A DNA stretch of 64,000 bases, taken from NCBI RefSeq assembly GCF_013385985.1, contig NZ_JACAOY010000006.1, positions 526,198-590,197 of the forward strand. Reading direction: 5' to 3'. The position numbers and the translations under genes are program-made. Source of the DNA: Pseudomonas sp. B6002. Lineage in GTDB: Bacteria > Pseudomonadota > Gammaproteobacteria > Pseudomonadales > Pseudomonadaceae. The notes beneath the pieces are model-generated. The model saw nothing but the letters and a program-made list of their open reading frames with translations. It did not search any database and was not told the origin of the DNA. The first letter of the stretch is position 1. The number at the start of each line of letters is the position of its first letter. Below are positions 1-64,000 of this stretch, piece by piece.

Positions 1-42
1 CGGGACAAGCCCGCTCGCCACAGCAAGCCCGCTCACTACAAG
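1..42. repeat. REP-type palindromic fragments at the window edge
   Basis: Two partial copies of the REP core (CAAGCCCGCTC and CAAGCCCGCTCACTACA) lie side by side just after the proP stop codon. The second matches the right arm of the REPIN at 1713-1818. The element continues beyond the left edge, so its full structure cannot be seen. Confidence 0.6.
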
Positions 43-49
43 TTATGGG

Positions 50-1552
50 TCAGTTGATGCGGGGGTGCTGTTGCACCAGGTTCTGGCGCTTGGCTTCCAG
101 CGCGGCAATCTCGGCATCGATGTCTTCGATCTTCTGCTCGATATTGTCGTGGTGTTCCTGCAGCAATTCCTTGGCTTCTTCCATGTCCGATGCCGCCGGC
201 GCTGCACCGCGCAGGGGCTTGTTGGCGGTTTCTTTCATGGTCAGGCCGGTGATCAGGCCGACCACCGCAAACACCATCAGGTAGTAGGCCGGCATGTACA
301 GGTCATTGGTGCTTTCCACCAGCCAGGCCACGGCCGTGGGCGTCAGGCCGGCGATCAGCACCGAGACGTTGAACGCACTGGCCAGCGCGCTGTAGCGGAT
401 GTGGGTAGGGAACATCGCCGGCAGCGTCGAGGCCATCACGCCGATGAAGAAGTTCAACACCACGGCCAGGATCAGCAAACCTGCGAAGATCAGGCCGATC
501 TTGCCACTGGTAATCAACATGAACGCCGGAATGGACAGCACCAACAGGCCAATGCTGCCGCCGATGATGAAAGGTTTGCGACCGATTTTGTCGCTGACAA
601 ACCCAATGAACGGCTGCACGAACAGCATGCCCACCATGATCGCGATGATGATCAGCACGCCGCTGTTTTCTTTGTAGTGCAGGTTGTGCGACAGGTAGCT
701 CGGCATGTAGGTGAGCAGCATGTAGTACGTCACGTTGGTGGCCGCGACGATCCCGATGCAGGTCAGCAGGCTGCGCCAGTGCTTGGTGGCGACTTCCTTG
801 AAGGACACTTTGGGGCCGTGAGTCAGGCCTTGGCGGTCGCCTGTTTCGAGCTTGTCCATGTGTTGCTGGAACGCCGGGGTTTCCTCCAGCGCGTGACGCA
901 GGTACAGGCCGATGATGCCCAGGGGCAGGGCGAGGAAGAACGGCAGGCGCCAGCCCCAGGCTTCGAACTGCTCGTCGCCCAGCACGCTGGAGATCAACAC
1001 CACCACGCCCGCGCCAAGCACGAAACCGGCGATGGAGCCGAAGTCCAGCCAGCTGCCGAGGAACCCGCGCTTGCGGTCCGGGGCGTATTCGGCGACGAAG
1101 ATCGACGCGCCGGTGTATTCGCCGCCCACCGAGAACCCCTGGGCCATTTTGCACAGCAGCAACAGGATCGGCGCCCAGATGCCGATGCTGTCATAGCCGG
1201 GGATCAGGCCGATGGCAAAGGTGCTCAGGGACATGATCACGATGGTGGCGGCGAGTACCTTTTGCCGCCCGTATTTGTCACCCAGGGCGCCGAAGAACAG
1301 GCCACCCAGCGGGCGGATCAGGAAGGGCACGGAGAAGGTCGCCAGTGCGGCGATCATCTGTACGCTGGGCGATGCGTCCGGGAAGAACACCTTGCCCAGT
1401 ACGTAGGCGACGAAACCGTAGACGCCGAAGTCGAACCATTCCATGGCGTTACCCAGCGCGGCGGCGGTGATCGCCTTGCGCACTTTGGTATCGTCGACAA
1501 TCGTGATGTCTTTCAATCCGATGGGTTTGACGCTTTTCTTACGTAATTTCAT
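50..1552 (-). CDS. proP: ProP-type MFS proline/betaine:H+ symporter
   Basis: Inner-membrane MFS permease of 500 residues, the same length as E. coli ProP, which imports proline, glycine betaine and other osmolytes under hyperosmotic stress. Visible are the first helix motif around NAMEWFDFG, the MFS loop 2-3 signature GDKYGRQK, about 12 hydrophobic segments, and a charged, heptad-like C-terminal tail (roughly residues 440-490, rich in E, K, I and L) like the osmosensing coiled coil of ProP. I start at the ATG at 1552; a longer frame to 1588 would add 12 unconserved residues. The tail argues for a true ProP rather than a general metabolite:H+ symporter, but the substrate is inferred. Confidence 0.83.
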   Translation of the reverse strand: MKLRKKSVKPIGLKDITIVDDTKVRKAITAAALGNAMEWFDFGVYGFVAYVLGKVFFPDASPSVQMIAALATFSVPFLIRPLGGLFFGALGDKYGRQKVLAATIVIMSLSTFAIGLIPGYDSIGIWAPILLLLCKMAQGFSVGGEYTGASIFVAEYAPDRKRGFLGSWLDFGSIAGFVLGAGVVVLISSVLGDEQFEAWGWRLPFFLALPLGIIGLYLRHALEETPAFQQHMDKLETGDRQGLTHGPKVSFKEVATKHWRSLLTCIGIVAATNVTYYMLLTYMPSYLSHNLHYKENSGVLIIIAIMVGMLFVQPFIGFVSDKIGRKPFIIGGSIGLLVLSIPAFMLITSGKIGLIFAGLLILAVVLNFFIGVMASTLPAMFPTHIRYSALASAFNVSVLIAGLTPTAVAWLVESTNDLYMPAYYLMVFAVVGLITGLTMKETANKPLRGAAPAASDMEEAKELLQEHHDNIEQKIEDIDAEIAALEAKRQNLVQQHPRIN

Positions 1553-1712
1553 GCGGGACACTCTAAAACAGAACAGGGGAGGTGCCATCGTGGCGATGGC
1601 ACCGCTCTGTCAGTTCAGATACAAGCCGACACGAAAAAATTCACCGCTAATTTGTTTTTTTGCTTTCGGGCGCAAGGTTTGCCGTGTCTGGGGTGGATGG
1701 CCTACGAAGGTT

Positions 1713-1818
1713 TGTAGTGAGCGGGCTTGCCCCGCGCCAGCGTCAACCCGGCCACCCAGGTTAAATTGTCAAATTGCGATCTCGGCGGCGCCGGCGCGGG
1801 GCAAGCCCGCTCACTACA
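1713..1818. repeat. REPIN: two perfect 26-nt inverted REP arms
   Basis: The left arm 1713-1738 (TGTAGTGAGCGGGCTTGCCC...) is the exact reverse complement of the right arm 1793-1818, with a 54-nt spacer. This is the REP-doublet form dispersed by RAYT transposases in Pseudomonas. It lies in the leader of the next gene and ends where that gene's AGG ribosome-binding purines begin. The 277-bp gap 1553-1829 otherwise holds only the proP upstream region. Confidence 0.88.
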
Positions 1819-1829
1819 GGAATATTCGT

Positions 1830-2360
1830 ATGGCTACAGCTGTTGCACGACTGATCTACCGCCAGCCACAACCAAGTGACGTACAGCGATTGTTCGCGAT
1901 CTTCGGCGATCCGCGCACCAACCAGTTCAACCCCGCTGGCCCGATGGCGAGCCTGGAAGTTGCACAACGCCTGCTCGATCACTGGCTCCAGCAGTGGGCC
2001 ACCGAGGGCTATGGCTGGTGGGCGATTGCGCGTGGCGAAGCGCCGGATCACCTCATCGGCTTTGGGGGTGTGGCGCCACTCGATTACCTGACCGACCGAC
2101 GTATCAACCTCGGGTACCGCTTTGCAGTGGAAGCCTGGGGGCAGGGCTACGCCACCGAGTTGGGCCGTGATGGGCTGGCGCTGGCATTCGAAACACTCGG
2201 CCTGCCCGAAGTCTTCGGCCTGGTGCGGCCAGACCACGCCGCGTCGATCCGCGTGCTGGAAAAGATCGGCATGCAGCCCTATGGCCTGCTCGACGACGTA
2301 CCCGACAAGGCGCCCAGCCGGGTTTTCCACATTTGTCGTCCTACAACTGATTTTGCCTGA
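1830..2360 (+). CDS. GNAT family N-acetyltransferase (RimJ/RimL type)
   Basis: A 176-residue single-domain acetyltransferase that would transfer acetyl from acetyl-CoA to an amine. The pattern is that of the Acetyltransf_3 family: LIYRQPQPSDVQRLF at the N-terminus, an acetyl-CoA loop region around YRFAVEAWGQGYATE (about residues 95-110), and the late segment PDHAASIRVLEKIGMQ. I start at ATG 1830, where AGG sits 9 nt upstream directly after the REPIN arm. It stands alone with no partner gene. The acceptor (protein N-terminus, antibiotic or metabolite) cannot be told from sequence. Confidence 0.8.
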   Translation: MATAVARLIYRQPQPSDVQRLFAIFGDPRTNQFNPAGPMASLEVAQRLLDHWLQQWATEGYGWWAIARGEAPDHLIGFGGVAPLDYLTDRRINLGYRFAVEAWGQGYATELGRDGLALAFETLGLPEVFGLVRPDHAASIRVLEKIGMQPYGLLDDVPDKAPSRVFHICRPTTDFA

Positions 2361-2406
2361 CATTTCACATCGCCGCGTAATACCTGAATAACAGCGATCT
2401 TTCAGA

Positions 2407-2435
2407 TTGACAGCCTGTAGGCGGCCCGATATAAA
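2407..2435 (+). promoter_or_regulatory. Sigma-70 promoter of the MFS gene at 2504
   Basis: TTGACA (2407-2412) is followed after exactly 17 nt by TATAAA (2430-2435), close to the consensus. Transcription would start near 2442, leaving a leader of about 60 nt. Confidence 0.7.
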
Positions 2436-2452
2436 AGTCACAGTTGTACGAC

Positions 2453-2474
2453 GACATATGACGTTATGTATGTC
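2453..2474. promoter_or_regulatory. Inverted repeat, possible operator in the leader
   Basis: GACATA (2453-2458) and TATGTC (2469-2474) are separated by 10 nt, just downstream of the predicted start of transcription. The position suits a repressor of the permease gene, but no linked regulator gene is present and the family is unknown. Confidence 0.4.
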
Positions 2475-2503
2475 TTACCTAACAAAAATAAAAAAGTGAT
2501 GCC

Positions 2504-3907
2504 ATGAACTTGAACGAGCCCATCAACGCCCAGCGCGTTGGCCAAGCTGTAGGCAACTATCGCTGGACCATCTGCGCGATGTTGTTCTTCGCGACCACCG
2601 TCAACTACCTCGACCGGCAGGTGCTCAGCCTGCTGGCGCCGCAGTTGTCGACGCAATTTGGCTGGAGCAACACCGACTACGCCAACATCGCGGCGGTGTT
2701 CCAGTTTGTCTATGCCATCTCCATGCTGTTTGCCGGGCGCTTTGTCGACAAGATCGGCACCAAGGCGGCCTATATCGTGGCCATTGGTATCTGGTCCACG
2801 GGCGCCATCATGCATGCGTTCGCGGTGCCGATGGGCGAGGGCGTCGCGGCGATCAGCGGGGCCATCGGGCTGGCGGTGATTCCGGTGTCGATTGCCGGCT
2901 TCATGCTCTCCCGCGCGGTGCTGGCGATTGGCGAGGCGGGTAACTTCCCGATTGCGATCAAGGCCACCGCCGAATACTTCCCCAAGAAAGAACGCTCCCT
3001 GGCCACCGGCATTTTCAACTCCGGTGCCAACGTGGGCGCGATTCTGGCGCCCATCTGTGTGCCATTGATCGCCGGCCTGTGGGGCTGGGAAGCGGCATTT
3101 ATCGTGATCGGCGCCCTGGGTTTTGTGTGGGTGGCGGTGTGGATCGGCCTTTACCAAAAGCCTGAAGAGCAAAAGCGCCTGTCGGCCGCCGAATTGGCCT
3201 ACATCCGCAGCGATCAGACCGTACAGCCGTTCACCCCGGCACCGGCCGGCGCGGTCGAGAAGAAAGTCTCGTGGTTCAAGCTGCTGACCTACCGCCAGAC
3301 CTGGGCGTTTGCCTTTGGCAAGTTCATGACCGACGGCGTGTGGTGGTTCTTCCTGTTCTGGCTGCCCACCTACCTGTCGGCGCAGTACGGCATGAAAGGC
3401 GCCGACATCGTGATGCCCCTGGCCGTGCTGTACAGCATGACCATGGTTGGCAGTATCGGCGGCGGCTGGTTCCCCAGCTACTTCATGGCACGTGGCGATG
3501 CCCCGTATGACGGCCGCATGAAAGCCATGCTGGTGATCGCGCTGTTCCCGCTGGTGGTGTTGCTGGCGCAGCCGTTCGGTTACCTCAGCTTCTGGGTGCC
3601 GGTATTGCTGATCGGCGTGGGCGCTTCAGCGCACCAGGCGTGGTCGTGCAACATCTTCACCACCGTGTCCGACATGTTCCCGCAAAAAACCGTGGCCTCG
3701 GTGGTGGGGATCGGCGGCATGGCCGGTGGGCTGGGCGGTGTGGTGATGACCAAGATCGGCGGTTGGGTTTTCGATTACTACAAGTCCATCAACGACATCC
3801 ACACCGGCTACATGATCATGTTCGCGATCTGCGCACTGGCGTACCTGGTGGCCTGGAGCGTGATGAAAGCGCTGGTGCCACGCCACAAGGAAATCACCGA
3901 CCTGTAA
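2504..3907 (+). CDS. MFS permease, hexuronate/sugar-acid (ACS) type
   Basis: A 467-residue inner-membrane MFS transporter of the anion:cation symporter group that includes ExuT. Supporting segments are the first helix with VNYLDRQ, GRFVDKIGTK at loop 2-3, and AIGEAGNFP with EYFPKKERSLATGIFN, all typical of ExuT/GudP relatives. About 12 hydrophobic segments are visible. It stands alone behind a strong promoter and is followed by a hairpin. ExuT and its relatives import galacturonate, glucuronate, glucarate or galactonate; no linked catabolic genes help to choose among these. Confidence 0.8.
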   Translation: MNLNEPINAQRVGQAVGNYRWTICAMLFFATTVNYLDRQVLSLLAPQLSTQFGWSNTDYANIAAVFQFVYAISMLFAGRFVDKIGTKAAYIVAIGIWSTGAIMHAFAVPMGEGVAAISGAIGLAVIPVSIAGFMLSRAVLAIGEAGNFPIAIKATAEYFPKKERSLATGIFNSGANVGAILAPICVPLIAGLWGWEAAFIVIGALGFVWVAVWIGLYQKPEEQKRLSAAELAYIRSDQTVQPFTPAPAGAVEKKVSWFKLLTYRQTWAFAFGKFMTDGVWWFFLFWLPTYLSAQYGMKGADIVMPLAVLYSMTMVGSIGGGWFPSYFMARGDAPYDGRMKAMLVIALFPLVVLLAQPFGYLSFWVPVLLIGVGASAHQAWSCNIFTTVSDMFPQKTVASVVGIGGMAGGLGGVVMTKIGGWVFDYYKSINDIHTGYMIMFAICALAYLVAWSVMKALVPRHKEITDL

Positions 3908-3916
3908 GGCGAGACG

Positions 3917-3939
3917 TCCCGCGCCGCAACGGCGCGGGA
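3917..3939. terminator. GC-rich hairpin between convergent genes
   Basis: TCCCGCGCCG (3917-3926), a CAA loop and CGGCGCGGGA (3930-3939) form a perfect 10-bp stem in the 37-bp gap between convergent genes. There is no clear T-tract on either side, so efficiency as an intrinsic terminator is uncertain. Confidence 0.6.
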
Positions 3940-3944
3940 TGGCT

Positions 3945-4865
3945 TCACAGGTCGCGGGCCCAGGTCTGGCTGACCAGGGATTTGCCGAAGGTGTCCAGCG
4001 TTTCTTCCTCGACCAACGCGAACCCGGCGTTCTGATAGAGCTTGCGGGCAGTGGCGAGGATGTCCACGGTCCACAACTGCATGCGCTGGTAACCCACCTG
4101 CTGGGCAAAACGCACACACTCATCCACCAGCCGTTGGCCGATCCCCATGCCTCGCGCACTGGCGTCCACGTAGAGCATGCGCAGCTGGGCGGTGTTGTCG
4201 TCGTGGCGAATCACAAACACCGACCCCACCACTTCACCGTCCTTCTCTGCGATCCAGCAGCGCTCGCACGTCGGATCAAACGCCCTCAAGTACTTGGCGA
4301 CTGTCTCCGCCACCAGCGCTTCGAACTCCCAGTTCCAGCCATATTCACGGGCATACAGCGCGGTTTGTTGCTGCACCACTGTACCCATGTCGCCGGGTTG
4401 GGGATCGCGCAGCAGGTAGCCTGGCGCCGTGCCTTGCAGCAGGGCCTGGATGCGTTTCATGGCCTCGGTGAGTTGCCGCTGTTGTGTCTCGGGCAGGCTG
4501 TCGAGCAGGGCGATGACTTCGCTCTGGGTCTGCTGTTCCAGGGGCGCGAGCACTGCACGACCGTGATCGCTGAGGTGCAGTTGCAGTGCGCGGGCGTCGG
4601 TGGTGGAGCGGACTTTTTCGATCAGGCCTTTCTTTTCGAGGCCGCTGGTTAACCGGCTCAGGTAACCCGCGTCGAGGCTGAGCATCTGGCACAGGTCTGC
4701 ACTGGTCAGGTCGCCCCGGGTCGACAGCTCGTACATCACGCGGATTTCAGTCAGGGAAAAGTCGCTTTGCAGCAGGTGTTCCTGCAGCACGCCGATCTGG
4801 TGGGTATAGAAGCGGTTGAAGCCGCGCACGATGCCGGCGCGTTCGACAAGCAGGGGGGTAGACAT
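3945..4865 (-). CDS. MarR regulator fused to a GNAT acetyltransferase
   Basis: A 306-residue two-domain protein. Residues 1 to about 145 form a MarR winged helix (LSTRGDLTSADLCQMLSLDAGYLSR, then LEKKGLIEKV). Residues 160-306 form a GNAT domain with the acetyl-CoA loop around ARGMGIGQRLVDECV and the terminal LYQNAGFALVEEE. Such fusions are known in proteobacteria and are annotated as bifunctional regulator/acetyltransferase. Two palindromes in its own promoter (4884-4917) suggest autorepression. The inducing ligand and the acetyl acceptor are unknown. Confidence 0.85.
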   Translation of the reverse strand: MSTPLLVERAGIVRGFNRFYTHQIGVLQEHLLQSDFSLTEIRVMYELSTRGDLTSADLCQMLSLDAGYLSRLTSGLEKKGLIEKVRSTTDARALQLHLSDHGRAVLAPLEQQTQSEVIALLDSLPETQQRQLTEAMKRIQALLQGTAPGYLLRDPQPGDMGTVVQQQTALYAREYGWNWEFEALVAETVAKYLRAFDPTCERCWIAEKDGEVVGSVFVIRHDDNTAQLRMLYVDASARGMGIGQRLVDECVRFAQQVGYQRMQLWTVDILATARKLYQNAGFALVEEETLDTFGKSLVSQTWARDL

Positions 4866-4883
4866 AGCGGGATGCTCGAATGG

Positions 4884-4926
4884 TTGCCTGAGGCAATTAT
4901 ATTGTTGCTTTAGGCAACCATGTCAA
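4884..4926 (-). promoter_or_regulatory. Promoter with two MarR-type palindromic operators
   Basis: On the minus strand, TTGACA (4926-4921) and a perfect TATAAT (4901-4896) are separated by 19 nt. The palindrome TTGCTTTAGGCAA (4905-4917) sits inside that spacer. A second palindrome, TTGCCTGAGGCAA (4884-4896), touches the -10 element. Their centres are 21 bp apart, two helical turns. This layout strongly suggests cooperative repression by the MarR-GNAT product. Confidence 0.7.
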
Positions 4927-4935
4927 ACACTTTGC

Positions 4936-6228
4936 TTATTGGATGCGGGTTACCCGCCAAAGGGTATTGGCCAGGTCATCGGCGATGATCAGCGCACCTT
5001 TCGGGTCTACCGTCACGCCAACCGGCCGCCCACGGGTCTTGCCGTCTTCACCGCGAAAACCGGTGGCAAAGTCAACCGGCTCACCGGACGGCTTGCCGTT
5101 GCTGAAGGGCACGAAAATCACTTTGTAGCCCACCGGGTTGTCGCGGTTCCAGCTGCCGTGCTCTCCGACGAACACGCCGTCGGCGAATTTCTCGCCCATT
5201 TGCGGGATGGAAAAGTCCACGCCCAGCGCTGCCACGTGGGAACCCAGGCTGTAATCCGGCTTGATCGCGGCGGCGACCTTGGCCGGGTTTTGTGGCTGGG
5301 CGCGCGGGTCGACGTTCTGGCCCCAGTAACTGTAGGGCCAGCCGTAGAACGCGCCTTCACGCACCGAGGTCAGGTAGTCCGGCACCAGGTCCGGGCCCAG
5401 CTCGTCGCGTTCGTTGACCACCGTCCACAGTTGTCCGGTGTCCGGTTGGATCGTCAGCGCCGTCGGGTTGCGCAGGCCAGTGGCGTAAGGCTTGTGCGCG
5501 CCGGTGGCGGCGTCGATCTGCCAGACCATTGCGCGGTCGATCTCCACCTCCATGCCACGCTCGGTGACGTTGCTGTTGGAGCCGATGCCCACATAAAGCT
5601 GGCTGCCGTCCGCGCTCACCGCCAGGGACTTGGTCCAGTGGTGGTTGATCTGCGCCGGCAGGTCAGTGACTGTCGTGGGCGGGCCTGCGGCTTTGGTCTG
5701 GCCGTCGGCGTAGTCGAAACTGACCAGGGCATCCTGGTTGGCCACGTAGAGTTTGCCGTTGGCATACGCCAGGCCATAAGGCGCGTTGAGGTTGTCGGCG
5801 AAGACGGTCCTGAGTTCGTACGTACCATCACCGTCGGCATCGCGCAGCAGGGTCAGGCGGTTGCCGCCCTTGACCTTGGTGTTGCCCTCGGCCTTGATCA
5901 CGCTGGCGATCACATCCTTGGGCTTGAGCTTGGCCGCACTGCCGCCACGGCCTTCGGCGACGAGAATGTCGCCATTGGGCAACACCAGGGTCTGACGCGG
6001 GATGGCGAGGTCGGTGGCGATGGCGGTGACGCGGTAGCCTTCGGGCACGGTGGGTTTCTGCTCGCCCCAGGGCGTCGGTTGGGCAATCTTCATGCTGGGC
6101 AACAGGCTGCTTTGCTGTGCCGGCAACTTCGGGTCGGGGCCGCGAGCCTGGGTCTTGTCGCCTTCGCCGCCGCAGGCGCTCAACAACAGGGCGGCGCTCA
6201 ACAGCGTCAGGGTGCTGGACGTCTTCAT
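4936..6228 (-). CDS. Sorbosone-dehydrogenase-like (PQQ glucose/sorbosone dehydrogenase fold) lipoprotein
   Basis: A 430-residue exported protein. The N-terminus has a Lys, a hydrophobic stretch and the lipobox LLSAC followed by G, so it is probably a lipoprotein. The body is a six-bladed beta-propeller of the GSDH/SdoA family: VPEGYRVTAIATDL, LPNGDILVAEGRGG, YGLAYANGKLYVANQD, LYVGIGSNSNVTERG, GLRNPTALTIQPDTGQLW and VFVGEHGSWNRD. Relatives oxidise aldoses or sorbosone, usually with PQQ, in the periplasm. Its stop region follows the DUF2231 gene, whose stop overlaps its ATG by 4 nt, so the two are co-translated. Substrate and cofactor are inferred only from family. Confidence 0.82.
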   Translation of the reverse strand: MKTSSTLTLLSAALLLSACGGEGDKTQARGPDPKLPAQQSSLLPSMKIAQPTPWGEQKPTVPEGYRVTAIATDLAIPRQTLVLPNGDILVAEGRGGSAAKLKPKDVIASVIKAEGNTKVKGGNRLTLLRDADGDGTYELRTVFADNLNAPYGLAYANGKLYVANQDALVSFDYADGQTKAAGPPTTVTDLPAQINHHWTKSLAVSADGSQLYVGIGSNSNVTERGMEVEIDRAMVWQIDAATGAHKPYATGLRNPTALTIQPDTGQLWTVVNERDELGPDLVPDYLTSVREGAFYGWPYSYWGQNVDPRAQPQNPAKVAAAIKPDYSLGSHVAALGVDFSIPQMGEKFADGVFVGEHGSWNRDNPVGYKVIFVPFSNGKPSGEPVDFATGFRGEDGKTRGRPVGVTVDPKGALIIADDLANTLWRVTRIQ

Positions 6229-6638
6229 TTGACACCTCCCGAGCGCAAGCCGGTCCAGGTCGCTGCCAAGGCCAGCAACAAAACGATGGCCGACAGTATC
6301 AAGCCGCCCGGCATCGAGCCGTACGCGTCTTTGGCGTGCTGGAAGGCATTGACCAGCCCCAGTACCCAGGTGGCCAACAGCAGCAGGACGTAACGCGTGG
6401 GTTGCCCGGCCTTGGGCCGGGCACGAAGCAGGTTGACCAGCGCGAATAAAAACGCGAAGCCTGCGAACACCAACGCGCCGGCGATCAGCCAGGACGCGAA
6501 GTTGGCCCATTGAATCTGGTAGGTCTGGGTGTAGGCAATGTCGCTGAGCAGGGCGCCCAGAAACAACGGCACGGTGCCGGCGAGTAAGGTCGCATGCAGC
6601 GGCCCGGGTGCGTATCGGTAGGTGGGGAGGGTAGTCAT
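6225..6638 (-). CDS. DUF2231 family inner-membrane protein
   Basis: A 137-residue protein with four hydrophobic segments (about residues 15-35, 45-67, 82-98 and 112-130), matching the DUF2231 pattern GPLHATLLAGTVPLFLGALLSD. It is the first gene of a two-gene operon; its TGA overlaps the start of the sorbosone-dehydrogenase-like gene (ATGA, 6225-6228). DUF2231 proteins often sit beside PQQ or haem oxidoreductases, so a membrane-anchoring or electron-transfer role for the lipoprotein is plausible but unproven. Confidence 0.82.
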   Translation of the reverse strand: MTTLPTYRYAPGPLHATLLAGTVPLFLGALLSDIAYTQTYQIQWANFASWLIAGALVFAGFAFLFALVNLLRARPKAGQPTRYVLLLLATWVLGLVNAFQHAKDAYGSMPGGLILSAIVLLLALAATWTGLRSGGVK

Positions 6639-6724
6639 GGTGATGGCGGCTCCTTGTTGTACAACGCCCCTGGACGGGGCAGCGCATAGGAAGTGAGCGC
6701 ACCACGCGTGAGAAAGTTCAGCGT

Positions 6725-6734
6725 GAAACGTTTC
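6725..6734. promoter_or_regulatory. Perfect palindrome GAAACGTTTC between divergent genes
   Basis: The 10-bp palindrome lies in the 173-bp gap between the DUF2231 operon and uvsE. LacI-family regulators, including Cra/FruR, bind sites of the form TGAAACGTTTCA, and the flanks here (GT..GAAA) partly fit. Control of the sugar-dehydrogenase-like operon by such a regulator is an inference. Confidence 0.4.
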
Positions 6735-6811
6735 GAAATAGTGTGAACCCTCTACGGTGGCCTGGGCCTAAGGCCGTATCATTGCGAACTTTTCTTCTGC
6801 CAGGCGCCTCC

Positions 6812-7840
6812 ATGACCCATCCTCGCATCGGCTTTCCCTGCCAATACAAGCACCCCGAACGCCTGCTGTCGGCCAGTGCCTTGAAGCTGATTGAAGGGCC
6901 GTTCAACCCTCGCAGCACGACCTTGCGCTGGATAGACAGCGTCACGCCGCAAGTGGCCCGCGAAAAACTGGTCGAGGTGGTCACGCACAACCTGCAAGCC
7001 CAATTGCACCTGCTGGCTTACGTGGCCGGGTTGCCGCCGATGTTGCGCATGCTGCGCCTGAGCAGCGACCTGCTGCCGTTCTACAGCCACCCGAAAGTGG
7101 CGGATGTGTATAAAGACCCGGCGATCGAGCGGCAACTGGTCGAAGGGTTCGCCGCCATTGGCGACCTGGCGCGCGCTTCGGATATCCGCTTGTCGTTCCA
7201 CCCCGGCCAATATTGCGTGCTGGGCTCGGAAAACCCCGGCGTGGTGGAAAACAGCCTGGCCGAATTCGAATACCACGCCGACATGATCCGCATGATGGGC
7301 TACGGCCGCCGGTTCCAGGACCTCAAGTGCAACGTGCACATTGCCGGCCGCCTGGGTGTGGAGGGCACCCGGGCGGTGTGGCCGCGTTTGTCCGAGGTGG
7401 CGCGCAACTGCATCACCTTCGAGAACGACGAGAAGACCTACGGCCTCGACCACTGCCTGCAAGTCGCCGACCTGGCGCCGGTGGTGCTGGACATCCACCA
7501 TTGCTGGATCAATGAAAACGAGTACATCGACCCCCATTCGCCCCGGGTGGCCCAAGTGATCGACAGCTGGCGCGGCGTGCGCCCAACGATGCATTACTCC
7601 CAGCCCCAGGAGAGCCTGCAGGCACTGGGCTTTGATGCCGAGCACAAGCTGGAAATGGAGGCGCTGCTGAAGGTGGTGTCCAAGCGCGATCTATACGGCC
7701 ACAGCGACCAGATGTGGAACCGCTGGACCAACGATTACGCACTGCAGTTTCTCGACCGCTTCGACATCATGCTGGAGGCCAAGGACAAGAACGTGGCGGC
7801 GCTGGCCTTCTACGAACACTGGCAGCGCCGCACCGCGTAG
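6812..7840 (+). CDS. uvsE: UV damage endonuclease UvsE/UvdE
   Basis: A 342-residue TIM-barrel DNA repair endonuclease that nicks 5' of UV photoproducts. The UVDE family pattern is clear: RIGFPCQYKHPER at the N-terminus, LRMLRLSSDLLPFYSHP, the metal-ligand segment LSFHPGQYCVLGSENP, FENDEKTYGLDHCL, VLDIHHCWIN and GHSDQMWN. I start at ATG 6812; a longer frame from 6743 lacks conserved sequence. It is a single gene, convergent with the next one with only 6 bp between stop codons. Confidence 0.88.
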   Translation: MTHPRIGFPCQYKHPERLLSASALKLIEGPFNPRSTTLRWIDSVTPQVAREKLVEVVTHNLQAQLHLLAYVAGLPPMLRMLRLSSDLLPFYSHPKVADVYKDPAIERQLVEGFAAIGDLARASDIRLSFHPGQYCVLGSENPGVVENSLAEFEYHADMIRMMGYGRRFQDLKCNVHIAGRLGVEGTRAVWPRLSEVARNCITFENDEKTYGLDHCLQVADLAPVVLDIHHCWINENEYIDPHSPRVAQVIDSWRGVRPTMHYSQPQESLQALGFDAEHKLEMEALLKVVSKRDLYGHSDQMWNRWTNDYALQFLDRFDIMLEAKDKNVAALAFYEHWQRRTA

Positions 7841-7846
7841 AACCAT

Positions 7847-8797
7847 TTACTGCTTGCCGTTCAAGGGAATCACCAGCGACACCCACATGTTCCAGCCCTC
7901 GGGGCGGTTCTTGGCGTCGAACTCGTAATAGCCCTTGATGTTGGCGTACCACAGCCCTTCGCCCACCTTGAAGAAGTGCCCGGCCTGGGGGCCGATCCCG
8001 GCGACCCGCGACTTGAAGTCCCCCAGCACCGCGCCGCTGCCGCTGTCCCCGGTGACTTGTTCGAAGTAGTAGCCCACCAGCCCGACCAGGGTTTGCGAGG
8101 TGAGGAAGTGCGAGGCGCTCAGGTCGATATGGGCGTCAACGCCGTTCTGGTAGTCGGTGTCGTTGTTCTTCCAGTTGTAGGTCATGCCGGCGACCGCAGA
8201 AAACTCGTTGGTCTTGTCGAAATAGGTGTAGCCACCCCCGGCATCCAGGGCCGCGTGGCCCAGGCCGATGTTCACCAGGCGGTTGGGGTCGTAGGCGCCA
8301 ATGGGGATATTGCCCATGGAGTAGGCCATGAAGTTGTGCACGCCGTGGTTCCACTTCAGGGTGCCGAGCAGGTAGAGGTCGCTGCCGCCCTTGAGGCTGT
8401 CATTCGTGCCACCGGAGAAGGATCGGCCACGCGGGCCGGTGATGGTCGCATCCACGCTGGCTTCGGAGCGTGCCACCGCCGCTATCGCAGAAATGGCGGC
8501 CTGGGCGCCGCCGAGCACCGGCGTGGCGAAGGTGTAGGTGGGGCTGGCGAACAGCAGATCGGCCTTGGCATCCAGCCCGACCACCGTGCGCCCGCCACGC
8601 GGCACCACGGCATTTTTGTTGTCACTGGCGTTCACGTGGTAGTAGATCAGCGGCAGGCTCCAGCCCGGGGTGACGGGGGCGGCAGCCAGTGCGCCGAACT
8701 GCCCTGGTACCCAGAAACTCAGGCCGCCATCGTCGGCGTGTGCCAGGGCGATGGGTAGCAGGGCGAGTACGCCCAATACGCTCGTCTTTGTGGTCAT
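7847..8797 (-). CDS. SphA/MetA-type outer-membrane protein (phenol-degradation MetA family)
   Basis: A 316-residue exported beta-barrel-like protein of the Phenol_MetA_deg (SphA) family, often linked to aromatic catabolism or solvent uptake. It has a signal peptide (MTTKTSVLGVLALLPIALA, cleavage near AHA-DD), alternating beta segments such as GWSLPLIYYHVNASDNK and FKVGEGLWYANIKGYYEFD, and it ends near the outer-membrane-type C-terminal strand. I start at ATG 8797. No catabolic genes adjoin it, so transport of a hydrophobic compound is only a family-based guess. Confidence 0.75.
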   Translation of the reverse strand: MTTKTSVLGVLALLPIALAHADDGGLSFWVPGQFGALAAAPVTPGWSLPLIYYHVNASDNKNAVVPRGGRTVVGLDAKADLLFASPTYTFATPVLGGAQAAISAIAAVARSEASVDATITGPRGRSFSGGTNDSLKGGSDLYLLGTLKWNHGVHNFMAYSMGNIPIGAYDPNRLVNIGLGHAALDAGGGYTYFDKTNEFSAVAGMTYNWKNNDTDYQNGVDAHIDLSASHFLTSQTLVGLVGYYFEQVTGDSGSGAVLGDFKSRVAGIGPQAGHFFKVGEGLWYANIKGYYEFDAKNRPEGWNMWVSLVIPLNGKQ

Positions 8798-8943
8798 AGG
8801 ACTTCCTATCCAAAAGGCCATGTTGTGCGTGCGGTTGGGGCTGTGCTCCCCACGGCTGCTTGAGCATAGTCCAAGGATCGAACGGCGTTGCGCCCGTGCG
8901 CGTTGGCGGGCATGCTCGCTGGCCAGATAGAAGGAGCCTCTCC

Positions 8944-9423
8944 ATGCCCACCCTGCACCTGCTCTGCGGCAAGATCGCCTCGGGCAAATCCACCCTGGCC
9001 AAACACCTTGCCGCCGAGCACGCGGCGGTTGTGCTCAGCGAAGACCATTGGCTCACCAAACTCTACCCAGGCGAAATCCTGTCGATTGCCGACTATCTCA
9101 ACCGCGCCCAACGCATTCGCGGGGTGTTGGGGCCGCTGGTGATCAACCTGTTGCAATCGGGCGTCAATGTGGTGCTGGATTTTCCCGCCAACACCCTGGC
9201 CAATCGCGAATGGCTGCTGGGCCTGGCGCAAGCGGCCCAGGCGCCGCACTGCCTGCACTACCTTGAACTGGACGACGCCACCTGCCGCGCCCGGCTGCAT
9301 GCGCGCAATGCCGGCGGTGAGCACGACTTTGCCGCCACCGACGCCGAGTTTGACCTGATTACCCGTCACTTCTGCGTGCCCACTGAGGCGCAAGGGTTGG
9401 TGATCGAGGTGCATCACCCATGA
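8944..9423 (+). CDS. Small P-loop ATPase/kinase (zeta-toxin-like, AAA_33)
   Basis: A 159-residue protein dominated by a P-loop kinase fold. The Walker A motif GKIASGKST lies at residues 9-17; SEDHWLTKL follows at the place where the substrate-binding Asp sits in zeta and chloramphenicol-phosphotransferase-like kinases; LDFPANT is a Walker B-like strand; and CRARLHARNAGG supplies lid arginines. It starts at ATG 8944 with AAGGAG 7 nt upstream. It overlaps the nucleotidyltransferase gene by 4 nt (ATGA), implying coupled translation. The phosphate acceptor is unknown. Confidence 0.78.
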   Translation: MPTLHLLCGKIASGKSTLAKHLAAEHAAVVLSEDHWLTKLYPGEILSIADYLNRAQRIRGVLGPLVINLLQSGVNVVLDFPANTLANREWLLGLAQAAQAPHCLHYLELDDATCRARLHARNAGGEHDFAATDAEFDLITRHFCVPTEAQGLVIEVHHP

Positions 9424-10196
9424 GTGCCATGCACCCTGCAGGTGTCGACGCGGACGGTTTTATCCTCACTGTGGGCGATGGCCCGGTCCAGCCTGAATTC
9501 GAACCGTTGATGGCGGACGTCTGCCAGAGCCTTTCCCAGCCCGAAGTAGGGCTGCACAGCCTCTATCTTTACGGCAGCGTCGCACGGGGCGAGGCCAGCC
9601 CTGGGGTGTCCGACCTGGACCTGACGCTGGTATTGAACGAGCCACCCGACGCCCACGCGTTGGAGCTACTGGAACGCATTCGACAGACGCTGGAACAACG
9701 GCACCCGGAAGTCATCAAGATCGACTTCGATATTGGCCACCGCACCGAGGTGCTGGCACCCGAGCAGAACAACCGCTGGGGCTACTGGCTCAAGCACGGT
9801 TGCCGCTGTGTCTGGGGCGATGACCTTGCGCCGCACTTTGAACTGTTCCGACCGTCGCGGGACATTGCGCAGGCGCTCAACGGGGACTTCCAACAGATCT
9901 TGGCGGCGTATCGCGAGCGCATTGATCTGGCCAGTGACGCACCGGAGCGTCTGCGCCTGCAGCGTGAGGCGTCGCGCAAGCTGATCCGCTCGACGCAAAC
10001 ACTGCGCGAGCATGACGCGCCAGACTGGCCGCACACGCTGGAAGAGCACGTCGGTGGGTTCGTCCAGCAGTACCCCACGATGCGCGTTCAGGTGGCGTAC
10101 TTTCTGTTCGAAGCCAGAAACCCCAGCGCCGAGCGCGACGCGTTCTTGAGTCGTCTGGATACCTTTGTAGCCTGGATGGTTTCACAACAGGGATAG
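9420..10196 (+). CDS. MNT-type nucleotidyltransferase with helical C-terminal domain
   Basis: A 258-residue protein whose N-terminal half carries a complete nucleotidyltransferase active site: LYLYGSVARGE (G52, S53), SDLDLTLVL (D65, D67) and a third acidic strand KIDFDIG (D102/D104). The second half is helical, as in aminoglycoside nucleotidyltransferases and related NTases. It could nucleotidylate a small molecule or a protein. It is translationally coupled to the upstream P-loop kinase. An ATG at 9429 is an alternative start. A resistance or toxin-like role cannot be separated by eye. Confidence 0.75.
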   Translation: MSAMHPAGVDADGFILTVGDGPVQPEFEPLMADVCQSLSQPEVGLHSLYLYGSVARGEASPGVSDLDLTLVLNEPPDAHALELLERIRQTLEQRHPEVIKIDFDIGHRTEVLAPEQNNRWGYWLKHGCRCVWGDDLAPHFELFRPSRDIAQALNGDFQQILAAYRERIDLASDAPERLRLQREASRKLIRSTQTLREHDAPDWPHTLEEHVGGFVQQYPTMRVQVAYFLFEARNPSAERDAFLSRLDTFVAWMVSQQG

Positions 10197-10205
10197 ATAG
10201 GTATA

Positions 10206-10236
10206 TTGGCGTTCAACCCCGCGTTGCATACGCCAA
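10206..10236. promoter_or_regulatory. LysR-type operator upstream of lysR-like gene
   Basis: TTGGCGT (10206-10212) and ACGCCAA (10230-10236) form an interrupted inverted repeat just upstream of the regulator gene. The right half, CATACGCCAA (10227-10236), recurs as its exact reverse complement at 11144-11153 before the hydrolase gene, pointing to a common binding site. Confidence 0.55.
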
Positions 10237-10251
10237 GCCTATGGACATTCG

Positions 10252-11154
10252 ATGATCAACTTCCGCCTGATTCGCCACCTCTGGCTGTTCCTCGCCGTTG
10301 CCGAAGAACAGAACTTCGGCCGCGCCGCCAAGCGCCTGGGCATGTCCCAACCACCGTTGAGCGAGCAGATCCAGGTGCTGGAGCAGGCGCTCAAGGTCAC
10401 GCTGTTCGAGCGTTCGCGGCGTGGCGCCAAGCTCACACCGGTGGGCGCGGCGATCCTGCCCGCCGTGCGCAAATTCGCCGAACAGCTGGAGCGCCTGGAG
10501 CTGGCGGTGGAGGAGGCGGTGGCGGGGCAGTCGGGCATGTTGACCATCGGCGCGATCTCCACGGCGATGTTTGATGTGCTGCCGGGCCTGATCGATCGGC
10601 TCAAGCAGCAATATCCGCACCTCACCGTCTCTGTGCGCGAGATCGACAGCGTCGAGGCGGTGCCGGCCCTGGAAGCGGGGGACATTGACCTGGCGTTCGC
10701 CCGCCTGGACGGTGACCTGGGCCCGGCCGTGCAGTCGTTGCCCTTGCTGGAAGACCGCCTGATGGTGGCGCTGCCCAGCGATCATCCGTTGGCCGCCCGC
10801 ACGCGCATCAGCCTGTCGAGCCTGGCCTCCGAGCCACTGGTGATGTTCTCGCGCAAGGTCAGCCCGGTGTACTTCGATAACCTGATCGCCACCTGCCGCG
10901 CCAGCGGGTTTTCGCCACGGGTGTTGCATGAAGTGCGTTCGGTGGCGTCGCAAATCGCGTTTGTCAGTTGCGGTCAGGGCATTGCGTTGGTGCCGGCGTC
11001 GTTGAAGAAGCTCGCACCGGACAACGTGGTGCTGCGGGCGTTGACGCAAAAACTCCATGTGGTGACCACCGCCGTGGCCTGGAACAGCGAGCGGCCCAAC
11101 CCGTTGGTGGCGGAAGTGGTTGCGCAGTTTCAGGTTCATACGATTGGCGTATGA
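10252..11154 (+). CDS. LysR family transcriptional regulator
   Basis: A 300-residue LTTR. The winged helix-turn-helix covers about residues 1-65 (LWLFLAVAEEQNFGRAAKRL, then MSQPPLSEQIQVLEQ), followed by the periplasmic-binding-like effector domain beginning near GMLTIGAIS. The arrangement resembles BenM/CatM-type regulators. It lies in the same direction as, and 79 bp upstream of, an alpha/beta hydrolase gene, and a shared 10-bp motif lies in front of both. I infer it controls itself and the hydrolase. The effector is unknown. Confidence 0.88.
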   Translation: MINFRLIRHLWLFLAVAEEQNFGRAAKRLGMSQPPLSEQIQVLEQALKVTLFERSRRGAKLTPVGAAILPAVRKFAEQLERLELAVEEAVAGQSGMLTIGAISTAMFDVLPGLIDRLKQQYPHLTVSVREIDSVEAVPALEAGDIDLAFARLDGDLGPAVQSLPLLEDRLMVALPSDHPLAARTRISLSSLASEPLVMFSRKVSPVYFDNLIATCRASGFSPRVLHEVRSVASQIAFVSCGQGIALVPASLKKLAPDNVVLRALTQKLHVVTTAVAWNSERPNPLVAEVVAQFQVHTIGV

Positions 11155-11155
11155 A
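11135..11155. promoter_or_regulatory. Inverted repeat, predicted LysR site for the hydrolase gene
   Basis: TTCATACG (11135-11142) and CGTATGAA (11148-11155) form an 8-bp inverted repeat with a 5-nt loop. It overlaps the stop codon of the LysR gene and lies about 80 bp upstream of the hydrolase start. It contains TTGGCGTATG, the reverse complement of the motif upstream of the LysR gene. Confidence 0.55.
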
Positions 11156-11233
11156 TACGTTCCGGAATCCGTTATTTACACGCCGCTCAAATCCCCTGAC
11201 AGTGGCGGCTTTTCTGTTCCGGGAGCCCCTGTC

Positions 11234-12034
11234 ATGTCGTTCGTCCACACCCACCTGCCGCTGACGGTAGACGGCGTCTCGCTGAACATTGCCGCGCTGC
11301 ATCGCACCGGCGAACGTGCGCCCATCCTGTTTTTGCACGGATTCGGGTCCACCAAGGAAGACTACGCCGATATCGTCCTGCACCCGGCCTTCGACGGGCA
11401 TCCCTTCATCGCTTACGACGCGCCCGGCTGTGGCGAAAGCGAATGTGCTGATCTGTCGAAGATCTGCATTCCTTTCTTGCTGGAAACGGCAGTGCAGGTG
11501 CTGGAGCATTTTGCGATCGAGCGCTTCCACCTGGTGGGCCACTCCATGGGCGGCTTGACCGCGTTGATGTTGGCGCACCGCTTCCCCGGCCGGGTGCTGA
11601 GCTTTACCGATATCGAAGGCAACATCGCCCCCGAAGACTGCTTTCTCAGCCGCCAGATCGTCGACTTTCCCGCAGACGATCCCGAGGTGTTTTTCAACGC
11701 CTTTATCGAACGCACCCGCCAGGCGCCGGCCTATGCCAGCGCCTTCTATTCGGCGAGCCTGCGCCACAAGGTGCGGGCGGGGGCGGTGCGCGGGATCTTC
11801 CAGTCGATGGTCGAGTTGTCTGACCATGGCGACCTGATGGGCAAGTTCCTCGGGCTGCCTTGCCCGAAGATGTTCATGTACGGCGAGCAAAACGCCTCGC
11901 TGTCCTACCTGCCGCACATCCAGGCCCATGGTGTGCGCCTGGCGCCGATTGCGCAGTGCGGGCATTTCCCGATGTATTCCAACCCGGTTGCGATGTGGCA
12001 GCAGATCGCGGATTTCCACCGCCACCGTGGCTGA
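11234..12034 (+). CDS. Alpha/beta hydrolase
   Basis: A 266-residue single-domain serine hydrolase. Motifs: oxyanion region FLHGFGSTKEDY, nucleophile elbow GHSMGG (Ser near residue 108), and catalytic His in CGHFPMYSNP near the C-terminus, as in the esterase and haloperoxidase-like families. I chose ATG 11234, since the longer frame from 11120 runs back through the end of the LysR gene. The adjoining LysR gene and shared operator suggest it is induced by that regulator. Substrate unknown; ester or lactone hydrolysis is most likely. Confidence 0.82.
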   Translation: MSFVHTHLPLTVDGVSLNIAALHRTGERAPILFLHGFGSTKEDYADIVLHPAFDGHPFIAYDAPGCGESECADLSKICIPFLLETAVQVLEHFAIERFHLVGHSMGGLTALMLAHRFPGRVLSFTDIEGNIAPEDCFLSRQIVDFPADDPEVFFNAFIERTRQAPAYASAFYSASLRHKVRAGAVRGIFQSMVELSDHGDLMGKFLGLPCPKMFMYGEQNASLSYLPHIQAHGVRLAPIAQCGHFPMYSNPVAMWQQIADFHRHRG

Positions 12035-12046
12035 TTACGGCGGGCG

Positions 12047-13987
12047 CTACGACTTGAAGCGCCCCACCAATCCATTCAGCTCCGCCGACAGGTCAGCCAG
12101 CCGCCCCGAATCGTCCTGGGCCGAGTTGGCCAGGCTTTCCACCAAACGGGCTTCGTCGTAGATCTGCTGGATATGCCGATTGATCTCTTCGGCCACGCTG
12201 TGCTGTTCCTCGGCGGCGGCAGAGATCTGCAGGTTCTGGTCGCGGATCTCGTTGACCGACAGCTGGATGCCTTCAAAGCTGTCCCGTGCGTTTTCGATGG
12301 ACGACACACTGGCGCGGGACAGGTCCAGGCAACTGCTCATCTTCTGGGTGACTTCCTCGGTTTTGCTGCCCAGGGTGCCGAGCAACTGCTCGATCTCGCC
12401 GGTGGAGTCGGAGGTGCGCTTGGCCAACGCACGCACCTCGTCGGCCACCACCGCAAACCCCCGGCCCTGGTCGCCGGCGCGCGCCGCTTCGATGGCGGCG
12501 TTGAGCGCCAACAGGTTGGTCTGTTCGGCGATGGCGCGGATGGTGCCGAGGATCTGGTTGATGCTGCGGCTGCCAGCTTCCAGCTCGACCATGGCCTGGG
12601 ACGATTCGGTCAGGCGCCGGCCCAGGCGGTTGACGTTGTCGGTGGTCACTTCAATCTGCTGCTTGCCTTCGGCCACTCGGCGATGGCCGTTCTCGGCCGA
12701 TTCCGCCGCGCCGCTGCATGAGCGCGCCACCTCGTTGGCCGTGGCCACCATTTCGTTGAACGCGGTGGACACCAGTTCCACCGCCTCACGCTGGCGCCCG
12801 GCCGCTTCGTTCATGTTGTGCGCCACTTCGCTGTTGACCTTGGACGCGTCCTGCAAGTTGGTCGACGCCGCGCCGATGTGCTGGATCAACTGGCGGATCG
12901 CCGCGAGGAACTTGTTGAACCAGCCCGCCAGCTCGGCGGTTTCGTCCTTGCCCTGCACGTGCAGTTCGTGGCGCAGATCGCCTTCGCCCTGGGCGATCGA
13001 TTGCAAGCCGGTGCTCACCTGGCCGATGGGCTTGACGATCACCTTGGAAAACGCCGCCGCAATCAGCCCGAAGATCAGCACCAGCACCGCGACGATGACC
13101 GTGGTGATATAGGTCATGCGCGTGGCGGCGGCCATCACTTCGTTGTATTCGATCAGGCCCACATACCGCCAGCCCAGGCCCGGCGACGTCCAGACGTTGG
13201 CCATGTAGCGCACCCCGTCGATCACCACTTCGGTAGAGCCCTGGGGCGTTTCGGCCAGGTGCGCATAGGGCGCGCCGAGGTCTTTGAGCGGCTTGAAGTT
13301 GTGCGCGGCATTGCGCGGGTCCACCAGCACCACGCCGTCTTCGATCAGCATCACGTAACCGCTTTCGCCCAGCTTGATGCTCTTGAGCAACTCGGTGAGG
13401 TTTTTCAGCGACACGCTCACCACGAACACGCCCTTGGGTTTGCCGGCGTTATCTAGCAAGGCGCGGGCGGTACCCACCAGGGCCACGTCGTCCTTGTCGT
13501 AATAGTAAGCAGGGGTGCGCACGGTCTTGCCGGGGCTGGCCATGGCGGCCTTGTACCAGGGGCGGGTGCGCGGGTCGTACTTGGCCAGTTGTGGGTCATC
13601 CGGCCACTTGGCGTAGGTACCGTCCTCCAGGCCGATGGACAAAATGGCGGCTGACGGGTGGGTGGCACCAAACCGTGCGAACTGGTCGATGACCTGCTGT
13701 GCCTGGGCTGGCATTGGCTGGCTGGCCGCGTTGGCCGGCTGGTAATCCTTTAACGTGTTCACGGAAGTGTATACAGGATCGGCGGACATTTGATCGACGT
13801 TCTGCAGCGTGCCATCAAAGAACTGCCGGATGTTGCCATCGATCTGGCGTATTTCACGGGTGCTGCCATCAATGAATTGTTCGACCGCCTGGGTCCGTGT
13901 GTTCATGACGGAGATCACTGCGACCAGGCTGACCGGTATAAAAGCGACAGATACGAAAGCAAGTACCAGCTTATTTTTTATTTTCAT
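12047..13987 (-). CDS. Methyl-accepting chemotaxis protein, dCache sensor
   Basis: A transmembrane chemoreceptor of about 646 residues. TM1 lies at about residues 5-27, a periplasmic dCache-type double-PAS sensor at about 30-275 ([33 protein letters not shown]), TM2 at about 280-305, then HAMP. The cytoplasmic signalling hairpin ends in the canonical tip around [18 protein letters not shown]. It would sense a small molecule, often an amino acid, amine or organic acid for this sensor type, and signal to CheA. I start at ATG 13987 (MKIKNK); ATG 13999 is in frame and no strong Shine-Dalgarno separates them. No C-terminal CheB/CheR pentapeptide is evident. Confidence 0.9.
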
Positions 13988-14136
13988 CGAGACGACCATC
14001 AACGGGGAGGGCGGCCAAATCGTCGACTCCGGGCGAGGGGCGGCGATTTGCTATCACTGTCTGTTTCGGCTCGATGCAGGGAAATCTTTAGCGATATTTT
14101 GTGTACAACAACAATACGTTTTGTCCTGAATATTTT

Positions 14137-15069
14137 TCAGGTCGATAACCGCACGACAGGTTTGTCCGCACGCAACACATCATGCCCGCTGACCACCACA
14201 ATGCCGACCAATACCAGGAGCGAGCCGAGCACAAACGTCGACTCCAGCGGCTCACTCAACAGCCATACACCGAACGCCACGCCAAACAACGGGGTGAGGA
14301 ACGACAGCACGCCCAATCGCGACCCCAAGTAGCGGCCCAGCAGCCAGAACCACACGAGCAGGCTCAGGAACGAGAACACCACGGTCTGGAATGCCAGGCT
14401 GGCAAACGCGATGCCGGACAGGTGAAACCGAGTTTGCCCGGTGACCAGCGCCACCAGCCCGAGGATGATGCAAGCGCCGGCCAGTTGGTAGAACAGCGTC
14501 AGGGGGGCCGGCGCATCGGTCAGCCTGGAGCAGCGAATACTCAAGGTTGTCGCGCCCCAGGCGATGGCGCCGAGCACGCCCAGTGCATCCCCCATCCGCT
14601 GCGGCGTGACCCAGCCATCGCCCGGCTTGCCCGGCGTATAAAAGGCAATGGCGATACCGACAAAGGCGATCAGAATGCCCATCCATTGCAGACGGCTCAG
14701 GCGCTCACTGGCAAATCGAAAGTGCAGGCCGATGGCGGCGAATATAGGCGCGGTGTAGAGGAAAATCACCATGTGCGCAGCCGAGGTGTAGCCCAGTCCC
14801 ACCGACACCGCGATGTATTCGACGGCGAACAAAACCCCGACCATCACGCCGCCTCGCCAGGTCTGCCAGTGGCACTGCTCGCGGTAGCGGCGCAAGGTCA
14901 ACATGAGGCCCACCATCACGGCGGCAACCCCGGAACGCAGGGCGATTTGCAGCATCGGCGAGACATCCTCGGCGGCCACTTTGATCGCCACTTGCTGAAG
15001 CCCCCAGATGGCACATACGCCGATCATCATCACGGCGGCTTTTTTATCCAGCGTCTGGCGAATGTCCAC
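14137..15069 (-). CDS. EamA/DMT family transporter
   Basis: A 310-residue inner-membrane protein with two EamA repeats and about ten hydrophobic helices; typical segments are AIWGLQQVAIKVAAEDVSP at the first helix and FLTPLFGVAFGVWLLSEPL in the second repeat. Relatives export amino acids, nucleosides or other metabolites. The start is GTG 15069, placed 7 nt after a strong AGAGGAG; the longest frame would use a poorly placed TTG at 15090. It stands alone. Confidence 0.85.
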   Translation of the reverse strand: MDIRQTLDKKAAVMMIGVCAIWGLQQVAIKVAAEDVSPMLQIALRSGVAAVMVGLMLTLRRYREQCHWQTWRGGVMVGVLFAVEYIAVSVGLGYTSAAHMVIFLYTAPIFAAIGLHFRFASERLSRLQWMGILIAFVGIAIAFYTPGKPGDGWVTPQRMGDALGVLGAIAWGATTLSIRCSRLTDAPAPLTLFYQLAGACIILGLVALVTGQTRFHLSGIAFASLAFQTVVFSFLSLLVWFWLLGRYLGSRLGVLSFLTPLFGVAFGVWLLSEPLESTFVLGSLLVLVGIVVVSGHDVLRADKPVVRLST

Positions 15070-15205
15070 GGTACGACTCCTCTGACTCAATGGCGTCAGT
15101 CTGGGGGTGTCGTAGTAGTGGGATATAGCGCAAATCCGACAAGCGATAGCGAGGAATCGTCATTCGTTTCGTGGCCCGAATCACGGCGTTGTCACTTACA
15201 TCGGA

Positions 15206-15703
15206 TCAGCGCAGGTCTTGGGTGGCACGTACAGAATCGTCCTTGATGTCCTCGGCGAACTTGCGCATCAAGCGCACCAGGTTGTCAAAGTCGCCTTCGT
15301 CCCAAGTGGAAAAGATCGACACGCCAATGCGTTCGCGCGCGGCGTCAACGCGATCGGTCATGACTTTGCCTTTTTCGGTAATCACCGACTCGCGCAGGCG
15401 GCGGTCGAGCGCGCTTGCCTGGCGCTGGATCAAGTCGAGGCTTTCCAGCTTGGTCACTTGCCGGCTGACCGTGGTGTAGTCGCGACCGACGCGGTCGGCC
15501 AGTTCGACCACGCCGATAGGGCCCAGCCGTTCTACCAGCACCAGCAGGGGAAACAGCGCGCGGTCCAGGGAAATTCCGGCCTCGCGCACCATCGCTTCAT
15601 CGCGCTGGGGGCGGTTCATCACCCCCACGATCTCAACCAACGACCCATGCAAATCACGCAGCTGAGCGCTTATATGTGCGTTTTGCACGCTTTTTCTTGA
15701 CAC
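15206..15703 (-). CDS. MarR family repressor
   Basis: A 165-residue winged-helix regulator: LFPLLVLVERLGPIGVVELA, DRVGRDYTTVSRQVTKLES (recognition helix) and the wing SALDRRLRESVITEKG. I start at GTG 15703, which follows CGGAGAAAACCA; upstream ATGs would place the start inside the operator. It is divergent from a flavin monooxygenase gene. A perfect 21-bp palindrome lies between them, the usual MarR arrangement in which an aromatic ligand relieves repression of both genes. Confidence 0.86.
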   Translation of the reverse strand: MSRKSVQNAHISAQLRDLHGSLVEIVGVMNRPQRDEAMVREAGISLDRALFPLLVLVERLGPIGVVELADRVGRDYTTVSRQVTKLESLDLIQRQASALDRRLRESVITEKGKVMTDRVDAARERIGVSIFSTWDEGDFDNLVRLMRKFAEDIKDDSVRATQDLR

Positions 15704-15741
15704 TGGTTTTCTCCGTCTTAATATGTGCATATTGCACATAT
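15697..15741 (+). promoter_or_regulatory. Monooxygenase promoter overlapped by a 21-bp perfect operator
   Basis: TTGACA (15697-15702) and TAATAT (15719-15724), 16 nt apart, form the forward promoter. A palindrome with 9-nt arms ATATGTGCA and TGCACATAT around TAT occupies 15721-15741, covering the -10 and start site. A weaker relative sharing the GTGC/GCAC core lies at 15672-15692 inside the start of the MarR gene. Confidence 0.75.
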
Positions 15742-15752
15742 AGGTGGTCATT

Positions 15753-17246
15753 ATGAACGAGCAATGCGCGGTCGATGTTCTGATTTGTGGTGCCGGTGCG
15801 GCCGGCTTGACCTTGGCGATAGACCTGGCCAGGCGCGGCCTCCGCTTTCGCCTCATCGAGAAAAACCACCAGCCTTTCCACGGTTCCCGTGGCAAAGGCA
15901 TCCAGCCCAGGTCGCAGGAACTCTTCGAAGACCTCGGCGTAATCGACCGCCTGTTCGCCATGGGTGGAGTCTATCCGACTGAGCGGCGCTACCGCGACGA
16001 TGGCAGCCACATCGACGCCCATTCCATCGAACACAGCGCCGCGACCGCGGCTGAGCCTTATCAGCAACCGCTGATGGTGCCGCAATTCCTGACCGAACAG
16101 GTGCTGCGCGAGCGGTTGCTCGAACTGGGCCACTGCCCAGAGTTTGGTTGTGAGCTAACGGGGTTTGAGCAAGACGCGGACGGCGTGACGCTGCAGCTCA
16201 AGGGGCGCGCAGGCCCGCAAACACTGCGAGCACGTTGGTTGGTGGGCGCCGACGGTGGTCGCAGCTTCGTGCGCCAGGCGTTGAATATCGGCTTCCCGGG
16301 CAAGACCCTCGGCGTGCGTGCGCTGGTGGCGGACGTGCAGCTGTCCGGTCTGTCGTCGGCGTATTGGCACCGTTTCGGCGAAGGTGATCTGCAACGCCAG
16401 GTTGCCATTTGCCCGCTGGCCGGCACGCAACTGTTCCAGATTCAAGGGCCGATTGCCCTGGACGCCGAGGTGGACCTCAGTGCTGAAGGCTTGACCGCGA
16501 TGGTGGCCCAGCGCACCGGGCGCGATGATATCCAGGTGCACGTGGTGTCCTGGGCCTCGGCCTACAGCATGAACGCGCGGCTGGCCGATCAGTACCGTGT
16601 GGGCCAGGTGTTTCTCGTCGGGGACGCCGCGCACATCCATCCGCCCACCGGTGGCCAGGGGCTCAACACCAGCGTGCAGGATGCCTACAACCTCGGCTGG
16701 AAACTGGCGGCGGTGGTCAACGGCGCACCTGGGGCGTTGCTCGACAGCTATGAAGAAGAACGCCGGCCGGTAGCAGCCTCGGTATTGGGCTTGTCTACCC
16801 AACTGCTCGATAACCTGCAACGCGGCGACGTGCGCCGGGGCCGGGAAGTGCATCAATTGGACATTGGTTACCCCCATTCCTCGCTGGCAGCGGGTCGGGT
16901 TGACCGCGCTGGTGCGCGTGCGCCGGATGCACGGCTGCGAGGCGCCGCAGGCCAATCGCTACGCCTGTTTGATCTCTACGCCGGCCCGCATTGGACGCTG
17001 CTGTGTGTGGCCGGCACGCCCGCCGACGTGGCGCCAAGGCCAGGGCTGCGTATCCACCACGTCGGCCCGCAAGGGGAGGTGATCGATGACCAAGGGCAGT
17101 TTCAACAGGCTTACGGGCTGGCTGTGGGAGATCGGGTGCTGGTGCGTCCGGATGGCTATATCGGTGCGATCTTTTCGTCCGATGAGGGCGCGCAGTTGGA
17201 GGACTACTTGTTGCAAGTCGGCCTTCCGGCGTGTCCTCAGTCCTGA
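15753..17246 (+). CDS. FAD-dependent aromatic monooxygenase (PheA/MhpA/Rox type)
   Basis: A 497-residue class A flavoprotein hydroxylase. Rossmann motif VLICGAGAAGLTLAIDLARRG begins near residue 10; the DG-type motif is GADGGRSFVRQALNI; the second FAD motif is VGDAAHIHPPTGGQGLN (about 289-305); a thioredoxin-like C-terminal domain follows about residue 390. Such enzymes use NAD(P)H and O2 to hydroxylate phenolics or antibiotics such as rifampicin. I start at ATG 15753 with TAGGTGGT upstream. It is divergent from, and probably repressed by, the MarR gene. Its stop overlaps that of the convergent Lrp gene by 10 bp. Confidence 0.84.
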   Translation: MNEQCAVDVLICGAGAAGLTLAIDLARRGLRFRLIEKNHQPFHGSRGKGIQPRSQELFEDLGVIDRLFAMGGVYPTERRYRDDGSHIDAHSIEHSAATAAEPYQQPLMVPQFLTEQVLRERLLELGHCPEFGCELTGFEQDADGVTLQLKGRAGPQTLRARWLVGADGGRSFVRQALNIGFPGKTLGVRALVADVQLSGLSSAYWHRFGEGDLQRQVAICPLAGTQLFQIQGPIALDAEVDLSAEGLTAMVAQRTGRDDIQVHVVSWASAYSMNARLADQYRVGQVFLVGDAAHIHPPTGGQGLNTSVQDAYNLGWKLAAVVNGAPGALLDSYEEERRPVAASVLGLSTQLLDNLQRGDVRRGREVHQLDIGYPHSSLAAGRVDRAGARAPDARLRGAAGQSLRLFDLYAGPHWTLLCVAGTPADVAPRPGLRIHHVGPQGEVIDDQGQFQQAYGLAVGDRVLVRPDGYIGAIFSSDEGAQLEDYLLQVGLPACPQS

Positions 17247-17725
17247 ACCGTCGCGTTGACGGCTTGAGCCGGTAGCGCCCCCGGCGTCTTGATGGTCTTG
17301 GTCACGATGTAGGTGAAGTAGCGCTCGATGGCCAAGTCTTCCAGCAGCAATTGGTCGATGAAACGCTGATACGCGTCGATGTCGGCGGCGCGAATCATCG
17401 CGATGTAGTCCACGCCGCCGCCGGTGGCGTAGCAGAACTCCACCTCCGGCGCGTCGCCCATGCGGTGTTCGAAGCGGCGCATGTCCTGGGCGGTGTGACG
17501 GGCCAGGGTGATTTCCACCAGCAACTGCTGGCTCTTGAACACCTGGTTCCAATCGATCACCGCACGATAGCCTTTGACCAGGCCCGCGTTCTCCAGCTTG
17601 CGCACACGCTCCCAGGCTGGCGTGACCGATAAGTTGATCGCCTCGGCCAGGCGGGACTTGGTGATGCGCCCATCCTCGGAAAGGATGCGCAGGATGTTCA
17701 GGTCATAACGGTCAAGCTTGTGCAT
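17237..17725 (-). CDS. Lrp/AsnC family regulator
   Basis: A 162-residue regulator with an N-terminal helix-turn-helix (LDRYDLNILRILSEDGRITKS, AEAINLSVTPAWERVRKLE) and a C-terminal RAM effector domain (QLLVEITLARHTAQDM). Such proteins sense amino acids. It lies downstream of the aminotransferase gene on the same strand, separated by a REPIN, and may regulate the aminotransferase-dehydrogenase-importer genes; this is inferred from position only. Confidence 0.87.
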   Translation of the reverse strand: MHKLDRYDLNILRILSEDGRITKSRLAEAINLSVTPAWERVRKLENAGLVKGYRAVIDWNQVFKSQQLLVEITLARHTAQDMRRFEHRMGDAPEVEFCYATGGGVDYIAMIRAADIDAYQRFIDQLLLEDLAIERYFTYIVTKTIKTPGALPAQAVNATVQD

Positions 17726-17771
17726 CTAGGAAAAACTCCACAGGCCATAGAATGACGGCGCCCTCACGGGC

Positions 17772-17844
17772 ATCGCCGGCAAGCCGGCTCCTACACGGGT
17801 TCCGCGTTTCGCCAGCCCCTTGTAGGCGCTGGCTTGCCAGCGAT
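17772..17844. repeat. REPIN between the aminotransferase and Lrp genes
   Basis: ATCGCCGGCAAGCCGGCTCC (17772 onward) and its imperfect inverse GGCGCTGGCTTGCCAGCGAT (ending 17844) form a stem-loop of the GTAGGAGC REP class. TGACGGC and GCCGTCA just outside extend the symmetry. Confidence 0.8.
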
Positions 17845-17886
17845 GGCCGTCAACGATAGCGCATACCTGCCAGGTGTACGCCGTGT

Positions 17887-19272
17887 TCAGCCGAGGATTT
17901 CCCCCGCCACCTGGTCAATCGCACCCTTGGTGATATCGACGATCAGGTCCGCCTCTTCACGCGTCAAAATCAACGGCGGAGCAAAGCCGAGGATGTCGCC
18001 GTGGGGCATGGCCCGCGCAATCATGCCGCGTTCCAGGCAGGCCGCCGAGACTTTCGGGCCGACTTTCAACCCGGCATCGAACGGCGTGCGCTGCTCGCGA
18101 TCGGCCATGAACTCCACGGCGGCGAGCATGCCGTCGCCGCGTACTTCGCCCACCAGCGGGTGACCTTCGAGGGTTTCGCGCAGGCGACGGTTGAGGTACG
18201 CACCCACGTGCTCGGCATTCTCTGTAAGGTTTTCACGCTCCAGGATGTCGAGGTTGGCCAGTGCCGCCGCCGCGCAGATCGGGTGCCCCGAATACGTCCA
18301 GCCGTGGCCCATGGCGCCGTCGGTGGTGGAGGCTTTTTCGATCACGTCCCACACTTTTTCGCCAATGATCACCGCCGACAACGGTGCATACGCGCTGGTC
18401 AGTCCCTTGGCGGTGGTGATCAGGTCCGGGCGCATGCCATAGCGCTGGCTGCCCATCTTCGACCCCAGGCGGCCGAACGCACAGACCACTTCATCGGCAA
18501 TCAACAGCACGTCGTATTTGTTCAGCACCGCCTGGATTGCCGCCCAGTAACCGGCCGGAGGCACCACGATGCCGCCGGTGCCCATCACCGGTTCACCGAT
18601 GAAGGCCGCCACGGTGTCCGGGCCTTCGGCAAGGATCATCTTTTCCAGCTCATCGGCGCAGTAACGCACAAACGCGGTTTCATCCATGCCCGCCGGAGCC
18701 TTGCGGTACCAGTGCGGGCACACCGTGTGCTGGATGCCTTGCTCTGGCAAGTCAAAGTGCTGATGGAAGGCCGCAAGGCCCGTGAGGCTGCCGGTCATGA
18801 TGCCCGAGCCGTGGTAGCCACGGTCGCGGGAGATGATTTTCTTCTTCTGCGGACGGCCCAGCACGTTGTTGTAATAGCGCACCAGCTTGATCTGGCTTTC
18901 GTTGGCGTCGGAGCCCGACAGGCCGTAGTACACCTTCTTCATGCCCTCTGGCGCCCAATCCATGATGCGACTCGACAGCTCGATAATCGCCTCCGTCGAG
19001 TGGCCGACGTAGGTGTGGTAGTAGGCCAGCTCCTTGGCCTGCTTGTAGATCGCGTCCGCCACTTCGGTACGGCCATAGCCGATGTTCACGCAATACAGCC
19101 CGGCAAACGCGTCGATGAAGTCACGCCCTTCGTGGTCACGGATGCGGATGCCTGACGCGCTCTGGATGATGCGGCCTTTCAGCGCGCCGCTGGCATGGTC
19201 GTGGGCGTGGGTGGACGGGTGCATGAAGTGCGCGCGGTCCTGTGCGAACAGGTGGTCGAGTTCGTGGTTCAT
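17887..19272 (-). CDS. Class III omega-aminotransferase
   Basis: A 461-residue PLP-dependent fold-type I aminotransferase. Class III motifs: FIDAFAGLYCVNIGYGR, GLSGSDANESQIKLVRYYN (phosphate region), RDRGYHGSGIMTGSLTG, LLIADEVVCAFGRLG (PLP-pyridine Asp) and TTAKGLTSAYAPLSAV (Schiff-base Lys). It resembles putrescine/diamine and beta-alanine:pyruvate aminotransferases. Its ATG overlaps the dehydrogenase stop by 4 nt (19269-19272), so amino-group transfer and oxidation of the resulting semialdehyde are probably consecutive steps. The amine donor is unknown. Confidence 0.85.
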   Translation of the reverse strand: MNHELDHLFAQDRAHFMHPSTHAHDHASGALKGRIIQSASGIRIRDHEGRDFIDAFAGLYCVNIGYGRTEVADAIYKQAKELAYYHTYVGHSTEAIIELSSRIMDWAPEGMKKVYYGLSGSDANESQIKLVRYYNNVLGRPQKKKIISRDRGYHGSGIMTGSLTGLAAFHQHFDLPEQGIQHTVCPHWYRKAPAGMDETAFVRYCADELEKMILAEGPDTVAAFIGEPVMGTGGIVVPPAGYWAAIQAVLNKYDVLLIADEVVCAFGRLGSKMGSQRYGMRPDLITTAKGLTSAYAPLSAVIIGEKVWDVIEKASTTDGAMGHGWTYSGHPICAAAALANLDILERENLTENAEHVGAYLNRRLRETLEGHPLVGEVRGDGMLAAVEFMADREQRTPFDAGLKVGPKVSAACLERGMIARAMPHGDILGFAPPLILTREEADLIVDITKGAIDQVAGEILG

Positions 19273-20756
19273 AGCGAGTCTCCTTTGAATTGTCCTTGGT
19301 GGTGCAGGCAAAAGTATTTGGTTTCGACAAAGGCCTCGAAGCCCTCGTTGCCGCCTTCGCGGCCCAGGCCCGAGGCTTTCATGCCGCCGAACGGAATCGG
19401 GTGGCCGGTGAATTTCACGCCATTGACCGCCACCATGGCGTGGTCGAGGCGACGGATCAGCGGGTAGATCAGGTCCAGGCGGTTGGAACAAATGTAGGCG
19501 GCCAGGCCGTACTCGGTGTCGTTGGCCAGGGCAATCGCCTGCTCCAGGCTGTCGAAGGGCATTACCCCGGCAATCGGCGCAAAATTTTCTTCGCGATAGA
19601 TGCGCATCTCGGGCGTGACATCCGCCAACACCGTCGGCTGGTAGAACAAGCCGCCCAGTGCATGGGCTTCACCGCCCACCAGGCGTTGCGCGCCCAGCTG
19701 CAAGGCGTCTTCCACCCGTGCGGCGGTCACATCGAACGCGGCCTGATGCATCAACGGGCCAACGTCCACGGCGTGTTCTTCGCCGCCTACCAGTGCAGGG
19801 CCCACGCGCAGCTCGCGCACGGCGGCGGCAAAGCGCTTGAGGAAGGAGGGGTAGATCGAGCGGTCGACGAGGATGCGGTTGGCGGCGCAGCAGTCCTGGC
19901 CGGAGGTCTGGAACTTGGCCTCGACCGCGACCTTCACCGCCAGGCCCAGGTCGGCGTCGGCACACACAATGAACGGCGCATTGCCGCCCAGTTCCAGGGC
20001 GACCTTCTTCACGTCCTGGGCGGCCGCTTGCAGCACCAGCTTGCCCACGCGGGTCGAGCCGGTGAAGCTCACCGAACGCACGCGGCTGTCTTGCACCAGG
20101 GTTTGCATGGCCATCTGCGGCTCGCCCAGCACCACGTTGAACACCCCGGCCGGGAAGCCGGCTTCCTCGGCCAGTTGCGCCAGGGCAAAGGCCGAGTAGG
20201 GCGTTTCATGGGCCGGCTTGACCACCACCGTGCAACCCGCTGCCAGGGCGGCAGCAGCTTTGCGCGTGATCATTGCCGAGGGGAAGTTCCACGGCGTCAG
20301 CAGGGCGCACACACCCACCGGTTCCTTGAGCGTGCCCAGGTGCGCACCGGGAATATGGCTGGGGATGTTCTGCCCGTACAGGCGCCGGGCTTCGTCGGCA
20401 AACCAGGGGATGAAGCTGGCGGCGTAAGCGATTTCGCCCCGGGACTCGGCCAGGGATTTGCCTTGCTCCAGGCTCAGGATGCGGGCCAGGTCTTCCTGGT
20501 GTTCCAGGATCAAACTGGCCCAGCGCTTGAGGATAGCTGCGCGGGCGTCCAGGCTCTGTTCGCGCCAGGCCGGGAAGGCGCGATGCGCGGCCTCCACGGC
20601 GGCCGTTATCTGCGCTTGTTCGAGCATCGGCACATGGCCGATCACGTCCTGGGTCGCCGGGTTGTACACGGCAAGGGTGCTTGCGCTGTCACTGTGGACC
20701 CAATGGCCGTCGACATAGCACAGCGCCTTGAACAGCAGTGGGTGTTTGTAAGTCAT
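19269..20756 (-). CDS. NAD(P)-dependent succinate-semialdehyde dehydrogenase-like (GabD/Sad type)
   Basis: A 495-residue aldehyde dehydrogenase. It has the cofactor and oxyanion segment LTPWNFPSAMITRKAAAALAAG, the general-base motif ALELGGNAPFIV, the nucleophile in SGQDCCAANRILVDRS, and the late EENFAPIAGVMPF. Spacing is typical of GabD/Sad enzymes that oxidise succinic semialdehyde to succinate. I start at ATG 20756. It is co-translated with the aminotransferase and lies downstream of the ProX-like gene after a REPIN. It could supply the final step of the neighbouring ring-cleavage pathway. Confidence 0.84.
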   Translation of the reverse strand: MTYKHPLLFKALCYVDGHWVHSDSASTLAVYNPATQDVIGHVPMLEQAQITAAVEAAHRAFPAWREQSLDARAAILKRWASLILEHQEDLARILSLEQGKSLAESRGEIAYAASFIPWFADEARRLYGQNIPSHIPGAHLGTLKEPVGVCALLTPWNFPSAMITRKAAAALAAGCTVVVKPAHETPYSAFALAQLAEEAGFPAGVFNVVLGEPQMAMQTLVQDSRVRSVSFTGSTRVGKLVLQAAAQDVKKVALELGGNAPFIVCADADLGLAVKVAVEAKFQTSGQDCCAANRILVDRSIYPSFLKRFAAAVRELRVGPALVGGEEHAVDVGPLMHQAAFDVTAARVEDALQLGAQRLVGGEAHALGGLFYQPTVLADVTPEMRIYREENFAPIAGVMPFDSLEQAIALANDTEYGLAAYICSNRLDLIYPLIRRLDHAMVAVNGVKFTGHPIPFGGMKASGLGREGGNEGFEAFVETKYFCLHHQGQFKGDSL

Positions 20757-20878
20757 GGTGGTGGCTCCCAATCGTCTGAGTGCAGTCATGCTAGGGCAGG
20801 GCGGCGCAAGAAAAGGCGGGTTTGGCGGGGGTGGGGCAGTGGGTTTTTTCTGATTGCAGGTGCCATTTCCGGTGATTT

Positions 20879-20969
20879 CTGTGGGAGCCGGGCTTGCCCG
20901 CGATGCAGGCGCCTCGGTGCAACTGCTATACCGAGGTGATGCCATCGCGGGCAAGCCCGGCTCCCACAG
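20879..20969. repeat. REPIN with perfect 27-nt arms between importer and dehydrogenase genes
   Basis: The left arm 20879-20905 (CTGTGGGAGCCGGGCTTGCC...) is exactly complementary to the right arm 20943-20969, and an inner CCTCGGT/ACCGAGG stem extends the hairpin. It sits just after the stop of the binding-protein gene, where such elements can protect upstream mRNA or dampen read-through. Confidence 0.88.
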
Positions 20970-20990
20970 GAGAACGGGTTACATGCCGGG

Positions 20991-22016
20991 TTATTTGGCG
21001 GCTTTGGCCGTGGCGACCCAGCCGTCGAAGGTGGCTTTGTTTTCACTCATCCAGTCATCCGCCAGCTTGCGAATGTTGCGTTCGCTGGAGCCGTCCTGGC
21101 TGATGGTTTTTTCCCAGTAGCTCCAGGTCGACTGCGGGAACGTCATCTGTTCCACCAGCGCTTTCACCGCCGGGTTGGCCGCGATGAATTGCTTGTTGCC
21201 GATGGCGTACCAGTTCCACGCGGCCATTGCCATGCGGCACGGGTCGGCGCCGCCTGCACACCCTTCCACGCCGGGGGTGAGGGCGCTGGTGGTGCTCGGC
21301 ACGTTGCCGGGCAATGCATCAAACGGCGTCGGCAGCCACACCACGTCCTTGCCGGGGACCATGGTGTTGGTCATCCACGACGGCGCCCAGGCATAGAAAA
21401 ACACCGGCTCGCCGCGCTTGAGGCGCGCGACGTTTTCGAACATCAGCGCTTCGTACTTTCCGCGCACCGGGTTCACTGTGGCCTTGAGGCCGAACTTGTC
21501 GAGCTGGTAATCCACCACATCGCCGCAGCCCCAACCCGGGTCGCAGCTGATCAGGTCAGCCTTGCCGTTCTTGCCGAACAGCGCGGCGATCTTCGGGTCT
21601 TTCAACTGCTCAAGGCTGGTGATGTGGTACGCGTCGGCGGTTTTCTTGTCGATCATGTAGCCGTTGTAGCCGGCGCCGGTGATGGAGCCGCCACCGACCA
21701 CTTCAGTACGGTCCTTGACTTTGTCGAAGCTGGGTTGCAGCTGCGGCAGGGTCACGTCCATCGACAGGTCCAGGTCGCCCTGGGCGGCGGCCGGGAAGAA
21801 CAGCGTGGTATTGACGGTACTCAGCTTGCTCCCATAGCCGAGGCGCTTGGCGGCCTCGATGGCGATCTTGGTGATGACGTAGTTGCCACCGGTACTTTCC
21901 GACTGCACGAAGCGGATGGTCTTGCCGTTGCCGGGCAGGTCTTCGGCCATGACCGAAGTGCTCCCCAGGTACAACACGGCTGCAAATCCAAGCAAGGCGT
22001 TGAATGGACGCATCAT
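20991..22016 (-). CDS. ProX-like periplasmic betaine-binding protein
   Basis: A 341-residue exported solute-binding protein of the OpuAC/ProX family. The signal peptide is MMRPFNALLGFAAVLYLG..VMA with cleavage before EDLPG. Family segments: TIRFVQSESTGGNYV, DVTLPQLQPSFDK, FFYAWAPSWM and the ProX-like VPGKDVVWLPTPFDALPG. Tryptophan and tyrosine residues that could cage a quaternary ammonium group are present. It is the last gene of an ATPase-permease-binding-protein operon. Substrates of relatives include glycine betaine, proline betaine, carnitine and choline; here an aromatic betaine is possible. Confidence 0.83.
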   Translation of the reverse strand: MMRPFNALLGFAAVLYLGSTSVMAEDLPGNGKTIRFVQSESTGGNYVITKIAIEAAKRLGYGSKLSTVNTTLFFPAAAQGDLDLSMDVTLPQLQPSFDKVKDRTEVVGGGSITGAGYNGYMIDKKTADAYHITSLEQLKDPKIAALFGKNGKADLISCDPGWGCGDVVDYQLDKFGLKATVNPVRGKYEALMFENVARLKRGEPVFFYAWAPSWMTNTMVPGKDVVWLPTPFDALPGNVPSTTSALTPGVEGCAGGADPCRMAMAAWNWYAIGNKQFIAANPAVKALVEQMTFPQSTWSYWEKTISQDGSSERNIRKLADDWMSENKATFDGWVATAKAAK

Positions 22017-22085
22017 GATTTCCTCTTTGTTTTTCTCGTTATGGTTAAGGGATGGCAGTCAAAAAACGACGTTCATGATTTCTTG

Positions 22086-22982
22086 TTATGCGCTGACCGC
22101 CCGCAGGGTGAACAGCCGCTTGAACAGCGATTTGCGCTTGCCCGGCGTGGGCTGCGCGAGGTTCTGGGTGATGCGGTCGAGCATCATCGCCAGCAGCACA
22201 ATGGCGATCCCGCCGACCGCCGCGCGGCCCACGTCCATGCGTCCCAGGCCTTGCAGCACCACCAGGCCGAGGCCTTCGGCACCGATCATGGCGACGACGA
22301 CGGACATCACCATGGCGGTGAGCACCGTCTGGTTGAGGCCACCGAGGATGGTCGGCACGGCCAGGGGCAACTGGATCTCCCAGAGCAACTGCTTGCGGTC
22401 GGCACCGAACGCCAGGCCGGCTTCCACCAGTTCGGTTTCGACCATGCGGATGCCCAGGTAGGTAAAACGGATCAGCGGCGGGCACGCCGAAATCACCACC
22501 GCCACTTCACCCGACACGGTGCCCACGCCAAACAGCATCACCACCGGCACCAGGTACACGAAGGTCGGCGTGGTTTGCATGATGTCGAGGATCGGCCGCA
22601 TCACCGCCCACACCCGCTCACTGCGCGCGCACCAGATTCCCACCGGGATACCCACCACCATGCAGATCACAATCGCGGTGGTGATCAACGACAGGGTGGT
22701 CATGGCTTCGTCCCACACGCCCAAGGCGGCGATCACCACCAGCGCGGCGGCACTGAAAATGGCCACGCCCAGGGTGGCGGCGCGGTAGGCGATGAGGAAC
22801 ATCAGCACCACCATCACCGGGAACGGAATGGCGTGGATCAGCGTGTCGCTGAAGCCCAGCAAGTGTTCCACCGGCCAGCGGATGGCCTGGAAGATCGGGC
22901 GCAGGTGGATGCCGATCCACTCCACGCCGCCGCTGATCCATTGGTCCACGGGAAAAACAGCGAGGTCTTCTGACTTAAGCAT
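22086..22982 (-). CDS. ProW-like ABC permease for betaines
   Basis: A 298-residue inner-membrane permease of the BPD_transp_1 (OpuAB/ProW) type with six or more helices and the EAA-loop region MVETELVEAGLAFGADRKQL followed by P-L-A-V-P. I start at ATG 22982, which has GGAGG 9 nt upstream inside the end of the ATPase gene, giving an 8-nt overlap. It forms the channel for the ProX-like protein with the ProV-like ATPase. Confidence 0.85.
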   Translation of the reverse strand: MLKSEDLAVFPVDQWISGGVEWIGIHLRPIFQAIRWPVEHLLGFSDTLIHAIPFPVMVVLMFLIAYRAATLGVAIFSAAALVVIAALGVWDEAMTTLSLITTAIVICMVVGIPVGIWCARSERVWAVMRPILDIMQTTPTFVYLVPVVMLFGVGTVSGEVAVVISACPPLIRFTYLGIRMVETELVEAGLAFGADRKQLLWEIQLPLAVPTILGGLNQTVLTAMVMSVVVAMIGAEGLGLVVLQGLGRMDVGRAAVGGIAIVLLAMMLDRITQNLAQPTPGKRKSLFKRLFTLRAVSA

Positions 22983-24171
22983 GATGTGCAACCTCCGAAA
23001 CGGCAGGGCGAGGGGGCGGGACGCTGGCGATGCAATCGAGGATATGGGCGCTGTTCAAGGTGCCGACAAACAGCCCGTCGGCATCGGCGACCGCCACCGG
23101 GTGGCCCGGTTTGAGCAGGCGCGCCACTTCCACCAACTTGGCGCTGGCCGGCACGCTGACGAACTGCGGCGACAGGCGCTGCAAGGTATCACCGCCTGCG
23201 CCTACCGCCAGCAACGCGCCGGCATCCAGAACGCCTACGGCTTTGCCGGCCGCATTGAGTACAAAGGCATGGGCGCTGTCATTGCCGACCACGCGGGTGT
23301 CGCCCTGTACCAGCAGGGTGCTGGCCGGCTGCATGATCGAGCGCGCATCGAACAGTCGCGAGCGGTCCACTTCCCGGGTGAACCCGGCCACATAATCGCT
23401 GCCCGGGTCGGCGACGATTTCCTGGGGCGTGCCTTCGCGCACCACTTGGCCATCGGCCATGATCGCGATGCGCGTACCCAGCTTCAGGGCTTCCTGGAAG
23501 TCGTGGGTGATGAACAGGATGGTTTTCTTCAACGTGCGCTGCAGGCGCAGCAACTCGTCCTGCATCTCGGTGCGGATCAGCGGGTCGAGGGCGCTGAAGG
23601 CCTCGTCCATGATCAACACGTCGGCGTCGGTGGTCAGCGCCCGGGCCAACCCTACGCGCTGGCGCATGCCGCCCGACAGCTCGTGAGGGTGGTGGTCGGC
23701 CCACTTGGCCAAGCCAACCACCCCAAGCACTTCCAGGGCACGCTTGCGCCGTTCGGCAAGGGGCACGCCGCGCAGCTTGAGGCCGAACTCGGTGTTCTCG
23801 ATCACGGTCTTGTTCGGCAGCAGGGCGAAGTGCTGGAACACCATGGAAATCCGCGTGCGGCGCACGTCGCGCAGCTCGTTTTCGTTGAGGGTGACCAGGT
23901 CCCGGCCGTCCAGCAGGATCTTGCCCGCCGTCGGCTCATTGAGGCGGTTGATGCACCGCGCCAGGGTGGATTTGCCCGAGCCGGACAAGCCCATGATCAT
24001 GTAGATCGCGCCGCTGGGGATCGACAGCGACACGTTGTTGAGGCCGACCACCGTGGCGGTCTCCGCCAGGATCCGGTCTTTGCTGGCGCCAGCGGTCAAG
24101 AGCTGCATGGCTCGGTCGGGCGCCGAAGAGAACACCTTATACAGGTTCTCGATCTTTAGTCGTTCGCTCAC
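22975..24171 (-). CDS. ProV-like ABC ATPase with C-terminal CBS domains
   Basis: A 398-residue ATPase of the quaternary-amine uptake group. Walker A is GLSGSGKST (residues 61-69), the Q-loop VFQHFALLPNKTV, the signature LSGGMRQRVGLARAL, Walker B VLIMDEAFSALDP, and the switch His FITHDFQEA. The N-terminus carries the ProV-like VFSSAPDRAMQLL; the C-terminus (about 290-390) holds two CBS-type repeats, which in OpuA sense ionic strength. The start is GTG 24171, six nt after GGAGG. It is the first gene of the importer operon. Confidence 0.86.
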   Translation of the reverse strand: MSERLKIENLYKVFSSAPDRAMQLLTAGASKDRILAETATVVGLNNVSLSIPSGAIYMIMGLSGSGKSTLARCINRLNEPTAGKILLDGRDLVTLNENELRDVRRTRISMVFQHFALLPNKTVIENTEFGLKLRGVPLAERRKRALEVLGVVGLAKWADHHPHELSGGMRQRVGLARALTTDADVLIMDEAFSALDPLIRTEMQDELLRLQRTLKKTILFITHDFQEALKLGTRIAIMADGQVVREGTPQEIVADPGSDYVAGFTREVDRSRLFDARSIMQPASTLLVQGDTRVVGNDSAHAFVLNAAGKAVGVLDAGALLAVGAGGDTLQRLSPQFVSVPASAKLVEVARLLKPGHPVAVADADGLFVGTLNSAHILDCIASVPPPRPAVSEVAHHA

Positions 24172-24205
24172 CAATTGCCTCCAATTGTTGTTTTGCTATC
24201 TGCGG

Positions 24206-24226
24206 AAATTTCATCAAGAGAAATTT
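24206..24226. promoter_or_regulatory. AT-rich inverted repeat upstream of the importer operon
   Basis: AAATTTC (24206-24212) and GAAATTT (24220-24226) are separated by 7 nt, 35-55 bp upstream of the ProV-like start. A further AAATTTC occurs near 24285. The site may bind a regulator of the importer, but I cannot assign a family. Confidence 0.4.
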
Positions 24227-24346
24227 TTGGGCTACTGGCAGTCAAAGGTCCGTCGGTGGTGCAGTCGCAAGGGGCAACGCAAAAATTTCTTGTTGTTCGA
24301 CAAAGCAGTTACAGCATGAGCGTGGGGCGGGTGCAAGGGGTGGGCG

Positions 24347-24742
24347 TCAGCCGGTAGGCGATTCCATCGGGGCCATGCCTTCCCGGGCCTTGCGCGCCAC
24401 GCGGAAGGCTTCGACGCCCGCCGGAATGCCGCAATACACCGCGATTTGCACCAGGGCTGCGCGCAATTGCTCATCGGTCAAACCGTTGCGCAGGGCGCCG
24501 CAAAAGTGCACGCCAAACTCCTCCATGCGCCCCAGCGCCGCGAGCATGCCCAGGTTGAGCAGGCTGCGTTGCTTGAGGTCCAGGGCGTCGTCGGTCCAGA
24601 CCATGCCCCAGCAATATTCATTCAACACGTCCTGGAACGGCCGCGAGAATTCGTCGGCCCGGCCCAGGGCCTGGTCGACGTAGGCGTCCCCCAGCACTTG
24701 GCGGCGTACGCGTTCGCCACCGGCCTGCAATGACTTATCCAT
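24347..24742 (-). CDS. Carboxymuconolactone-decarboxylase family protein
   Basis: A 131-residue AhpD-like helical protein. It has the PcaC-like length and segments WTDDALDLKQRSLLNLGML, GVHFCGALRNGLTDEQLRAAL and QIAVYCGIPAGVEAFRVA. Family members are PcaC decarboxylases or peroxidase-like enzymes; only single, separated Cys residues are seen here, not the CxxC of AhpD. It is the last gene of the six-gene catabolic operon and overlaps the hydrolase gene by 8 nt. It might act on a lactone or decarboxylate an intermediate of the proposed ring-cleavage route. Confidence 0.82.
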   Translation of the reverse strand: MDKSLQAGGERVRRQVLGDAYVDQALGRADEFSRPFQDVLNEYCWGMVWTDDALDLKQRSLLNLGMLAALGRMEEFGVHFCGALRNGLTDEQLRAALVQIAVYCGIPAGVEAFRVARKAREGMAPMESPTG

Positions 24743-25547
24743 GGTGGGTCTCCGAATCGGTTAAAAAGTCGCGCATCAGCGCCGCCACTTGCTGCGGTGC
24801 CTCTATCAGGATGCAGTGGCGCAGCCCCGGCAGAATCCGCAGGGTCGAACCCTGGATTTGCTCGTGCATGTACGTCGCCATGCGCGGGTTGGAGCCGAGG
24901 TCATCGGCGCCGGTGGCAATGAGTGTCGGGCAGCGGATCAGCCCCAGTTGCTCGCCGAAATCCGATTCGGCGAGCACCCGGTACGCCGCGGCGTAACACC
25001 CCGGGTCATTGGCGGCATTCAATTGCCGCAAGCGCAGCACGGCATCCGGGTTCTGTGCCTGGAACGCCTCGGTCAACCAACGCGCCAACGAGGCTTCGTA
25101 ATGCGCCACAGGCTCGCCGGCTTGCAGCGCGACCAGGCGCGCTTTAACCCGCTCACGTTCTTCGGCATTGCGCCCGGCCACGGTCGACAACAGCACCAGC
25201 CGGCGTACCCGCTCAGGATGGGTCAGCACCAGCCGCTGGGCGATCAGGCCCCCCAGCGAAAACCCCGCCAGGTCGAATCGCCCAAAACCCACGTGTTCGG
25301 CCAGCGCCAGGGTTTCACCCACCAGATGGTCGATTTCATAACGCCCTGGCGTGCGCGACGACTGCCCATGGCCGCGCAGGTCGAAGGTCAGTACCGTGAA
25401 GTCGTCCTTCAAGCCCTGCACCACCTCGGCCCAGGCGTCCAGGCTGGAACCCACACCGTGGATGCACACCAGCGGCCGAGGCCCGTGCCCATCGAGTCGG
25501 TAGTTGAGCGTGACATTCGCCACGCTGAGTTGTTGTGCGTCGCCCAT
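24735..25547 (-). CDS. Alpha/beta hydrolase, enol-lactonase/TgnD-like
   Basis: A 270-residue hydrolase: oxyanion region CIHGVGSSLDAW, nucleophile elbow AGFSLGG, acid strand near ATGADDLGSNP and catalytic His in LRHCILIEAP. The layout matches 3-oxoadipate enol-lactonase relatives. In trigonelline catabolism TgnD, an alpha/beta hydrolase, cleaves (E)-2-((N-methylformamido)methylene)succinate to succinic semialdehyde, methylamine, formate and CO2; the neighbours make that type of role likely. It lies 3 nt from the LLM gene and overlaps the CMD gene. Confidence 0.8.
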   Translation of the reverse strand: MGDAQQLSVANVTLNYRLDGHGPRPLVCIHGVGSSLDAWAEVVQGLKDDFTVLTFDLRGHGQSSRTPGRYEIDHLVGETLALAEHVGFGRFDLAGFSLGGLIAQRLVLTHPERVRRLVLLSTVAGRNAEERERVKARLVALQAGEPVAHYEASLARWLTEAFQAQNPDAVLRLRQLNAANDPGCYAAAYRVLAESDFGEQLGLIRCPTLIATGADDLGSNPRMATYMHEQIQGSTLRILPGLRHCILIEAPQQVAALMRDFLTDSETHHG

Positions 25548-25550
25548 GGC

Positions 25551-26627
25551 TTACCCCGCCACCGTTTCGCGACGTTTGGCGCGTTCGCGCTCGGCGAACA
25601 CCGGCATCACCTCGTCGATGAACAGGCGCAGGGTTTGCTTCTGCAATTCGAACGGCAGGTTGAAGGTCAGGCCCAGGCAATATTGATCGACGCCGGCCGC
25701 TTCATAGTCGAGCAGCTTGGCGATGATTTCGTCCGGGGTGCCGAACATCAGGTTGCGGCGGATGTTGTCCGGGTTGTAGTTCTCTTTACCGCGCACCGCC
25801 TCAAACGGCACCGGCTCGGGGAAACCGTTGTGCACAGTGCCGACGTTCTGCATCAGGTTCTCGAACGCACGGCCAAAGTCCATGCTGTGTTGCACCGGCA
25901 CTTGCCAGTCTTCCGGGTTGGCGTAGACGCAGGTGCGCCGTTGCATCATGAAGCGCGGGCGCGGCACGTGGGGGTTGTCGGCCACGGCCTTGTTGAATTT
26001 CTCGCCGAGCACGGCGATTTCCGCCGCGGGCAAGGAGAGCGGGGTGGACAGAATGTTCGCGCCGATGCCCACCGCCCAGTCGAAGGTGCCCGGGTCACGT
26101 GCGGCCACCCAGATGCGCGGGTGGTCCTTTTGCAAGGGTTTGGGCACCGCAGCGGTCAGCGGGAATTTCCAGTAATGACCGTCGTGGGCGTAGTCACCGG
26201 CCCAGAGTTTCTGCACCGCCGGCACCAGTTCCTTCATGTAGCCGACGCCTTCCTGCTGTTGCAGGCCGGGGGTCATGCGGTCGAATTCGTACTGGTAGGA
26301 ACCCCGGGCGATGCCGAACTCCAGGCGGCCTTTGGTCAAGTGATCGCACAGCGCCGCTTCACCGGCCAGGCGGATCGGGTGCCAATAAGCGGCCGCGATG
26401 GTCGCGGTGCCCAGGCGGATGCGCTCGGTGTGCTGGCCGAGCCAGGTCAGGGTCTGGAACGGGTTGGGTGCGATGGTGCATTCCAGGGTGTGGTGCTCGG
26501 ACGTCCACAGGGTTTCAAAGCCGCCTTCGTCGGCGATCTTCGCCAGCTCCAGCAGGTTGGCCATGACGGTCTGCATCGGCACGTCCGGGGAGAAACGTTC
26601 CATGCTCAGGGATACGGCAAATTTCAT
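25551..26627 (-). CDS. LLM-class flavin-dependent monooxygenase (TgnB-like candidate)
   Basis: A 358-residue luciferase-like TIM-barrel oxygenase: MKFAVSLSMERFSPD at the first strand, LWTSEHHTLECTIAPNPFQ, RIRLGTATIAAAYWHPIRLA, the LLM signature LEFGIARGSYQYEFDRM, and ILSTPLSLP. Such enzymes take reduced flavin from a partner reductase, here the product of 28180-29118, and insert oxygen into a substrate. In trigonelline and pyridine catabolism they open the ring. It sits mid-operon between hydrolase and dehydrogenase genes. The exact heterocycle is inferred. Confidence 0.82.
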   Translation of the reverse strand: MKFAVSLSMERFSPDVPMQTVMANLLELAKIADEGGFETLWTSEHHTLECTIAPNPFQTLTWLGQHTERIRLGTATIAAAYWHPIRLAGEAALCDHLTKGRLEFGIARGSYQYEFDRMTPGLQQQEGVGYMKELVPAVQKLWAGDYAHDGHYWKFPLTAAVPKPLQKDHPRIWVAARDPGTFDWAVGIGANILSTPLSLPAAEIAVLGEKFNKAVADNPHVPRPRFMMQRRTCVYANPEDWQVPVQHSMDFGRAFENLMQNVGTVHNGFPEPVPFEAVRGKENYNPDNIRRNLMFGTPDEIIAKLLDYEAAGVDQYCLGLTFNLPFELQKQTLRLFIDEVMPVFAERERAKRRETVAG

Positions 26628-26645
26628 GTGTGGCTCCTTGAATAA

Positions 26646-28157
26646 TCAGCGCAGGCGAATCACGAACGGGTCCTGCATCTCGCCGGAGTAGTCGATGATC
26701 ACGTTCTTGGCGCGGGAGAACTCGCGCATCACATCAAAGCCGCCGCGTCGCCCGTAGCCGCTCTGTTTGAAGCCGCCGTTGGCCGACATGTAGGCCGAAC
26801 TGCGGTAGGTGTTGATCCACACCGTGCCGGCGTCGATGCGGTTGGCAAAGCGCAGGGCGCGGTCGATGTTCTGGGTCCAGATGCCCGAGGCCAGGCCGTA
26901 GGCGGTGTCGTTGGCCAGGCTGATCATCTGTTCTTCGGAACTGAACGGCATCACGCCCACCACCGGCCCGAACAGCTCGTCGCGCATGAACGGCATGTCG
27001 TTGCGGGCGTTGGCCATCACCGTCGGTTCGAAGTACCAGCCTTCGCTCAGATGCGCCGCGCTCGGGCGTTTACCACCGATGGCGGCCTGGGCGCCTTGCT
27101 GCAGGCCGCTGGCGATATAGCCTTCGATTTTTTGCAGTTGGGCCTGCAGTGCAAGCGGGCCAATGTCGGTGTTCGCTTCCATGGGGTGGCCCACGGTGAT
27201 TTTTTGCGTGCGCGCCACCAGCGCTTCCACAAACTGGTCGTAGATCGAGGCTTCGACAAAACAACGCGAGCCGGCCACGCAGCTTTGCCCGGCGGCGGCG
27301 AAAATCCCCGAGACCACGCCGTTGACGGCTTTCTCGATGTCGACGTCGGCGAACACCACGTGGGGTGATTTGCCGCCCAACTCCATCTGGCACGGCACCA
27401 GGTTGTTCGCCGCGTTGCCGGCAATGCGGCGGCCGGTGTCGGTGCTGCCGGTAAACACGTACTTGGCGATGTCCGGGTGGCGGGTCAAGGCATCGCCGGT
27501 GATCGCGCCGTTGCCGGTGACCACGTTGACCACGCCGGCCGGGAAGCCCGCCAGGATGATCAATTCGGCCAGGGCCAGGGTGGAGGCGCTGGCGTGTTCC
27601 GACGGTTTGATCACCACGGTATTGCCGATCGCCAGGCACGGCGCCAGGGTGCCGGTGAGCAGCATCAGTGGCGAGTTCCACGGGGTGATCATGCCGACCA
27701 CGCCCAGGGGCTCGCGGCTGCTGTAATTGAGCTGGTTGAGCTTGTTCACCGGGATCACTTCGCCTTGCAGCTTGTCGGCCATGCCGGCGAAGTAGGTGTA
27801 GGCGTCGGGCAGGGCGCTCATTTGCGCGCTCATCTCGCGCAGCAGCTTGCCGTTGTCGCGGGTTTCCAGCAGGGCCAGTTCCTCGGCGTGTTCGGCCACC
27901 AGTTGCGCCAGGCGATAGAGCAGCTTGCCCCGTGCGGTGGGCGTGATGTCGCGCCACTGCGGGTCGTGGAAGGCGCGCTTGGCCGATGCCACCGCGCGGG
28001 CGACATCGCTGGCGTCGCCCTGGGCGAACTGGTACCAGGCCTGGCCGGTGGTGGGGTCGAAGCTGTCGACATAGGTGCCGCTGGCCGGTTCGACGAAGCG
28101 GCCGTCGATAAACAGGTTGAGACGATTGCCCTCAAGGGCGCTGACCGTGGTTTTCAT
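26646..28157 (-). CDS. Aldehyde dehydrogenase (TgnC-like candidate)
   Basis: A 503-residue NAD(P)-dependent ALDH. It shows VGMITPWNSPLMLLTGTLAP, the cofactor loop VFTGSTDTGRRIAG, the general base MELGGKSPHVVF, the nucleophile in AAGQSCVAGSRCFVE, and the C-terminal YGRRGGFDVMREFS. I start at ATG 28157; a longer frame adds an unconserved extension. In the Tgn pathway the ALDH oxidises the semialdehyde/hydroxylactone made by ring cleavage. It lies between monooxygenase and reductase genes, 18 and 22 nt from its neighbours. Confidence 0.84.
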   Translation of the reverse strand: MKTTVSALEGNRLNLFIDGRFVEPASGTYVDSFDPTTGQAWYQFAQGDASDVARAVASAKRAFHDPQWRDITPTARGKLLYRLAQLVAEHAEELALLETRDNGKLLREMSAQMSALPDAYTYFAGMADKLQGEVIPVNKLNQLNYSSREPLGVVGMITPWNSPLMLLTGTLAPCLAIGNTVVIKPSEHASASTLALAELIILAGFPAGVVNVVTGNGAITGDALTRHPDIAKYVFTGSTDTGRRIAGNAANNLVPCQMELGGKSPHVVFADVDIEKAVNGVVSGIFAAAGQSCVAGSRCFVEASIYDQFVEALVARTQKITVGHPMEANTDIGPLALQAQLQKIEGYIASGLQQGAQAAIGGKRPSAAHLSEGWYFEPTVMANARNDMPFMRDELFGPVVGVMPFSSEEQMISLANDTAYGLASGIWTQNIDRALRFANRIDAGTVWINTYRSSAYMSANGGFKQSGYGRRGGFDVMREFSRAKNVIIDYSGEMQDPFVIRLR

Positions 28158-28179
28158 GCAAGTGTCCTGTGTGTGCGGA

Positions 28180-29118
28180 TCAAAGCGGGGCGTTTTCGAG
28201 CATCGCGATGCGCCCGCTGGCGGCGGAGCCGGTGTAGATACCGAATTGCTGGTTCTCGCGTTCGCGGGCATAACGACGCACCACCGAGCGCAGTTCGTTG
28301 ACCGGCATCAGGTCGATGGGCAGGTCGTCCAGCGGGAAGAAGCGCAGGGTGTCGGGCAGTTCGGCCTCCAACGCGCCAAGTTGGGCGCGATAGATCAGGA
28401 AGCCCGGGTCGGTGTCATCCACGTCGAACACCGAATACAAAAAGGTCGATTCCAGCTCCACCGGCAGGGCGCTGCTGCCGGCGTCGATAAAGCCCTTGCG
28501 CTTGCCCGCCACGGGCAGGGTCCAGCCGCCCTTGCCGTCAGCGCGGAACAGAATCGCGCCGTCGGTTTCGATCAGGTAGCCGATGATCATCTTGTGCGAG
28601 TCCAGCCAGCTGGCTGGCAGCGGGTCCTGGATATTCGCGTAACGCCCACGGCAGAAGCACAGGGGCAACTTGGGGCTGGTGCCGAAGGCGCGCACCTGGC
28701 CGATCAGCACCAGGTGGTCGCCGGCGTCGATGCGCTGGTGCACGCTGCAGTCGAACCAGGTCAGGCTGTCGGTGAGGATGGGCGCACCGGTGTGCACGGT
28801 GTCGTGGTTGACGGTGTGGAACTTGTCCGGCGACTTGGAGGCGAAGGTGCCGGAGACATCCACTTGCCCTTCATGCAGCAGGTTGACGGCAAAGTGCTCA
28901 CTGGCTGCAAACGCGCCGTGGCTGGCAGCGGATTTCCCGACGCACACCAGCAACAGCGGCGGGTCGAGGGAAACCGAGGTGAACGAATTGGCGGTCATGC
29001 CCCGAGGGTTACCGTCGGCGTCATGGGTGGTGATCACGGTCACGCCGGTTACAAAGGTGCCGAAGGCCTGGCGCAAGGCGCCTGGGTCGACGGCTGCAAC
29101 GTTGTCGGTACTCGGCAT
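28180..29118 (-). CDS. Flavin reductase with NUDIX-like C-terminal extension (TgnA-like candidate)
   Basis: A 312-residue protein. Residues about 10-165 form a flavin-reductase-like FMN-binding split barrel (LRQAFGTFVTGVTVITTHD, MTANSFTSVSLDPPLLLVCV). The remaining 145 residues resemble a NUDIX fold (GYLIETDGAILFR, GGWTLPVAGKRKG) but lack a recognisable NUDIX box. Simple two-component reductases are about 170 residues, so the extension is notable. It should supply reduced flavin to the LLM oxygenase two genes downstream. Confidence 0.82.
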   Translation of the reverse strand: MPSTDNVAAVDPGALRQAFGTFVTGVTVITTHDADGNPRGMTANSFTSVSLDPPLLLVCVGKSAASHGAFAASEHFAVNLLHEGQVDVSGTFASKSPDKFHTVNHDTVHTGAPILTDSLTWFDCSVHQRIDAGDHLVLIGQVRAFGTSPKLPLCFCRGRYANIQDPLPASWLDSHKMIIGYLIETDGAILFRADGKGGWTLPVAGKRKGFIDAGSSALPVELESTFLYSVFDVDDTDPGFLIYRAQLGALEAELPDTLRFFPLDDLPIDLMPVNELRSVVRRYARERENQQFGIYTGSAASGRIAMLENAPL

Positions 29119-29231
29119 CGGAGTGCTCCTGTTGTTGGGGTGTCAAGCAAGCCTACGGGCGGTTTCAACCCCAGGCTTGCGACGATCACGGGTAATACCC
29201 TGGAAAGTTTTGCGCGGTTTCAGCGCAGGGC

Positions 29232-29831
29232 TCAGTCCTTGGGCTGCTCGGCTTCCATCTCCGCCATGTCCTGATAACGGTCGGCAATGCGTGGGTGGGC
29301 GCGAGAACCGTCCGAGGCACCAATGGCGATCAGCACTTCATCCGGCCCCGGGGCATCGGCCACCTGGAAGTTGGCGGTGAGGAAGTGCGAGCGCTTGCCG
29401 GTTTCGCTCTTGTGCACCATTGGCAAGGCGAGCAGGGCGCCCGGGGCGTTGCGGGTGTTGGTGAAGCTCAGGTAGGCGGTGCCTTCCACGGCTTCGCGGA
29501 ACAGGTTGCCAAAGCGCAGGGTGTGGATCAGGCCCGAGGCGTGCTCGATCTCACCGTTGACGCCCACGGCGGCGGCCTTGCCAAAGGCTTCGACTTTGCC
29601 TCCCGGCATCAGCGCAATCAGGCGGCGGGTCATTTCGTGGCCCAGGCCGGGGGTCAGGCGCAGGATCTCGGGGCGCAGGTTTTCGACGAAGCCCTGGCCG
29701 GCCCAGGGGTTTTTCAAGATGGCGGCCACCACGATCAGCGTGATGGGTTTGCCGGCGTCCTTGCCCCCTTCGATAAAGGTTTCTTCGATGAAGGTGCAGT
29801 ATTTCCTGACGCCCAGATTGTCCAGATTCAT
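29232..29831 (-). CDS. AA_synth (DUF1185) family protein
   Basis: A 199-residue protein of the 'amino acid synthesis' family PF06684, whose biochemical activity is not established. Recognisable are LGVRKYCTFIEETFIEGGK, the AGQGFVENLRPEI segment and AFGKAAAVGVNGEIEHASG. It is the first gene of the catabolic operon, 113 bp ahead of the reductase, with its promoter in the 176-bp gap shared with the divergent PucR-type gene. Frequent linkage of this family to LLM oxygenases suggests a role in heterocycle breakdown; this is inference. Confidence 0.8.
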   Translation of the reverse strand: MNLDNLGVRKYCTFIEETFIEGGKDAGKPITLIVVAAILKNPWAGQGFVENLRPEILRLTPGLGHEMTRRLIALMPGGKVEAFGKAAAVGVNGEIEHASGLIHTLRFGNLFREAVEGTAYLSFTNTRNAPGALLALPMVHKSETGKRSHFLTANFQVADAPGPDEVLIAIGASDGSRAHPRIADRYQDMAEMEAEQPKD

Positions 29832-30007
29832 GATGAGGTGTCGCCCTTGTGGCTGTTGGTTTGACCCAAGGCTATGGGCAAAGGCAAAACCCGTCTTCCG
29901 TCGTTTCGGCGCATAAAAGCAGTGGACATTGCTACGAAGTGGAGCAAGTATCAGGCGGGCCGGGCAGGCACCTTGGCTGCCATGTTCCACCCGTTCAGGT
30001 GAGCGCC

Positions 30008-31780
30008 TTGAATCGAGAAATGCAGATACTGTCGCTGCGCGACGTGGCCAGCCAGATCAACTCCGGCGGCGACTTGCAGTCGATGCTGCACCAGTTGGTG
30101 TACGCCAGCTGCCGCCATACCCACTGGACCATGAGTTCGATCATGGCCATCGACATGGAGGCGGGGTTCGGCCATGTGATCGCCCGTCACGACCCCACCC
30201 TGGTGCAGCGCCCGCTGGTGGACAGTTGGGAGCTGTCCTCCAGCCCGGTGATGACCGCGTTGCAGCGCAACGAACCGGTGTTTATCCGCGACGTGCGTGA
30301 TTGCGAGTACCCGGGCTATCGCCGCGAATCGGTGGAGCGCGACTACCGCACGGTGATGGTGATGCCGATGAACTGCACCGACTTTGACGGTCGGCCCATG
30401 GTGCTCAGCGTGATTTCCCGCACCTTGATGGACGTGTCCGAAGAGGACCGGGTGTTCCTCGGCATGATCATCCACCTGGGCGCCATCGCCGTGGAACGCC
30501 AGCGTCAGCTGGAAGCCGAGCGCCGCGCCGCCGAACGCATGCAGCAGGCGCTGCATGTGCACACCTCGATGCTGGAGCACGTGCTGGGTGGTGGTTCGGT
30601 GGGGTCGCTGTCGCTGATGGTCGGCAACCAATTGCCCAACCCGGTGATCGCGGTGGACTTCACCGCCAACCAGGTGGTGGCGGGGCGCTCACCGGACACC
30701 GCGCTGTTCGACGACAGCAGTTGGCAGGCGGCTGCGGCCGGCGTGCTCAGTGTGCAGATCACCAAGACCGCCCAGGACAGCCTGCGCAGTGCCCTGCGGA
30801 ACACCGTCAACCTGTTTCTCGACGACGGCCAGCGCCAGTTCACCCTGCGGGCGCAGATCGAACCGCTGATGGTCGACCATGAGCTGGTGGGTGCGCTGGT
30901 GTTGTTCCCGGTGGCGGCGCCGGTCAATGAACTGGATTTGCTGATGCTCGAAAGCGCCAAGTTCGCCCTCAGCGTGCAGATGATGCGCAGCTTTATCCGC
31001 TTCCGTTTCGAGACCCGCACCCAGACCGAACTGCTGTTCGAAGTGCTCGAAGGCCGCTGGCGCGATGCCGACGACATCCAGCAACGTGCCCAGCGCCTGG
31101 GTATCCAGTTCAACCAGGCGCAGCAGATGATCATCATCGACTACGGCGCCAAGGCCCGTGAAGCCAAGAACCTGCACCACAACGTCGCGCGCATCCTGGC
31201 TCGCGCGTCGATCCCGGCCACGGTCATCAGTGTCGATAACGGCCTGGTGTGCCTGGTGCCCGCCGAAGGCGAAAAGGGCCGCGAGCGCCGAACCAAGGTC
31301 AAGCGCCAGATCGCCGAAGACCTGGCCCACTACCTGGGCGGCGAGCCGCTCCTGCTGGCCAGCGGCGTCTGCCACGCCCTCACCGATTACCCCGGCGCCT
31401 GGGAACGGTGCCGTCGCCTGATCGACATCGCCCGCTCGTTTGGCCGCAGCGGGCCGATCTCTGACCAGGACTTCGGGCCCATCCCGATCTTCGTGGCTGC
31501 GGTGGGCGGCGAAGACATCCGCACCTTCGTCAACGAGAGCGTCGGCGCCATGCTGGAGCACGACCGCAAGCACCAGACGCCGTACCTGGAAACCCTCACC
31601 GCCTACTTGCGCGAAAGCTGCCGCAGCCAGGCCTGCGCCGACGCGATGGGCGTGCACGTGACCACGCTGCGTTACCGCCTGGCGCGTATCCAGGAGTTGT
31701 TCGGTATTGATGTGGAGACGCCGGAGCGCCGGTTTGCCACGGAGCTGGCGATCCATTTGCAGCGGGTGATCGACAGTTAA
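30008..31780 (+). CDS. GAF-PucR family transcriptional regulator
   Basis: A regulator of about 590 residues. The N-terminal 180 residues look like a GAF sensor (LHQLVYASCRHTHWTMSSIM, VFLGMIIHLGAIAVERQRQ). The middle resembles a CdaR GGDEF-like domain, and the C-terminus is the PucR helix-turn-helix (YLRESCRSQACADAMGVHV, TTLRYRLARIQELFG). I start at TTG 30008 with AGGTGA five nt upstream; ATG 30020 is the alternative. It is divergent from the catabolic operon and is its probable activator. Its stop overlaps the ggt stop by 4 bp. Confidence 0.83.
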   Translation: MNREMQILSLRDVASQINSGGDLQSMLHQLVYASCRHTHWTMSSIMAIDMEAGFGHVIARHDPTLVQRPLVDSWELSSSPVMTALQRNEPVFIRDVRDCEYPGYRRESVERDYRTVMVMPMNCTDFDGRPMVLSVISRTLMDVSEEDRVFLGMIIHLGAIAVERQRQLEAERRAAERMQQALHVHTSMLEHVLGGGSVGSLSLMVGNQLPNPVIAVDFTANQVVAGRSPDTALFDDSSWQAAAAGVLSVQITKTAQDSLRSALRNTVNLFLDDGQRQFTLRAQIEPLMVDHELVGALVLFPVAAPVNELDLLMLESAKFALSVQMMRSFIRFRFETRTQTELLFEVLEGRWRDADDIQQRAQRLGIQFNQAQQMIIIDYGAKAREAKNLHHNVARILARASIPATVISVDNGLVCLVPAEGEKGRERRTKVKRQIAEDLAHYLGGEPLLLASGVCHALTDYPGAWERCRRLIDIARSFGRSGPISDQDFGPIPIFVAAVGGEDIRTFVNESVGAMLEHDRKHQTPYLETLTAYLRESCRSQACADAMGVHVTTLRYRLARIQELFGIDVETPERRFATELAIHLQRVIDS

Positions 31781-33450
31781 GGCCGTACCACCAACCCCAC
31801 ACCACGGCCCCTTGGGTCCGAAGCAGTCTGCACGGTGCGGCCGTTGACCTGGATCGCCTGGATATCGCCCATCAACCAGCCCTGGTCCTTGAGCGCGTAG
31901 CCCATGCGCTGCAGTTGCTGGGCAACCTCGCCGGTCAGCGGCGCATACGCGTCATAGAAGAGCGTGTCCTTGGGCAGCAATTGGTGATGCACGCGCTGCG
32001 CGGCCACGGCTTTGTCCAGCGGCAGGTGGAAATCGTAGACGTTATTCAGCACCTGGAAGATCGAGGTGAAGATGCGCGAACCGCCTGGCGTGCCCAGCAC
32101 CAGGCTGACCTTGCCGTCACGGGTAACGATGCTCGGGCTCATGGAGGAGAGCATGCGCTTGCCCGGGGCGATGGCGTTGGCATCGTTGCCGACCACGCCG
32201 AAGGCATTGGCGACGCCTGGTTTGGCGCTGAAGTCGTCCATCTCGTCATTGAGCAGGAAGCCCGCACCCTTGACCACCACGCCACTGCCGAAGTCCCAGT
32301 TCAGGGTGTAGGTGTTGCTGACGGCGTTGCCCTCGGCATCGATGATCGAGAAGTGCGTGGTCTGGTGGGACTCAAGGCCGGGGCGCACCTGCTCGGTGGG
32401 CGAGAGGGCGTCCGGGTTGATCTGGGCCGCGCGCTGCGCGATGTAGGCAGGGTCAGTCAGGCGCTGTGCGGGCACCTCGGAAAAGTCCGGGTCGCCGAGG
32501 TAGTCGGCGCGGTCGGCAAACACGCGCTTTTCGATCTCTGCCAGCAGGTGCAGGTAACGCGCAGAGTTGAGTGGCACGCCTGCAAAATCCGCTTTGCGCT
32601 GTTCCTTCATGCCCAACAATTGGGCCAAAGCGATGCCGCCGGAACTGGGCAAGGGGGCGGTGTACAGGCGATTGCCTTGCCAGTCGATGTGCATGGGCTC
32701 GCGCCACACGGCGCGGTAGTCCGCCAGGTCTTGATGGGTGATCAGCCCACCGTCACGCTGCATCTGTGCCACCAACAGGTCGGCGGTCTGGCCTCTGTAA
32801 AACTCATCTGGGCCGTTGGCGGCGATGCGTTGCAGGGTTTTGGCCAGCTCCGGCTGACGAAAGGTGGCCCCCGGTTTCATCGCGCCGAAATAGTCGCCAA
32901 AGTTGGTTTTGCCGTTGAACAGGGCAATCGCGTTCTGACGGTACTGGAACTGTTGGCCGGCCACCTTGAAGCCCTGGTTGGCGTAGCCGATGGCCGGTTT
33001 CACCAGTTCGCGCCAGGGCAGCTTGCCGAAGCGTCGATGGGCTTCCCACAACCCCATCACCGTGCCGGGCACACCGGCGGCGCGGGTGCCGATCAGGCTG
33101 AGGTTTTCGATGACTTCGCCGTTGGCGTCCAGGTACAGGGTCTTGGTCGCGGCCTTGGGGGCCGTTTCCCGGTAGTCGAGGAAGTAGGGCTTGCCGTGCA
33201 TGTAGAGGGTCATGAAACCGCCCCCGCCGATGTTGCCGGCCTCGGGGTAGGTGACGGCCAGGGTAAAGGCGGTGGCAATCGCTGCGTCCACCGCATTGCC
33301 TCCGGCCTTGAGCACCTGGGCGGCGACCTGTGCGCCATATTCGTCGGGCGCCGCGACGGCGCCTCCTTCCAGTGGCGCGGCCAGGGCGTGGTTGAGTGTG
33401 AGGGCCAGGGTAAAGGTGGTTGAGGCAAGAAAGCGCATGGCGGGGTCCAT
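31777..33450 (-). CDS. ggt: Gamma-glutamyltransferase
   Basis: A 557-residue N-terminal-nucleophile hydrolase precursor, exported to the periplasm (signal peptide ending near HALA-APLEGG). It cleaves and transfers gamma-glutamyl groups from glutathione. Seen are GGNAVDAAIATAFTLAVTYPE, the GGGGFMT glycine segment, PLPSSGGIALAQLLG, and the autoprocessing site HQ-TTHFS, which makes Thr364 the mature small-subunit nucleophile. LNDEMDDFS and SPSIVTRDGK support the call. I use ATG 33450; ATG 33438 is also possible. It is convergent with the PucR-type gene. Confidence 0.9.
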   Translation of the reverse strand: MDPAMRFLASTTFTLALTLNHALAAPLEGGAVAAPDEYGAQVAAQVLKAGGNAVDAAIATAFTLAVTYPEAGNIGGGGFMTLYMHGKPYFLDYRETAPKAATKTLYLDANGEVIENLSLIGTRAAGVPGTVMGLWEAHRRFGKLPWRELVKPAIGYANQGFKVAGQQFQYRQNAIALFNGKTNFGDYFGAMKPGATFRQPELAKTLQRIAANGPDEFYRGQTADLLVAQMQRDGGLITHQDLADYRAVWREPMHIDWQGNRLYTAPLPSSGGIALAQLLGMKEQRKADFAGVPLNSARYLHLLAEIEKRVFADRADYLGDPDFSEVPAQRLTDPAYIAQRAAQINPDALSPTEQVRPGLESHQTTHFSIIDAEGNAVSNTYTLNWDFGSGVVVKGAGFLLNDEMDDFSAKPGVANAFGVVGNDANAIAPGKRMLSSMSPSIVTRDGKVSLVLGTPGGSRIFTSIFQVLNNVYDFHLPLDKAVAAQRVHHQLLPKDTLFYDAYAPLTGEVAQQLQRMGYALKDQGWLMGDIQAIQVNGRTVQTASDPRGRGVGLVVRP

Positions 33451-33464
33451 TTTCTTATTGTTGG

Positions 33465-33491
33465 AAAAGCCGGCTCCCGCACCCGGGAGCC
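33465..33491 (-). terminator. Rho-independent terminator of the NmrA-like gene
   Basis: On the minus strand GGCTCCCG (33491-33484) and CGGGAGCC (33479-33472) form a stem around a 4-nt loop, followed by GGC and TTTT (33468-33465). It lies just after the stop codon of the gene at 33499-34401 and ahead of ggt. Confidence 0.75.
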
Positions 33492-33498
33492 CGGGCGG

Positions 33499-34401
33499 TC
33501 AAGCGAACAGGTGTCTGTTGGCGAGCAGGTAGTCATGCAAAGTCGTGGTGGCACGGCCGGTCAGTTGCTGCACGGTGTCGGTCACCGGCACGTCCTTGTA
33601 GGCCTCGACTTCGTGACGGTAATAGGTCATGACCGGTTCGAAATAGTCGCCGAGGATTTCGCGCAAGGTGCTGTCACTGTCGACGTAGGTCACGGTCTCG
33701 CCGATCACTTCGCTGAGCAATGCGCTGATTTGGCGGTAGTCGAGGCGCTCGGTGCCGGTGATCAGGTAGTCCTGGCCCACGTGCTCTGCGGCAGGGTCGG
33801 CGATGATGCGCGCAGCGACAGCGGCGATGTCCAGTTCCGACAGGTGCAGGCGTGGTGCATCGCTCACGGACGGCATGATGAACTGGCGTTTGGTTTTTAC
33901 GTCGTTGGCCACGAACCACGGCAGGTTGAACATGATCCAGCACGCCGCGTTGATGTAGGTCACCGGCAAGCGGCTGGCGTCGAGCAATGGCTTGGCCAGG
34001 GTATGCAGGTTGGCGCCGCAGCGGGTCGCGAGAAACTCCGGCGCCAGGTCTTGCGCGGTGAGCCCGGGCGGAATCGCGATAAAGCGAATCACCTGGGACG
34101 TGCCGCCCGCGCGCTTGATGGCGTTAATGATGTTGGGGGTGACTTGCAGTTCATCGGTGACAAAATCCGGGGTCACGATAAACACCTTGTCGGTGCCTTC
34201 GACGGCTTTTAGCAGGCTGGCCGGGTCATACCAGTCGGCCTGCACGGCCTGCGCCGCGGGGAAGGCTGCTTGCAGTTTGGCCACGCCTGCGGGGCGGCTG
34301 CTGGCCAGGCGCAGGCGCACGTCAGGGAAGTGGTCGGTGAGTGCGCGTGCCGTCGCGGTGCCCAGGTTGCCTGTGGCGCCGAGTATCAATACGTGGGTCA
34401 T
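33499..34401 (-). CDS. NmrA-like NAD(P)-binding oxidoreductase
   Basis: A 300-residue atypical SDR with the N-terminal dinucleotide motif VLILGATGNLGTATARAL and no visible YxxxK catalytic pair in the usual place. This is typical of NmrA, NAD(P)H azoreductase and quinone-oxidoreductase-2 relatives, which sense or use NAD(P)H. I start at ATG 34401. It is divergent from a LysR gene with a LysR-type box between them, so it is probably that regulator's target. Confidence 0.8.
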   Translation of the reverse strand: MTHVLILGATGNLGTATARALTDHFPDVRLRLASSRPAGVAKLQAAFPAAQAVQADWYDPASLLKAVEGTDKVFIVTPDFVTDELQVTPNIINAIKRAGGTSQVIRFIAIPPGLTAQDLAPEFLATRCGANLHTLAKPLLDASRLPVTYINAACWIMFNLPWFVANDVKTKRQFIMPSVSDAPRLHLSELDIAAVAARIIADPAAEHVGQDYLITGTERLDYRQISALLSEVIGETVTYVDSDSTLREILGDYFEPVMTYYRHEVEAYKDVPVTDTVQQLTGRATTTLHDYLLANRHLFA

Positions 34402-34461
34402 GTGCTGGCCTTTGCTCCGTGAGCGTTCTTCGAGGCGGGCCAATCTATCAGCAGTGTTTAC

Positions 34462-34480
34462 TCATGATTAGACGGTATGA
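34462..34480. promoter_or_regulatory. LysR-type box TCAT-N11-ATGA
   Basis: In the 109-bp gap between the NmrA-like gene and the LysR gene, TCAT (34462-34465) and ATGA (34477-34480) are 11 nt apart, the T-N11-A dyad of LTTR sites. It is 30 bp ahead of the LysR start and would serve both divergent genes. Confidence 0.5.
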
Positions 34481-34510
34481 TGGGAATGGACCTATAACCC
34501 AGAGGTATCA

Positions 34511-35461
34511 ATGGTGCTCGACGGCGTGAATGACCTGATAGCCTTCCTGACCGTCGCCCGCGAGCGCAGCTTTACCAAAGCGGCTGCGCAAATGGGCGTG
34601 TCGCAGCCGGCGCTCAGCCGTACCTTGCGCAAGCTGGAGGCGCGCCTGGGCGTGCAATTGCTCACGCGCAGCACCCGCAGTGTGGCGCCCACCGATGCGG
34701 GCGAACGCTTGCTCGAAAGCCTCGGTCCGCATTTCGATGGTATCGAAGCGGGCCTGGCCGAGCTGTCGGAACTGAGTGGCAAACCGGCCGGCAGCCTGCG
34801 TATTACCTCGCTGGAGCATGCTTCTGCCACACTGCTGACGCCCGCGGTGTGTGGGTTGATGCAGGACTACCCGCAGATCAGCGTGGAAATCAGCGACGAC
34901 TACGCCATGGTGGACATCGTTGCCGAGCGCTTCGACGCCGGTGTTCGTTGGGGGGAATCAGTGGCCAAGGACATGATCAGCGTGCGTATCGGCCCGGACT
35001 TTCCTATGGCCGTGGTGGGCTCGCCGGCCTACTTCGAGCGCCGTCCCAAGCCCCTGACGCCCCATGACCTGGTGGCGCATACCGGGATCAACTTGCGCTT
35101 GCCGACCTCGGGTGGGTTGTGGAGTTGGCCGTTCAGGAAAGGCAAACGTGAACTCAAGGTACGCCCCGAAGGGCAGGTGGTGGGCAACAGCGTGGCGCTG
35201 ATCCTGGATTTCGCCCTGGGCGGTATCGGCCTGGCGCATCTGCCTGAGGACGTCGTCGCCGAATCCGTCGCCGAGGGCAAGCTGGTGCGGGTGTTGGAGG
35301 ACTGGTGCACGACGGTCACCGGCTATCACTTGTATTATCCCAGCCGCCGACAGCTGAAGCCGGCCTTTCGTTTGCTGCTCGAGCGCTTGCGTGACCAAGC
35401 TGCGCAAACAGGGATGGCCCATACTGAGCGCGTCAACGCTGCCCGGAAGCCTCGCCCATGA
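34511..35461 (+). CDS. LysR family transcriptional regulator
   Basis: A 316-residue LTTR: helix-turn-helix at about residues 5-65 (LIAFLTVARERSFTKAAAQ, MGVSQPALSRTLRKLEARLG, RSVAPTDAGERLL), then an effector domain starting near GSLRITSLEHA. The DGLQ-type family includes many regulators of oxidoreductase genes. AGAGGT lies five nt before the ATG. Its stop overlaps the start of an AraC gene (ATGA, 35458-35461), so the two regulators are co-translated. Confidence 0.88.
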   Translation: MVLDGVNDLIAFLTVARERSFTKAAAQMGVSQPALSRTLRKLEARLGVQLLTRSTRSVAPTDAGERLLESLGPHFDGIEAGLAELSELSGKPAGSLRITSLEHASATLLTPAVCGLMQDYPQISVEISDDYAMVDIVAERFDAGVRWGESVAKDMISVRIGPDFPMAVVGSPAYFERRPKPLTPHDLVAHTGINLRLPTSGGLWSWPFRKGKRELKVRPEGQVVGNSVALILDFALGGIGLAHLPEDVVAESVAEGKLVRVLEDWCTTVTGYHLYYPSRRQLKPAFRLLLERLRDQAAQTGMAHTERVNAARKPRP

Positions 35462-36249
35462 ACTCGCCAGCCGAACACCTGATCCTCGCGCCGTTTACCG
35501 ATGAGTTGCCCGCACCGATCTACTTCCGTGCGGCACGCATGCCCGCGTTGGCGGCGTACCCGTGGCATCGCCATCCGTGGGGTGAGTTCGTGTATTCGTT
35601 CAGTGGCGTCATGGAGCTCAAGCTCGACGGCGTGCATTTCATCGCGCCGCCGCAATATGGCGTGTGGCTGCCACCGAACGTGGAGCACAACGCGATGAAT
35701 CATCAGGAGGCCTGCCACTGCTCACTCTACATCGCGCCGGCCTTGTGCGGGCGCCTGCCCCAGGAGGCCTGCGCGCTGACCATCACCCCACTGATCCGCG
35801 AATTGCTCGAAGAGCTGCACGCGGCACCGCCCGGGCCGGTGCAGACGGACGAGGAGGGCCGGTTGTTGACGGTGTTGCTCGACCGTTTGAACCGTACCTC
35901 GCGGGTGGGCAGCTACCTGCCAGGGTCCACCGACCCGGTGCTGGCGCCGATTCTCGAGGCCCTGGAGCAGAACCCTGCGGACGGTCGTTCGCTGGCGCAA
36001 TGGGCGCAGCTGGTCAATGCCACCGAGCGCACGCTGTTGCGGCGTTGCCAGCGGGATTTGGGCATGTCGTTGGCGCAGTGGAAGCAGCGGTTGAAGGTCA
36101 CGGCGTCGCTGGTCAGGCTCAAGGCGGGCGACTCGGTAGAGACGGTGGCTTTCGATCTGGGCTACAGCAGCTCATCGGCGTTCATCAGTATGTTCCGCAA
36201 GCTCACCGGGGAAACGCCGGATGAGTATCGGCGTAAGCGGTTGAGCTGA
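35458..36249 (+). CDS. AraC family regulator with N-terminal cupin
   Basis: A 263-residue protein. An AraC-binding cupin occupies about residues 15-100 (YPWHRHPWGEFVYSFSGVME, with PPQYGVWLPPNVEHNA). Two helix-turn-helix motifs follow about residue 165 (SLAQWAQLVNATERTLLRRC, then VETVAFDLGYSSSSAFISMF with FRKLTGETPDEYRR). The His-rich cupin suggests a metal or small-molecule sensor. It is expressed together with the upstream LysR regulator and no target gene lies downstream on its strand. Confidence 0.88.
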   Translation: MNSPAEHLILAPFTDELPAPIYFRAARMPALAAYPWHRHPWGEFVYSFSGVMELKLDGVHFIAPPQYGVWLPPNVEHNAMNHQEACHCSLYIAPALCGRLPQEACALTITPLIRELLEELHAAPPGPVQTDEEGRLLTVLLDRLNRTSRVGSYLPGSTDPVLAPILEALEQNPADGRSLAQWAQLVNATERTLLRRCQRDLGMSLAQWKQRLKVTASLVRLKAGDSVETVAFDLGYSSSSAFISMFRKLTGETPDEYRRKRLS

Positions 36250-36253
36250 AGGC

Positions 36254-36898
36254 TCAACCTTCGATCGCTTTTAAAGCCGCCTTCAGACCGGTCATTGCGC
36301 TCGTCAGTGGCGGCGGGCCTGCGACGACACGGCTTGCGGCTTCACCCATTGACGCCTGCCCCAGCGCAACGACTGACGCCCCATCAACGTAGGCGCGGTC
36401 GGCCGCTTTTGCGATAGCCGACAGGTAACCTTCGTTATCACCCGCTTTGAACAATGCCCATGCCCCGGGGACGAGCCTTACGTCGATAGCCGCATTCGTT
36501 TGCAGTGCTGCTGTGTGGAACACATTTGAGGTGGGTTCAAGGGTCGTGCTAACGGCGCATAGCACCACGACTTTTCCCGCTGTTTGAACCGCAGCGGTTG
36601 CCAAGGCCTCGTCCGTGCGCAAAATCGGCACTCGTACGCTTGTGGGTACGTCATCAACGGCAGGGCCCAGCGTCGAGCAGGTCAGCAGCACGACGTCAGC
36701 GTTTTCAGAGAGCACCACCAGCGCAGCAACGGTTGACCGGCTGATGCCCTCGGTCAAGCCGCCGGCCAATTCGGCGGCGGTTAACAAGTCGGCACGTACT
36801 TCGTGGCGCAGGCTATCGGGCGCAACGCCCAGCGCTTCGGCGGCTGCGGCAAAGACGGCGATGTTACTGGTGGCGGTATGCAGACACGCTATGCGCAT
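36254..36898 (-). CDS. Asp/Glu racemase superfamily protein
   Basis: A 214-residue protein of the aspartate/glutamate/hydantoin racemase fold. The first catalytic Cys motif is clear, LLTCSTLGPAVDD (Cys74). The second motif reads VALGQASMGEAA, with Gln where racemases have Cys, so a one-Cys activity such as a decarboxylase or isomerase is possible. It follows the HEAT-repeat gene by 14 nt on the same strand, implying an operon. Confidence 0.75.
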   Translation of the reverse strand: MRIACLHTATSNIAVFAAAAEALGVAPDSLRHEVRADLLTAAELAGGLTEGISRSTVAALVVLSENADVVLLTCSTLGPAVDDVPTSVRVPILRTDEALATAAVQTAGKVVVLCAVSTTLEPTSNVFHTAALQTNAAIDVRLVPGAWALFKAGDNEGYLSAIAKAADRAYVDGASVVALGQASMGEAASRVVAGPPPLTSAMTGLKAALKAIEG

Positions 36899-36912
36899 AG
36901 GAACGGGACCCT

Positions 36913-38265
36913 TCAGGTAATACGGGCGAGGTGGTCACGGTTGATCAGGCCGTCCTTGGCCAAGGTATGTAGCGTGTTCACCAGCGCGCCGCGCTCGGCC
37001 TTGGAGGTGACCGGGTCGACTACTGCGTACTGGCGGTTAATCCACTCATTCACTTGGCGTAGCCAATAGGCCTGAACCACCGGTTCTGATTCCATTCGCT
37101 TGAGCAGGTAGGCCGCTTGCTGCCAGGTCGGGAACAGCTGAAGGATTGCTTCGCGCCGAGGCGTCGGCAAGGGGTGCCAGTCACTATCAAGTAGTGCGCT
37201 CAACTCGACGCTGATGCTGGCCCAAGGGCACGTGTTGAGTTGAGCAATCGACAGGTTGAATACCTTGGACGAAGGATCTTCAAGCGCCGCAAACAGGGCG
37301 GACAGCGAGCTACCGCGCAGCAGGCGGATAGCGGCTTGTCGTACCGTGGCGTAGGGAGAGCCTAGCGCGTTCGTGCGCCAACTCTCGGGCATCTCGGCAT
37401 CCAGCTCAAAGGCCAGCCCCATCAGGCCCAGCCAGTCGCGCTTTGTGTCCGGCATTTGTTCAGACAAACGTAGATTCAACACCTCAAGGGCGTCGATACC
37501 GTGGCGAGGAGCTGCCCAACGCGCGAGGCTGCGAATCGCAGGGGAGGCGTCCAGCAGCGCACGACGCAGTAACGGTTGCGGGTCGGCAAGCACAGGCAGC
37601 AACGCGTTCAGCACACAGACACGAACTTTGGCACCCGGTCGGGACAGCGCCTCCAACAACAGCGGCGACGCTATTTCAGCGGGTAACGTCTTGCAGGCAG
37701 ATACGGCCTGCAATCGAACCGTCAATTCCCTATGGGCGAGAGCGGCCCTCAAGAGCGTCTCGGGTTCAGCGGTTTTCTCAAGAAGCAGCGCAAACAGATA
37801 ACGCGCTGCCTTGCCCTGCCGCGAAAGAAAATGTGCGTAGACCTGAGCGTAGACATCAGGTGATTGCAGGACCCGACGAATTGCGCTGAGGGACGGGCCG
37901 TGATCAACCCGTTGGCGAGCGGCCAAGGCCATGATCGGTTCCAGCACGTACAGCAGAGCGGTGACCTGTGCCGAACACAGGTAGCGTTCCAGCCCGGCTG
38001 CGGCAAGGTCCCTGATCTGTGGAACCCAATCATTCAGTCGCTCAGTCAATGCCGCCAACGCTTGGGGAGAAGATTGAGTGCACAGCTCCCGTACTGCGAC
38101 CTCTCGAATAAAGCCGTTGTGATGGCGGCTGAGTTCTACCCAATTCCCCATTTTCTCGGCGTTCGCGAGCACCTCCGATGCTTCGTTAAGCCGCTGACTT
38201 GCCCAGAAAGATGAAGGCGCTTCGCGGTTCTTGAGCCTTGTCAGCCAGTCCTGAGGAGTACTCAC
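36913..38265 (-). CDS. HEAT-repeat-like protein of unknown function
   Basis: A 450-residue soluble, all-helical protein with repeated LxxLxxxLxDxxxxVRxxA-like units, for example VPQIRDLAAAGLERYL, ALAHRELTVRLQAVSACK, RRALLDASPAIRSLARWAA and YATVRQAAIRLLRG. These are HEAT/PBS-lyase-type repeats, usually protein-binding scaffolds. I start at GTG 38265 (AAGGA six nt upstream); the longer frame begins with TTG. No signal peptide or enzyme motif is seen. By eye the local GC is slightly below the neighbours. Confidence 0.65.
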   Translation of the reverse strand: MSTPQDWLTRLKNREAPSSFWASQRLNEASEVLANAEKMGNWVELSRHHNGFIREVAVRELCTQSSPQALAALTERLNDWVPQIRDLAAAGLERYLCSAQVTALLYVLEPIMALAARQRVDHGPSLSAIRRVLQSPDVYAQVYAHFLSRQGKAARYLFALLLEKTAEPETLLRAALAHRELTVRLQAVSACKTLPAEIASPLLLEALSRPGAKVRVCVLNALLPVLADPQPLLRRALLDASPAIRSLARWAAPRHGIDALEVLNLRLSEQMPDTKRDWLGLMGLAFELDAEMPESWRTNALGSPYATVRQAAIRLLRGSSLSALFAALEDPSSKVFNLSIAQLNTCPWASISVELSALLDSDWHPLPTPRREAILQLFPTWQQAAYLLKRMESEPVVQAYWLRQVNEWINRQYAVVDPVTSKAERGALVNTLHTLAKDGLINRDHLARIT

Positions 38266-38387
38266 GCTCAATCCTTTGTCGGTGGAGTGTGTCGATACTT
38301 TACCTGATGATCGAATCGGCTACACGGGGCCTCTCGGGCTCAAATAGGGATAGTATGGCGTCGATACTTTTACCCTTAAGGACGACC

Positions 38388-38843
38388 ATGCCCCTGATCA
38401 CGGAACGTGTAGCACTGGCCCGCAACGGCGCCAACGATAAAGTCATCTGCCGCATGGACTCCGGCTGGGCGGTGATGGGGGATGTGCAGTTCCTGCCGGG
38501 TTACTGCCTGCTGCTGCCAGACCCGGTGGTGGCCAGCCTGAATGACCTGGATCCTGAAGCCCGTGCCGTCTACCTGCTCGACATGGCCCGCCTGGGCGAC
38601 GCGGTGCTGCAAGCCACCGGCGCGCTGCGCATGAACTACGAGATTTTGGGCAATTCCGAACCGGAGTTGCACTGCCACCTCTTCCCTCGTTACGCCGATG
38701 AGCCGGATGACAAACGCAAGATGCCCGTGTGGTTCTACGACTGGAAAACCGCCACGCCCTACGCAGAAGAACAGCACGGTGAGTTGCGCGAGAAGATCGC
38801 GCAGTTGTTGAATATAACGGGGTCAGAGGGAGCCGACGCGTGA
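38388..38843 (+). CDS. HIT family hydrolase (first triad His replaced)
   Basis: A 151-residue histidine-triad protein; relatives hydrolyse AMP-linked nucleotides such as AMP-NH2 or Ap4A. The motif reads E-L-H-C-H-L-F-P (residues 93-100): the second and third His of HxHxHxx are kept but the first is Glu. FLPGYCLLLPDP and RMNYEILGNSEPE are typical. AAGGA lies five nt before ATG 38388. Its stop overlaps the next start by one base. Confidence 0.82.
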   Translation: MPLITERVALARNGANDKVICRMDSGWAVMGDVQFLPGYCLLLPDPVVASLNDLDPEARAVYLLDMARLGDAVLQATGALRMNYEILGNSEPELHCHLFPRYADEPDDKRKMPVWFYDWKTATPYAEEQHGELREKIAQLLNITGSEGADA

Positions 38844-39268
38844 TGCAAAGGAATAAATTGGTACCCGAATTGATGGTGACGAACTTGGGTAAAAGCCTGG
38901 ACTTCTGGGTGTCTTGCCTGGGTTTTACGGTGGCTTACCAGCGACTGGAAGATTGCTTTGCCTACCTCGACCTGGACGGTGCTCAGGTGATGCTCGAACA
39001 GGTCGACCCCCTCGCCAATCAATGGCAGACCGGTGAGTTGCAACGCCCATTCGGGCGCGGTTTCAACCTGCAGATTGATGTGACGACGGTAGAACCGGTG
39101 CTTCAACGCTTGGCGCAGGCAGCGTATCCGCTGTTCAAAGCGTGCGCAGATGTCTGGTACCGCGCGGGTGAGGTAGAGGTCGGGCAGCGCGAGTTTTTGG
39201 TGCAGGACCCGGATGGGTACCTGGTGCGGTTGGTGGAGCGGCTGGGTGAACGGCCGGCATCCACCTAG
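38843..39268 (+). CDS. VOC family (bleomycin-resistance/glyoxalase-like) protein
   Basis: A 141-residue protein with two beta-alpha-beta-beta-beta modules: VPELMVTNLGKSLDFWVSCL, with GFTVAYQR, in the first; and GFNLQIDV with QREFLVQDPDGYLVRLVERL in the second. The bleomycin-binding subfamily sequesters drugs, while others are dioxygenases or lyases. I start at ATG 38843, with AGAGGGAG upstream; GTG 38840 is possible. It is co-translated with the HIT gene. Confidence 0.82.
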   Translation: MQRNKLVPELMVTNLGKSLDFWVSCLGFTVAYQRLEDCFAYLDLDGAQVMLEQVDPLANQWQTGELQRPFGRGFNLQIDVTTVEPVLQRLAQAAYPLFKACADVWYRAGEVEVGQREFLVQDPDGYLVRLVERLGERPAST

Positions 39269-39290
39269 CACGCCACGCGATTCTTGCTTT

Positions 39291-40385
39291 TCACCTTGCT
39301 TCACTGGCGCCAGGCGCTGGCTTGAATCGACCGGGGCGGCAGGGCTCAAGAAGGCTGGACGGTGTGCCGTCGACGATCTCTTCGCAGGCCAGGCGCCCGA
39401 CGGCGGCGGCCAACGTCACACCGGGGTGCATGGCACACACGTATACGCCGCCGACGGTTGGCAAGTAGCCGATGACCGGCAGGCCATCCACCGCGACCGG
39501 CCGAAGCCCCACGCAGGCCGTTTGCAGGTCCAGCGGGCCGATACCGTCGAACGCCTTGTGGATCACCTCGCCGAGCTGCTGAGCGAGCACAGACGGCGCG
39601 TCCTGCAGCGCATCGCCCAAGTAGTCCTGCGCCGCCCACACCGCACCGTCCGGCGTTTGTCGCACCTCCATCTCCGTGTTGGAAACCAGCGTACGCACCA
39701 CGCCAGGATGTGCCGTGTAGCGAATGAAGATAGAAGGGGAAGCCTCGACCGGAAGTGGCATGCCGAGCAGGCCTGTCAGCGTTTTGAGGCCGGTGCCAGC
39801 GGCGATGACGACGACATCGGCCTCCAGCCTGCCCGTCGTGGTGTCCACGGCCACTACCTGACCGTGCCGGGTTGTGAAACCGAGCACTTGCGCGTGCGTG
39901 CGCACCTCAGCCCCCTGGGCCTTGGCGCCTGCGATCAGTGTATGGGTCGCTTGCGCGGGGTCGAGCGCGCCTTCTTCGGCTTTGTACAACGCCTGTTCAG
40001 GGGGATTTTTCAGGTGCGGCTCAAGCTCAAGAACACGTGAGCGTGCCACGCGAAAGGCGAGAGACTGGTGGCTTGAAGCGGGCAGCGCCTCGTCCGTGTC
40101 CGCGCCATAACACAGGGAACCGGCCCACTGTATCTTGAGGTCAGGCAGTTGTGCTTCGAGCCGGTGAAACTCACTGATGGCTGTGCTGCGCAACGCCGCG
40201 ATCGGGTCCGGCGCGCGACGTGTGGTGTTGATCCAGCCGAACGAGGTGCCCGTCACACCGGACGCGATGTCTTGCGCTTCGACGACGGTGACTTTCGCGC
40301 CTTTCACCGCGAGGTGATACGCCAGGGAAGCGCCGACGATGCCGGCACCGATCACGACAATGTGTTTGCCTTCGGGGTGAGTCAT
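39291..40385 (-). CDS. FAD-dependent D-amino-acid/glycine oxidase-like enzyme (DAO family)
   Basis: A 364-residue flavoprotein: the N-terminal motif VVIGAGIVGASLAYHLAVKG binds FAD, VTGTSFGWINTTRR follows, and the C-terminal CVGLRPVAVDGLPVIGYLP with YVCAMHPGVTLAA closes the DAO fold. Relatives oxidise D-amino acids, sarcosine or similar amines. I start at ATG 40385, 7 nt after AAGGA. It is the second gene of a pair with the isochorismatase-like gene, 14 nt apart. Confidence 0.82.
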   Translation of the reverse strand: MTHPEGKHIVVIGAGIVGASLAYHLAVKGAKVTVVEAQDIASGVTGTSFGWINTTRRAPDPIAALRSTAISEFHRLEAQLPDLKIQWAGSLCYGADTDEALPASSHQSLAFRVARSRVLELEPHLKNPPEQALYKAEEGALDPAQATHTLIAGAKAQGAEVRTHAQVLGFTTRHGQVVAVDTTTGRLEADVVVIAAGTGLKTLTGLLGMPLPVEASPSIFIRYTAHPGVVRTLVSNTEMEVRQTPDGAVWAAQDYLGDALQDAPSVLAQQLGEVIHKAFDGIGPLDLQTACVGLRPVAVDGLPVIGYLPTVGGVYVCAMHPGVTLAAAVGRLACEEIVDGTPSSLLEPCRPGRFKPAPGASEAR

Positions 40386-40399
40386 CAGAGCGTCCTTGT

Positions 40400-40960
40400 T
40401 CAATGAGCGCCGAGGATTTCAGGGGTCCCGATGACCCTGGCGTAATCCATCGCCAGGTTGCTCAGCGACAGCGCATGCACATCTTCCGCAGGCCACACCC
40501 GCCCAGACAAGTCAGTTTGATCAAACGTATAGCAAGCATCCGCCGCCACCGTCACCTCAAAGCCCAGGTTGCCGCCTGAACGTGCCGTCGACTCCACCGA
40601 GTTGTTGGTGATGACGCCCACGATCACCAACTTCTGGATCGAGCGCGTGCGCAACCAGCGCTCCAGGCCGGTGGCGGCGAAGGCGTCCGGGACGTTTTTT
40701 TCAACGACGTGCTCGTGGGCGAGGGGCTGCAGCGCCGGCTGGAATTCGCAGCCGGGCTGGCCGGGCCAGAACACCGAGCCTGGGGTGCGCGAGATATGGC
40801 GAATGTGCACGATCGGGCGCTGGGCCTGCCGCCAAGCAGCCAGCAAGGCCTGCATGTGTTGTTCGGCGTCGGGGTTATTGCGGCGACCGAGGCCAGGACG
40901 GTTCATGCCTTGTTGCATGTCGATGATCAGCAATGCGGTGTTTGCGTCTAACGGTGCCAT
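40400..40960 (-). CDS. Isochorismatase-like hydrolase lacking the catalytic Cys
   Basis: A 186-residue protein of the isochorismatase/nicotinamidase fold. Asp14 (LIIDMQQG) and Lys88 (VEKNVPDAF) of the triad are present, but the nucleophile motif reads GVITNNSVESTAR, with Ser121 where amidohydrolases have Cys. It may be an isochorismatase-type or altered hydrolase. I start at ATG 40960 (AAGGA upstream). It is the first gene of an operon with the FAD oxidase. Confidence 0.8.
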   Translation of the reverse strand: MAPLDANTALLIIDMQQGMNRPGLGRRNNPDAEQHMQALLAAWRQAQRPIVHIRHISRTPGSVFWPGQPGCEFQPALQPLAHEHVVEKNVPDAFAATGLERWLRTRSIQKLVIVGVITNNSVESTARSGGNLGFEVTVAADACYTFDQTDLSGRVWPAEDVHALSLSNLAMDYARVIGTPEILGAH

Positions 40961-41088
40961 GGCCTGTCCTTGTGCGTGCGAGCTGCAAAACATATCAGCC
41001 ATTGCGGGAGCCTACACAGTGATTTGTTCGAAACCCTCGCCCGTTTGCCTTTACACTGCGGCCCCGAATTTCAGCAAGGATGCTTTGG

Positions 41089-42483
41089 ATGCGCGCGTTA
41101 CTGCTCGGTATGTGGGTGTTGATGGCCGGTACCGCCCAGGTGTTGGCCGAACCCCGTTCGTTTTCGGTCATTGACCCCAGCGGTCACTACTTGGTTGAAG
41201 TGTTGTTTGCGGAGCTACCGCCAGAGCGCGAACAACTGGCACCGGCACTCATCACCGTGCGCGACAAAGCCAGCCTGGACTTCTTGCAGCAATTGCAGAC
41301 CCCGGCCGGCAGGGTGCCGCTGGATCGCAACGGCAAAACCGAGGATTGGCACTTAGTCGGCGAGTACGGCCTGTTGTACTTCGGCGACTTCAACTTCGAC
41401 GGTCGCCAGGACGTCGCCATCAACAACGGCAGGGGCCCGGATGGCGAGTTGCAGCCCAATTACGATGTTTACCTGCAAGATCCTTCGGCACCGCACTGGG
41501 TACTCAATCGCCCGTTGACCGACCTCGCCAATGAAACCAGCGGCGGGATGTTCACAGTCAATCCCAAGGACGGCATTATCCATTCGCAAACCGACCGTGG
41601 CTGTTGCTGGACGCGCTCCAGCCAATGGCAGATGCGCGACGGCCAGTTGCTCCGGCTCGGTTTCTACACCCAGGAAGAGGTCCCGCCCACCGAGTTCGGT
41701 GAAAATTCCAGCATGCCGCGCGGCTACATGCTGCGAACCACCGGGGAGTGGAAAGACGGCCAATGGCAAGAAACCCCACGGCTCGAAGGCCCGGTCAACG
41801 AAGATGCGCGCAGGCTGGTCGGCACGCTGGATGGCAAGATCCCCGTCGAACTCTGGTATCAGGACCAGGGCGCGGTGGTGATCGGGCAATTGCGCTACAC
41901 GAAGAGTGGCAACGGCCAGTCGATCCTGTTGATTGGTTCGCGTGAAGACTATGCCGATGAACCCTTCCTGAACCTGCACGAATACACCGATGAAGGGCGT
42001 CAGACCGGCATCTGGCGGATCTCCAAGGATTACGGCGGTACCTGGGTCAGCGGCCCCAAGGGAGACGCGCGGGAGTTGGCGATTCAGTTGCACGACGAGT
42101 ATCAGGAGCCGGAGTACGACAAGTTCGACGAGGTCGCGCGTGACCAACGCAACGGCCATTACCAGATGCGCCAGGACTTCCTCGACCGTGACGGCGACCT
42201 CGACATCACTGTCCTGCCCGAGCGCAACGCCGAAGGCCGGGAAGTGGCTCAGATTACGCTGACGCTGAAAGACGCCGGCACGCAAAACGTCATCGTCACC
42301 ACGCAGTACACCCAGGCGATGGAAACCGAAAACCTGATCATCGTGCCCGAACCTTTGGCGCCCCAGCGTAACGGCCCTTATCACATTCAACTGGTGAAAA
42401 ATTTCGCGGTGATCGAGCACAACTCGGCGCCGGACAACCCGGCTTATTTCACCGGGATGTACCGCAAACAGCCTGCGCAGTAG
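41089..42483 (+). CDS. Secreted protein of unknown function
   Basis: A 464-residue exported protein with signal peptide MRALLLGMWVLMAGTAQVLA, cleaved before EPRSF. The body is beta-rich and holds an acidic, Ca-binding-like or VCBS-like segment, GDFNFDGRQDVAINNGRG, plus LDRDGDLDITVLPERN. I do not recognise a named family. I start at ATG 41089, with AAGGA 8 nt upstream; ATG 41080 is closer to that site and less likely. It is followed by a GNAT gene 12 nt downstream, so the two may share an mRNA. Confidence 0.7.
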   Translation: MRALLLGMWVLMAGTAQVLAEPRSFSVIDPSGHYLVEVLFAELPPEREQLAPALITVRDKASLDFLQQLQTPAGRVPLDRNGKTEDWHLVGEYGLLYFGDFNFDGRQDVAINNGRGPDGELQPNYDVYLQDPSAPHWVLNRPLTDLANETSGGMFTVNPKDGIIHSQTDRGCCWTRSSQWQMRDGQLLRLGFYTQEEVPPTEFGENSSMPRGYMLRTTGEWKDGQWQETPRLEGPVNEDARRLVGTLDGKIPVELWYQDQGAVVIGQLRYTKSGNGQSILLIGSREDYADEPFLNLHEYTDEGRQTGIWRISKDYGGTWVSGPKGDARELAIQLHDEYQEPEYDKFDEVARDQRNGHYQMRQDFLDRDGDLDITVLPERNAEGREVAQITLTLKDAGTQNVIVTTQYTQAMETENLIIVPEPLAPQRNGPYHIQLVKNFAVIEHNSAPDNPAYFTGMYRKQPAQ

Positions 42484-42494
42484 AGGAGGACTTC

Positions 42495-43001
42495 ATGCTT
42501 GCACACATTCGACCGGCCCAACTCGATGACGCGCCTTTCCTGCCGGACGTGGAACACTCTGCTGCCCAAGTATTCCGCGAGATCGAAGGCCTGGCATGGC
42601 TGGCAGACACCGTCACCTTGAGCCTGGAGCGTCACCAACAGCTGATCGCATTATCGACATGCTGGGTGGTCGTCGATGCACAGGGCGCGCCGCAAGGTTT
42701 CCTGAGTGCAGAACGCCAGGGTGAAGCGTTGCATATCGTTGAAGTGTCGGTCGCCCAGGCGGTGCAAGGTCAAGGATGGGGGCGCAAGCTGGTTGAAGTC
42801 GCGATGGAGCATGCGCGATCAAACGCGCTGGACGCGGTGACGCTGACGACATTCAAGCACGTGCCGTGGAACGCGCCGTTTTACCGCCGTCTGGGGTTTG
42901 AGCCGACAGCCGATCCGCACCTGGCAGAGATGCTGACGGCCGAATATGCCCACGGTTTTGAGCAGGGCAGCCGCTGCGCCATGGTATGGCGGCTGCCCTG
43001 A
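42495..43001 (+). CDS. GNAT family N-acetyltransferase
   Basis: A 168-residue acetyltransferase: IRPAQLDDAPFLPDVEHSAA at the start, the acetyl-CoA loop at VAQAVQGQGWGRKLVEVAM (about residues 87-105), and VPWNAPFYRRLGFEPTADP near the end. A strong GAGGAGG precedes the ATG. The acceptor is unknown. It ends 6 bp from the stop of the convergent FAD oxidoreductase gene. Confidence 0.84.
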   Translation: MLAHIRPAQLDDAPFLPDVEHSAAQVFREIEGLAWLADTVTLSLERHQQLIALSTCWVVVDAQGAPQGFLSAERQGEALHIVEVSVAQAVQGQGWGRKLVEVAMEHARSNALDAVTLTTFKHVPWNAPFYRRLGFEPTADPHLAEMLTAEYAHGFEQGSRCAMVWRLP

Positions 43002-43007
43002 TGCCTG

Positions 43008-44309
43008 TCAGCGCAGCTTTTCAAGCATCTGGTAGTACCACATCCCCGCCGCCAACATAGGGTTGCCGAACACATCCCCCAGCGGCACCTTGATGTGCTT
43101 GCACCCGGCAAAGGTGTCGAACTTGGCCAGGGTGCCGGTCAAGGCCTCGGCCATGATTTCACCCATGATATGGCTGGTGGCGATGCCATGCCCCGAGTAG
43201 CCCTGGCAGTACCAGACGTTGTCCGACAGCTTGCCCAATTGCGGGATGCGGTTCATCACGATGCCCATGGCGCAGCTCCACTGGAACTCGATGTCCACGC
43301 CTTTGAGGGCCGGGAAGGTGCGCTCGATGCACGGCCGCAGTTCGGCGGCGATGTCCCGTGAGTCGCGCCCCGAATAGTTGGCGCCACCGCCGAAGAGCAA
43401 TCGCCCGTCGCCGGTGAGCCGGTAGTAGTCGAGTACGAAGCGACAATCGTAGACCGCGAGGTCATAGGGGTTGAGGGTGCGTGCCAGCGCGCCCAACGGC
43501 GCGGTGGTGACGATGCCGCCCATGGCCGGAAAGATCTTGCCCTTGAGTTGGCCGGGTTCGAGCTTGTGATAGACGTCGCCGGCCAGCAGCACCTGGCGCG
43601 CATCGATACGACCTTGGGCGGTAATCACGGCAGGGCGATCGCCGTGCACGATCTGCAGTACCTCGGAATTCTCGAAAATCAACGCCCCCAGGCTGTGGGC
43701 CGCACGGGCTTCGCCCAGGCACAGGTTGAGCGGGTGCAGGTGCAGGTTGCGGGTGTTTTTCAGCGCGCCCAGGTACAGCTCGCTGTCCAGGTGTTCGCGC
43801 ACGCCGGCCCGGTCGAGCAGGCTGACGTGGTCGCCCATGCCTCGCCGCTGGGCTTCGTCATGAAACGCGCGCAGTTCGTGCAGGTGCGAGGGCTTCATGG
43901 CGGCGTGCAGGTGGCCGTGCTTGAGGTCGCAGGCAATCGCATATTTGTTCACGCGTTGCTCGATGATTTGATGGCCGCGCCAGCGCAGGTGCCAGATGAA
44001 ATCGTCCACTTCATCGCCGAGGCGTCTGCGCATCTGTTGACGCATGGCCTCGTCGCCCGACAGGCTGCCGGTGACTTGCCCGCCGTTGCGCCCGCTGGCG
44101 CCCCAGCCGATGCGATGGGTTTCGACAATCGCGACCTTGAGCCCGCGCTCGGCCAATTCGACGGCGCTGGCCACGCCAGTGAAACCACCGCCGATGATCA
44201 CCACGTCGACACTGACCTGGCCTTGCAAGGTCGGATACTGGATGGGGTCATTGAGGCTGGCGGTGTAATAGGAAGCGCTGCGCTCGGCACTACGTAGGGC
44301 TGCGGTCAT
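43008..44309 (-). CDS. FAD-dependent amine oxidoreductase (PuuB/OrdL-like)
   Basis: A 433-residue DAO-family flavoprotein. It begins with an SASYYTASLNDPIQYPTLQG leader as in PuuB-like gamma-glutamylputrescine oxidases, then VVIIGGGFTGVASAVELAERG, the covalent/FAD segment GWGASGRNGGQVTGSLSGDE, GGGANYSGRD and the C-terminal WYCQGYSGHGIATSH. It probably oxidises a polyamine conjugate or amino acid to an aldehyde. I start at ATG 44309, with AGGA upstream. No partner pathway genes adjoin. Confidence 0.82.
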   Translation of the reverse strand: MTAALRSAERSASYYTASLNDPIQYPTLQGQVSVDVVIIGGGFTGVASAVELAERGLKVAIVETHRIGWGASGRNGGQVTGSLSGDEAMRQQMRRRLGDEVDDFIWHLRWRGHQIIEQRVNKYAIACDLKHGHLHAAMKPSHLHELRAFHDEAQRRGMGDHVSLLDRAGVREHLDSELYLGALKNTRNLHLHPLNLCLGEARAAHSLGALIFENSEVLQIVHGDRPAVITAQGRIDARQVLLAGDVYHKLEPGQLKGKIFPAMGGIVTTAPLGALARTLNPYDLAVYDCRFVLDYYRLTGDGRLLFGGGANYSGRDSRDIAAELRPCIERTFPALKGVDIEFQWSCAMGIVMNRIPQLGKLSDNVWYCQGYSGHGIATSHIMGEIMAEALTGTLAKFDTFAGCKHIKVPLGDVFGNPMLAAGMWYYQMLEKLR

Positions 44310-44358
44310 GGGGTGATCCTTCTGATAAATGAATGCCGCTGGGGCCGGTTCGACTTGA

Positions 44359-44514
44359 TCAGAGAGGGGCGTCGGGCGGACGTGCATGGCGGCAATGCCA
44401 CAGCGCCCAGAAGGCCAGGATGATATGGAACAACGGGTTTTCGCAGGGACGCGCCTGCGCCTTCGGCAGCGAAGCGGGCAGGTGGCAACGGAGGAGGCGC
44501 AAGAGCGAAATCAT
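44359..44514 (-). CDS. Possible small protein (51 residues)
   Basis: In the 344-bp gap between the PuuB-like and TetR genes, a minus-strand frame encodes 51 residues starting MISLLRLLRCHLP, with a central hydrophobic stretch (FHIILAFWALWHC) preceded by PCENPL. A GGGAG lies 11 nt ahead of the ATG. The basic start plus single hydrophobic segment look like a small membrane protein. The remainder of the gap (44515-44653) shows only AT-richer DNA that could hold its promoter. Not confirmed by comparison. Confidence 0.35.
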   Translation of the reverse strand: MISLLRLLRCHLPASLPKAQARPCENPLFHIILAFWALWHCRHARPPDAPL

Positions 44515-44653
44515 GGTCGCCGATGCTCCCAAAGCGCGCAGGCACGTTCAATCAGGGTTTGTGAACCTTCAGGTATGGGTTTGTTAAACAATCCCCGTGA
44601 CCCAACTGAAATCCGTGACCGCATCTGGCATGTAGTTGGCCTCCAGGCGCGCT

Positions 44654-45286
44654 TTATTGTGTGTTGAGCGCAGTCAGGTAGGCGCTGAACATGTCGGCCA
44701 TGCCGCCGGCGTAAACCGCAATGGCTTCGGGTGTGCGCGGGGTCGAGGAGAAGTCCTTGCCCGCGCAACTGAGGGTCGACTGGATCAAATCGTGGGCCAG
44801 ATGGCGGGTCGCGTCTGATGCGTCGGGGAGCAGCTCCAGCATGAAATCGCGGAATATCTGACGTCCCGCCTCGCGAACTTCCAACGCTTCGGGGGCGTTG
44901 CGATACAGCGGCGCCGCGTCGTCCAGTGCGCCGCGCATCAGCGCTTCCTCGCACTCCGAATGAATGAAGGCCTGTACCAGGGTGCGCAAGCGCTGCAACG
45001 GCGCGACCTGCCGGTCTTCCAGAATCTGGCGCAGCATGCGGGTGGTCTGCTGCCACTCATCGCTCTGCAAGCGGAACAGAATCGCGGCCTTGTTGGGGAA
45101 ATACTGATACACCGACCCCACACTCACACCGGCCTTCTCGGCGACCCGCGCCGTGGTGAAACGGGTGGCACCTTCCTTGGCCAAAACCTGAATAGCCGCC
45201 TCCAGGATCGCCGCCACCAACTCGGTGGAACGGGCCTGCTGCGGCTGTTTGCGCGAGGAAATACGCGCGGTTTGGCGGGTGGTCAT
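44654..45286 (-). CDS. TetR family repressor
   Basis: A 210-residue regulator with an N-terminal DNA-binding domain (LVAAILEAAIQVLAKEGATR, FTTARVAEKAGVSVGSVYQY, FPNKAAIL) and a ligand-binding C-terminal half. I start at ATG 45286 with GGAG six nt upstream. Two near-identical 20-bp palindromes lie between it and the divergent O-methyltransferase-SDR-MFS operon, so it most likely represses both directions until a small molecule binds. Confidence 0.88.
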   Translation of the reverse strand: MTTRQTARISSRKQPQQARSTELVAAILEAAIQVLAKEGATRFTTARVAEKAGVSVGSVYQYFPNKAAILFRLQSDEWQQTTRMLRQILEDRQVAPLQRLRTLVQAFIHSECEEALMRGALDDAAPLYRNAPEALEVREAGRQIFRDFMLELLPDASDATRHLAHDLIQSTLSCAGKDFSSTPRTPEAIAVYAGGMADMFSAYLTALNTQ

Positions 45287-45322
45287 GGGCGGCTCCAAGG
45301 CGTGGGGGAACGCGAATAGCGA

Positions 45323-45369
45323 ATGCGACGAATCACTCGCATACTTTTAATGCGACGAATTAGTCGCAT
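45323..45369. promoter_or_regulatory. Tandem TetR-type operators
   Basis: Two 20-bp inverted repeats, ATGCGA-N8-TCGCAT at 45323-45342 and ATGCGAC-N6-GTCGCAT at 45350-45369, share the half ATGCGACGAAT and start 27 bp apart. They fill the short divergent promoter region ahead of the methyltransferase start at 45395. Confidence 0.75.
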
Positions 45370-45394
45370 CTTAGTCCAGACCTCACGGAAATCA

Positions 45395-46054
45395 ATGATG
45401 AATACCCTGACGACTGCGCCACTGGCGCCCCTGATTGAACGTCTCTACGCCCAGGCAGAGGCCGCCACCAGCCCGGACCTGGCCAACGTGCCCGATGCGG
45501 AACGCAACCGCCTGATGCACAGCAAAACCGAATACCTGGCGCTTTACACCTTGCTCAAGGACTTGTGGCTGCCGGTCTCGCGGGACACCGGCACGCTGCT
45601 CTACATGCTTGCGCGCAGTACCCAGGTGCGGGCCATTGTGGAGTTCGGTACCTCGTTCGGCTTGTCTACGCTGTTCCTGGCCGCCGCCCTGCGTGACAAC
45701 GGTGGCGGCGTATTGATCGGCAGCGAATTCGAGCCGTCGAAGATCGCCTTGGCGCGTGAGCATTTCACCGAAGGCGGTGTGAGCGACCTGATCGAAATCC
45801 GCGAAGGCGATGCGCTGGTGACCCTGGCCTCCGGCCTGCCGCCGTCGGTGGACTTGCTGCTGCTCGACGGCGCCAAGGCGCTGTACGGCGACGTGCTTGG
45901 CCTGGTGGAAAAACACCTGCGCCCGGGCGCCCTGGTGGTGGCCGACAACACCAACTATTGCCCGGAATACCTGGCGCACGTGCGCTCGCCGCACAACGGT
46001 TACCTGTCGGTGCCGTTTGCCGATGACATCGAGCTGTCCATTCGTTTGGGTTAA
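45395..46054 (+). CDS. SAM-dependent O-methyltransferase
   Basis: A 219-residue class I methyltransferase of the CCoAOMT/Methyltransf_24 type: SAM motif I VEFGTSFGLSTLFLAAAL (about residues 75-92), acidic strand LIGSEFEPSKIALAREHF, and DLLLLDGAKALYGDVLG with LRPGALVVADNTNY. The early segment LMHSKTEYLALYTLLKDLW is typical of this subfamily. ATG 45395 and 45398 are equivalent starts. First gene of a TetR-controlled operon with an SDR and an MFS exporter; it may methylate a phenolic or a toxic small molecule. Confidence 0.83.
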   Translation: MMNTLTTAPLAPLIERLYAQAEAATSPDLANVPDAERNRLMHSKTEYLALYTLLKDLWLPVSRDTGTLLYMLARSTQVRAIVEFGTSFGLSTLFLAAALRDNGGGVLIGSEFEPSKIALAREHFTEGGVSDLIEIREGDALVTLASGLPPSVDLLLLDGAKALYGDVLGLVEKHLRPGALVVADNTNYCPEYLAHVRSPHNGYLSVPFADDIELSIRLG

Positions 46055-46069
46055 TTGAGGAGTCACCCT

Positions 46070-46936
46070 ATGCACGTATTTGTCACAGGTGCCACCGGCT
46101 GGGTCGGTTCCGAAGTGGTCAAGGACCTGATCGGGGCCGGCCATCTGGTTTCCGGACTGGCCCGCAGCGATGACAAGGCCAAAACCCTTGCGGCAACCGG
46201 CGCGAAGGTACTGCGCGCGTCCCTGGATGACCTGGATGCAATTCGCCGCGCGGCCTGGACCGCGGACGCGGTGATCCATACCGCGTTCAATCATGACTTT
46301 TCGCGGTTTGTCGAAAACTGCGAGCAGGACCGCCGGGTGATCGAGGCCCTGGACAGTGTCTTGAGAGGTTCGGACACGCCGCTGCTGGTCACCTCGGGGT
46401 TGTCCGGGCTGACCCGTGGCGCCACCGAGTCGGACCTGCCCAACGGTGCGTCGCCGCGCAAATCCGAATTCGCCGCCAGGGCCTTGGCCGAGCGCGGTGT
46501 GCGCGCCGCCACCGTGCGCTTGGCGCCGTCGGTGCATGGGCTGGGCGACCATGGTTTTTTGCCGATCCTGATTCGCCTGGCGCGGGAGACGGGCGTGTCG
46601 GCCTATCTCGATGAGGGGCTCAACTGCTGGTCTGGCGTGTATCGCACCGATGCGGCGCGGGTCTATCGCCTGGCGCTGGAGGAGGGCGTGATCCAGGCCG
46701 CGTATCACGCGGTGGCGGACGAGGCGGTGCCGTTCAAAGCCATTGCCGAGGTCATCGGGCGTCGCCTGGGCGTGCCGGTGGCGTCGCGGCCGCGTGAACA
46801 TTTTGGCTGGTTTGCCAACATGGCCGGCGCCGAGATGGCGGTGTCCAGCACGCAGACCCGGGATCGCCTGGGGTGGGCGCCGACAGGTCCGGACCTGCTG
46901 AGCGACTTGGATCAAGCGGGCTATTTCAGTCTCTGA
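46070..46936 (+). CDS. SDR family NAD(P)-dependent epimerase/dehydratase-like protein
   Basis: A 288-residue extended SDR: dinucleotide motif VFVTGATGWVGSEVVKDLIG, AVIHTAFNHDF, the Ser strand LLVTSGLSGLTRG, and RLAPSVHGLGDHG. The usual YxxxK is not clear (KSEFAARALAERGV aligns there), as in several atypical members. I start at ATG 46070, 7 nt after TTGAGGAG. It is the second gene of the TetR-controlled operon. Confidence 0.82.
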   Translation: MHVFVTGATGWVGSEVVKDLIGAGHLVSGLARSDDKAKTLAATGAKVLRASLDDLDAIRRAAWTADAVIHTAFNHDFSRFVENCEQDRRVIEALDSVLRGSDTPLLVTSGLSGLTRGATESDLPNGASPRKSEFAARALAERGVRAATVRLAPSVHGLGDHGFLPILIRLARETGVSAYLDEGLNCWSGVYRTDAARVYRLALEEGVIQAAYHAVADEAVPFKAIAEVIGRRLGVPVASRPREHFGWFANMAGAEMAVSSTQTRDRLGWAPTGPDLLSDLDQAGYFSL

Positions 46937-46949
46937 CAGGAGCGTTCCC

Positions 46950-48134
46950 ATGACACAACACGGTACGTCTTCGGTGCTGTTGAAACTGCTGCCGATCACC
47001 CTGGCGGTGTTCGTCGCGTTCCTGATTATCGGTATGCAGTTGCCCGTGCTGCCGTTGCACCTGAACCACACCCTGGGCATGAGCACCTTGGTGGTGGGCG
47101 TGGTGGTCGGTGCGCAGTTTGCCGCTGCGCTGCTGTCGCGGGCCTGGGCCGGCAACTTTGCCGATATGCGCGGGGCCAAGCGCGCAATGCTGATCGGCAT
47201 GCTGGTGGCGGCCAGCTCAGGGCTGTTGTACCTGGCGTCGCTGGGGTTCGTGGAAACCCCGGCGCTGTCGGTGTGGGTCTTGCTGGCCGGGCGTGTGGTG
47301 CTGGCCCTGGGTGAAAGCCTGATCATCACCGGTTCCATGGGGTGGGGCATGGGCCTGGTGGGGCCGCAGAACGCCGGCAAGGTCATGGCCTGGATCGGCA
47401 TCGCCATCTACGCGGCGTTTGCGCTGGGGGCGCCTTTGGGCGTGGCGCTCAACGCCCAATGGGGCTTCAGTGGCGTGTGTGTGGCTACGCTGATCCTGCC
47501 GCTGTTTGCGCTGACCATCGTCGCCGGGGCCAAGGGCGTTGCGCCCACCAGCCAGCGGCGCACGTCGTTCTACACTGTGCTGGGTGCGGTCTGGCTACCC
47601 GGGTTGGGGCTGGCGTTTTCGAGTATCGGGTTTGGTGTGATCACCGCCTTTATCGCGCTGTTGTTTGCCGCCAAGGACTGGGGCAATGCCTCATTCGCCT
47701 TCACCGCCTTTGGCTTGGCGTTCATCGGTGCGCGGCTGTTTTTCGGGCACTTGCCGGACAAAGTGGGCGGCGCCAAGGTGGCGCTGGTCTGCGTGCTGAT
47801 CGAAGCGGTTGGGCAATTGCTGATCTGGGGCGCTGGCTCGCCGGTGATGGCGTACGCGGGGGCGGCCTTGACCGGCTTCGGTTATTCGTTGGCCTTCCCC
47901 GGGTTTGGTGTGGAAGCGATCAAGCGAGCGCCACCGCAAACCCGTGGTCTGGCCATGGGCGCCTACGTGGCGTTCCTGGACATCGCACTGGGCATCAGCA
48001 GCCCATTGGCCGGTGCCCTGGCGGGGTCGGCGGGTGTGGCGTCGGTTTACCTCGCCGGTGCCGTGGCGGTAATACTGGCGGTGGCGGTCGCAGGGGCGCT
48101 GCTGGCCAGGAAACCCGCGCTCAGCGCTTGCTGA
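46950..48134 (+). CDS. MFS efflux transporter, YhhS/YfcJ type
   Basis: A 394-residue 12-helix MFS protein matching the YhhS/YfcJ group: VVVGAQFAAALLSRAWAGNF, the ADMRGAKRAML loop, LALGESLIITGSMGWGMGLVG (drug-antiporter-like motif C) and GYSLAFPGFGVEAIKRAPPQ. It is the third gene of the TetR-controlled operon, ACAGGAG ahead of the ATG, and probably exports the compound handled by the methyltransferase and SDR. It overlaps the convergent LysE gene by 14 bp. Confidence 0.85.
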   Translation: MTQHGTSSVLLKLLPITLAVFVAFLIIGMQLPVLPLHLNHTLGMSTLVVGVVVGAQFAAALLSRAWAGNFADMRGAKRAMLIGMLVAASSGLLYLASLGFVETPALSVWVLLAGRVVLALGESLIITGSMGWGMGLVGPQNAGKVMAWIGIAIYAAFALGAPLGVALNAQWGFSGVCVATLILPLFALTIVAGAKGVAPTSQRRTSFYTVLGAVWLPGLGLAFSSIGFGVITAFIALLFAAKDWGNASFAFTAFGLAFIGARLFFGHLPDKVGGAKVALVCVLIEAVGQLLIWGAGSPVMAYAGAALTGFGYSLAFPGFGVEAIKRAPPQTRGLAMGAYVAFLDIALGISSPLAGALAGSAGVASVYLAGAVAVILAVAVAGALLARKPALSAC

Positions 48135-48741
48135 ACGCCAGGCGCGCCGCGAACAGCACAAAGATCATTCCCGTGGTGCGGTCCATCCAGCGAATGACAC
48201 TTTCACGGCGCAGGAAGCCGGACAGTGGCCGCGTGGCGCCAATCAATACCAGCGACCACACAAGGCCCAGCACCACGTGGATGCTGACCAGGCCGAAGGT
48301 CCAGACGATCAGCGAATGGCCCTGGGGGATGAACTGCGGCAGGAACGACACGTAGAAGATCCCGACCTTGGGGTTCAGCACGTTGCCCAACATGCCCTTG
48401 AGGAACCAGTTGCTGCTCGGCTGGCCGTTAGTCTCAACCGACGATAGCGAACGGCGTGGGCGCAACAACATGTTCAAGCCCAGCCAGGCCAGGTAGGCCG
48501 CGCCGCAGTATTTCAATACGTTGAAGGCCAGCTCCGACACGGCGATCAACGCGCCCAGGCCAAAGGCAACCGCCGCGCCCCAGAGCAGGCAGCCGGCATT
48601 GATCCCCAGGGTGGCCTGCAGCGCCTGGCGCTTGCCTTCCACCGTGGCGGTGCGCAACACCAGGGCGGTGTCGAGCCCCGGGGTGAGGGTCAGCAGAGTG
48701 GCGGCGAAGGTGAAGGCGAGGAGGTTATCGGCAATGGACAT
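48121..48741 (-). CDS. LysE/RhtB family amino-acid exporter
   Basis: A 206-residue inner-membrane protein with five to six helices and the family start FTFAATLLTLTPGLDTALVLR. Later segments AYLAWLGLNMLL and the GMLGNVLNPKVGIFYVSFLPQF motif are typical of RhtB-type homoserine/threonine exporters. It is convergent with and overlaps the MFS gene. The exported amino acid is unknown. Confidence 0.87.
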   Translation of the reverse strand: MSIADNLLAFTFAATLLTLTPGLDTALVLRTATVEGKRQALQATLGINAGCLLWGAAVAFGLGALIAVSELAFNVLKYCGAAYLAWLGLNMLLRPRRSLSSVETNGQPSSNWFLKGMLGNVLNPKVGIFYVSFLPQFIPQGHSLIVWTFGLVSIHVVLGLVWSLVLIGATRPLSGFLRRESVIRWMDRTTGMIFVLFAARLAFSKR

Positions 48742-48874
48742 GGAACGCTGGCCTCAAGGGGGATAGGGCACACGTTAACCGATCGGCAGTCAACGCGGAA
48801 AACCCCGGGACTTCCCGGCAAAAAACTTCATAATAGCGGCCATTTTGTTTAGCCCGTTATTCTGGTGTGCCCGC

Positions 48875-51073
48875 ATGGAAATTAAGGTCAACTTTCTCGA
48901 CAACCTACGACTTGAAGCCAAGTTCGACGATTTCACGGTGATTGCCGACCAGCCGATCCGCTACAAAGGCGACGGTTCGGCCCCGGGCCCGTTCGATTAT
49001 TTCCTCGCGTCGTCGGCGTTGTGTGCGGCGTACTTTGTGAAGTTGTACTGCCAGACGCGCAACATCCCCACCGAGAATATCCGCCTGTCGCAGAACAACA
49101 TTGTCGATCCGGAAAACCGCTACAACCAGATCTTCAAGATCCAGGTCGAGCTGCCGGCCGACATCTCCGACAAGGACCGCCAGGGCATCCTGCGTTCCAT
49201 CGACCGTTGCACCGTGAAGAAAGTCGTGCAGGCCGGCCCCGAGTTCGTGATCGAGGAAGTGGAAAACCTCGACGCCGATGCCCAGGCCTTGCTGATGCCC
49301 AACTCGACTTCCGACGGCGGCACCTACATCGCCGGCAAGGACCTGCCGCTGGAGCAGACCATCGCCAACATGTCCGGCATTCTGGCGGGCCTGGGCATGA
49401 AGATCGAAATCGCCTCGTGGCGCAATATCGTGCCTAACGTGTGGTCGCTGCACATTCGCGACGCGCATTCGCCGATGTGTTTCACCAACGGCAAGGGCGC
49501 CACCAAGGAAGGCGCACTGGCGTCGGCCCTGGGCGAGTTTATTGAGCGGCTCAACTGCAACTTCTTCTACAACGACCAGTTCTGGGGCGAGGAACTGGCC
49601 AACGCGCCGTTCGTGCATTACCCGGATGAGCGCTGGTTCCAGCCGGGCCCCAACGACGAGCTGCCAAGCGAAATTCTCGATGCCTACTGCCGCAAGGTCT
49701 ACGACCGCGAGGGCGAATTGCGTGGCTCGCACCTGTTCGATACCAATTCGGGCAATGAGGAGCGCGGCATTGTCTCGCTGCCGTTCGTGCGCCAATCCGA
49801 TGGTGAGGTGGTGTACTTCCCGTCCAACCTGATCGAAAACCTCTACCTCAGCAACGGCATGAGCGCGGGCAACACCCTGGCTGAAGCCCAGGTGCAGTGC
49901 CTGTCGGAGATCTTCGAGCGGGCGGTGAAGCGCGAAATCATCGAAGGTGAATTTGCCTTGCCCGACGTGCCCGCCGAGGTGTTGGCCAAGTACCCTAGCA
50001 TCCTGGCCGGCATCCAGGGCCTGGAAGCGCAAGGGTTCCCGGTGCTGGTCAAGGACGCGTCCCTGGGCGGTGAATTCCCGGTGATGTGCGTCACCTTGAT
50101 GAACCCGCGTACCGGCGGCGTGTTTGCCTCGTTTGGCGCGCACCCGAGCCTGGAAGTGGCGCTGGAGCGCAGCCTCACTGAACTGCTGCAAGGCCGCAGC
50201 TTTGAAGGCCTGAACGACTTGCCGGCGCCGACCTTCGAAGCCCAGGCGGTGACTGAGCCGAACAACTTCGTCGAGCATTTCATCGACTCCAGCGGTGTGG
50301 TGTCGTGGCGCTTCTTCAGTGCTCAGTCGGACTACGAATTTGTCGAGTGGGACTTCACCGGCCAAGGCGAAGACTCCAACGTGCAGGAAGCCGCGACCTT
50401 GTTCGGCATCCTCGAAGGCATGGGCAAGGAGTCGTACATGGCCGTGTACGAACACCTCGGCGCCACCGCCTGCCGCATCCTGGTGCCGGATTACTCGGAA
50501 ATCTACCCGGTGGACGACCTGATCTGGGACAACACCAACAAGGCGCTGTTTTTCCGGGCCGACATCCTCAACCTGCACAGCCTCGACGAGGAAGAACTGC
50601 ACGCGTTGGTCGAGCGCCTGATCGAAAGCGAGCTGGACGACTACACCGACATCACCACCCTGATCGGCATCGAATTTGACGACAACACCGCGTGGGGGCA
50701 GTTGACCATCCTGGAGTTGAAGCTGCTGATCTTCCTGGCCCTGAAGCAATACGAAGAGGCCAAGGAGTGTGTGGAGATGTTCCTGCAGTACAACGACAAC
50801 ACCGCAGAACGTGGCCTGTTTTACCAGGCGATGAACGCCGTGCTGGAGATGGAACTGGACGACGACCTGGAACTGGCTGACTACGAAGCCAACTTCCGCC
50901 GCATGTTTGGTAACGAGCGGATGGACGCGGTGATTGGCTCGGTCACCGGCGACGTGCGCTTCTACGGCCTGACGCCGACCAGCCTGAAGCTCGAAGGCCT
51001 GGACCGCCATCAGCGTCTGATCGAGAGCTACAAGAAGCTGCACGCCGCACGGGCCAACATCACCTCGGCCTGA
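48875..51073 (+). CDS. ycaO: OsmC-YcaO fusion, S12 methylthiolation accessory factor
   Basis: A 732-residue protein. Residues 1 to about 140 are an OsmC-like domain (FLDNLRLEAKFDDFTVIADQ, GPFDYFLASSALCAAYFVKL, DRCTVKKVVQAGPEF). Residues about 165-560 form the ATP-grasp-like YcaO domain (GKGATKEGALASALGEFIER, ECL-like QCLSEIFERAVKREI, FEARAS-like LERSLTELLQGR). The C-terminal 150 residues are helical and acidic, TPR-like as in YcaO. E. coli YcaO assists RimO in beta-methylthiolation of ribosomal protein S12. I start at ATG 48875. It stands alone. Confidence 0.85.
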   Translation: MEIKVNFLDNLRLEAKFDDFTVIADQPIRYKGDGSAPGPFDYFLASSALCAAYFVKLYCQTRNIPTENIRLSQNNIVDPENRYNQIFKIQVELPADISDKDRQGILRSIDRCTVKKVVQAGPEFVIEEVENLDADAQALLMPNSTSDGGTYIAGKDLPLEQTIANMSGILAGLGMKIEIASWRNIVPNVWSLHIRDAHSPMCFTNGKGATKEGALASALGEFIERLNCNFFYNDQFWGEELANAPFVHYPDERWFQPGPNDELPSEILDAYCRKVYDREGELRGSHLFDTNSGNEERGIVSLPFVRQSDGEVVYFPSNLIENLYLSNGMSAGNTLAEAQVQCLSEIFERAVKREIIEGEFALPDVPAEVLAKYPSILAGIQGLEAQGFPVLVKDASLGGEFPVMCVTLMNPRTGGVFASFGAHPSLEVALERSLTELLQGRSFEGLNDLPAPTFEAQAVTEPNNFVEHFIDSSGVVSWRFFSAQSDYEFVEWDFTGQGEDSNVQEAATLFGILEGMGKESYMAVYEHLGATACRILVPDYSEIYPVDDLIWDNTNKALFFRADILNLHSLDEEELHALVERLIESELDDYTDITTLIGIEFDDNTAWGQLTILELKLLIFLALKQYEEAKECVEMFLQYNDNTAERGLFYQAMNAVLEMELDDDLELADYEANFRRMFGNERMDAVIGSVTGDVRFYGLTPTSLKLEGLDRHQRLIESYKKLHAARANITSA

Positions 51074-51084
51074 CGCAAGGTCAA

Positions 51085-52042
51085 CTGTGGGAGCTGCCTC
51101 GCTTGCGCGAGGTTGCGAAGGCGGTGGTTCAGGCGACATCACTGTTGACTGTGCCGCCGCTATCGCAGGCAAGCCAGCTCCCACCTTCGACCGAGTACAC
51201 CCGCTGCCCTGTAGGAGCCGGCTTGCCGGCGATAGCAATCCATCAGCCGGCAGAGTTGCAAGCTGACACATCGCCATCGCTGGCAAGCCAGCGCCTACAG
51301 TGGATCTTCGTCGTTGCACAGACCCCTGTGGGAGTTGTCGAGCTTTAGCGAGGCTGCGAAGGCGGTGGTTCAGGTGACATCACTGTTGACTGTGCCGCCG
51401 CTTTCGCAGGCAAGCCAGCTCCCACATTCGACCGCATTTCAAAGGATGGACTCGGCCCCCCGTAGGAGCCGGCTTGCCGGCGATAGCAATCCATCAGCCG
51501 GCAGAGTTGCAAGCTGACCCACCGCCATCGCTGGCAAGCCAGCGCCTACAGTGGATCTTCGTCGTTGCACAGACCCCTGTGGGAGCTGCCTCGCTTGCGC
51601 GAGGCTGCGAAGGCGGTGGTTCAGGTGACATCACTGTTGACTGTGCCGCCGCTATCGCAGGCAAGCCAGCTCCCACCTTCGACCGAGTACACCCGCTGCC
51701 CTGTAGGAGCCGGCTTGCCGGCGATAGCAATCCATCAGCCGGCAGAGTTGCAAGCTGACACATCGCCATCGCTGGCAAGCCAGCGCCTACAGTGGATCTT
51801 CGTCGTTGCACAGACCCCTGTGGGAGTTGTCGAGCTTTAGCGAGGCTGCGAAGGCGGTGGTTCAGGTGACATCACTGTTGACTGTGCCGCCGCTTTCGCA
51901 GGCAAGCCAGCTCCCACATTCGGCCGCATTTCAAAGGATGGACTCGGTCCCCTGTAGGAGCCGGCTTGCCGGCGATAGCAATCCATCAGCCAGCAGAGTT
52001 GCAAGCTGACCCACCGCCATCGCTGGCAAGCCAGCGCCTGCA
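51085..52042. repeat. REPIN array formed by tandem duplication of a 492-bp unit
   Basis: This gene-free kilobase is two tandem copies of a 492-bp segment: CTGTGGGAG recurs at 51085, 51326, 51577 and 51818, so 51326 to 51818 and 51085 to 51577 are both exactly 492 bp. Each unit holds two related subunits of 241 and 251 bp. Each subunit contains two stem-loops, GTGGGAGCTG...CAGCTCCCAC and GTAGGAGCCGGCTTGCCGG...TGGCAAGCCAGCGCCTAC. Copies differ by a few substitutions. Short open frames inside are REP-derived and not credible genes. Confidence 0.88.
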
Positions 52043-52057
52043 GTTCACCACGGTTGG

Positions 52058-52975
52058 CTATTCGCCCAGACGCTTGAGGTGGACGTTGGCCACCAGGTAG
52101 TCGAGGAACACCCGTACCCGCAACGGCATCTGGGCGCCTTGGCCGAGGAATACGGCGTGCACGGGGTCGATGTCGCCTGGGTTGAAGGCTTGCAGTACCG
52201 GTACCAGGGCGCCGGCGGCAATGTCGTCCACTACCTGGAATTCATCCAGGCGCGCCAGGCCGATGCCGGCCAGTGCCATCTGGCGCAAGGCTTCGCCGTC
52301 GCTGGCGGTGAGGTTGCCTTCCGGCGAGACCAACCACTGTGCGCCATCCACCAGAAACGGCCAGCCTTTCAAGGTGCGGGTGTAGCCGAAATCCAGGCGG
52401 TTATGGGCGCTCAAGTCTTGCGGCGTACCTGGCAAACCGTGGCGCTGCACGTAAGCCGGGGCGGCGACGACCACCATGCGGGTAGTCCCAAGCTTGCGGG
52501 CGACCAGCCGCGAATTCTCCAGCGGGCCGTGGCGAATCGCGACGTCGGTGCGCTCTTCAACCAGGTTCACAACCTGATCGGTCAGCACCACATCCAGGGT
52601 GATCCCCGGGTAGCGCAGCAAAAAACCAGCAAGCAGCGGCAACAACACCCCTTGGGCAAACGGCACGCTGGCACTCACGCGCAGCGCGCCCCTTGGTTCA
52701 CCTTTGCCAGCCGTGTTGCGCTCGGCGTCCTCCACGTCCGCCAGGATTCTTACGCATTGCTCATAGAACCCATGCCCTTCGGGCGTCGGCGTCAGTCTTC
52801 GGGTAGAGCGGTTCAGCAAGCGCGCTTGCAGGCGTGTTTCCAGGCGGGTCAACAGTTTGCTGACGGCCGAAGGGGTGATGCGAAAGTCTCGTGCTGCTGC
52901 CGAGAAATTGCCGAGTTCGATGACCCGCACAAACACTTCCATTTCGGCCAGTCGATTGATATCCCAGCGTGCCAT
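52058..52975 (-). CDS. LysR family transcriptional regulator
   Basis: A 305-residue LTTR of the CrgA/DsdC-like large subgroup: LAEMEVFVRVIELGNFSAAA, RDFRITPSAVSKLLTRLETR, LNRSTRRLTPTPEGHGF; effector domain from about residue 90. It is divergent from an SDR oxidoreductase gene with 107 bp between, a classic LTTR arrangement in which the neighbour is the target. A GTGAATTCAC palindrome (52977-52986) abuts its start codon. Confidence 0.88.
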   Translation of the reverse strand: MARWDINRLAEMEVFVRVIELGNFSAAARDFRITPSAVSKLLTRLETRLQARLLNRSTRRLTPTPEGHGFYEQCVRILADVEDAERNTAGKGEPRGALRVSASVPFAQGVLLPLLAGFLLRYPGITLDVVLTDQVVNLVEERTDVAIRHGPLENSRLVARKLGTTRMVVVAAPAYVQRHGLPGTPQDLSAHNRLDFGYTRTLKGWPFLVDGAQWLVSPEGNLTASDGEALRQMALAGIGLARLDEFQVVDDIAAGALVPVLQAFNPGDIDPVHAVFLGQGAQMPLRVRVFLDYLVANVHLKRLGE

Positions 52976-53082
52976 TGTGAATTCACGTCATATAAGCCAT
53001 TCGTGACAGCAGTCTATATCACAGATAAAGCCCTGGGCATCATTTGCCTCAACCCGTGCACACGGCATGGAAGGAGGAACAC

Positions 53083-54132
53083 ATGGCTGTACATTCAAAT
53101 ACCGCGCTGGTGGTCGGCGCCAACGGCATCATCGGGCAAGCAGTCGCTGCCGAGCTCAAGCGTGAAGGCTGGCAGGTTCGCGCGCTGGATCGGCGACCGG
53201 TGGCCGGCGTCGAAACGTTGCAAGCCGACCTGACAGACGCCGAGGCTGTGGCCACTGTGCTCGCCGCTGCCCGCGACACCACTCACGTGTTTTATGCCGC
53301 GTTCAGCCCCGACGCGGACCTGGCGGTGGAGGCCCAGCGCAACGCGCAGATGCTGGCCAACGTCTTGGACGGGCTGGAACACGTGCAATCGGCGCTGCAA
53401 CGGGTGGTGATCTACCAAGGCTTCAAGATCTACGGTTCGCACCTGGGCGCCAACGTCCGCACGCCAGCGTTGGAAGACGACGCGGGGCACATGCCACCCA
53501 ACCTGTACCTGGCCCAGGAAGCCCAGTTACGCGTGCGCGCCGAGCGCAGCCCGTGGGATTACGTGGCGTTGCGCCCCGATCTGGTGGTGGGCGACATCCA
53601 CGGCAACCCGATGAATATTGCGCTGGTGATCGGCGTGTTTGCGGCGTTGTCTCGCGAGCTGGGCATTCCCTTGCGCTTCCCGGGTACCGACAAAGCCTAC
53701 GGGCAACTCCTGCAGTTCACCGATGCGGGCCTGCTGGCGCGCGCCAGCGTCTGGGCGGCATTGGAGGAAAAGGCCGCCGGCGAAGCGTTCAACATTGCCA
53801 ATGGCGACCTCTACCGCTGGGAGCGCCTATGGCAGGACGTCGCCAATCACCTGGGCCTGGAAACCGCCCATCCGATCCCTCTGACGCTGACTCGCCATAT
53901 GCCCGACAAGGCCGCGCTGTGGCGTGAACTCGCCGAGCGGCACACCTTGATTCAGCCGGACTTGGACAAACTGGTGGGTTGGGCCTTTGGTGACTTCATC
54001 TTCCGCACCGAGACCGACATCATTTCCGATACCAACAAGCTCTATCGGTTTGGCTTTACCGAGCGGGTCGACTCGAAACAGTCGCTGTTTGATGCGCTGG
54101 ACAGCTTGAAGCACCAACGCGTAATTCCATAA
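53083..54132 (+). CDS. SDR family reductase, PRISE (progesterone 5-beta-reductase/iridoid synthase) type
   Basis: A 349-residue atypical extended SDR: ALVVGANGIIGQAVAAELKR at the N-terminus, ALDRRP after the second strand, VFYAAFSPD, the QGFKIYGSHLGANVRTPA segment, and YLAQEAQLRVRAER with PWDYVALRPDLVVG. The NWKAWQ-like region and length match bacterial PRISE homologues that reduce enones with NADPH. AAGGAGGA precedes ATG 53083. Probably regulated by the divergent LysR protein. Confidence 0.82.
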   Translation: MAVHSNTALVVGANGIIGQAVAAELKREGWQVRALDRRPVAGVETLQADLTDAEAVATVLAAARDTTHVFYAAFSPDADLAVEAQRNAQMLANVLDGLEHVQSALQRVVIYQGFKIYGSHLGANVRTPALEDDAGHMPPNLYLAQEAQLRVRAERSPWDYVALRPDLVVGDIHGNPMNIALVIGVFAALSRELGIPLRFPGTDKAYGQLLQFTDAGLLARASVWAALEEKAAGEAFNIANGDLYRWERLWQDVANHLGLETAHPIPLTLTRHMPDKAALWRELAERHTLIQPDLDKLVGWAFGDFIFRTETDIISDTNKLYRFGFTERVDSKQSLFDALDSLKHQRVIP

Positions 54133-54138
54133 ACCGTG

Positions 54139-54179
54139 AAACGGCTGCTGGCGGGCGCACAACCCGCCAGCAGCTGTTT
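54139..54179. terminator. Bidirectional hairpin terminator
   Basis: GCTGCTGGCGGG (54144-54155) and CCCGCCAGCAGC (54163-54174) form a perfect 12-bp stem with a 7-nt loop, and AAAC/GTTT flanks extend the symmetry. It fills the 50-bp gap between the convergent SDR and cystathionine gamma-lyase genes. Confidence 0.8.
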
Positions 54180-54182
54180 AGG

Positions 54183-55349
54183 TCAGATCAGGGCCAACGC
54201 CTGGGCCAGGTCTGCCCGCAGGTCTTCCACGTCCTCAACCCCCACCGACAACCGCACCAACCCGTCACCAATGCCCAACTGCGCCCGCGTGGCGGCCGGG
54301 ATGCTGGCGTGGGTCATGATGGCCGGGTGTTCGATCAGGCTTTCCACGCCGCCAAGGCTTTCGGCCAGGGCGAAGATCTTGACGTTTTCCAGGAAGCGCG
54401 TGGCGCCCGCCAGGTCGCTGTTGAGGTCCACCGAAATCATCCCGCCGAACCCACGCATTTGTCGACGGGCCAGCTCATGCTGCGGGTGCGAGGCCAGGCC
54501 GGGGTAGTAGACGCGCGACACTTGCGGCTGTTTCTCCAGCCAGGTCGCCAGGTCGAGGGCGTTGCTGCAATGACGTTCCATACGCAGTGCCAATGTCTTC
54601 ACGCCGCGCAAGGTAAGAAACGCATCAAACGGCCCGGCGATGGCGCCCACCGAGTTCTGCAGGAAGCCCAGGCGTTCGGCCAGCTCCGGGTTGTGGCCAA
54701 CGATGGCAATCCCGCCGATGACGTCCGAGTGGCCATTCAGGTACTTGGTGGTGGAATGCACCACGATGTCGAAGCCCAGCTCCAGCGGGCGCTGGATCCA
54801 GGGGCTGGCGAAGGTGTTGTCGGCCACACAGATGATGCCGCGCGCCTTGCAGATGCGTGCGATGGCGCTCAGGTCGGTGAGGCTCAGCAGCGGGTTGCTC
54901 GGGGTCTCGACCCAGACCATGCGCGTGTCGTCTTGCAAGCTCGCTTCGAATGCCGACAGGTCGCTCAAGTCGACAAAGCTGAAGCGGTGCCCGGCACTGC
55001 GCTGGCGCACTTTGTCGAACAGGCGGAAGGTGCCGCCATACAAGTCGTTGCCGGAGACGATATGCGCGCCGGCGTCGAGCAATTCCAGCACGGTGGAAAT
55101 CGCCGCCAGGCCGGACGCAAAGGCAAACGCCTGGCTGCCGCCTTCCAGGTCGGCCACGCAGCGTTCCAGGGCAAAGCGCGTCGGGTTGTGGGAGCGGCCG
55201 TAGTCAAAGCCCTTGTGCACGCCGGGGCTGTCTTGCAGGTAGGTGGAGTTGGCGTAGATCGGCGGCATCAACGCGCCCGTGGTCGGGTCGGGGGATTGCC
55301 CGGCATGGATCACACGGGTGGCAAACGCGCTTTTATCGGACTGACTCAT
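54183..55349 (-). CDS. Cystathionine gamma-lyase/synthase family enzyme (reverse transsulfuration)
   Basis: A 388-residue PLP enzyme of the Cys/Met metabolism family. Key segments: PPIYANSTYLQDSPG, YGRSHNPTRFALERCVADLE, FASGLAAISTVLELL, the PLP-binding region VADNTFASPWIQRPLELG, and Schiff-base Lys in HSTTKYLNGHSD. Next to cystathionine beta-synthase it would cleave cystathionine to cysteine, 2-oxobutyrate and ammonia, so gamma-lyase is favoured over gamma-synthase. Its ATG overlaps the upstream stop by 4 nt. Confidence 0.85.
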   Translation of the reverse strand: MSQSDKSAFATRVIHAGQSPDPTTGALMPPIYANSTYLQDSPGVHKGFDYGRSHNPTRFALERCVADLEGGSQAFAFASGLAAISTVLELLDAGAHIVSGNDLYGGTFRLFDKVRQRSAGHRFSFVDLSDLSAFEASLQDDTRMVWVETPSNPLLSLTDLSAIARICKARGIICVADNTFASPWIQRPLELGFDIVVHSTTKYLNGHSDVIGGIAIVGHNPELAERLGFLQNSVGAIAGPFDAFLTLRGVKTLALRMERHCSNALDLATWLEKQPQVSRVYYPGLASHPQHELARRQMRGFGGMISVDLNSDLAGATRFLENVKIFALAESLGGVESLIEHPAIMTHASIPAATRAQLGIGDGLVRLSVGVEDVEDLRADLAQALALI

Positions 55350-56722
55350 GCAAGGGATCTCCGTAGGTGGTTGAGCAGATCGACGCGGGTGATCAGGCCA
55401 TGGAAGCCCGACGCGTCGGCAATGATGGCGACTAGGCCGCGATCCAGTTCTGCCTGCAATTCAGCCAGGCTGGCGCTGGGGGCCAGGGTTTGCAAGGTGT
55501 CGGTCATGGCACTGGCGACGATCATCGAGAAGTCTGCCGCGTCATGGTGCAGGCCCAGCAGGATGTCGGATTCGTCGATCACACCCACCAGCTCCTGACC
55601 ATTCACCAACACTGGCAATTGCGAAACGTCGGCCAGGCGCATGCGCTGGAAGGCGGTGAGCAGGGTGTCGTCGGGGCTCACGCTGATCACGCGGCCGTCT
55701 TCGAAACGGCGGGCGATCAGGTCGCGTAAATCGCCGTAGTGCTTGTATTGCAGCAGGCCCGCGTCTTTCATCCACTGGTCGTTGTAGACCTTCGACAGGT
55801 AGCGCGTACCGGTGTCGCACACGAACGTGACTACACGCTTGGGCTCGGTCTGTTCGCGGCAATAACGCAAGGCGGCGGCGAGCAGGGTGCCGGTGGACGA
55901 ACCGCCGAGGATGCCTTCGGCACGCAGCAGTTGGCGGGCATGATCGAAACTTTCTTCATCGCTGATGGAGTAGGCGTGGCGCACGCTGGAGAGGTCGGCG
56001 ATCGACGGAATGAAGTCCTCGCCGATGCCTTCCACGGCCCAGGAACCGGGGGTTTCCATCTTGCCGCTGCGGCTGTATTCGGCCATCACCGAGCCCACGG
56101 GGTCGGCCAGCACCATTTCCAGCTCAGGCTGCACACGCTTGAAAAAACGGGTCAGGCCGGTGAGGGTGCCGGCCGAACCGACGCCCACCACAATGGCGTC
56201 CACGTCATGCTGGGTCTGGGCCCAGATCTCTGGGGCAGTGCTGGTTTCATGGGCCAGCGGGTTGGCGGGGTTGTTGAACTGGTCGGCGAAGAATGAACCC
56301 GGAATGTCCTTGGCCAGGCGGGCGGCCACGTCCTGATAATACTCGGGATGGCCCTTGCCCACGTCGGAGCGGGTGATATGCACCTCAGCGCCCATGGCCT
56401 TGAGGTGCAGCACCTTTTCGGTGGACATCTTGTCGGGCACCACCAGCACCACCCGGTAGCCCTTGGCCCGGCCGACCAATGCCAGGCCCAGGCCGGTGTT
56501 GCCAGCGGTGGCCTCGATGATGGTGCCTCCGGGGCGCAGGCGGCCATCGCGCTCTGCGGCGTCGATCATGGCCAGGCCGATGCGGTCCTTGATGGAGCCC
56601 CCGGGGTTCTGGGATTCGAGCTTGAGGAACAGCGTGCAGGGGCCGGTATCGAACCGGCTGACCCGAACCAGCGGCGTGTTGCCGATCAGTTCGAGGACGG
56701 CGGGGCGGGAAAGCGTGGGCAT
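55346..56722 (-). CDS. Cystathionine beta-synthase with CBS domain pair
   Basis: A 458-residue fold-type II PLP enzyme: LIGNTPLVRV, FLKLESQNPGGSIKDRIGL with the PLP Lys, ATAGNTGLGLALVGRAKGY, and GVGSAGTLTGLTRFFKR. Residues about 340-455 hold two CBS motifs (VSPDDTLLTAFQRMRLADVS, VLVNGQELVGVIDESD). It condenses serine (or O-acetylserine) with homocysteine to cystathionine. It is co-translated with the gamma-lyase, as in the adjacent cbs/cgl pair of P. aeruginosa. Confidence 0.88.
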   Translation of the reverse strand: MPTLSRPAVLELIGNTPLVRVSRFDTGPCTLFLKLESQNPGGSIKDRIGLAMIDAAERDGRLRPGGTIIEATAGNTGLGLALVGRAKGYRVVLVVPDKMSTEKVLHLKAMGAEVHITRSDVGKGHPEYYQDVAARLAKDIPGSFFADQFNNPANPLAHETSTAPEIWAQTQHDVDAIVVGVGSAGTLTGLTRFFKRVQPELEMVLADPVGSVMAEYSRSGKMETPGSWAVEGIGEDFIPSIADLSSVRHAYSISDEESFDHARQLLRAEGILGGSSTGTLLAAALRYCREQTEPKRVVTFVCDTGTRYLSKVYNDQWMKDAGLLQYKHYGDLRDLIARRFEDGRVISVSPDDTLLTAFQRMRLADVSQLPVLVNGQELVGVIDESDILLGLHHDAADFSMIVASAMTDTLQTLAPSASLAELQAELDRGLVAIIADASGFHGLITRVDLLNHLRRSLA

Positions 56723-56934
56723 GTCGTCACCTGGGTACGGGAAGGGCGTAGGGAGGGGGACAGCAAATTAAAACGCATGGCTTGGAACATAGGCCGCTAT
56801 CGGTCGGGTCGCAACCGGGCGGTCCGATGAATGTCTTTTTTTGGCGCATGGGCGATGCAGCTGTGCGCCATCAGTGGGCAGGGGTTAACCAGCGTAGGAC
56901 TGGCGAAGCCCCGTAAACAGTGGGTGTGGCTGTA

Positions 56935-56950
56935 TGGCCCGGGCTTTGCT
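56935..56950 (+). promoter_or_regulatory. Sigma-54 promoter of allophanate hydrolase gene
   Basis: TGGCCCGGGCTTTGCT has the invariant GG (56936-56937) and GC (56948-56949) exactly 10 nt apart and fits TGGCAC-N5-TTGCW. Transcription would start near 56961, 16 nt before the ATG. An upstream inverted repeat, TGGCGCA-N15-TGCGCCA (56842-56870), is placed where an activator such as NtrC could bind. The rest of the 254-bp gap 56723-56976 shows no other structure. Confidence 0.68.
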
Positions 56951-56957
56951 AAAGGAA

Positions 56958-56976
56958 ATCCAAACTTGGATACAAG
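56958..56976. promoter_or_regulatory. GntR-type operator at the transcription start
   Basis: ATCCAA-AC-TTGGAT (56958-56971) overlaps CTTG-GATA-CAAG (56965-56976), ending at the base before the start codon. TTG/CAA half-sites of this type are used by FCD-GntR regulators, and the gene at 58788 encodes one. Placement across the predicted +1 suggests repression. Confidence 0.55.
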
Positions 56977-58785
56977 ATGGAATTTCCTATGCACAACGTT
57001 TTTGGCTGGACCCTTGGCGAATGGCAGTCGGCTTACCGCAGTGGCGCAATCAAGCCAGAGATTTTGCTGGACCTGGTCGACGCCTACCCGGCCGAAGACA
57101 ATGCCTGGATCGCCCGCGCCGGTTCATCGCAACTGCAGGCGCAATTGGACGAACTCGGCGAACGCTTGGCGGCCGTGGGCGGCGACATGGCCCAGTTGCC
57201 ACTGTATGGCGTGCCGTTTGCCATCAAGGACAACATCGATGCGGCGGGATGGGATACCACGGCGGCCTGTCCTGAGTTTGCCTACGCACCTGGGTCAGAC
57301 GCGTTTGTCGTCTCCAAGCTACGAGCGGCGGGCGCGATCCTGGTGGGCAAGACCAATCTCGACCAGTTCGCTACCGGCCTGGTGGGCACGCGTTCGCCTT
57401 ATGGTGCGGTGGGCAACAGCTTCGACCCGGCTTACGTCAGCGGCGGTTCCAGCTCCGGCTCGGCCTCGGTGGTGGCCCGTGGGCTGGTGCCGTTTGCCTT
57501 GGGCACCGATACCGCAGGCTCGGGCCGTGTACCGGCGGGGTTCAACAATATTGTGGGTTTGAAGCCGACCAAGGGGCGGCTGTCCAACACCGGCCTGGTG
57601 CCCGCCTGCCGCACGGTGGATTGCATTTCGGTGTTCGCCTTGACCGTGGCCGATGCCGAGCGCGTGGCGCAGGTGGCAGCTGGCTACGACGCCAGCGACG
57701 CCTACTCGCGGGTCAACCCCAACACGGCGCCGGTGGCGGTGGGGGCGCAGATCAAGTTGGCGATCCCGGCTGAGCTGGAGTTCTTCGGCGATAGCCAGAA
57801 TCAAGCGGTGTTTGAGCAGGCTGTCGAGCGATTCAAGGCGTTGGGTGCAGTGATTACCCCGGTGGACTTCACACCGTTCAAGGCCCTGGCCGATCAGCTG
57901 TATTACGGGCCGTGGGTGGCCGAACGCACGGTGGCGTTGGAAGGCATGCTTGAGCGTCAGCCCGAGGCGATCAACACCCTGGTGCGCGGTATCGTTGAAA
58001 ACGGCCGTCAATACACGGCGTGTGATGCTTACAAAGCCGAATACCTGCGCGCCGAATTGAGCCGGCGTATCAACGACAGCCTGGCGGGTTTTGATGCCTT
58101 GCTGGTTCCCACGTCACCGACCCTTCGCACCCTGGCGGAAATGGCCGAGGAGCCGGTGTGCTACAACTCGCAATTTGGCTACTACACCAACTTCACCAAC
58201 CTGGCAGACCTCTCGGCCCTCGCGCTTCCCGCCGGGTTGCGTGTCGATGGTTTGCCCAGTGGCATTACCCTATTGGCACCCGCCTGGCATGACACGGCTC
58301 TGGCTGATCTGGGCAAGCGCTGGCAGGCCAATCTCGACCTCAGCCTGGGCGCGACCGGGCGTTCTCTGCCCGCACCCGGCGTACCCGTGCAGGCGCCGGG
58401 GGCTGTGCGAGTGGCCGTGGTGGGCGCGCACCTGACGGGCATGCCGCTGAACTTCCAGCTGACCAAGCGCAATGCGGTGCTGGTGGAGCAAACCCACACG
58501 GCTGACAGCTATCGCCTGTATGCATTGCCGGGCACCGTGCCGCCCAAGCCGGGGTTGGCCAAGGCCGAGAGTGGGCGTTCGATCATCGTGGAACTGTGGG
58601 ACATGCCTCTCGCACGCTTCGGTGAGTTCGTCGCAGAAATCCCCGCGCCCCTGGGGATCGGCAACGTGGTGCTGGCGGACGGGCGTAGCGTCAAAGGCTT
58701 TATCTGTGAACCCTGGGCGTTGGCCGAAGCGCTGGATATCACCGAGTTCGGCGGCTGGCGTGCGTTTATTGCGAGCCGGGGGTGA
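56977..58785 (+). CDS. atzF: Allophanate hydrolase (AtzF type)
   Basis: A 602-residue amidase-signature enzyme that converts allophanate to ammonia and CO2. The amidase domain (about 1-440) has Lys84 in FAIKDNID, the GGSSSGSASVVARG segment (cis-Ser near 158) and nucleophile Ser182 in GTDTAGSGRVPAG. The C-terminal 150 residues (GVPVQAPGAVRVAVVGAHLTG, LPGTVPPKPGLAKAE, FICEPWALAEA) match the AtzF C-terminal decarboxylase domain. ATG 56989 is an alternative start. No urea carboxylase gene is nearby. A sigma-54 promoter implies nitrogen control. Confidence 0.88.
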   Translation: MEFPMHNVFGWTLGEWQSAYRSGAIKPEILLDLVDAYPAEDNAWIARAGSSQLQAQLDELGERLAAVGGDMAQLPLYGVPFAIKDNIDAAGWDTTAACPEFAYAPGSDAFVVSKLRAAGAILVGKTNLDQFATGLVGTRSPYGAVGNSFDPAYVSGGSSSGSASVVARGLVPFALGTDTAGSGRVPAGFNNIVGLKPTKGRLSNTGLVPACRTVDCISVFALTVADAERVAQVAAGYDASDAYSRVNPNTAPVAVGAQIKLAIPAELEFFGDSQNQAVFEQAVERFKALGAVITPVDFTPFKALADQLYYGPWVAERTVALEGMLERQPEAINTLVRGIVENGRQYTACDAYKAEYLRAELSRRINDSLAGFDALLVPTSPTLRTLAEMAEEPVCYNSQFGYYTNFTNLADLSALALPAGLRVDGLPSGITLLAPAWHDTALADLGKRWQANLDLSLGATGRSLPAPGVPVQAPGAVRVAVVGAHLTGMPLNFQLTKRNAVLVEQTHTADSYRLYALPGTVPPKPGLAKAESGRSIIVELWDMPLARFGEFVAEIPAPLGIGNVVLADGRSVKGFICEPWALAEALDITEFGGWRAFIASRG

Positions 58786-58787
58786 GC

Positions 58788-59474
58788 ATGCCGCGTCCTG
58801 ACAATCTCGCCGAGCAGGTGTACACGCAACTCAAGGCGGATATTTTCGACTTCCGCCTGCTGCCGGGGGATCGCTTCAGCGAAGGCGATGTGGCAGGTCG
58901 CATGGACGTCAGCCGAACGCCGGTGCGCCAGGCGCTGTATCGCCTGGAGAAGGAAGGCTATGTGGAGGTATATTTCCGCAGCGGCTGGCAGGTCAAGCCG
59001 TTCGACTTTGCCTATTTTGAAGAGCTGTATGACGTGCGTATCGTGCTGGAACTGGCGGCTGTCAGCCGGTTATGCGGGATGGAGGCATCCGATAATCCGG
59101 TGTTGAACGCGCTGAAGGGTATCTGGCTGGTGGCGGAAGATGAACGGTTGCAAGACCCTCAGGAGGTGTCTGCGCTGGATGAGCGTTTTCATTGCGCTTT
59201 GGTGGAAGCCACCGGCAACCGTGAAATGGCGCGCATGCACTACGCGATTACCGAGCAGATCCGCATCATTCGCCGGCTCGACTTTACCCAGGTCGAGCGC
59301 ATTGCCGCGACCTACCAGGAGCATACACAGATCCTGGAGGCCATCTTGCAACGGCGCAGTGACGTGGCCCAGGCACTGCTCACGCGACATATCGAGTTGA
59401 GCAAACAGGCCGTGCGCGAGATCACGTTGCACCGATTGCAGATGGCACGGCAAGCGGGCCCCAGGCCCGTGTAG
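58788..59474 (+). CDS. GntR family regulator (FCD subfamily)
   Basis: A 228-residue regulator: N-terminal winged helix (LAEQVYTQLKADIFDFRLLP, GDRFSEGDVAGRMDVSRTPV, RQALYRLEKEGYVEVYFRSG) and an all-helical FCD ligand domain (YDVRIVLELAAVSRL, DERFHCALVEATGNREM, HTQILEAILQRRSD). I start at ATG 58788, two nt after the atzF stop, so it is in the same operon and probably feeds back on the operator at 56958-56976. Confidence 0.88.
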   Translation: MPRPDNLAEQVYTQLKADIFDFRLLPGDRFSEGDVAGRMDVSRTPVRQALYRLEKEGYVEVYFRSGWQVKPFDFAYFEELYDVRIVLELAAVSRLCGMEASDNPVLNALKGIWLVAEDERLQDPQEVSALDERFHCALVEATGNREMARMHYAITEQIRIIRRLDFTQVERIAATYQEHTQILEAILQRRSDVAQALLTRHIELSKQAVREITLHRLQMARQAGPRPV

Positions 59475-59941
59475 GAGCCGGCTTGCCGCCGATGCAGGCG
59501 CCTCGGTATTTCTTCAGGTACACCGCGTGGAGGCCATCGCCGGCAAGCCAGCTCCCACAGTGGATCTTCGTCGTTGCACCGACCCCTGTGGGAGCTGTCG
59601 AGCTTCAGCGAGGCTGCGAAGGCGGCGGTTCAGGCGACATCATTGTTGGTTGTGCAGCCGCCATCGCCGGCAAGCCAGCTCCTACAGTGGATCTTCGTCG
59701 TTGCACCGACCCCTGTGGGAGCTGTCGAGCTTTAGCGAGGCTGCGAAGGCGGCGTTTCAGGCGACATCATTGTTGGTTGTGCAGCCGCCATCGCTGACAA
59801 GCCAGCTCCTACAGTGGATCTTCGTCGTTGCACCGACCCCTGTGGGAGCTGTCGAGCTTTAGCGAGGCTGCGAAGGCGGCGGTTCAGGCGACATCATTGT
59901 TGGCTGTGCAGCCTTCATCGCAGGCAAGCCAGCTCCTACAG
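59470..59941. repeat. REPIN plus three tandem 127-bp repeat units
   Basis: A REPIN (59470-59560) is followed by three tandem units whose first base is marked by TGGATCTTCG at 59561, 59688 and 59815, a period of exactly 127 bp, ending at 59941. Each unit contains the stem-loop CTGTGGGAGCTGTCGAGCTT...AAGCCAGCTCCTACAG. The segment TGGATCTTCGTCGTTGCA...GACCCCTGTGGGAG also occurs in the 51-kb array. No gene is present; the array ends at the stop codon of the DapA-like gene. Confidence 0.87.
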
Positions 59942-59942
59942 G

Positions 59943-60806
59943 TTATGTGTTTGGGTTGAGGACCGTGTGCAACCGGGCTTTCACGGCATCGCTGGCGGGC
60001 TGCATCGGGGCGCGTAACTCGCTGTTGATCAAGCCTTCCATGGCCAACGCGGCTTTCACTGGCGCGGGGTTGGGCTCCATGAACATTGTGTTGATCAACG
60101 GCAACAACTGAAAAAACGTCGCCCGGGCCTCGGCCAGTTGGTTGTCCCGTACCTGCTGCCACAGCGCCACAAACTGCTCGGTGTTTACATGGGCCGAGGC
60201 GGCAATCGCGCCGCTGGCGCCCAGGCACAAGGCGTTGAAGATCTGGATGTCTTCCCCGCACAGCACATCCACCTGGCCACTGGCCAACAGCGCCAGGGTG
60301 TTGCCCAGGTTGCCGCCACAATCCTTGATCGCGACGATGCGTTCATGGGCGACGATGTTCAGCAGTGTCGCCTGCTCAAAGGTCGCGCCGGTACGGTAGG
60401 GGATGTCATACAGGATGATCGGCACGCTGGACGCGTCGGCCACGCTGCGAAAGAACGCTTCCAGGCCCGCCTGGGACGGGCGGATGTAGCTGGGTGCCGG
60501 TACCAGCAAACCGGCCACCGGGCGTTTGAGGATCTGTGCCTGGAATTGCAGCAGCTCAATCTGGTTGTAGCCCGCCAGGCCCATGACCACGCGGTGTGCC
60601 GGCACCAATTGCAGCACGGCATCGAGCACGGCCAGTTGTTCCTGGCGGCTCAGCGCAGCTGCTTCGCCGGTGGTGGTGCAGACCATGATCCCGGCCACGT
60701 GTTTTTCCAGCAGGTGGCTGACCAGCCGGCGCAAGCCGACAAAGTCGATGGCACCGTCATGGAACGGCGTGACCACGGGAACCCAGATACCTTGAAACGC
60801 TGACAT
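59943..60806 (-). CDS. DapA-like aldolase (DHDPS/NAL family)
   Basis: A 287-residue class I lyase: GIWVPVVTPFHDGAIDFVGL, the TTTGEAAALSRQEQ binding loop, VPAPSYIRPSQAGLEAFFRS, the Tyr in IILYDIPYRTGATF and the Schiff-base Lys in IVAIKDCGGNLGNT. The family includes dihydrodipicolinate synthase, N-acetylneuraminate lyase and sugar-acid aldolases. The TTTGE rather than GTTGES context suggests a paralogue rather than the housekeeping DapA. It stands alone. Confidence 0.82.
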   Translation of the reverse strand: MSAFQGIWVPVVTPFHDGAIDFVGLRRLVSHLLEKHVAGIMVCTTTGEAAALSRQEQLAVLDAVLQLVPAHRVVMGLAGYNQIELLQFQAQILKRPVAGLLVPAPSYIRPSQAGLEAFFRSVADASSVPIILYDIPYRTGATFEQATLLNIVAHERIVAIKDCGGNLGNTLALLASGQVDVLCGEDIQIFNALCLGASGAIAASAHVNTEQFVALWQQVRDNQLAEARATFFQLLPLINTMFMEPNPAPVKAALAMEGLINSELRAPMQPASDAVKARLHTVLNPNT

Positions 60807-60894
60807 GCACTTTCTCCTGATGATTGACCGCTTGAGTCATCGTCAGAAGGGCAGAGGGAATTGTGCAAAGGGGGAGGGAGTCCGTCGCGCTCAA

Positions 60895-60921
60895 TGTCCT
60901 GTCAGCTCATCTGACGGGACA
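60895..60921. other. Stem-loop in the gap before the DapA-like gene
   Basis: TGTCCTGTCAG (60895-60905) and CTGACGGGACA (60911-60921) form an 11-bp stem with one mismatch and a 5-nt loop. It lies 90 bp upstream of the DapA-like start on the minus strand. There is no T-tract, so it may be an operator or leader structure. The rest of 60807-61091 shows nothing I can name. Confidence 0.4.
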
Positions 60922-61091
60922 GCGCGCCCCGGTCACATGAGCGACTGTTTCTTCGATTTGAGGGCGTGCGCGACGCAACCTTGCGCCTTGGCAATCAAGC
61001 CAATGACGGAAAAGTTAACGAACGACGTAGCAGACATAAATTGTCACACCCTGGATAAGGCCCCCATCTTCAGGGGAGTCTGGCGAATGTG

Positions 61092-62072
61092 TCAAGCCCG
61101 CCGCAGGTGTTCTCGCACAAATTGCGCGACCTGGGCGGCCAGCTCCAAGTCCTCCGGCGCGCCCATGAAACCGCCATGGGGCATCGCTTCGAACACGTGC
61201 AATTGCGCAGGCACCTGGGCCTTGAGCAGGGCGCGGTGCATGCGCACAGTGTTGGACAGGAACAGGTCCCGGGTGCCGCTTTGCAGGAAGGTGGGCGGGA
61301 AGCCTTTCGTAAAGTCACCAAACAAAGGGGACAGGTACGGGTGGGTCAAATCCGCGCCATTGGCGTACAGCAGGTTGGCACTCATCAACGGGTTGGGCAG
61401 CACCACATCGACCGTGCGGTTGACTTGGAAGCTGTCGCCCGACTCGGTCAGGTCCACTTCCGGCGACAACAGCACCAGCGCGGCTGGCAGTGGCAAGCCT
61501 TCATCGCGGGCTCGCAGCACCATGGCTGCCGCGAGGTTGCCGCCCGCCGAGCGACCGCCAATCACGATGTGCTGCGGCGCGTGCCGGGTGAGCACATGGC
61601 GATAGGTGGCCAGGCAGTCATCCAGCGCGGCCGGGTAGGGATGATCGGGTGGCATGCGGTAGTCCACGCCGTAGCAGACCAGGTCGTGCTGGTCGGCCTG
61701 CCGGGCGGCGGCCAGGCGGCAGTTCTCACCGCCGCCGAACACCAGCGCGCCGCCATGCAGGTCGATGTAGGCCAAGTCAGCCACGCCGGTGGCCGGTGTC
61801 GCCACGTGGACGGTGGCGCTGCCCACGGTGATCGTCGCCAGGCTGGTCCGCAGCGATGCTTCCTGGCCCGCGTTGGCGGCGGCATAATGCTGGGCCACGG
61901 CGCCTTGCAGGCGGCGCCAGCCATCGTGGTCGTCGGATGAGGGCATGGCGTGCAGTGCATTCAGCGGCACACCGTCCTCACCCACCAGGCGCTTGAGCAG
62001 CGCCTGGGCCTCGGGGCTGATCGAGTGGGGGACGGGTAAGGTCCGTGGGTCGATCTTGACGCCGTCATTCAT
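61092..62072 (-). CDS. HSL-family alpha/beta hydrolase (carboxylesterase)
   Basis: A 326-residue hormone-sensitive-lipase-type esterase. The HGGALVFGGGE motif (HGG oxyanion hole), nucleophile GGRSAGGNLAAAM, the DYRMPPDHPYPAALDDCLA segment, Asp in QSGTRDLFL and His in MPHGGFMG are all present in order. It hydrolyses short-chain esters in the cytoplasm. I start at ATG 62072; GTG 62078 abuts the upstream stop. It follows the lipoprotein gene by 6 nt, so they form an operon. Confidence 0.85.
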   Translation of the reverse strand: MNDGVKIDPRTLPVPHSISPEAQALLKRLVGEDGVPLNALHAMPSSDDHDGWRRLQGAVAQHYAAANAGQEASLRTSLATITVGSATVHVATPATGVADLAYIDLHGGALVFGGGENCRLAAARQADQHDLVCYGVDYRMPPDHPYPAALDDCLATYRHVLTRHAPQHIVIGGRSAGGNLAAAMVLRARDEGLPLPAALVLLSPEVDLTESGDSFQVNRTVDVVLPNPLMSANLLYANGADLTHPYLSPLFGDFTKGFPPTFLQSGTRDLFLSNTVRMHRALLKAQVPAQLHVFEAMPHGGFMGAPEDLELAAQVAQFVREHLRRA

Positions 62073-62078
62073 GGTCAC

Positions 62079-63470
62079 TTACTCGAAGGTGTCGATACGC
62101 GAATCGGAGTAGTAGAACGGGTTCTTGTCGGTACTCGACTCAAAGAAGTAGGCGTAGTCGGTCAGGAAGTACCAATGGCTGACGCGCTTGTACTCGTCAT
62201 TGTCGTAGGTGCACGACAAGGCTTTGGCCGTGCCCAGCAGCTTTGGGTTGAGTTCGCTGGCTTGCAGCTCGCGCTCTACCACGCAGCGGGTGAGGTTGGG
62301 TTTGCCGTAGCTGCCGACGATGTTGTTGAGGGTGGAGCGGGTGAACTGGTAAATCACGGTTTCGCCCACCGGCAGGGTTTTCCAGTTACCGGTGAAGCTC
62401 AGTTGGGTCACGGTCGAGCTTTCGGCCATGCTGCCGCCGCCATAGTTGGATTTGGTCACCAGTTCAACCAGGTTGCGCCAGCTCACCGATTGCGACTCAT
62501 AGCCCTTGCCGCGGTTGGCCACGCTCAGTTGGCCGCTGGGCCCGTCCTGGCTGATGAAGTATTGGCTCGACAACTCACTGGTGGTGCCTTTGTAGGTCGA
62601 GGTGCCGACCATGTGCACGTATTTGAAACTGCGGGTGGGCTTGTCCAGGTTCAACTGGGTGATCGCTGCCAGCACTTGCGGCTGTACCGACGTGAGGGCG
62701 ATGGTCACCGGGGCTTTCAGGCGCGGCTTGAAGGCCGGCAATGCCGCGATTTTTTCCGGGCTGGTGCAGACTTTATTGAACAGCAGTTCATAGTCGGCGT
62801 TGCTGCCGGCGATCTTCTGGGGCGTCGGGAAACTGTCGACACGGCCATCGCTGACGCGATTGTCCGCATCCATGTCGTAGCCGGCCAGCTCCTTGTAGGT
62901 GCCGGCGGCGCACGACACGGCGAAGTGCTCGCGTTTTTGCGCGTAAGGCGCGTTGTAGGGCAAGTCATTCAGCACGGACGGGTTGTCGAAGGCGGCCCAG
63001 AAACGGGTTTCACCATTGACGTTCTTGATGCTGTTGGCGTCGATCAGTACCCAGTTCTCGCGTTCGTTGGTCTGCACCAGGCGCCAGTCGGGTTTCGGCG
63101 TGTCGGCACAGGCGCGCACGAACGTCGGGTTGCTTGCCAGGGTGGCGCGCAGGTCGGCAGACAACTTGCGTGCACCGCTGTAGCGGCCGGCGGCGGTCGG
63201 GTACACGCGCTGGGCACCGTCGAGGTACAGCAAATACAACTGTGGTGAGGAACACGCTGCCTCGAACTGCATGGTGCGGCGTACACCGGCGGTGGACTCC
63301 GGCATGAGCAATTCGAAGCTGAGGTTGTCGCCTTCGCGCACGATGCTGTTTTCCACCAGCGGCTGGGTCAGCGTGCTGGCGAACATGCGGTCAACCGTGG
63401 ATTTTTGGGTGGCACAACCGGCCAGTGTGGCGATGCCACCGAGCAACAACAGGGAAGAAATAACGCGCAC
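62079..63470 (-). CDS. Lipoprotein of unknown function
   Basis: A 463-residue exported protein starting at GTG 63470 (GAGG five nt upstream). The signal is VRVISSLLLLGGIATLAGC with lipobox LAGC, and the next residues (AT) favour outer-membrane sorting. The body is beta-rich with several aromatic strands (FKYVHMVGTSTYKG, HWYFLTDYAYFFESS) and paired Cys residues. I do not recognise the family. It is the first gene of a pair with the HSL-type esterase. Confidence 0.7.
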   Translation of the reverse strand: MRVISSLLLLGGIATLAGCATQKSTVDRMFASTLTQPLVENSIVREGDNLSFELLMPESTAGVRRTMQFEAACSSPQLYLLYLDGAQRVYPTAAGRYSGARKLSADLRATLASNPTFVRACADTPKPDWRLVQTNERENWVLIDANSIKNVNGETRFWAAFDNPSVLNDLPYNAPYAQKREHFAVSCAAGTYKELAGYDMDADNRVSDGRVDSFPTPQKIAGSNADYELLFNKVCTSPEKIAALPAFKPRLKAPVTIALTSVQPQVLAAITQLNLDKPTRSFKYVHMVGTSTYKGTTSELSSQYFISQDGPSGQLSVANRGKGYESQSVSWRNLVELVTKSNYGGGSMAESSTVTQLSFTGNWKTLPVGETVIYQFTRSTLNNIVGSYGKPNLTRCVVERELQASELNPKLLGTAKALSCTYDNDEYKRVSHWYFLTDYAYFFESSTDKNPFYYSDSRIDTFE

Positions 63471-63608
63471 AGAAGCCTCATTGAGTCCATTCAGGGATGT
63501 AAGGATGACGGCAGGCAGCCCGTAATCTTGAGGCGCCAAGCCTAACGGCCACGGGTTTTTCTGTATAGCCGGTTCGAAGCCGCAGCCAGTTATGCCTGGG
63601 TCGAAGCC

Positions 63609-64000
63609 TTAACGACCGGCCACCGCCGCTTCAATCGCGGCAATGTCGATCTTGGTCATGGTCATCATCGCGTCGAAGGCGCGCTTGGCAGTGGCCGGGT
63701 TGGGGTGGGTGACAGCGGCGGTCAACACCCGGGGGGTGATTTGCCACGACAGGCCCCATTTGTCCTTGCACCAGCCGCACGCGCTCGCCTGGCCGCCGTT
63801 GTCGACGATGGCATTCCACAGGCGGTCGGTCTCAGCTTGATCATCGGTGGCTACCTGAAACGAAAACGCCTCCGTGTGAGAGAACGCTGGGCCGCCATTG
63901 AGGCCCAGGCAAGGCAGGCCCATCACGCTGAATTCGACGGTCAGCACATCGCCCTGTTTGCCGGATGGAAAGTCACCGGGGGCATGGTGCACGGCGTGCA
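63609..64000 (-). CDS. PhnB-like VOC protein, N-terminus outside the window
   Basis: At least 130 C-terminal residues of a PhnB/3-demethylubiquinone-methyltransferase-like VOC protein: DVLTVEFSVMGLPCLGLNGG, FSFQVATDDQAETDRLWNAI, GWCKDKWGLSWQITP and the terminal KRAFDAMMTMTKIDIAAIEA. Full-length relatives are about 155-160 residues, so the start lies beyond base 64000; the frame stays open to the edge. Function of this family is poorly defined. Confidence 0.8.
   Translation of the reverse strand, partial: HAVHHAPGDFPSGKQGDVLTVEFSVMGLPCLGLNGGPAFSHTEAFSFQVATDDQAETDRLWNAIVDNGGQASACGWCKDKWGLSWQITPRVLTAAVTHPNPATAKRAFDAMMTMTKIDIAAIEAAVAGR

Follow-up and report, generated by a model that had tools for sequence, protein, structure and literature searches.

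Trigonelline is reportedly degraded in Acinetobacter baylyi by TgnA–D, as described by Perchat in 2018. Pyridine degradation in Arthrobacter involves PyrA and PyrE, and the ring-opening chemistry considered below is carried over from TgnAB and PyrA. A third pathway, for homarine, was reportedly published by Ferrer-Gonzalez in 2026, and its likeness to the present case would lie in the substrate class, the N-methylpyridine betaines. The window analysed here, a 64,000-nucleotide stretch of Pseudomonas DNA, shares with the Tgn system a flavin reductase, a luciferase-like monooxygenase (LLM), an aldehyde dehydrogenase (ALDH) and an alpha/beta hydrolase in one cluster.

These genes lie on the minus strand, in a run that starts with AA_synth (29232–29831; PF06684, DUF1185, 206 bits). 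It continues through a flavin reductase with a long C-terminal part (28180–29118; PF01613, 146 bits), the presumed partner of the LLM, an ALDH predicted to act at a TgnC-like step (26646–28157; PF00171, 568 bits) and the LLM itself, a putative ring-cleaving oxygenase (25551–26627; PF00296, 175 bits). The last two members are a PcaD-like alpha/beta hydrolase that may perform a TgnD-like step (24735–25547; PF00561, 107 bits; TIGR02427, 168 bits against a cut-off of 256) and a PcaC-like CMD protein, a candidate decarboxylase (24347–24742; PF02627, 71 bits; TIGR02425, 124 bits against a cut-off of 156). From AA_synth to CMD the gaps are 113, 22, 18 and 3 nt, followed by an 8-nt overlap between hydrolase and CMD. 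A GAF-PucR-type regulator (about 30020–31780, plus strand; PF13556, PF17853) is divergent from this run.

On the minus strand, 172 nt past CMD, lie a ProV-like ABC ATPase (22975–24174), a ProW-like permease (22086–22991; PF00528) and a ProX-like substrate-binding protein (20991–22016). A further 234 nt beyond them is a pair, overlapping by 4 nt, of a semialdehyde dehydrogenase (SSADH; 19269–20756, minus) and a class III aminotransferase (17887–19272, minus), with an Lrp/AsnC regulator found by Pfam on their 3′ side (17237–17725, minus). Five open reading frame starts were shifted by eye to a later ATG. A pattern scan returned no sigma-70-like sites, against 2.3 ± 1.5 in shuffles, and 19 terminator-like sites, against 12.3 ± 3.3. 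All 12 gene classes named in a preliminary description sit where it had placed them, as judged by open reading frames and Pfam, and the four enzyme classes, the semialdehyde dehydrogenase and the quaternary-amine-type importer that it had invoked are all present in the window.

We compared these proteins with three Tgn-type loci, from A. baumannii, S. meliloti (pSymA) and B. multivorans, which serve as stand-ins whose trigonelline activity is assumed. Identities to them are 41–45% for the LLM, 46–47% for the ALDH, 33–38% for the flavin reductase and 32–34% for the hydrolase, while the S. meliloti and Acinetobacter Tgn-type loci share 72% identity in the LLM and 71% in the ALDH. In a tree of 81 LLM rows, made by a quick method and with a very long outgroup branch, the A/A′ set of 15 rows (SH-aLRT 99) stands apart from a B set of 37 rows (SH-aLRT 100), and the window LLM falls outside the clade of the Acinetobacter and Sinorhizobium Tgn-type enzymes (B1). 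The claim that the cluster resembles Tgn therefore holds for the enzyme classes and fails for membership, given the tree separation and identities of 32–47% to the stand-ins; on sequence, the module is predicted to be a Tgn relative by class, not by membership.

The AlphaFold model of the window LLM (pLDDT 93.0) adopts the luciferase fold. Its pocket residues were located through alignment and secondary structure rather than by coordinates; position 231, aligned to SsuD His228, is Arg in clades A and A′ and His in three other clades, and Tyr252, Trp258 and Trp319 of the Tgn-type enzymes are replaced by Gly, Leu and Gly. These changes bear on a second, divergent trigonelline pathway, in which the Tgn substrate would be degraded, the local dehydrogenase would oxidise succinic semialdehyde and methylamine would be released. 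The enzyme classes equal those of Tgn, a semialdehyde dehydrogenase lies in the window, trigonelline import by a ProU-type system is plausible and the host genome holds no second full-length LLM relative above 25% identity. We nevertheless consider this pathway unlikely, if a serious contender: the LLM belongs to a separate clade (starred in the tree) with altered active-site positions, one Rhizobium genome (G301) carries both the clade A module and a B1 LLM, the importers and regulator differ from those of Tgn-type loci, and methylamine would need no linked aminotransferase. The LLM family comprises several clades with different neighbourhoods, and not all of its members should be named trigonelline enzymes.

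The core of the module is widely kept. By tblastn, ALDH, LLM and hydrolase lie side by side in all 80 of the 80 loci listed for the LLM, which argues that the grouping exceeds chance, and most of these loci also carry the flavin reductase, AA_synth and PucR. Clade A, the window LLM's own clade, comprises 85 rows from 84 distinct loci; ALDH and hydrolase accompany the LLM in all 85 rows, and PucR, flavin reductase and AA_synth in 83 each. By record titles the hosts include Pseudomonas, rhizobia, Caballeronia, Azospirillum and Bosea. The gene set is conserved and looks suited to importing and opening a charged ring compound.

Gene content separates the module from the B1 loci, which have PucR in 0/9 and ProVWX in 0/9, GntR in 9/9, NCS1 in 3/9, PotH in 5/9 and SSADH in 3/9; among the 85 clade A rows, GntR occurs once, NCS1 never and PotH once. 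PucR is present in 5/5 A′ loci and in none of the B2-set (0/6) or clade C (0/16) loci. The module thus has PucR where Tgn-type loci have GntR, differs from them in gene order, in its linked aminotransferase and in the LLM active site, and uses other importers than their NCS1 or PotFGHI-like systems. CMD, AA_synth, the transporter and PucR had been proposed as additions to the Tgn set; for PucR and ProVWX this is borne out, while AA_synth is found in 9/9 B1 loci (and in 8/16 clade C loci) and CMD in 2/9. The AlphaFold model of AA_synth (pLDDT 90.7) has clear structural matches solely to the DUF1185 structures 3byq and 2qtp.

Two importer types alternate in clade A: ProVWX occurs in 42/85 rows and an amino-acid-type (SBP_bac_3) ABC transporter in 41/85, and never both together (0/85), a pattern that fits a ligand resembling both a quaternary amine and an amino acid. 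Like ProU, the window ProX exceeds its NCBIfam cut-off (NF008334, 369.5 bits against 215) and the ATPase exceeds that of TIGR01186 (352.6 bits against 326.6). Unlike ProU, ProW scores below its model cut-off (NF008196, 321.6 bits against 439), ProV falls below those of the ProU- and choline-specific models, and one residue of the ligand cage is replaced. In E. coli ProX the quaternary ammonium group is held by three tryptophans, Trp65, Trp140 and Trp188. Aligned to 1r9l, the window ProX has Thr at the Trp65 position and retains the other two; among 44 ProX sequences from clade A loci, including a few second copies within one locus, this position is Asn in 36 and Thr in 8, and Trp140 and Trp188 are kept in all 44. 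The module marks a sister family to the trigonelline system, conserved and equipped with a regulator and importers of its own.

The association with these importers and with a Tgn-related LLM family also bears on whether the substrate is N-heteroaromatic at all. The best NCBIfam models for the hydrolase and CMD are of PcaD and PcaC type, albeit under cut-off, as would suit an aromatic or lactone pathway. With importers of ProU or amino-acid type alongside, and with dioxygenase, CoA-transferase and cycloisomerase absent by Pfam from the module genes, such a pathway is very improbable.

The aminotransferase and semialdehyde dehydrogenase had been read as generic enzymes, which sequence comparison contradicts. 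The aminotransferase matches NF005684/PRK07482 with 848.9 bits, placing it in the diaminobutyrate/omega-amino acid class. Identities to the genes of a Caballeronia doe cluster are 77% for the aminotransferase, 69% for the dehydrogenase and 64% for the Lrp regulator, whereas the dehydrogenase is 44–45% identical to the SSADH of two Tgn-type loci. By these comparisons the three genes are of the DoeD, DoeC and DoeX type of ectoine catabolism, an assignment new relative to the preliminary description. In the host genome the best DoeA-family score is 32 bits (cut-off 613) and the best DoeB-family score 41.9 (cut-off 402.7). Compared with the ectoine system (DoeA/B/C/D/X with ehu-eut), LLM ring-opening genes replace the ectoine hydrolase.

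Among 299 Pseudomonas genomes, 66 have the aminotransferase and 61 DoeA, and exactly 7 have the aminotransferase without DoeA. All 7 carry clade A, with the aminotransferase 6.2–6.4 kb from the LLM, although relatedness among these genomes and physical linkage of the genes mean that these are not seven independent events. An eighth clade A Pseudomonas lacks the SSADH–aminotransferase pair at the module and has the aminotransferase beside doeA instead. Counting aminotransferases at least 45% identical to the window's or to the GabT of locus L119, a class III enzyme lies within 10.5 kb of the LLM in 22/85 clade A and 0/36 other-clade loci. Two unrelated kinds occupy this place, the DoeD type and a GabT type (that of L119 being above the TIGR00700 cut-off). 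The remaining 63/85 clade A loci, some cut by contig ends, and all five A′ loci (0/5 with the gene) lack such a neighbour, and the aminotransferase may therefore be accessory. Lrp at 40% identity or more is present in 33/85 clade A loci.

It is accordingly to be asked whether the LLM module, acting on some N-heterocycle, and the SSADH–aminotransferase–Lrp genes, as a GABA/polyamine set or an ectoine remnant, are merely independent neighbours. The 63 loci without a nearby aminotransferase speak for this, as do the ectoine genes that adjoin the module in locus L019, with the same clusters in L066, L068 and L076; DoeC, DoeD and DoeX could thus be neighbours or remnants. A DoeD-type gene is linked to the module in 17 genomes; 4 of these have DoeA above cut-off and two more give M24 scores of 583 and 446 bits. 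A related aminotransferase from an AAC strain accepts GABA, cadaverine and 12-aminododecanoate, and the authors of that work interpreted it as a GabT homologue; with so broad a range of amines, the presence of the aminotransferase does not pin down which amino acid is released. Yet DoeA-less Pseudomonas of the sample have the aminotransferase only with the module, and the gene is intact and under purifying selection (median dN/dS 0.048). In its tree, copies from one host lineage group together, whether linked to the module or to ectoine genes, and starred branches force at least four label changes. When the labels were shuffled, 41 of 500 trials needed no more changes than this, and the tree does not fix which way the changes ran. 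On balance, independent neighbours appear quite unlikely.

We tentatively favour, at a little under an even chance, the reading that the module is a complete catabolic pathway, sister in type to Tgn, that releases a C4 omega-amino acid. The sequences show the genes, their conservation, the clade separation, the alternative importers, the Doe identities and the occurrence of these Doe-type genes without ectoine hydrolase; all reactions, the sensing step and the class of substrate are predictions. ProVWX would import a zwitterionic N-heteroaromatic (pyridinium) compound, which PucR may sense. The flavin reductase would supply reduced flavin to the LLM, which would open the ring oxidatively adjacent to the nitrogen, and the ALDH would convert the resulting aldehyde into an acid. 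Removal of the formyl group and the amine could then fall to the PcaD-like hydrolase, perhaps assisted by AA_synth, and the PcaC-like CMD could form succinic semialdehyde by decarboxylating the beta-formyl acid. The freed amine would be 2,4-diaminobutyrate or GABA rather than methylamine; the DoeD-type aminotransferase would turn it into a semialdehyde, to be oxidised by the DoeC-type dehydrogenase, which might also act on the ring-derived one.

Release of an omega-amino acid on ring cleavage is suggested by the seven Pseudomonas genomes, in which the aminotransferase occurs without ectoine hydrolase only with the module. Linking LLM ring cleavage to an ectoine-type aminotransferase would narrow the substrate to one that may release such an amino acid. 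With an omega-amino acid rather than methylamine predicted as the product, a pyridinium amino acid or a larger betaine is the probable substrate, and the molecule probably differs from trigonelline. Nicotianine, for example, is nicotinate whose ring nitrogen bears a 3-amino-3-carboxypropyl group. A specific scenario, speculative and of low probability, has a re-tuned ProU, or an ABC system of the amino-acid type, bringing in pyridinium amino acids such as this, the ring yielding succinic semialdehyde through Tgn-like reactions, and 2,4-diaminobutyrate passing to aspartate through DoeD and DoeC, which would have been taken from ectoine catabolism on more than one occasion. If so, the additional carboxylate would be accommodated and bound thanks to Arg231 and the absence of three aromatic residues in the LLM.

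Other N-methyl pyridine carboxylates, homarine (N-methylpicolinate) among them, are improbable substrates. A homarine pathway has been published, and Tgn-like chemistry would yield a product of the N-methylglutamate type, as is reportedly formed from homarine. Such a product would, however, ill suit SSADH, CMD and the aminotransferase. Moreover, among 244 genomes from the order of the host of locus L060 (Rhodobacterales by record), 78 have a match and only one has clade A, namely that host itself, the remaining matches being 27–49% identical.

Beyond clade A, a plasmid locus of Arthrobacter crystallopoietes (L091), whose LLM stands in for PyrA and is 28% identical to the window LLM, resembles the module in its LLM, flavin reductase, ALDH, CMD and PucR regulator, and has a BCCT transporter nearby. 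Unlike the module, it carries an annotated amidohydrolase and not an alpha/beta hydrolase. On S. meliloti pSymA, nifT is annotated about 10 kb from the Tgn-type cluster.

The strands and coordinates of the twelve genes in the preliminary description agree with gene calls on the window, and every gene class named there is confirmed by Pfam. The enzyme genes are closely packed in the order AA_synth, flavin reductase, aldehyde dehydrogenase (ALDH), luciferase-like monooxygenase (LLM), alpha/beta hydrolase and CMD; the successive spacers measure 113, 22, 18 and 3 nt, and the hydrolase and CMD genes overlap by 8 nt. ProVWX follows 172 nt after these, the semialdehyde dehydrogenase (SSADH) and aminotransferase genes overlap by 4 nt, and an Lrp/AsnC regulator (17237-17725), missing from the original list, is part of the gene set. 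The host genome (6.68 Mb, completeness score 100%) carries a single LLM of this kind, which we call clade A; the next matches reach 36-39% across ~100 residues or 25% along most of the length. Some kb away from the module is the gene of a dCache-containing methyl-accepting chemotaxis protein (12047-14002, minus strand), whose ligand could be of the same compound class. Between the chemoreceptor and the Lrp gene is an FAD-binding hydroxylase (FAD_binding_3; 15744-17246, plus strand) beside a MarR regulator and an EamA transporter, and a gamma-glutamyltranspeptidase (31777-33450, minus strand) immediately follows the PucR gene in convergent orientation.

Genome contigs scanned with the LLM yielded 217 pattern matches and then 200 relatives, of which the best 80 loci, each at least 75% identical, were mapped by tblastn and clustering of called genes. 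Together with L087, L089, L119, L226 and L219, and with the window excluded, these make 85 clade A rows (84 distinct, as L219 is L026). Within 10.5 kb of the LLM, ALDH and hydrolase each occur in 85/85 rows and PucR, flavin reductase and AA_synth each in 83/85, followed by CMD (48/85), NIPSNAP (35/85), Lrp (33/85) and a GhrA-like dehydrogenase (18/85). SSADH/GabD (at least 42%) and a class III aminotransferase (at least 45% identity) are each found in 22/85; the linked aminotransferase is of DoeD type, as in ectoine catabolism, in 17 rows and of GabT type in 6, with L071 carrying both. The module is a real, conserved system. Its importer is ProVWX in 42 rows and an SBP_bac_3 amino-acid-type ABC system in 41, never both; the two rows with neither are L023, on a short contig, and L071, with ProX and ProW at the edge. 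The SBP_bac_3 protein of L016 scores highest against Lys/Arg/Orn and cystine binders, under both cut-offs. The ProX cage is altered, with Asn or Thr at the Trp65 position in 44/44 aligned sequences.

Among 419 plasmid records with an LLM match, an even spread of 60 was inspected, revealing groups at 75-80% and 41-46% identity and distant homologues below 30%; the gap is partly filled by values of 46-71% from other genome sets. The 41-46% group takes in loci from Acinetobacter (L090) and from S. meliloti pSymA (L088, nifT ~10 kb away), the replicon on which the trigonelline (trc) genes reside. All nine Tgn-type loci of this group with full flanks (B1) contain GntR, AA_synth, hydrolase, flavin reductase, LLM and ALDH; CMD occurs in 2/9, NIPSNAP and SSADH each in 3/9, and PucR, ProVWX and the aminotransferase in 0/9 at the thresholds used. 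In a tree of 81 LLMs, made with a quick method and with a very long outgroup branch and an unsure root, the window lies inside a 15-row clade of A and its close relatives A′ (SH-aLRT 99), and the Tgn-type enzymes fall in a separate 37-row B clade (SH-aLRT 100). The earlier proposal of a Tgn-like system holds for the enzyme set but not for clade membership: judged by its gene classes the module would work like Tgn, and it falls outside the Tgn clade.

Further LLMs (set C, 45-52% identical) came from a Rhodobacterales-order sample and a sample around Rhizobium G301, with ProVWX-like genes at some loci. Three of them (L186, L187 and L189) combine ALDH-LLM-AA_synth-hydrolase with a divergent ProVWX-like importer and are candidate homarine genes. 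One genome of the sample around G301 (G550) holds seven LLM relatives of this family at 29-62% identity, some as neighbouring pairs. Of 299 Pseudomonas genomes, 169 have an LLM match at E 1e-40 and eight of these are clade A (93-100%); the others, among those listed, lie at 42-46%. Six loci of the latter kind (L204-L209) have NCS1 and Pot-type (PotFGHI-like) transporters and lack ALDH, hydrolase and AA_synth at neighbourhood thresholds, with no recognisable Tgn set, although an ALDH at 38% is present in L204 and flavin reductases at 31-32% in both L204 and L206; so they are not plain Tgn clusters. B-type LLMs of this kind are common in Pseudomonas. Clade A and B matches share a genome in 5/8 clade A Pseudomonas and in 2/3 A/A′ genomes around G301, absences being soft because few candidates were scored per genome; among these genomes, only in G301 (L125) does the tree place the B copy in the Tgn-type clade. 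A distant analogue on Arthrobacter crystallopoietes plasmid pLDW-10 (L091) groups PucR, LLM, CMD, flavin reductase, ALDH, EthD, an amidohydrolase and a BCCT transporter.

A comparison of 98 clade A rows, which include repeats, with 34 from B1 and 21 from C showed 32 LLM positions fixed differently between A and B1 (at least 90%). Clade A and four A′ sequences (L156-L159) have Arg at position 231, where B1, B2 (another LLM set) and C have His. By hhalign (probability 85.7), positions 231 and 229 correspond to His228 and Arg226 of E. coli SsuD, which we take to be active-site residues. Tyr252, Trp258 and Trp319 of B1 become Gly, Leu and Gly in clade A; an AlphaFold model (pLDDT 93.0) assigns 252 and 258 to a helix and 231 and 319 to strands. 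Judged by alignment and secondary structure, the changed positions may be pocket residues.

In the trigonelline pathway, TgnAB opens the ring at the C-C bond adjacent to its nitrogen, the resulting aldehyde is oxidised by TgnC, and the TgnD step yields formate, methylamine, CO2 and succinic semialdehyde. By analogy, the enzyme classes here would permit the same step sequence, with CMD as a putative decarboxylase step. Methylamine needs no transaminase, so the linked transaminase fits release of an omega-amino acid. Taken with the ProU or amino-acid-type importer, the residue change in the ProX cage and the clade A substitutions in the LLM, this makes it likely that the nitrogen substituent exceeds methyl in size and bears a carboxylate. 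Diaminobutyrate (from a nicotianine-like substrate) and GABA both fit as the released compound; the DoeD-type genes favour the former and the GabT-type genes (L014, L015, L049, L071, L076, L119) the latter.

The window aminotransferase is of PRK07482 type (848.9 bits). It is 77% identical to that of a Caballeronia ectoine cluster (ehu-eut-doeA-doeB-Lrp-SSADH-aminotransferase), 64% to that of Salinivibrio doeA-doeB-Lrp-SSADH-aminotransferase and 62% to that of S. meliloti pSymB ehu/eut with Lrp. This ectoine-type link is the new lead. In R. phaseoli, Lrp-SSADH-aminotransferase immediately adjoins the module, with neither doeA nor doeB annotated within the 25 kb shown. Apparently of the same family is KES23360 of a Pseudomonas AAC strain; its report describes 63% identity to the characterised Halomonas elongata diaminobutyrate transaminase, a neighbouring SSADH gene and transamination of GABA with pyruvate, its authors considering it a likely GabT homologue (PMC4476821).

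The 299 Pseudomonas genomes, searched as one set for the LLM, the aminotransferase (E 1e-190) and ectoine hydrolase DoeA (over cut-off), yielded 8 with a clade A LLM, 66 with the aminotransferase (at least 64%) and 61 with DoeA. Seven have the aminotransferase without DoeA (the host G000, G044, G048, G119, G129, G232 and G261); all are clade A, and in each the LLM and the aminotransferase are 6.2-6.4 kb apart, a 7/7 pattern given no p-value because the genomes are related and the linkage is physical. In the eighth clade A genome (G208) the aminotransferase adjoins doeA on contig 3, and of the SSADH-aminotransferase-Lrp set the LLM locus retains Lrp alone. DoeA without the aminotransferase occurs in G085 and G235. 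The pattern is weaker outside Pseudomonas. Among 17 genomes in which a DoeD-type aminotransferase lies close to the LLM (that of the window and 16 from the 17 loci, all but L226), DoeA exceeds the cut-off in 4, and M24 hits in two others score 583 and 446 bits. Across the clade A genomes examined, DoeA is present in 14/31. In a tree of 30 aminotransferases, module-linked and ectoine copies cluster by host lineage; the label needs six changes, four of these forced by starred branches, and 41/500 label shuffles needed as few changes. At seven Pseudomonas loci, purifying selection on the aminotransferase is strong (median dN/dS of 0.048 across 21 pairs; LLM 0.064). At L019, eutB, eutC, doeA and doeB (368-4598, all four confirmed by NCBIfam) immediately adjoin the LLM module, and members of the same gene clusters lie upstream of the LLM in L066, L068 and L076 (Azospirillum).
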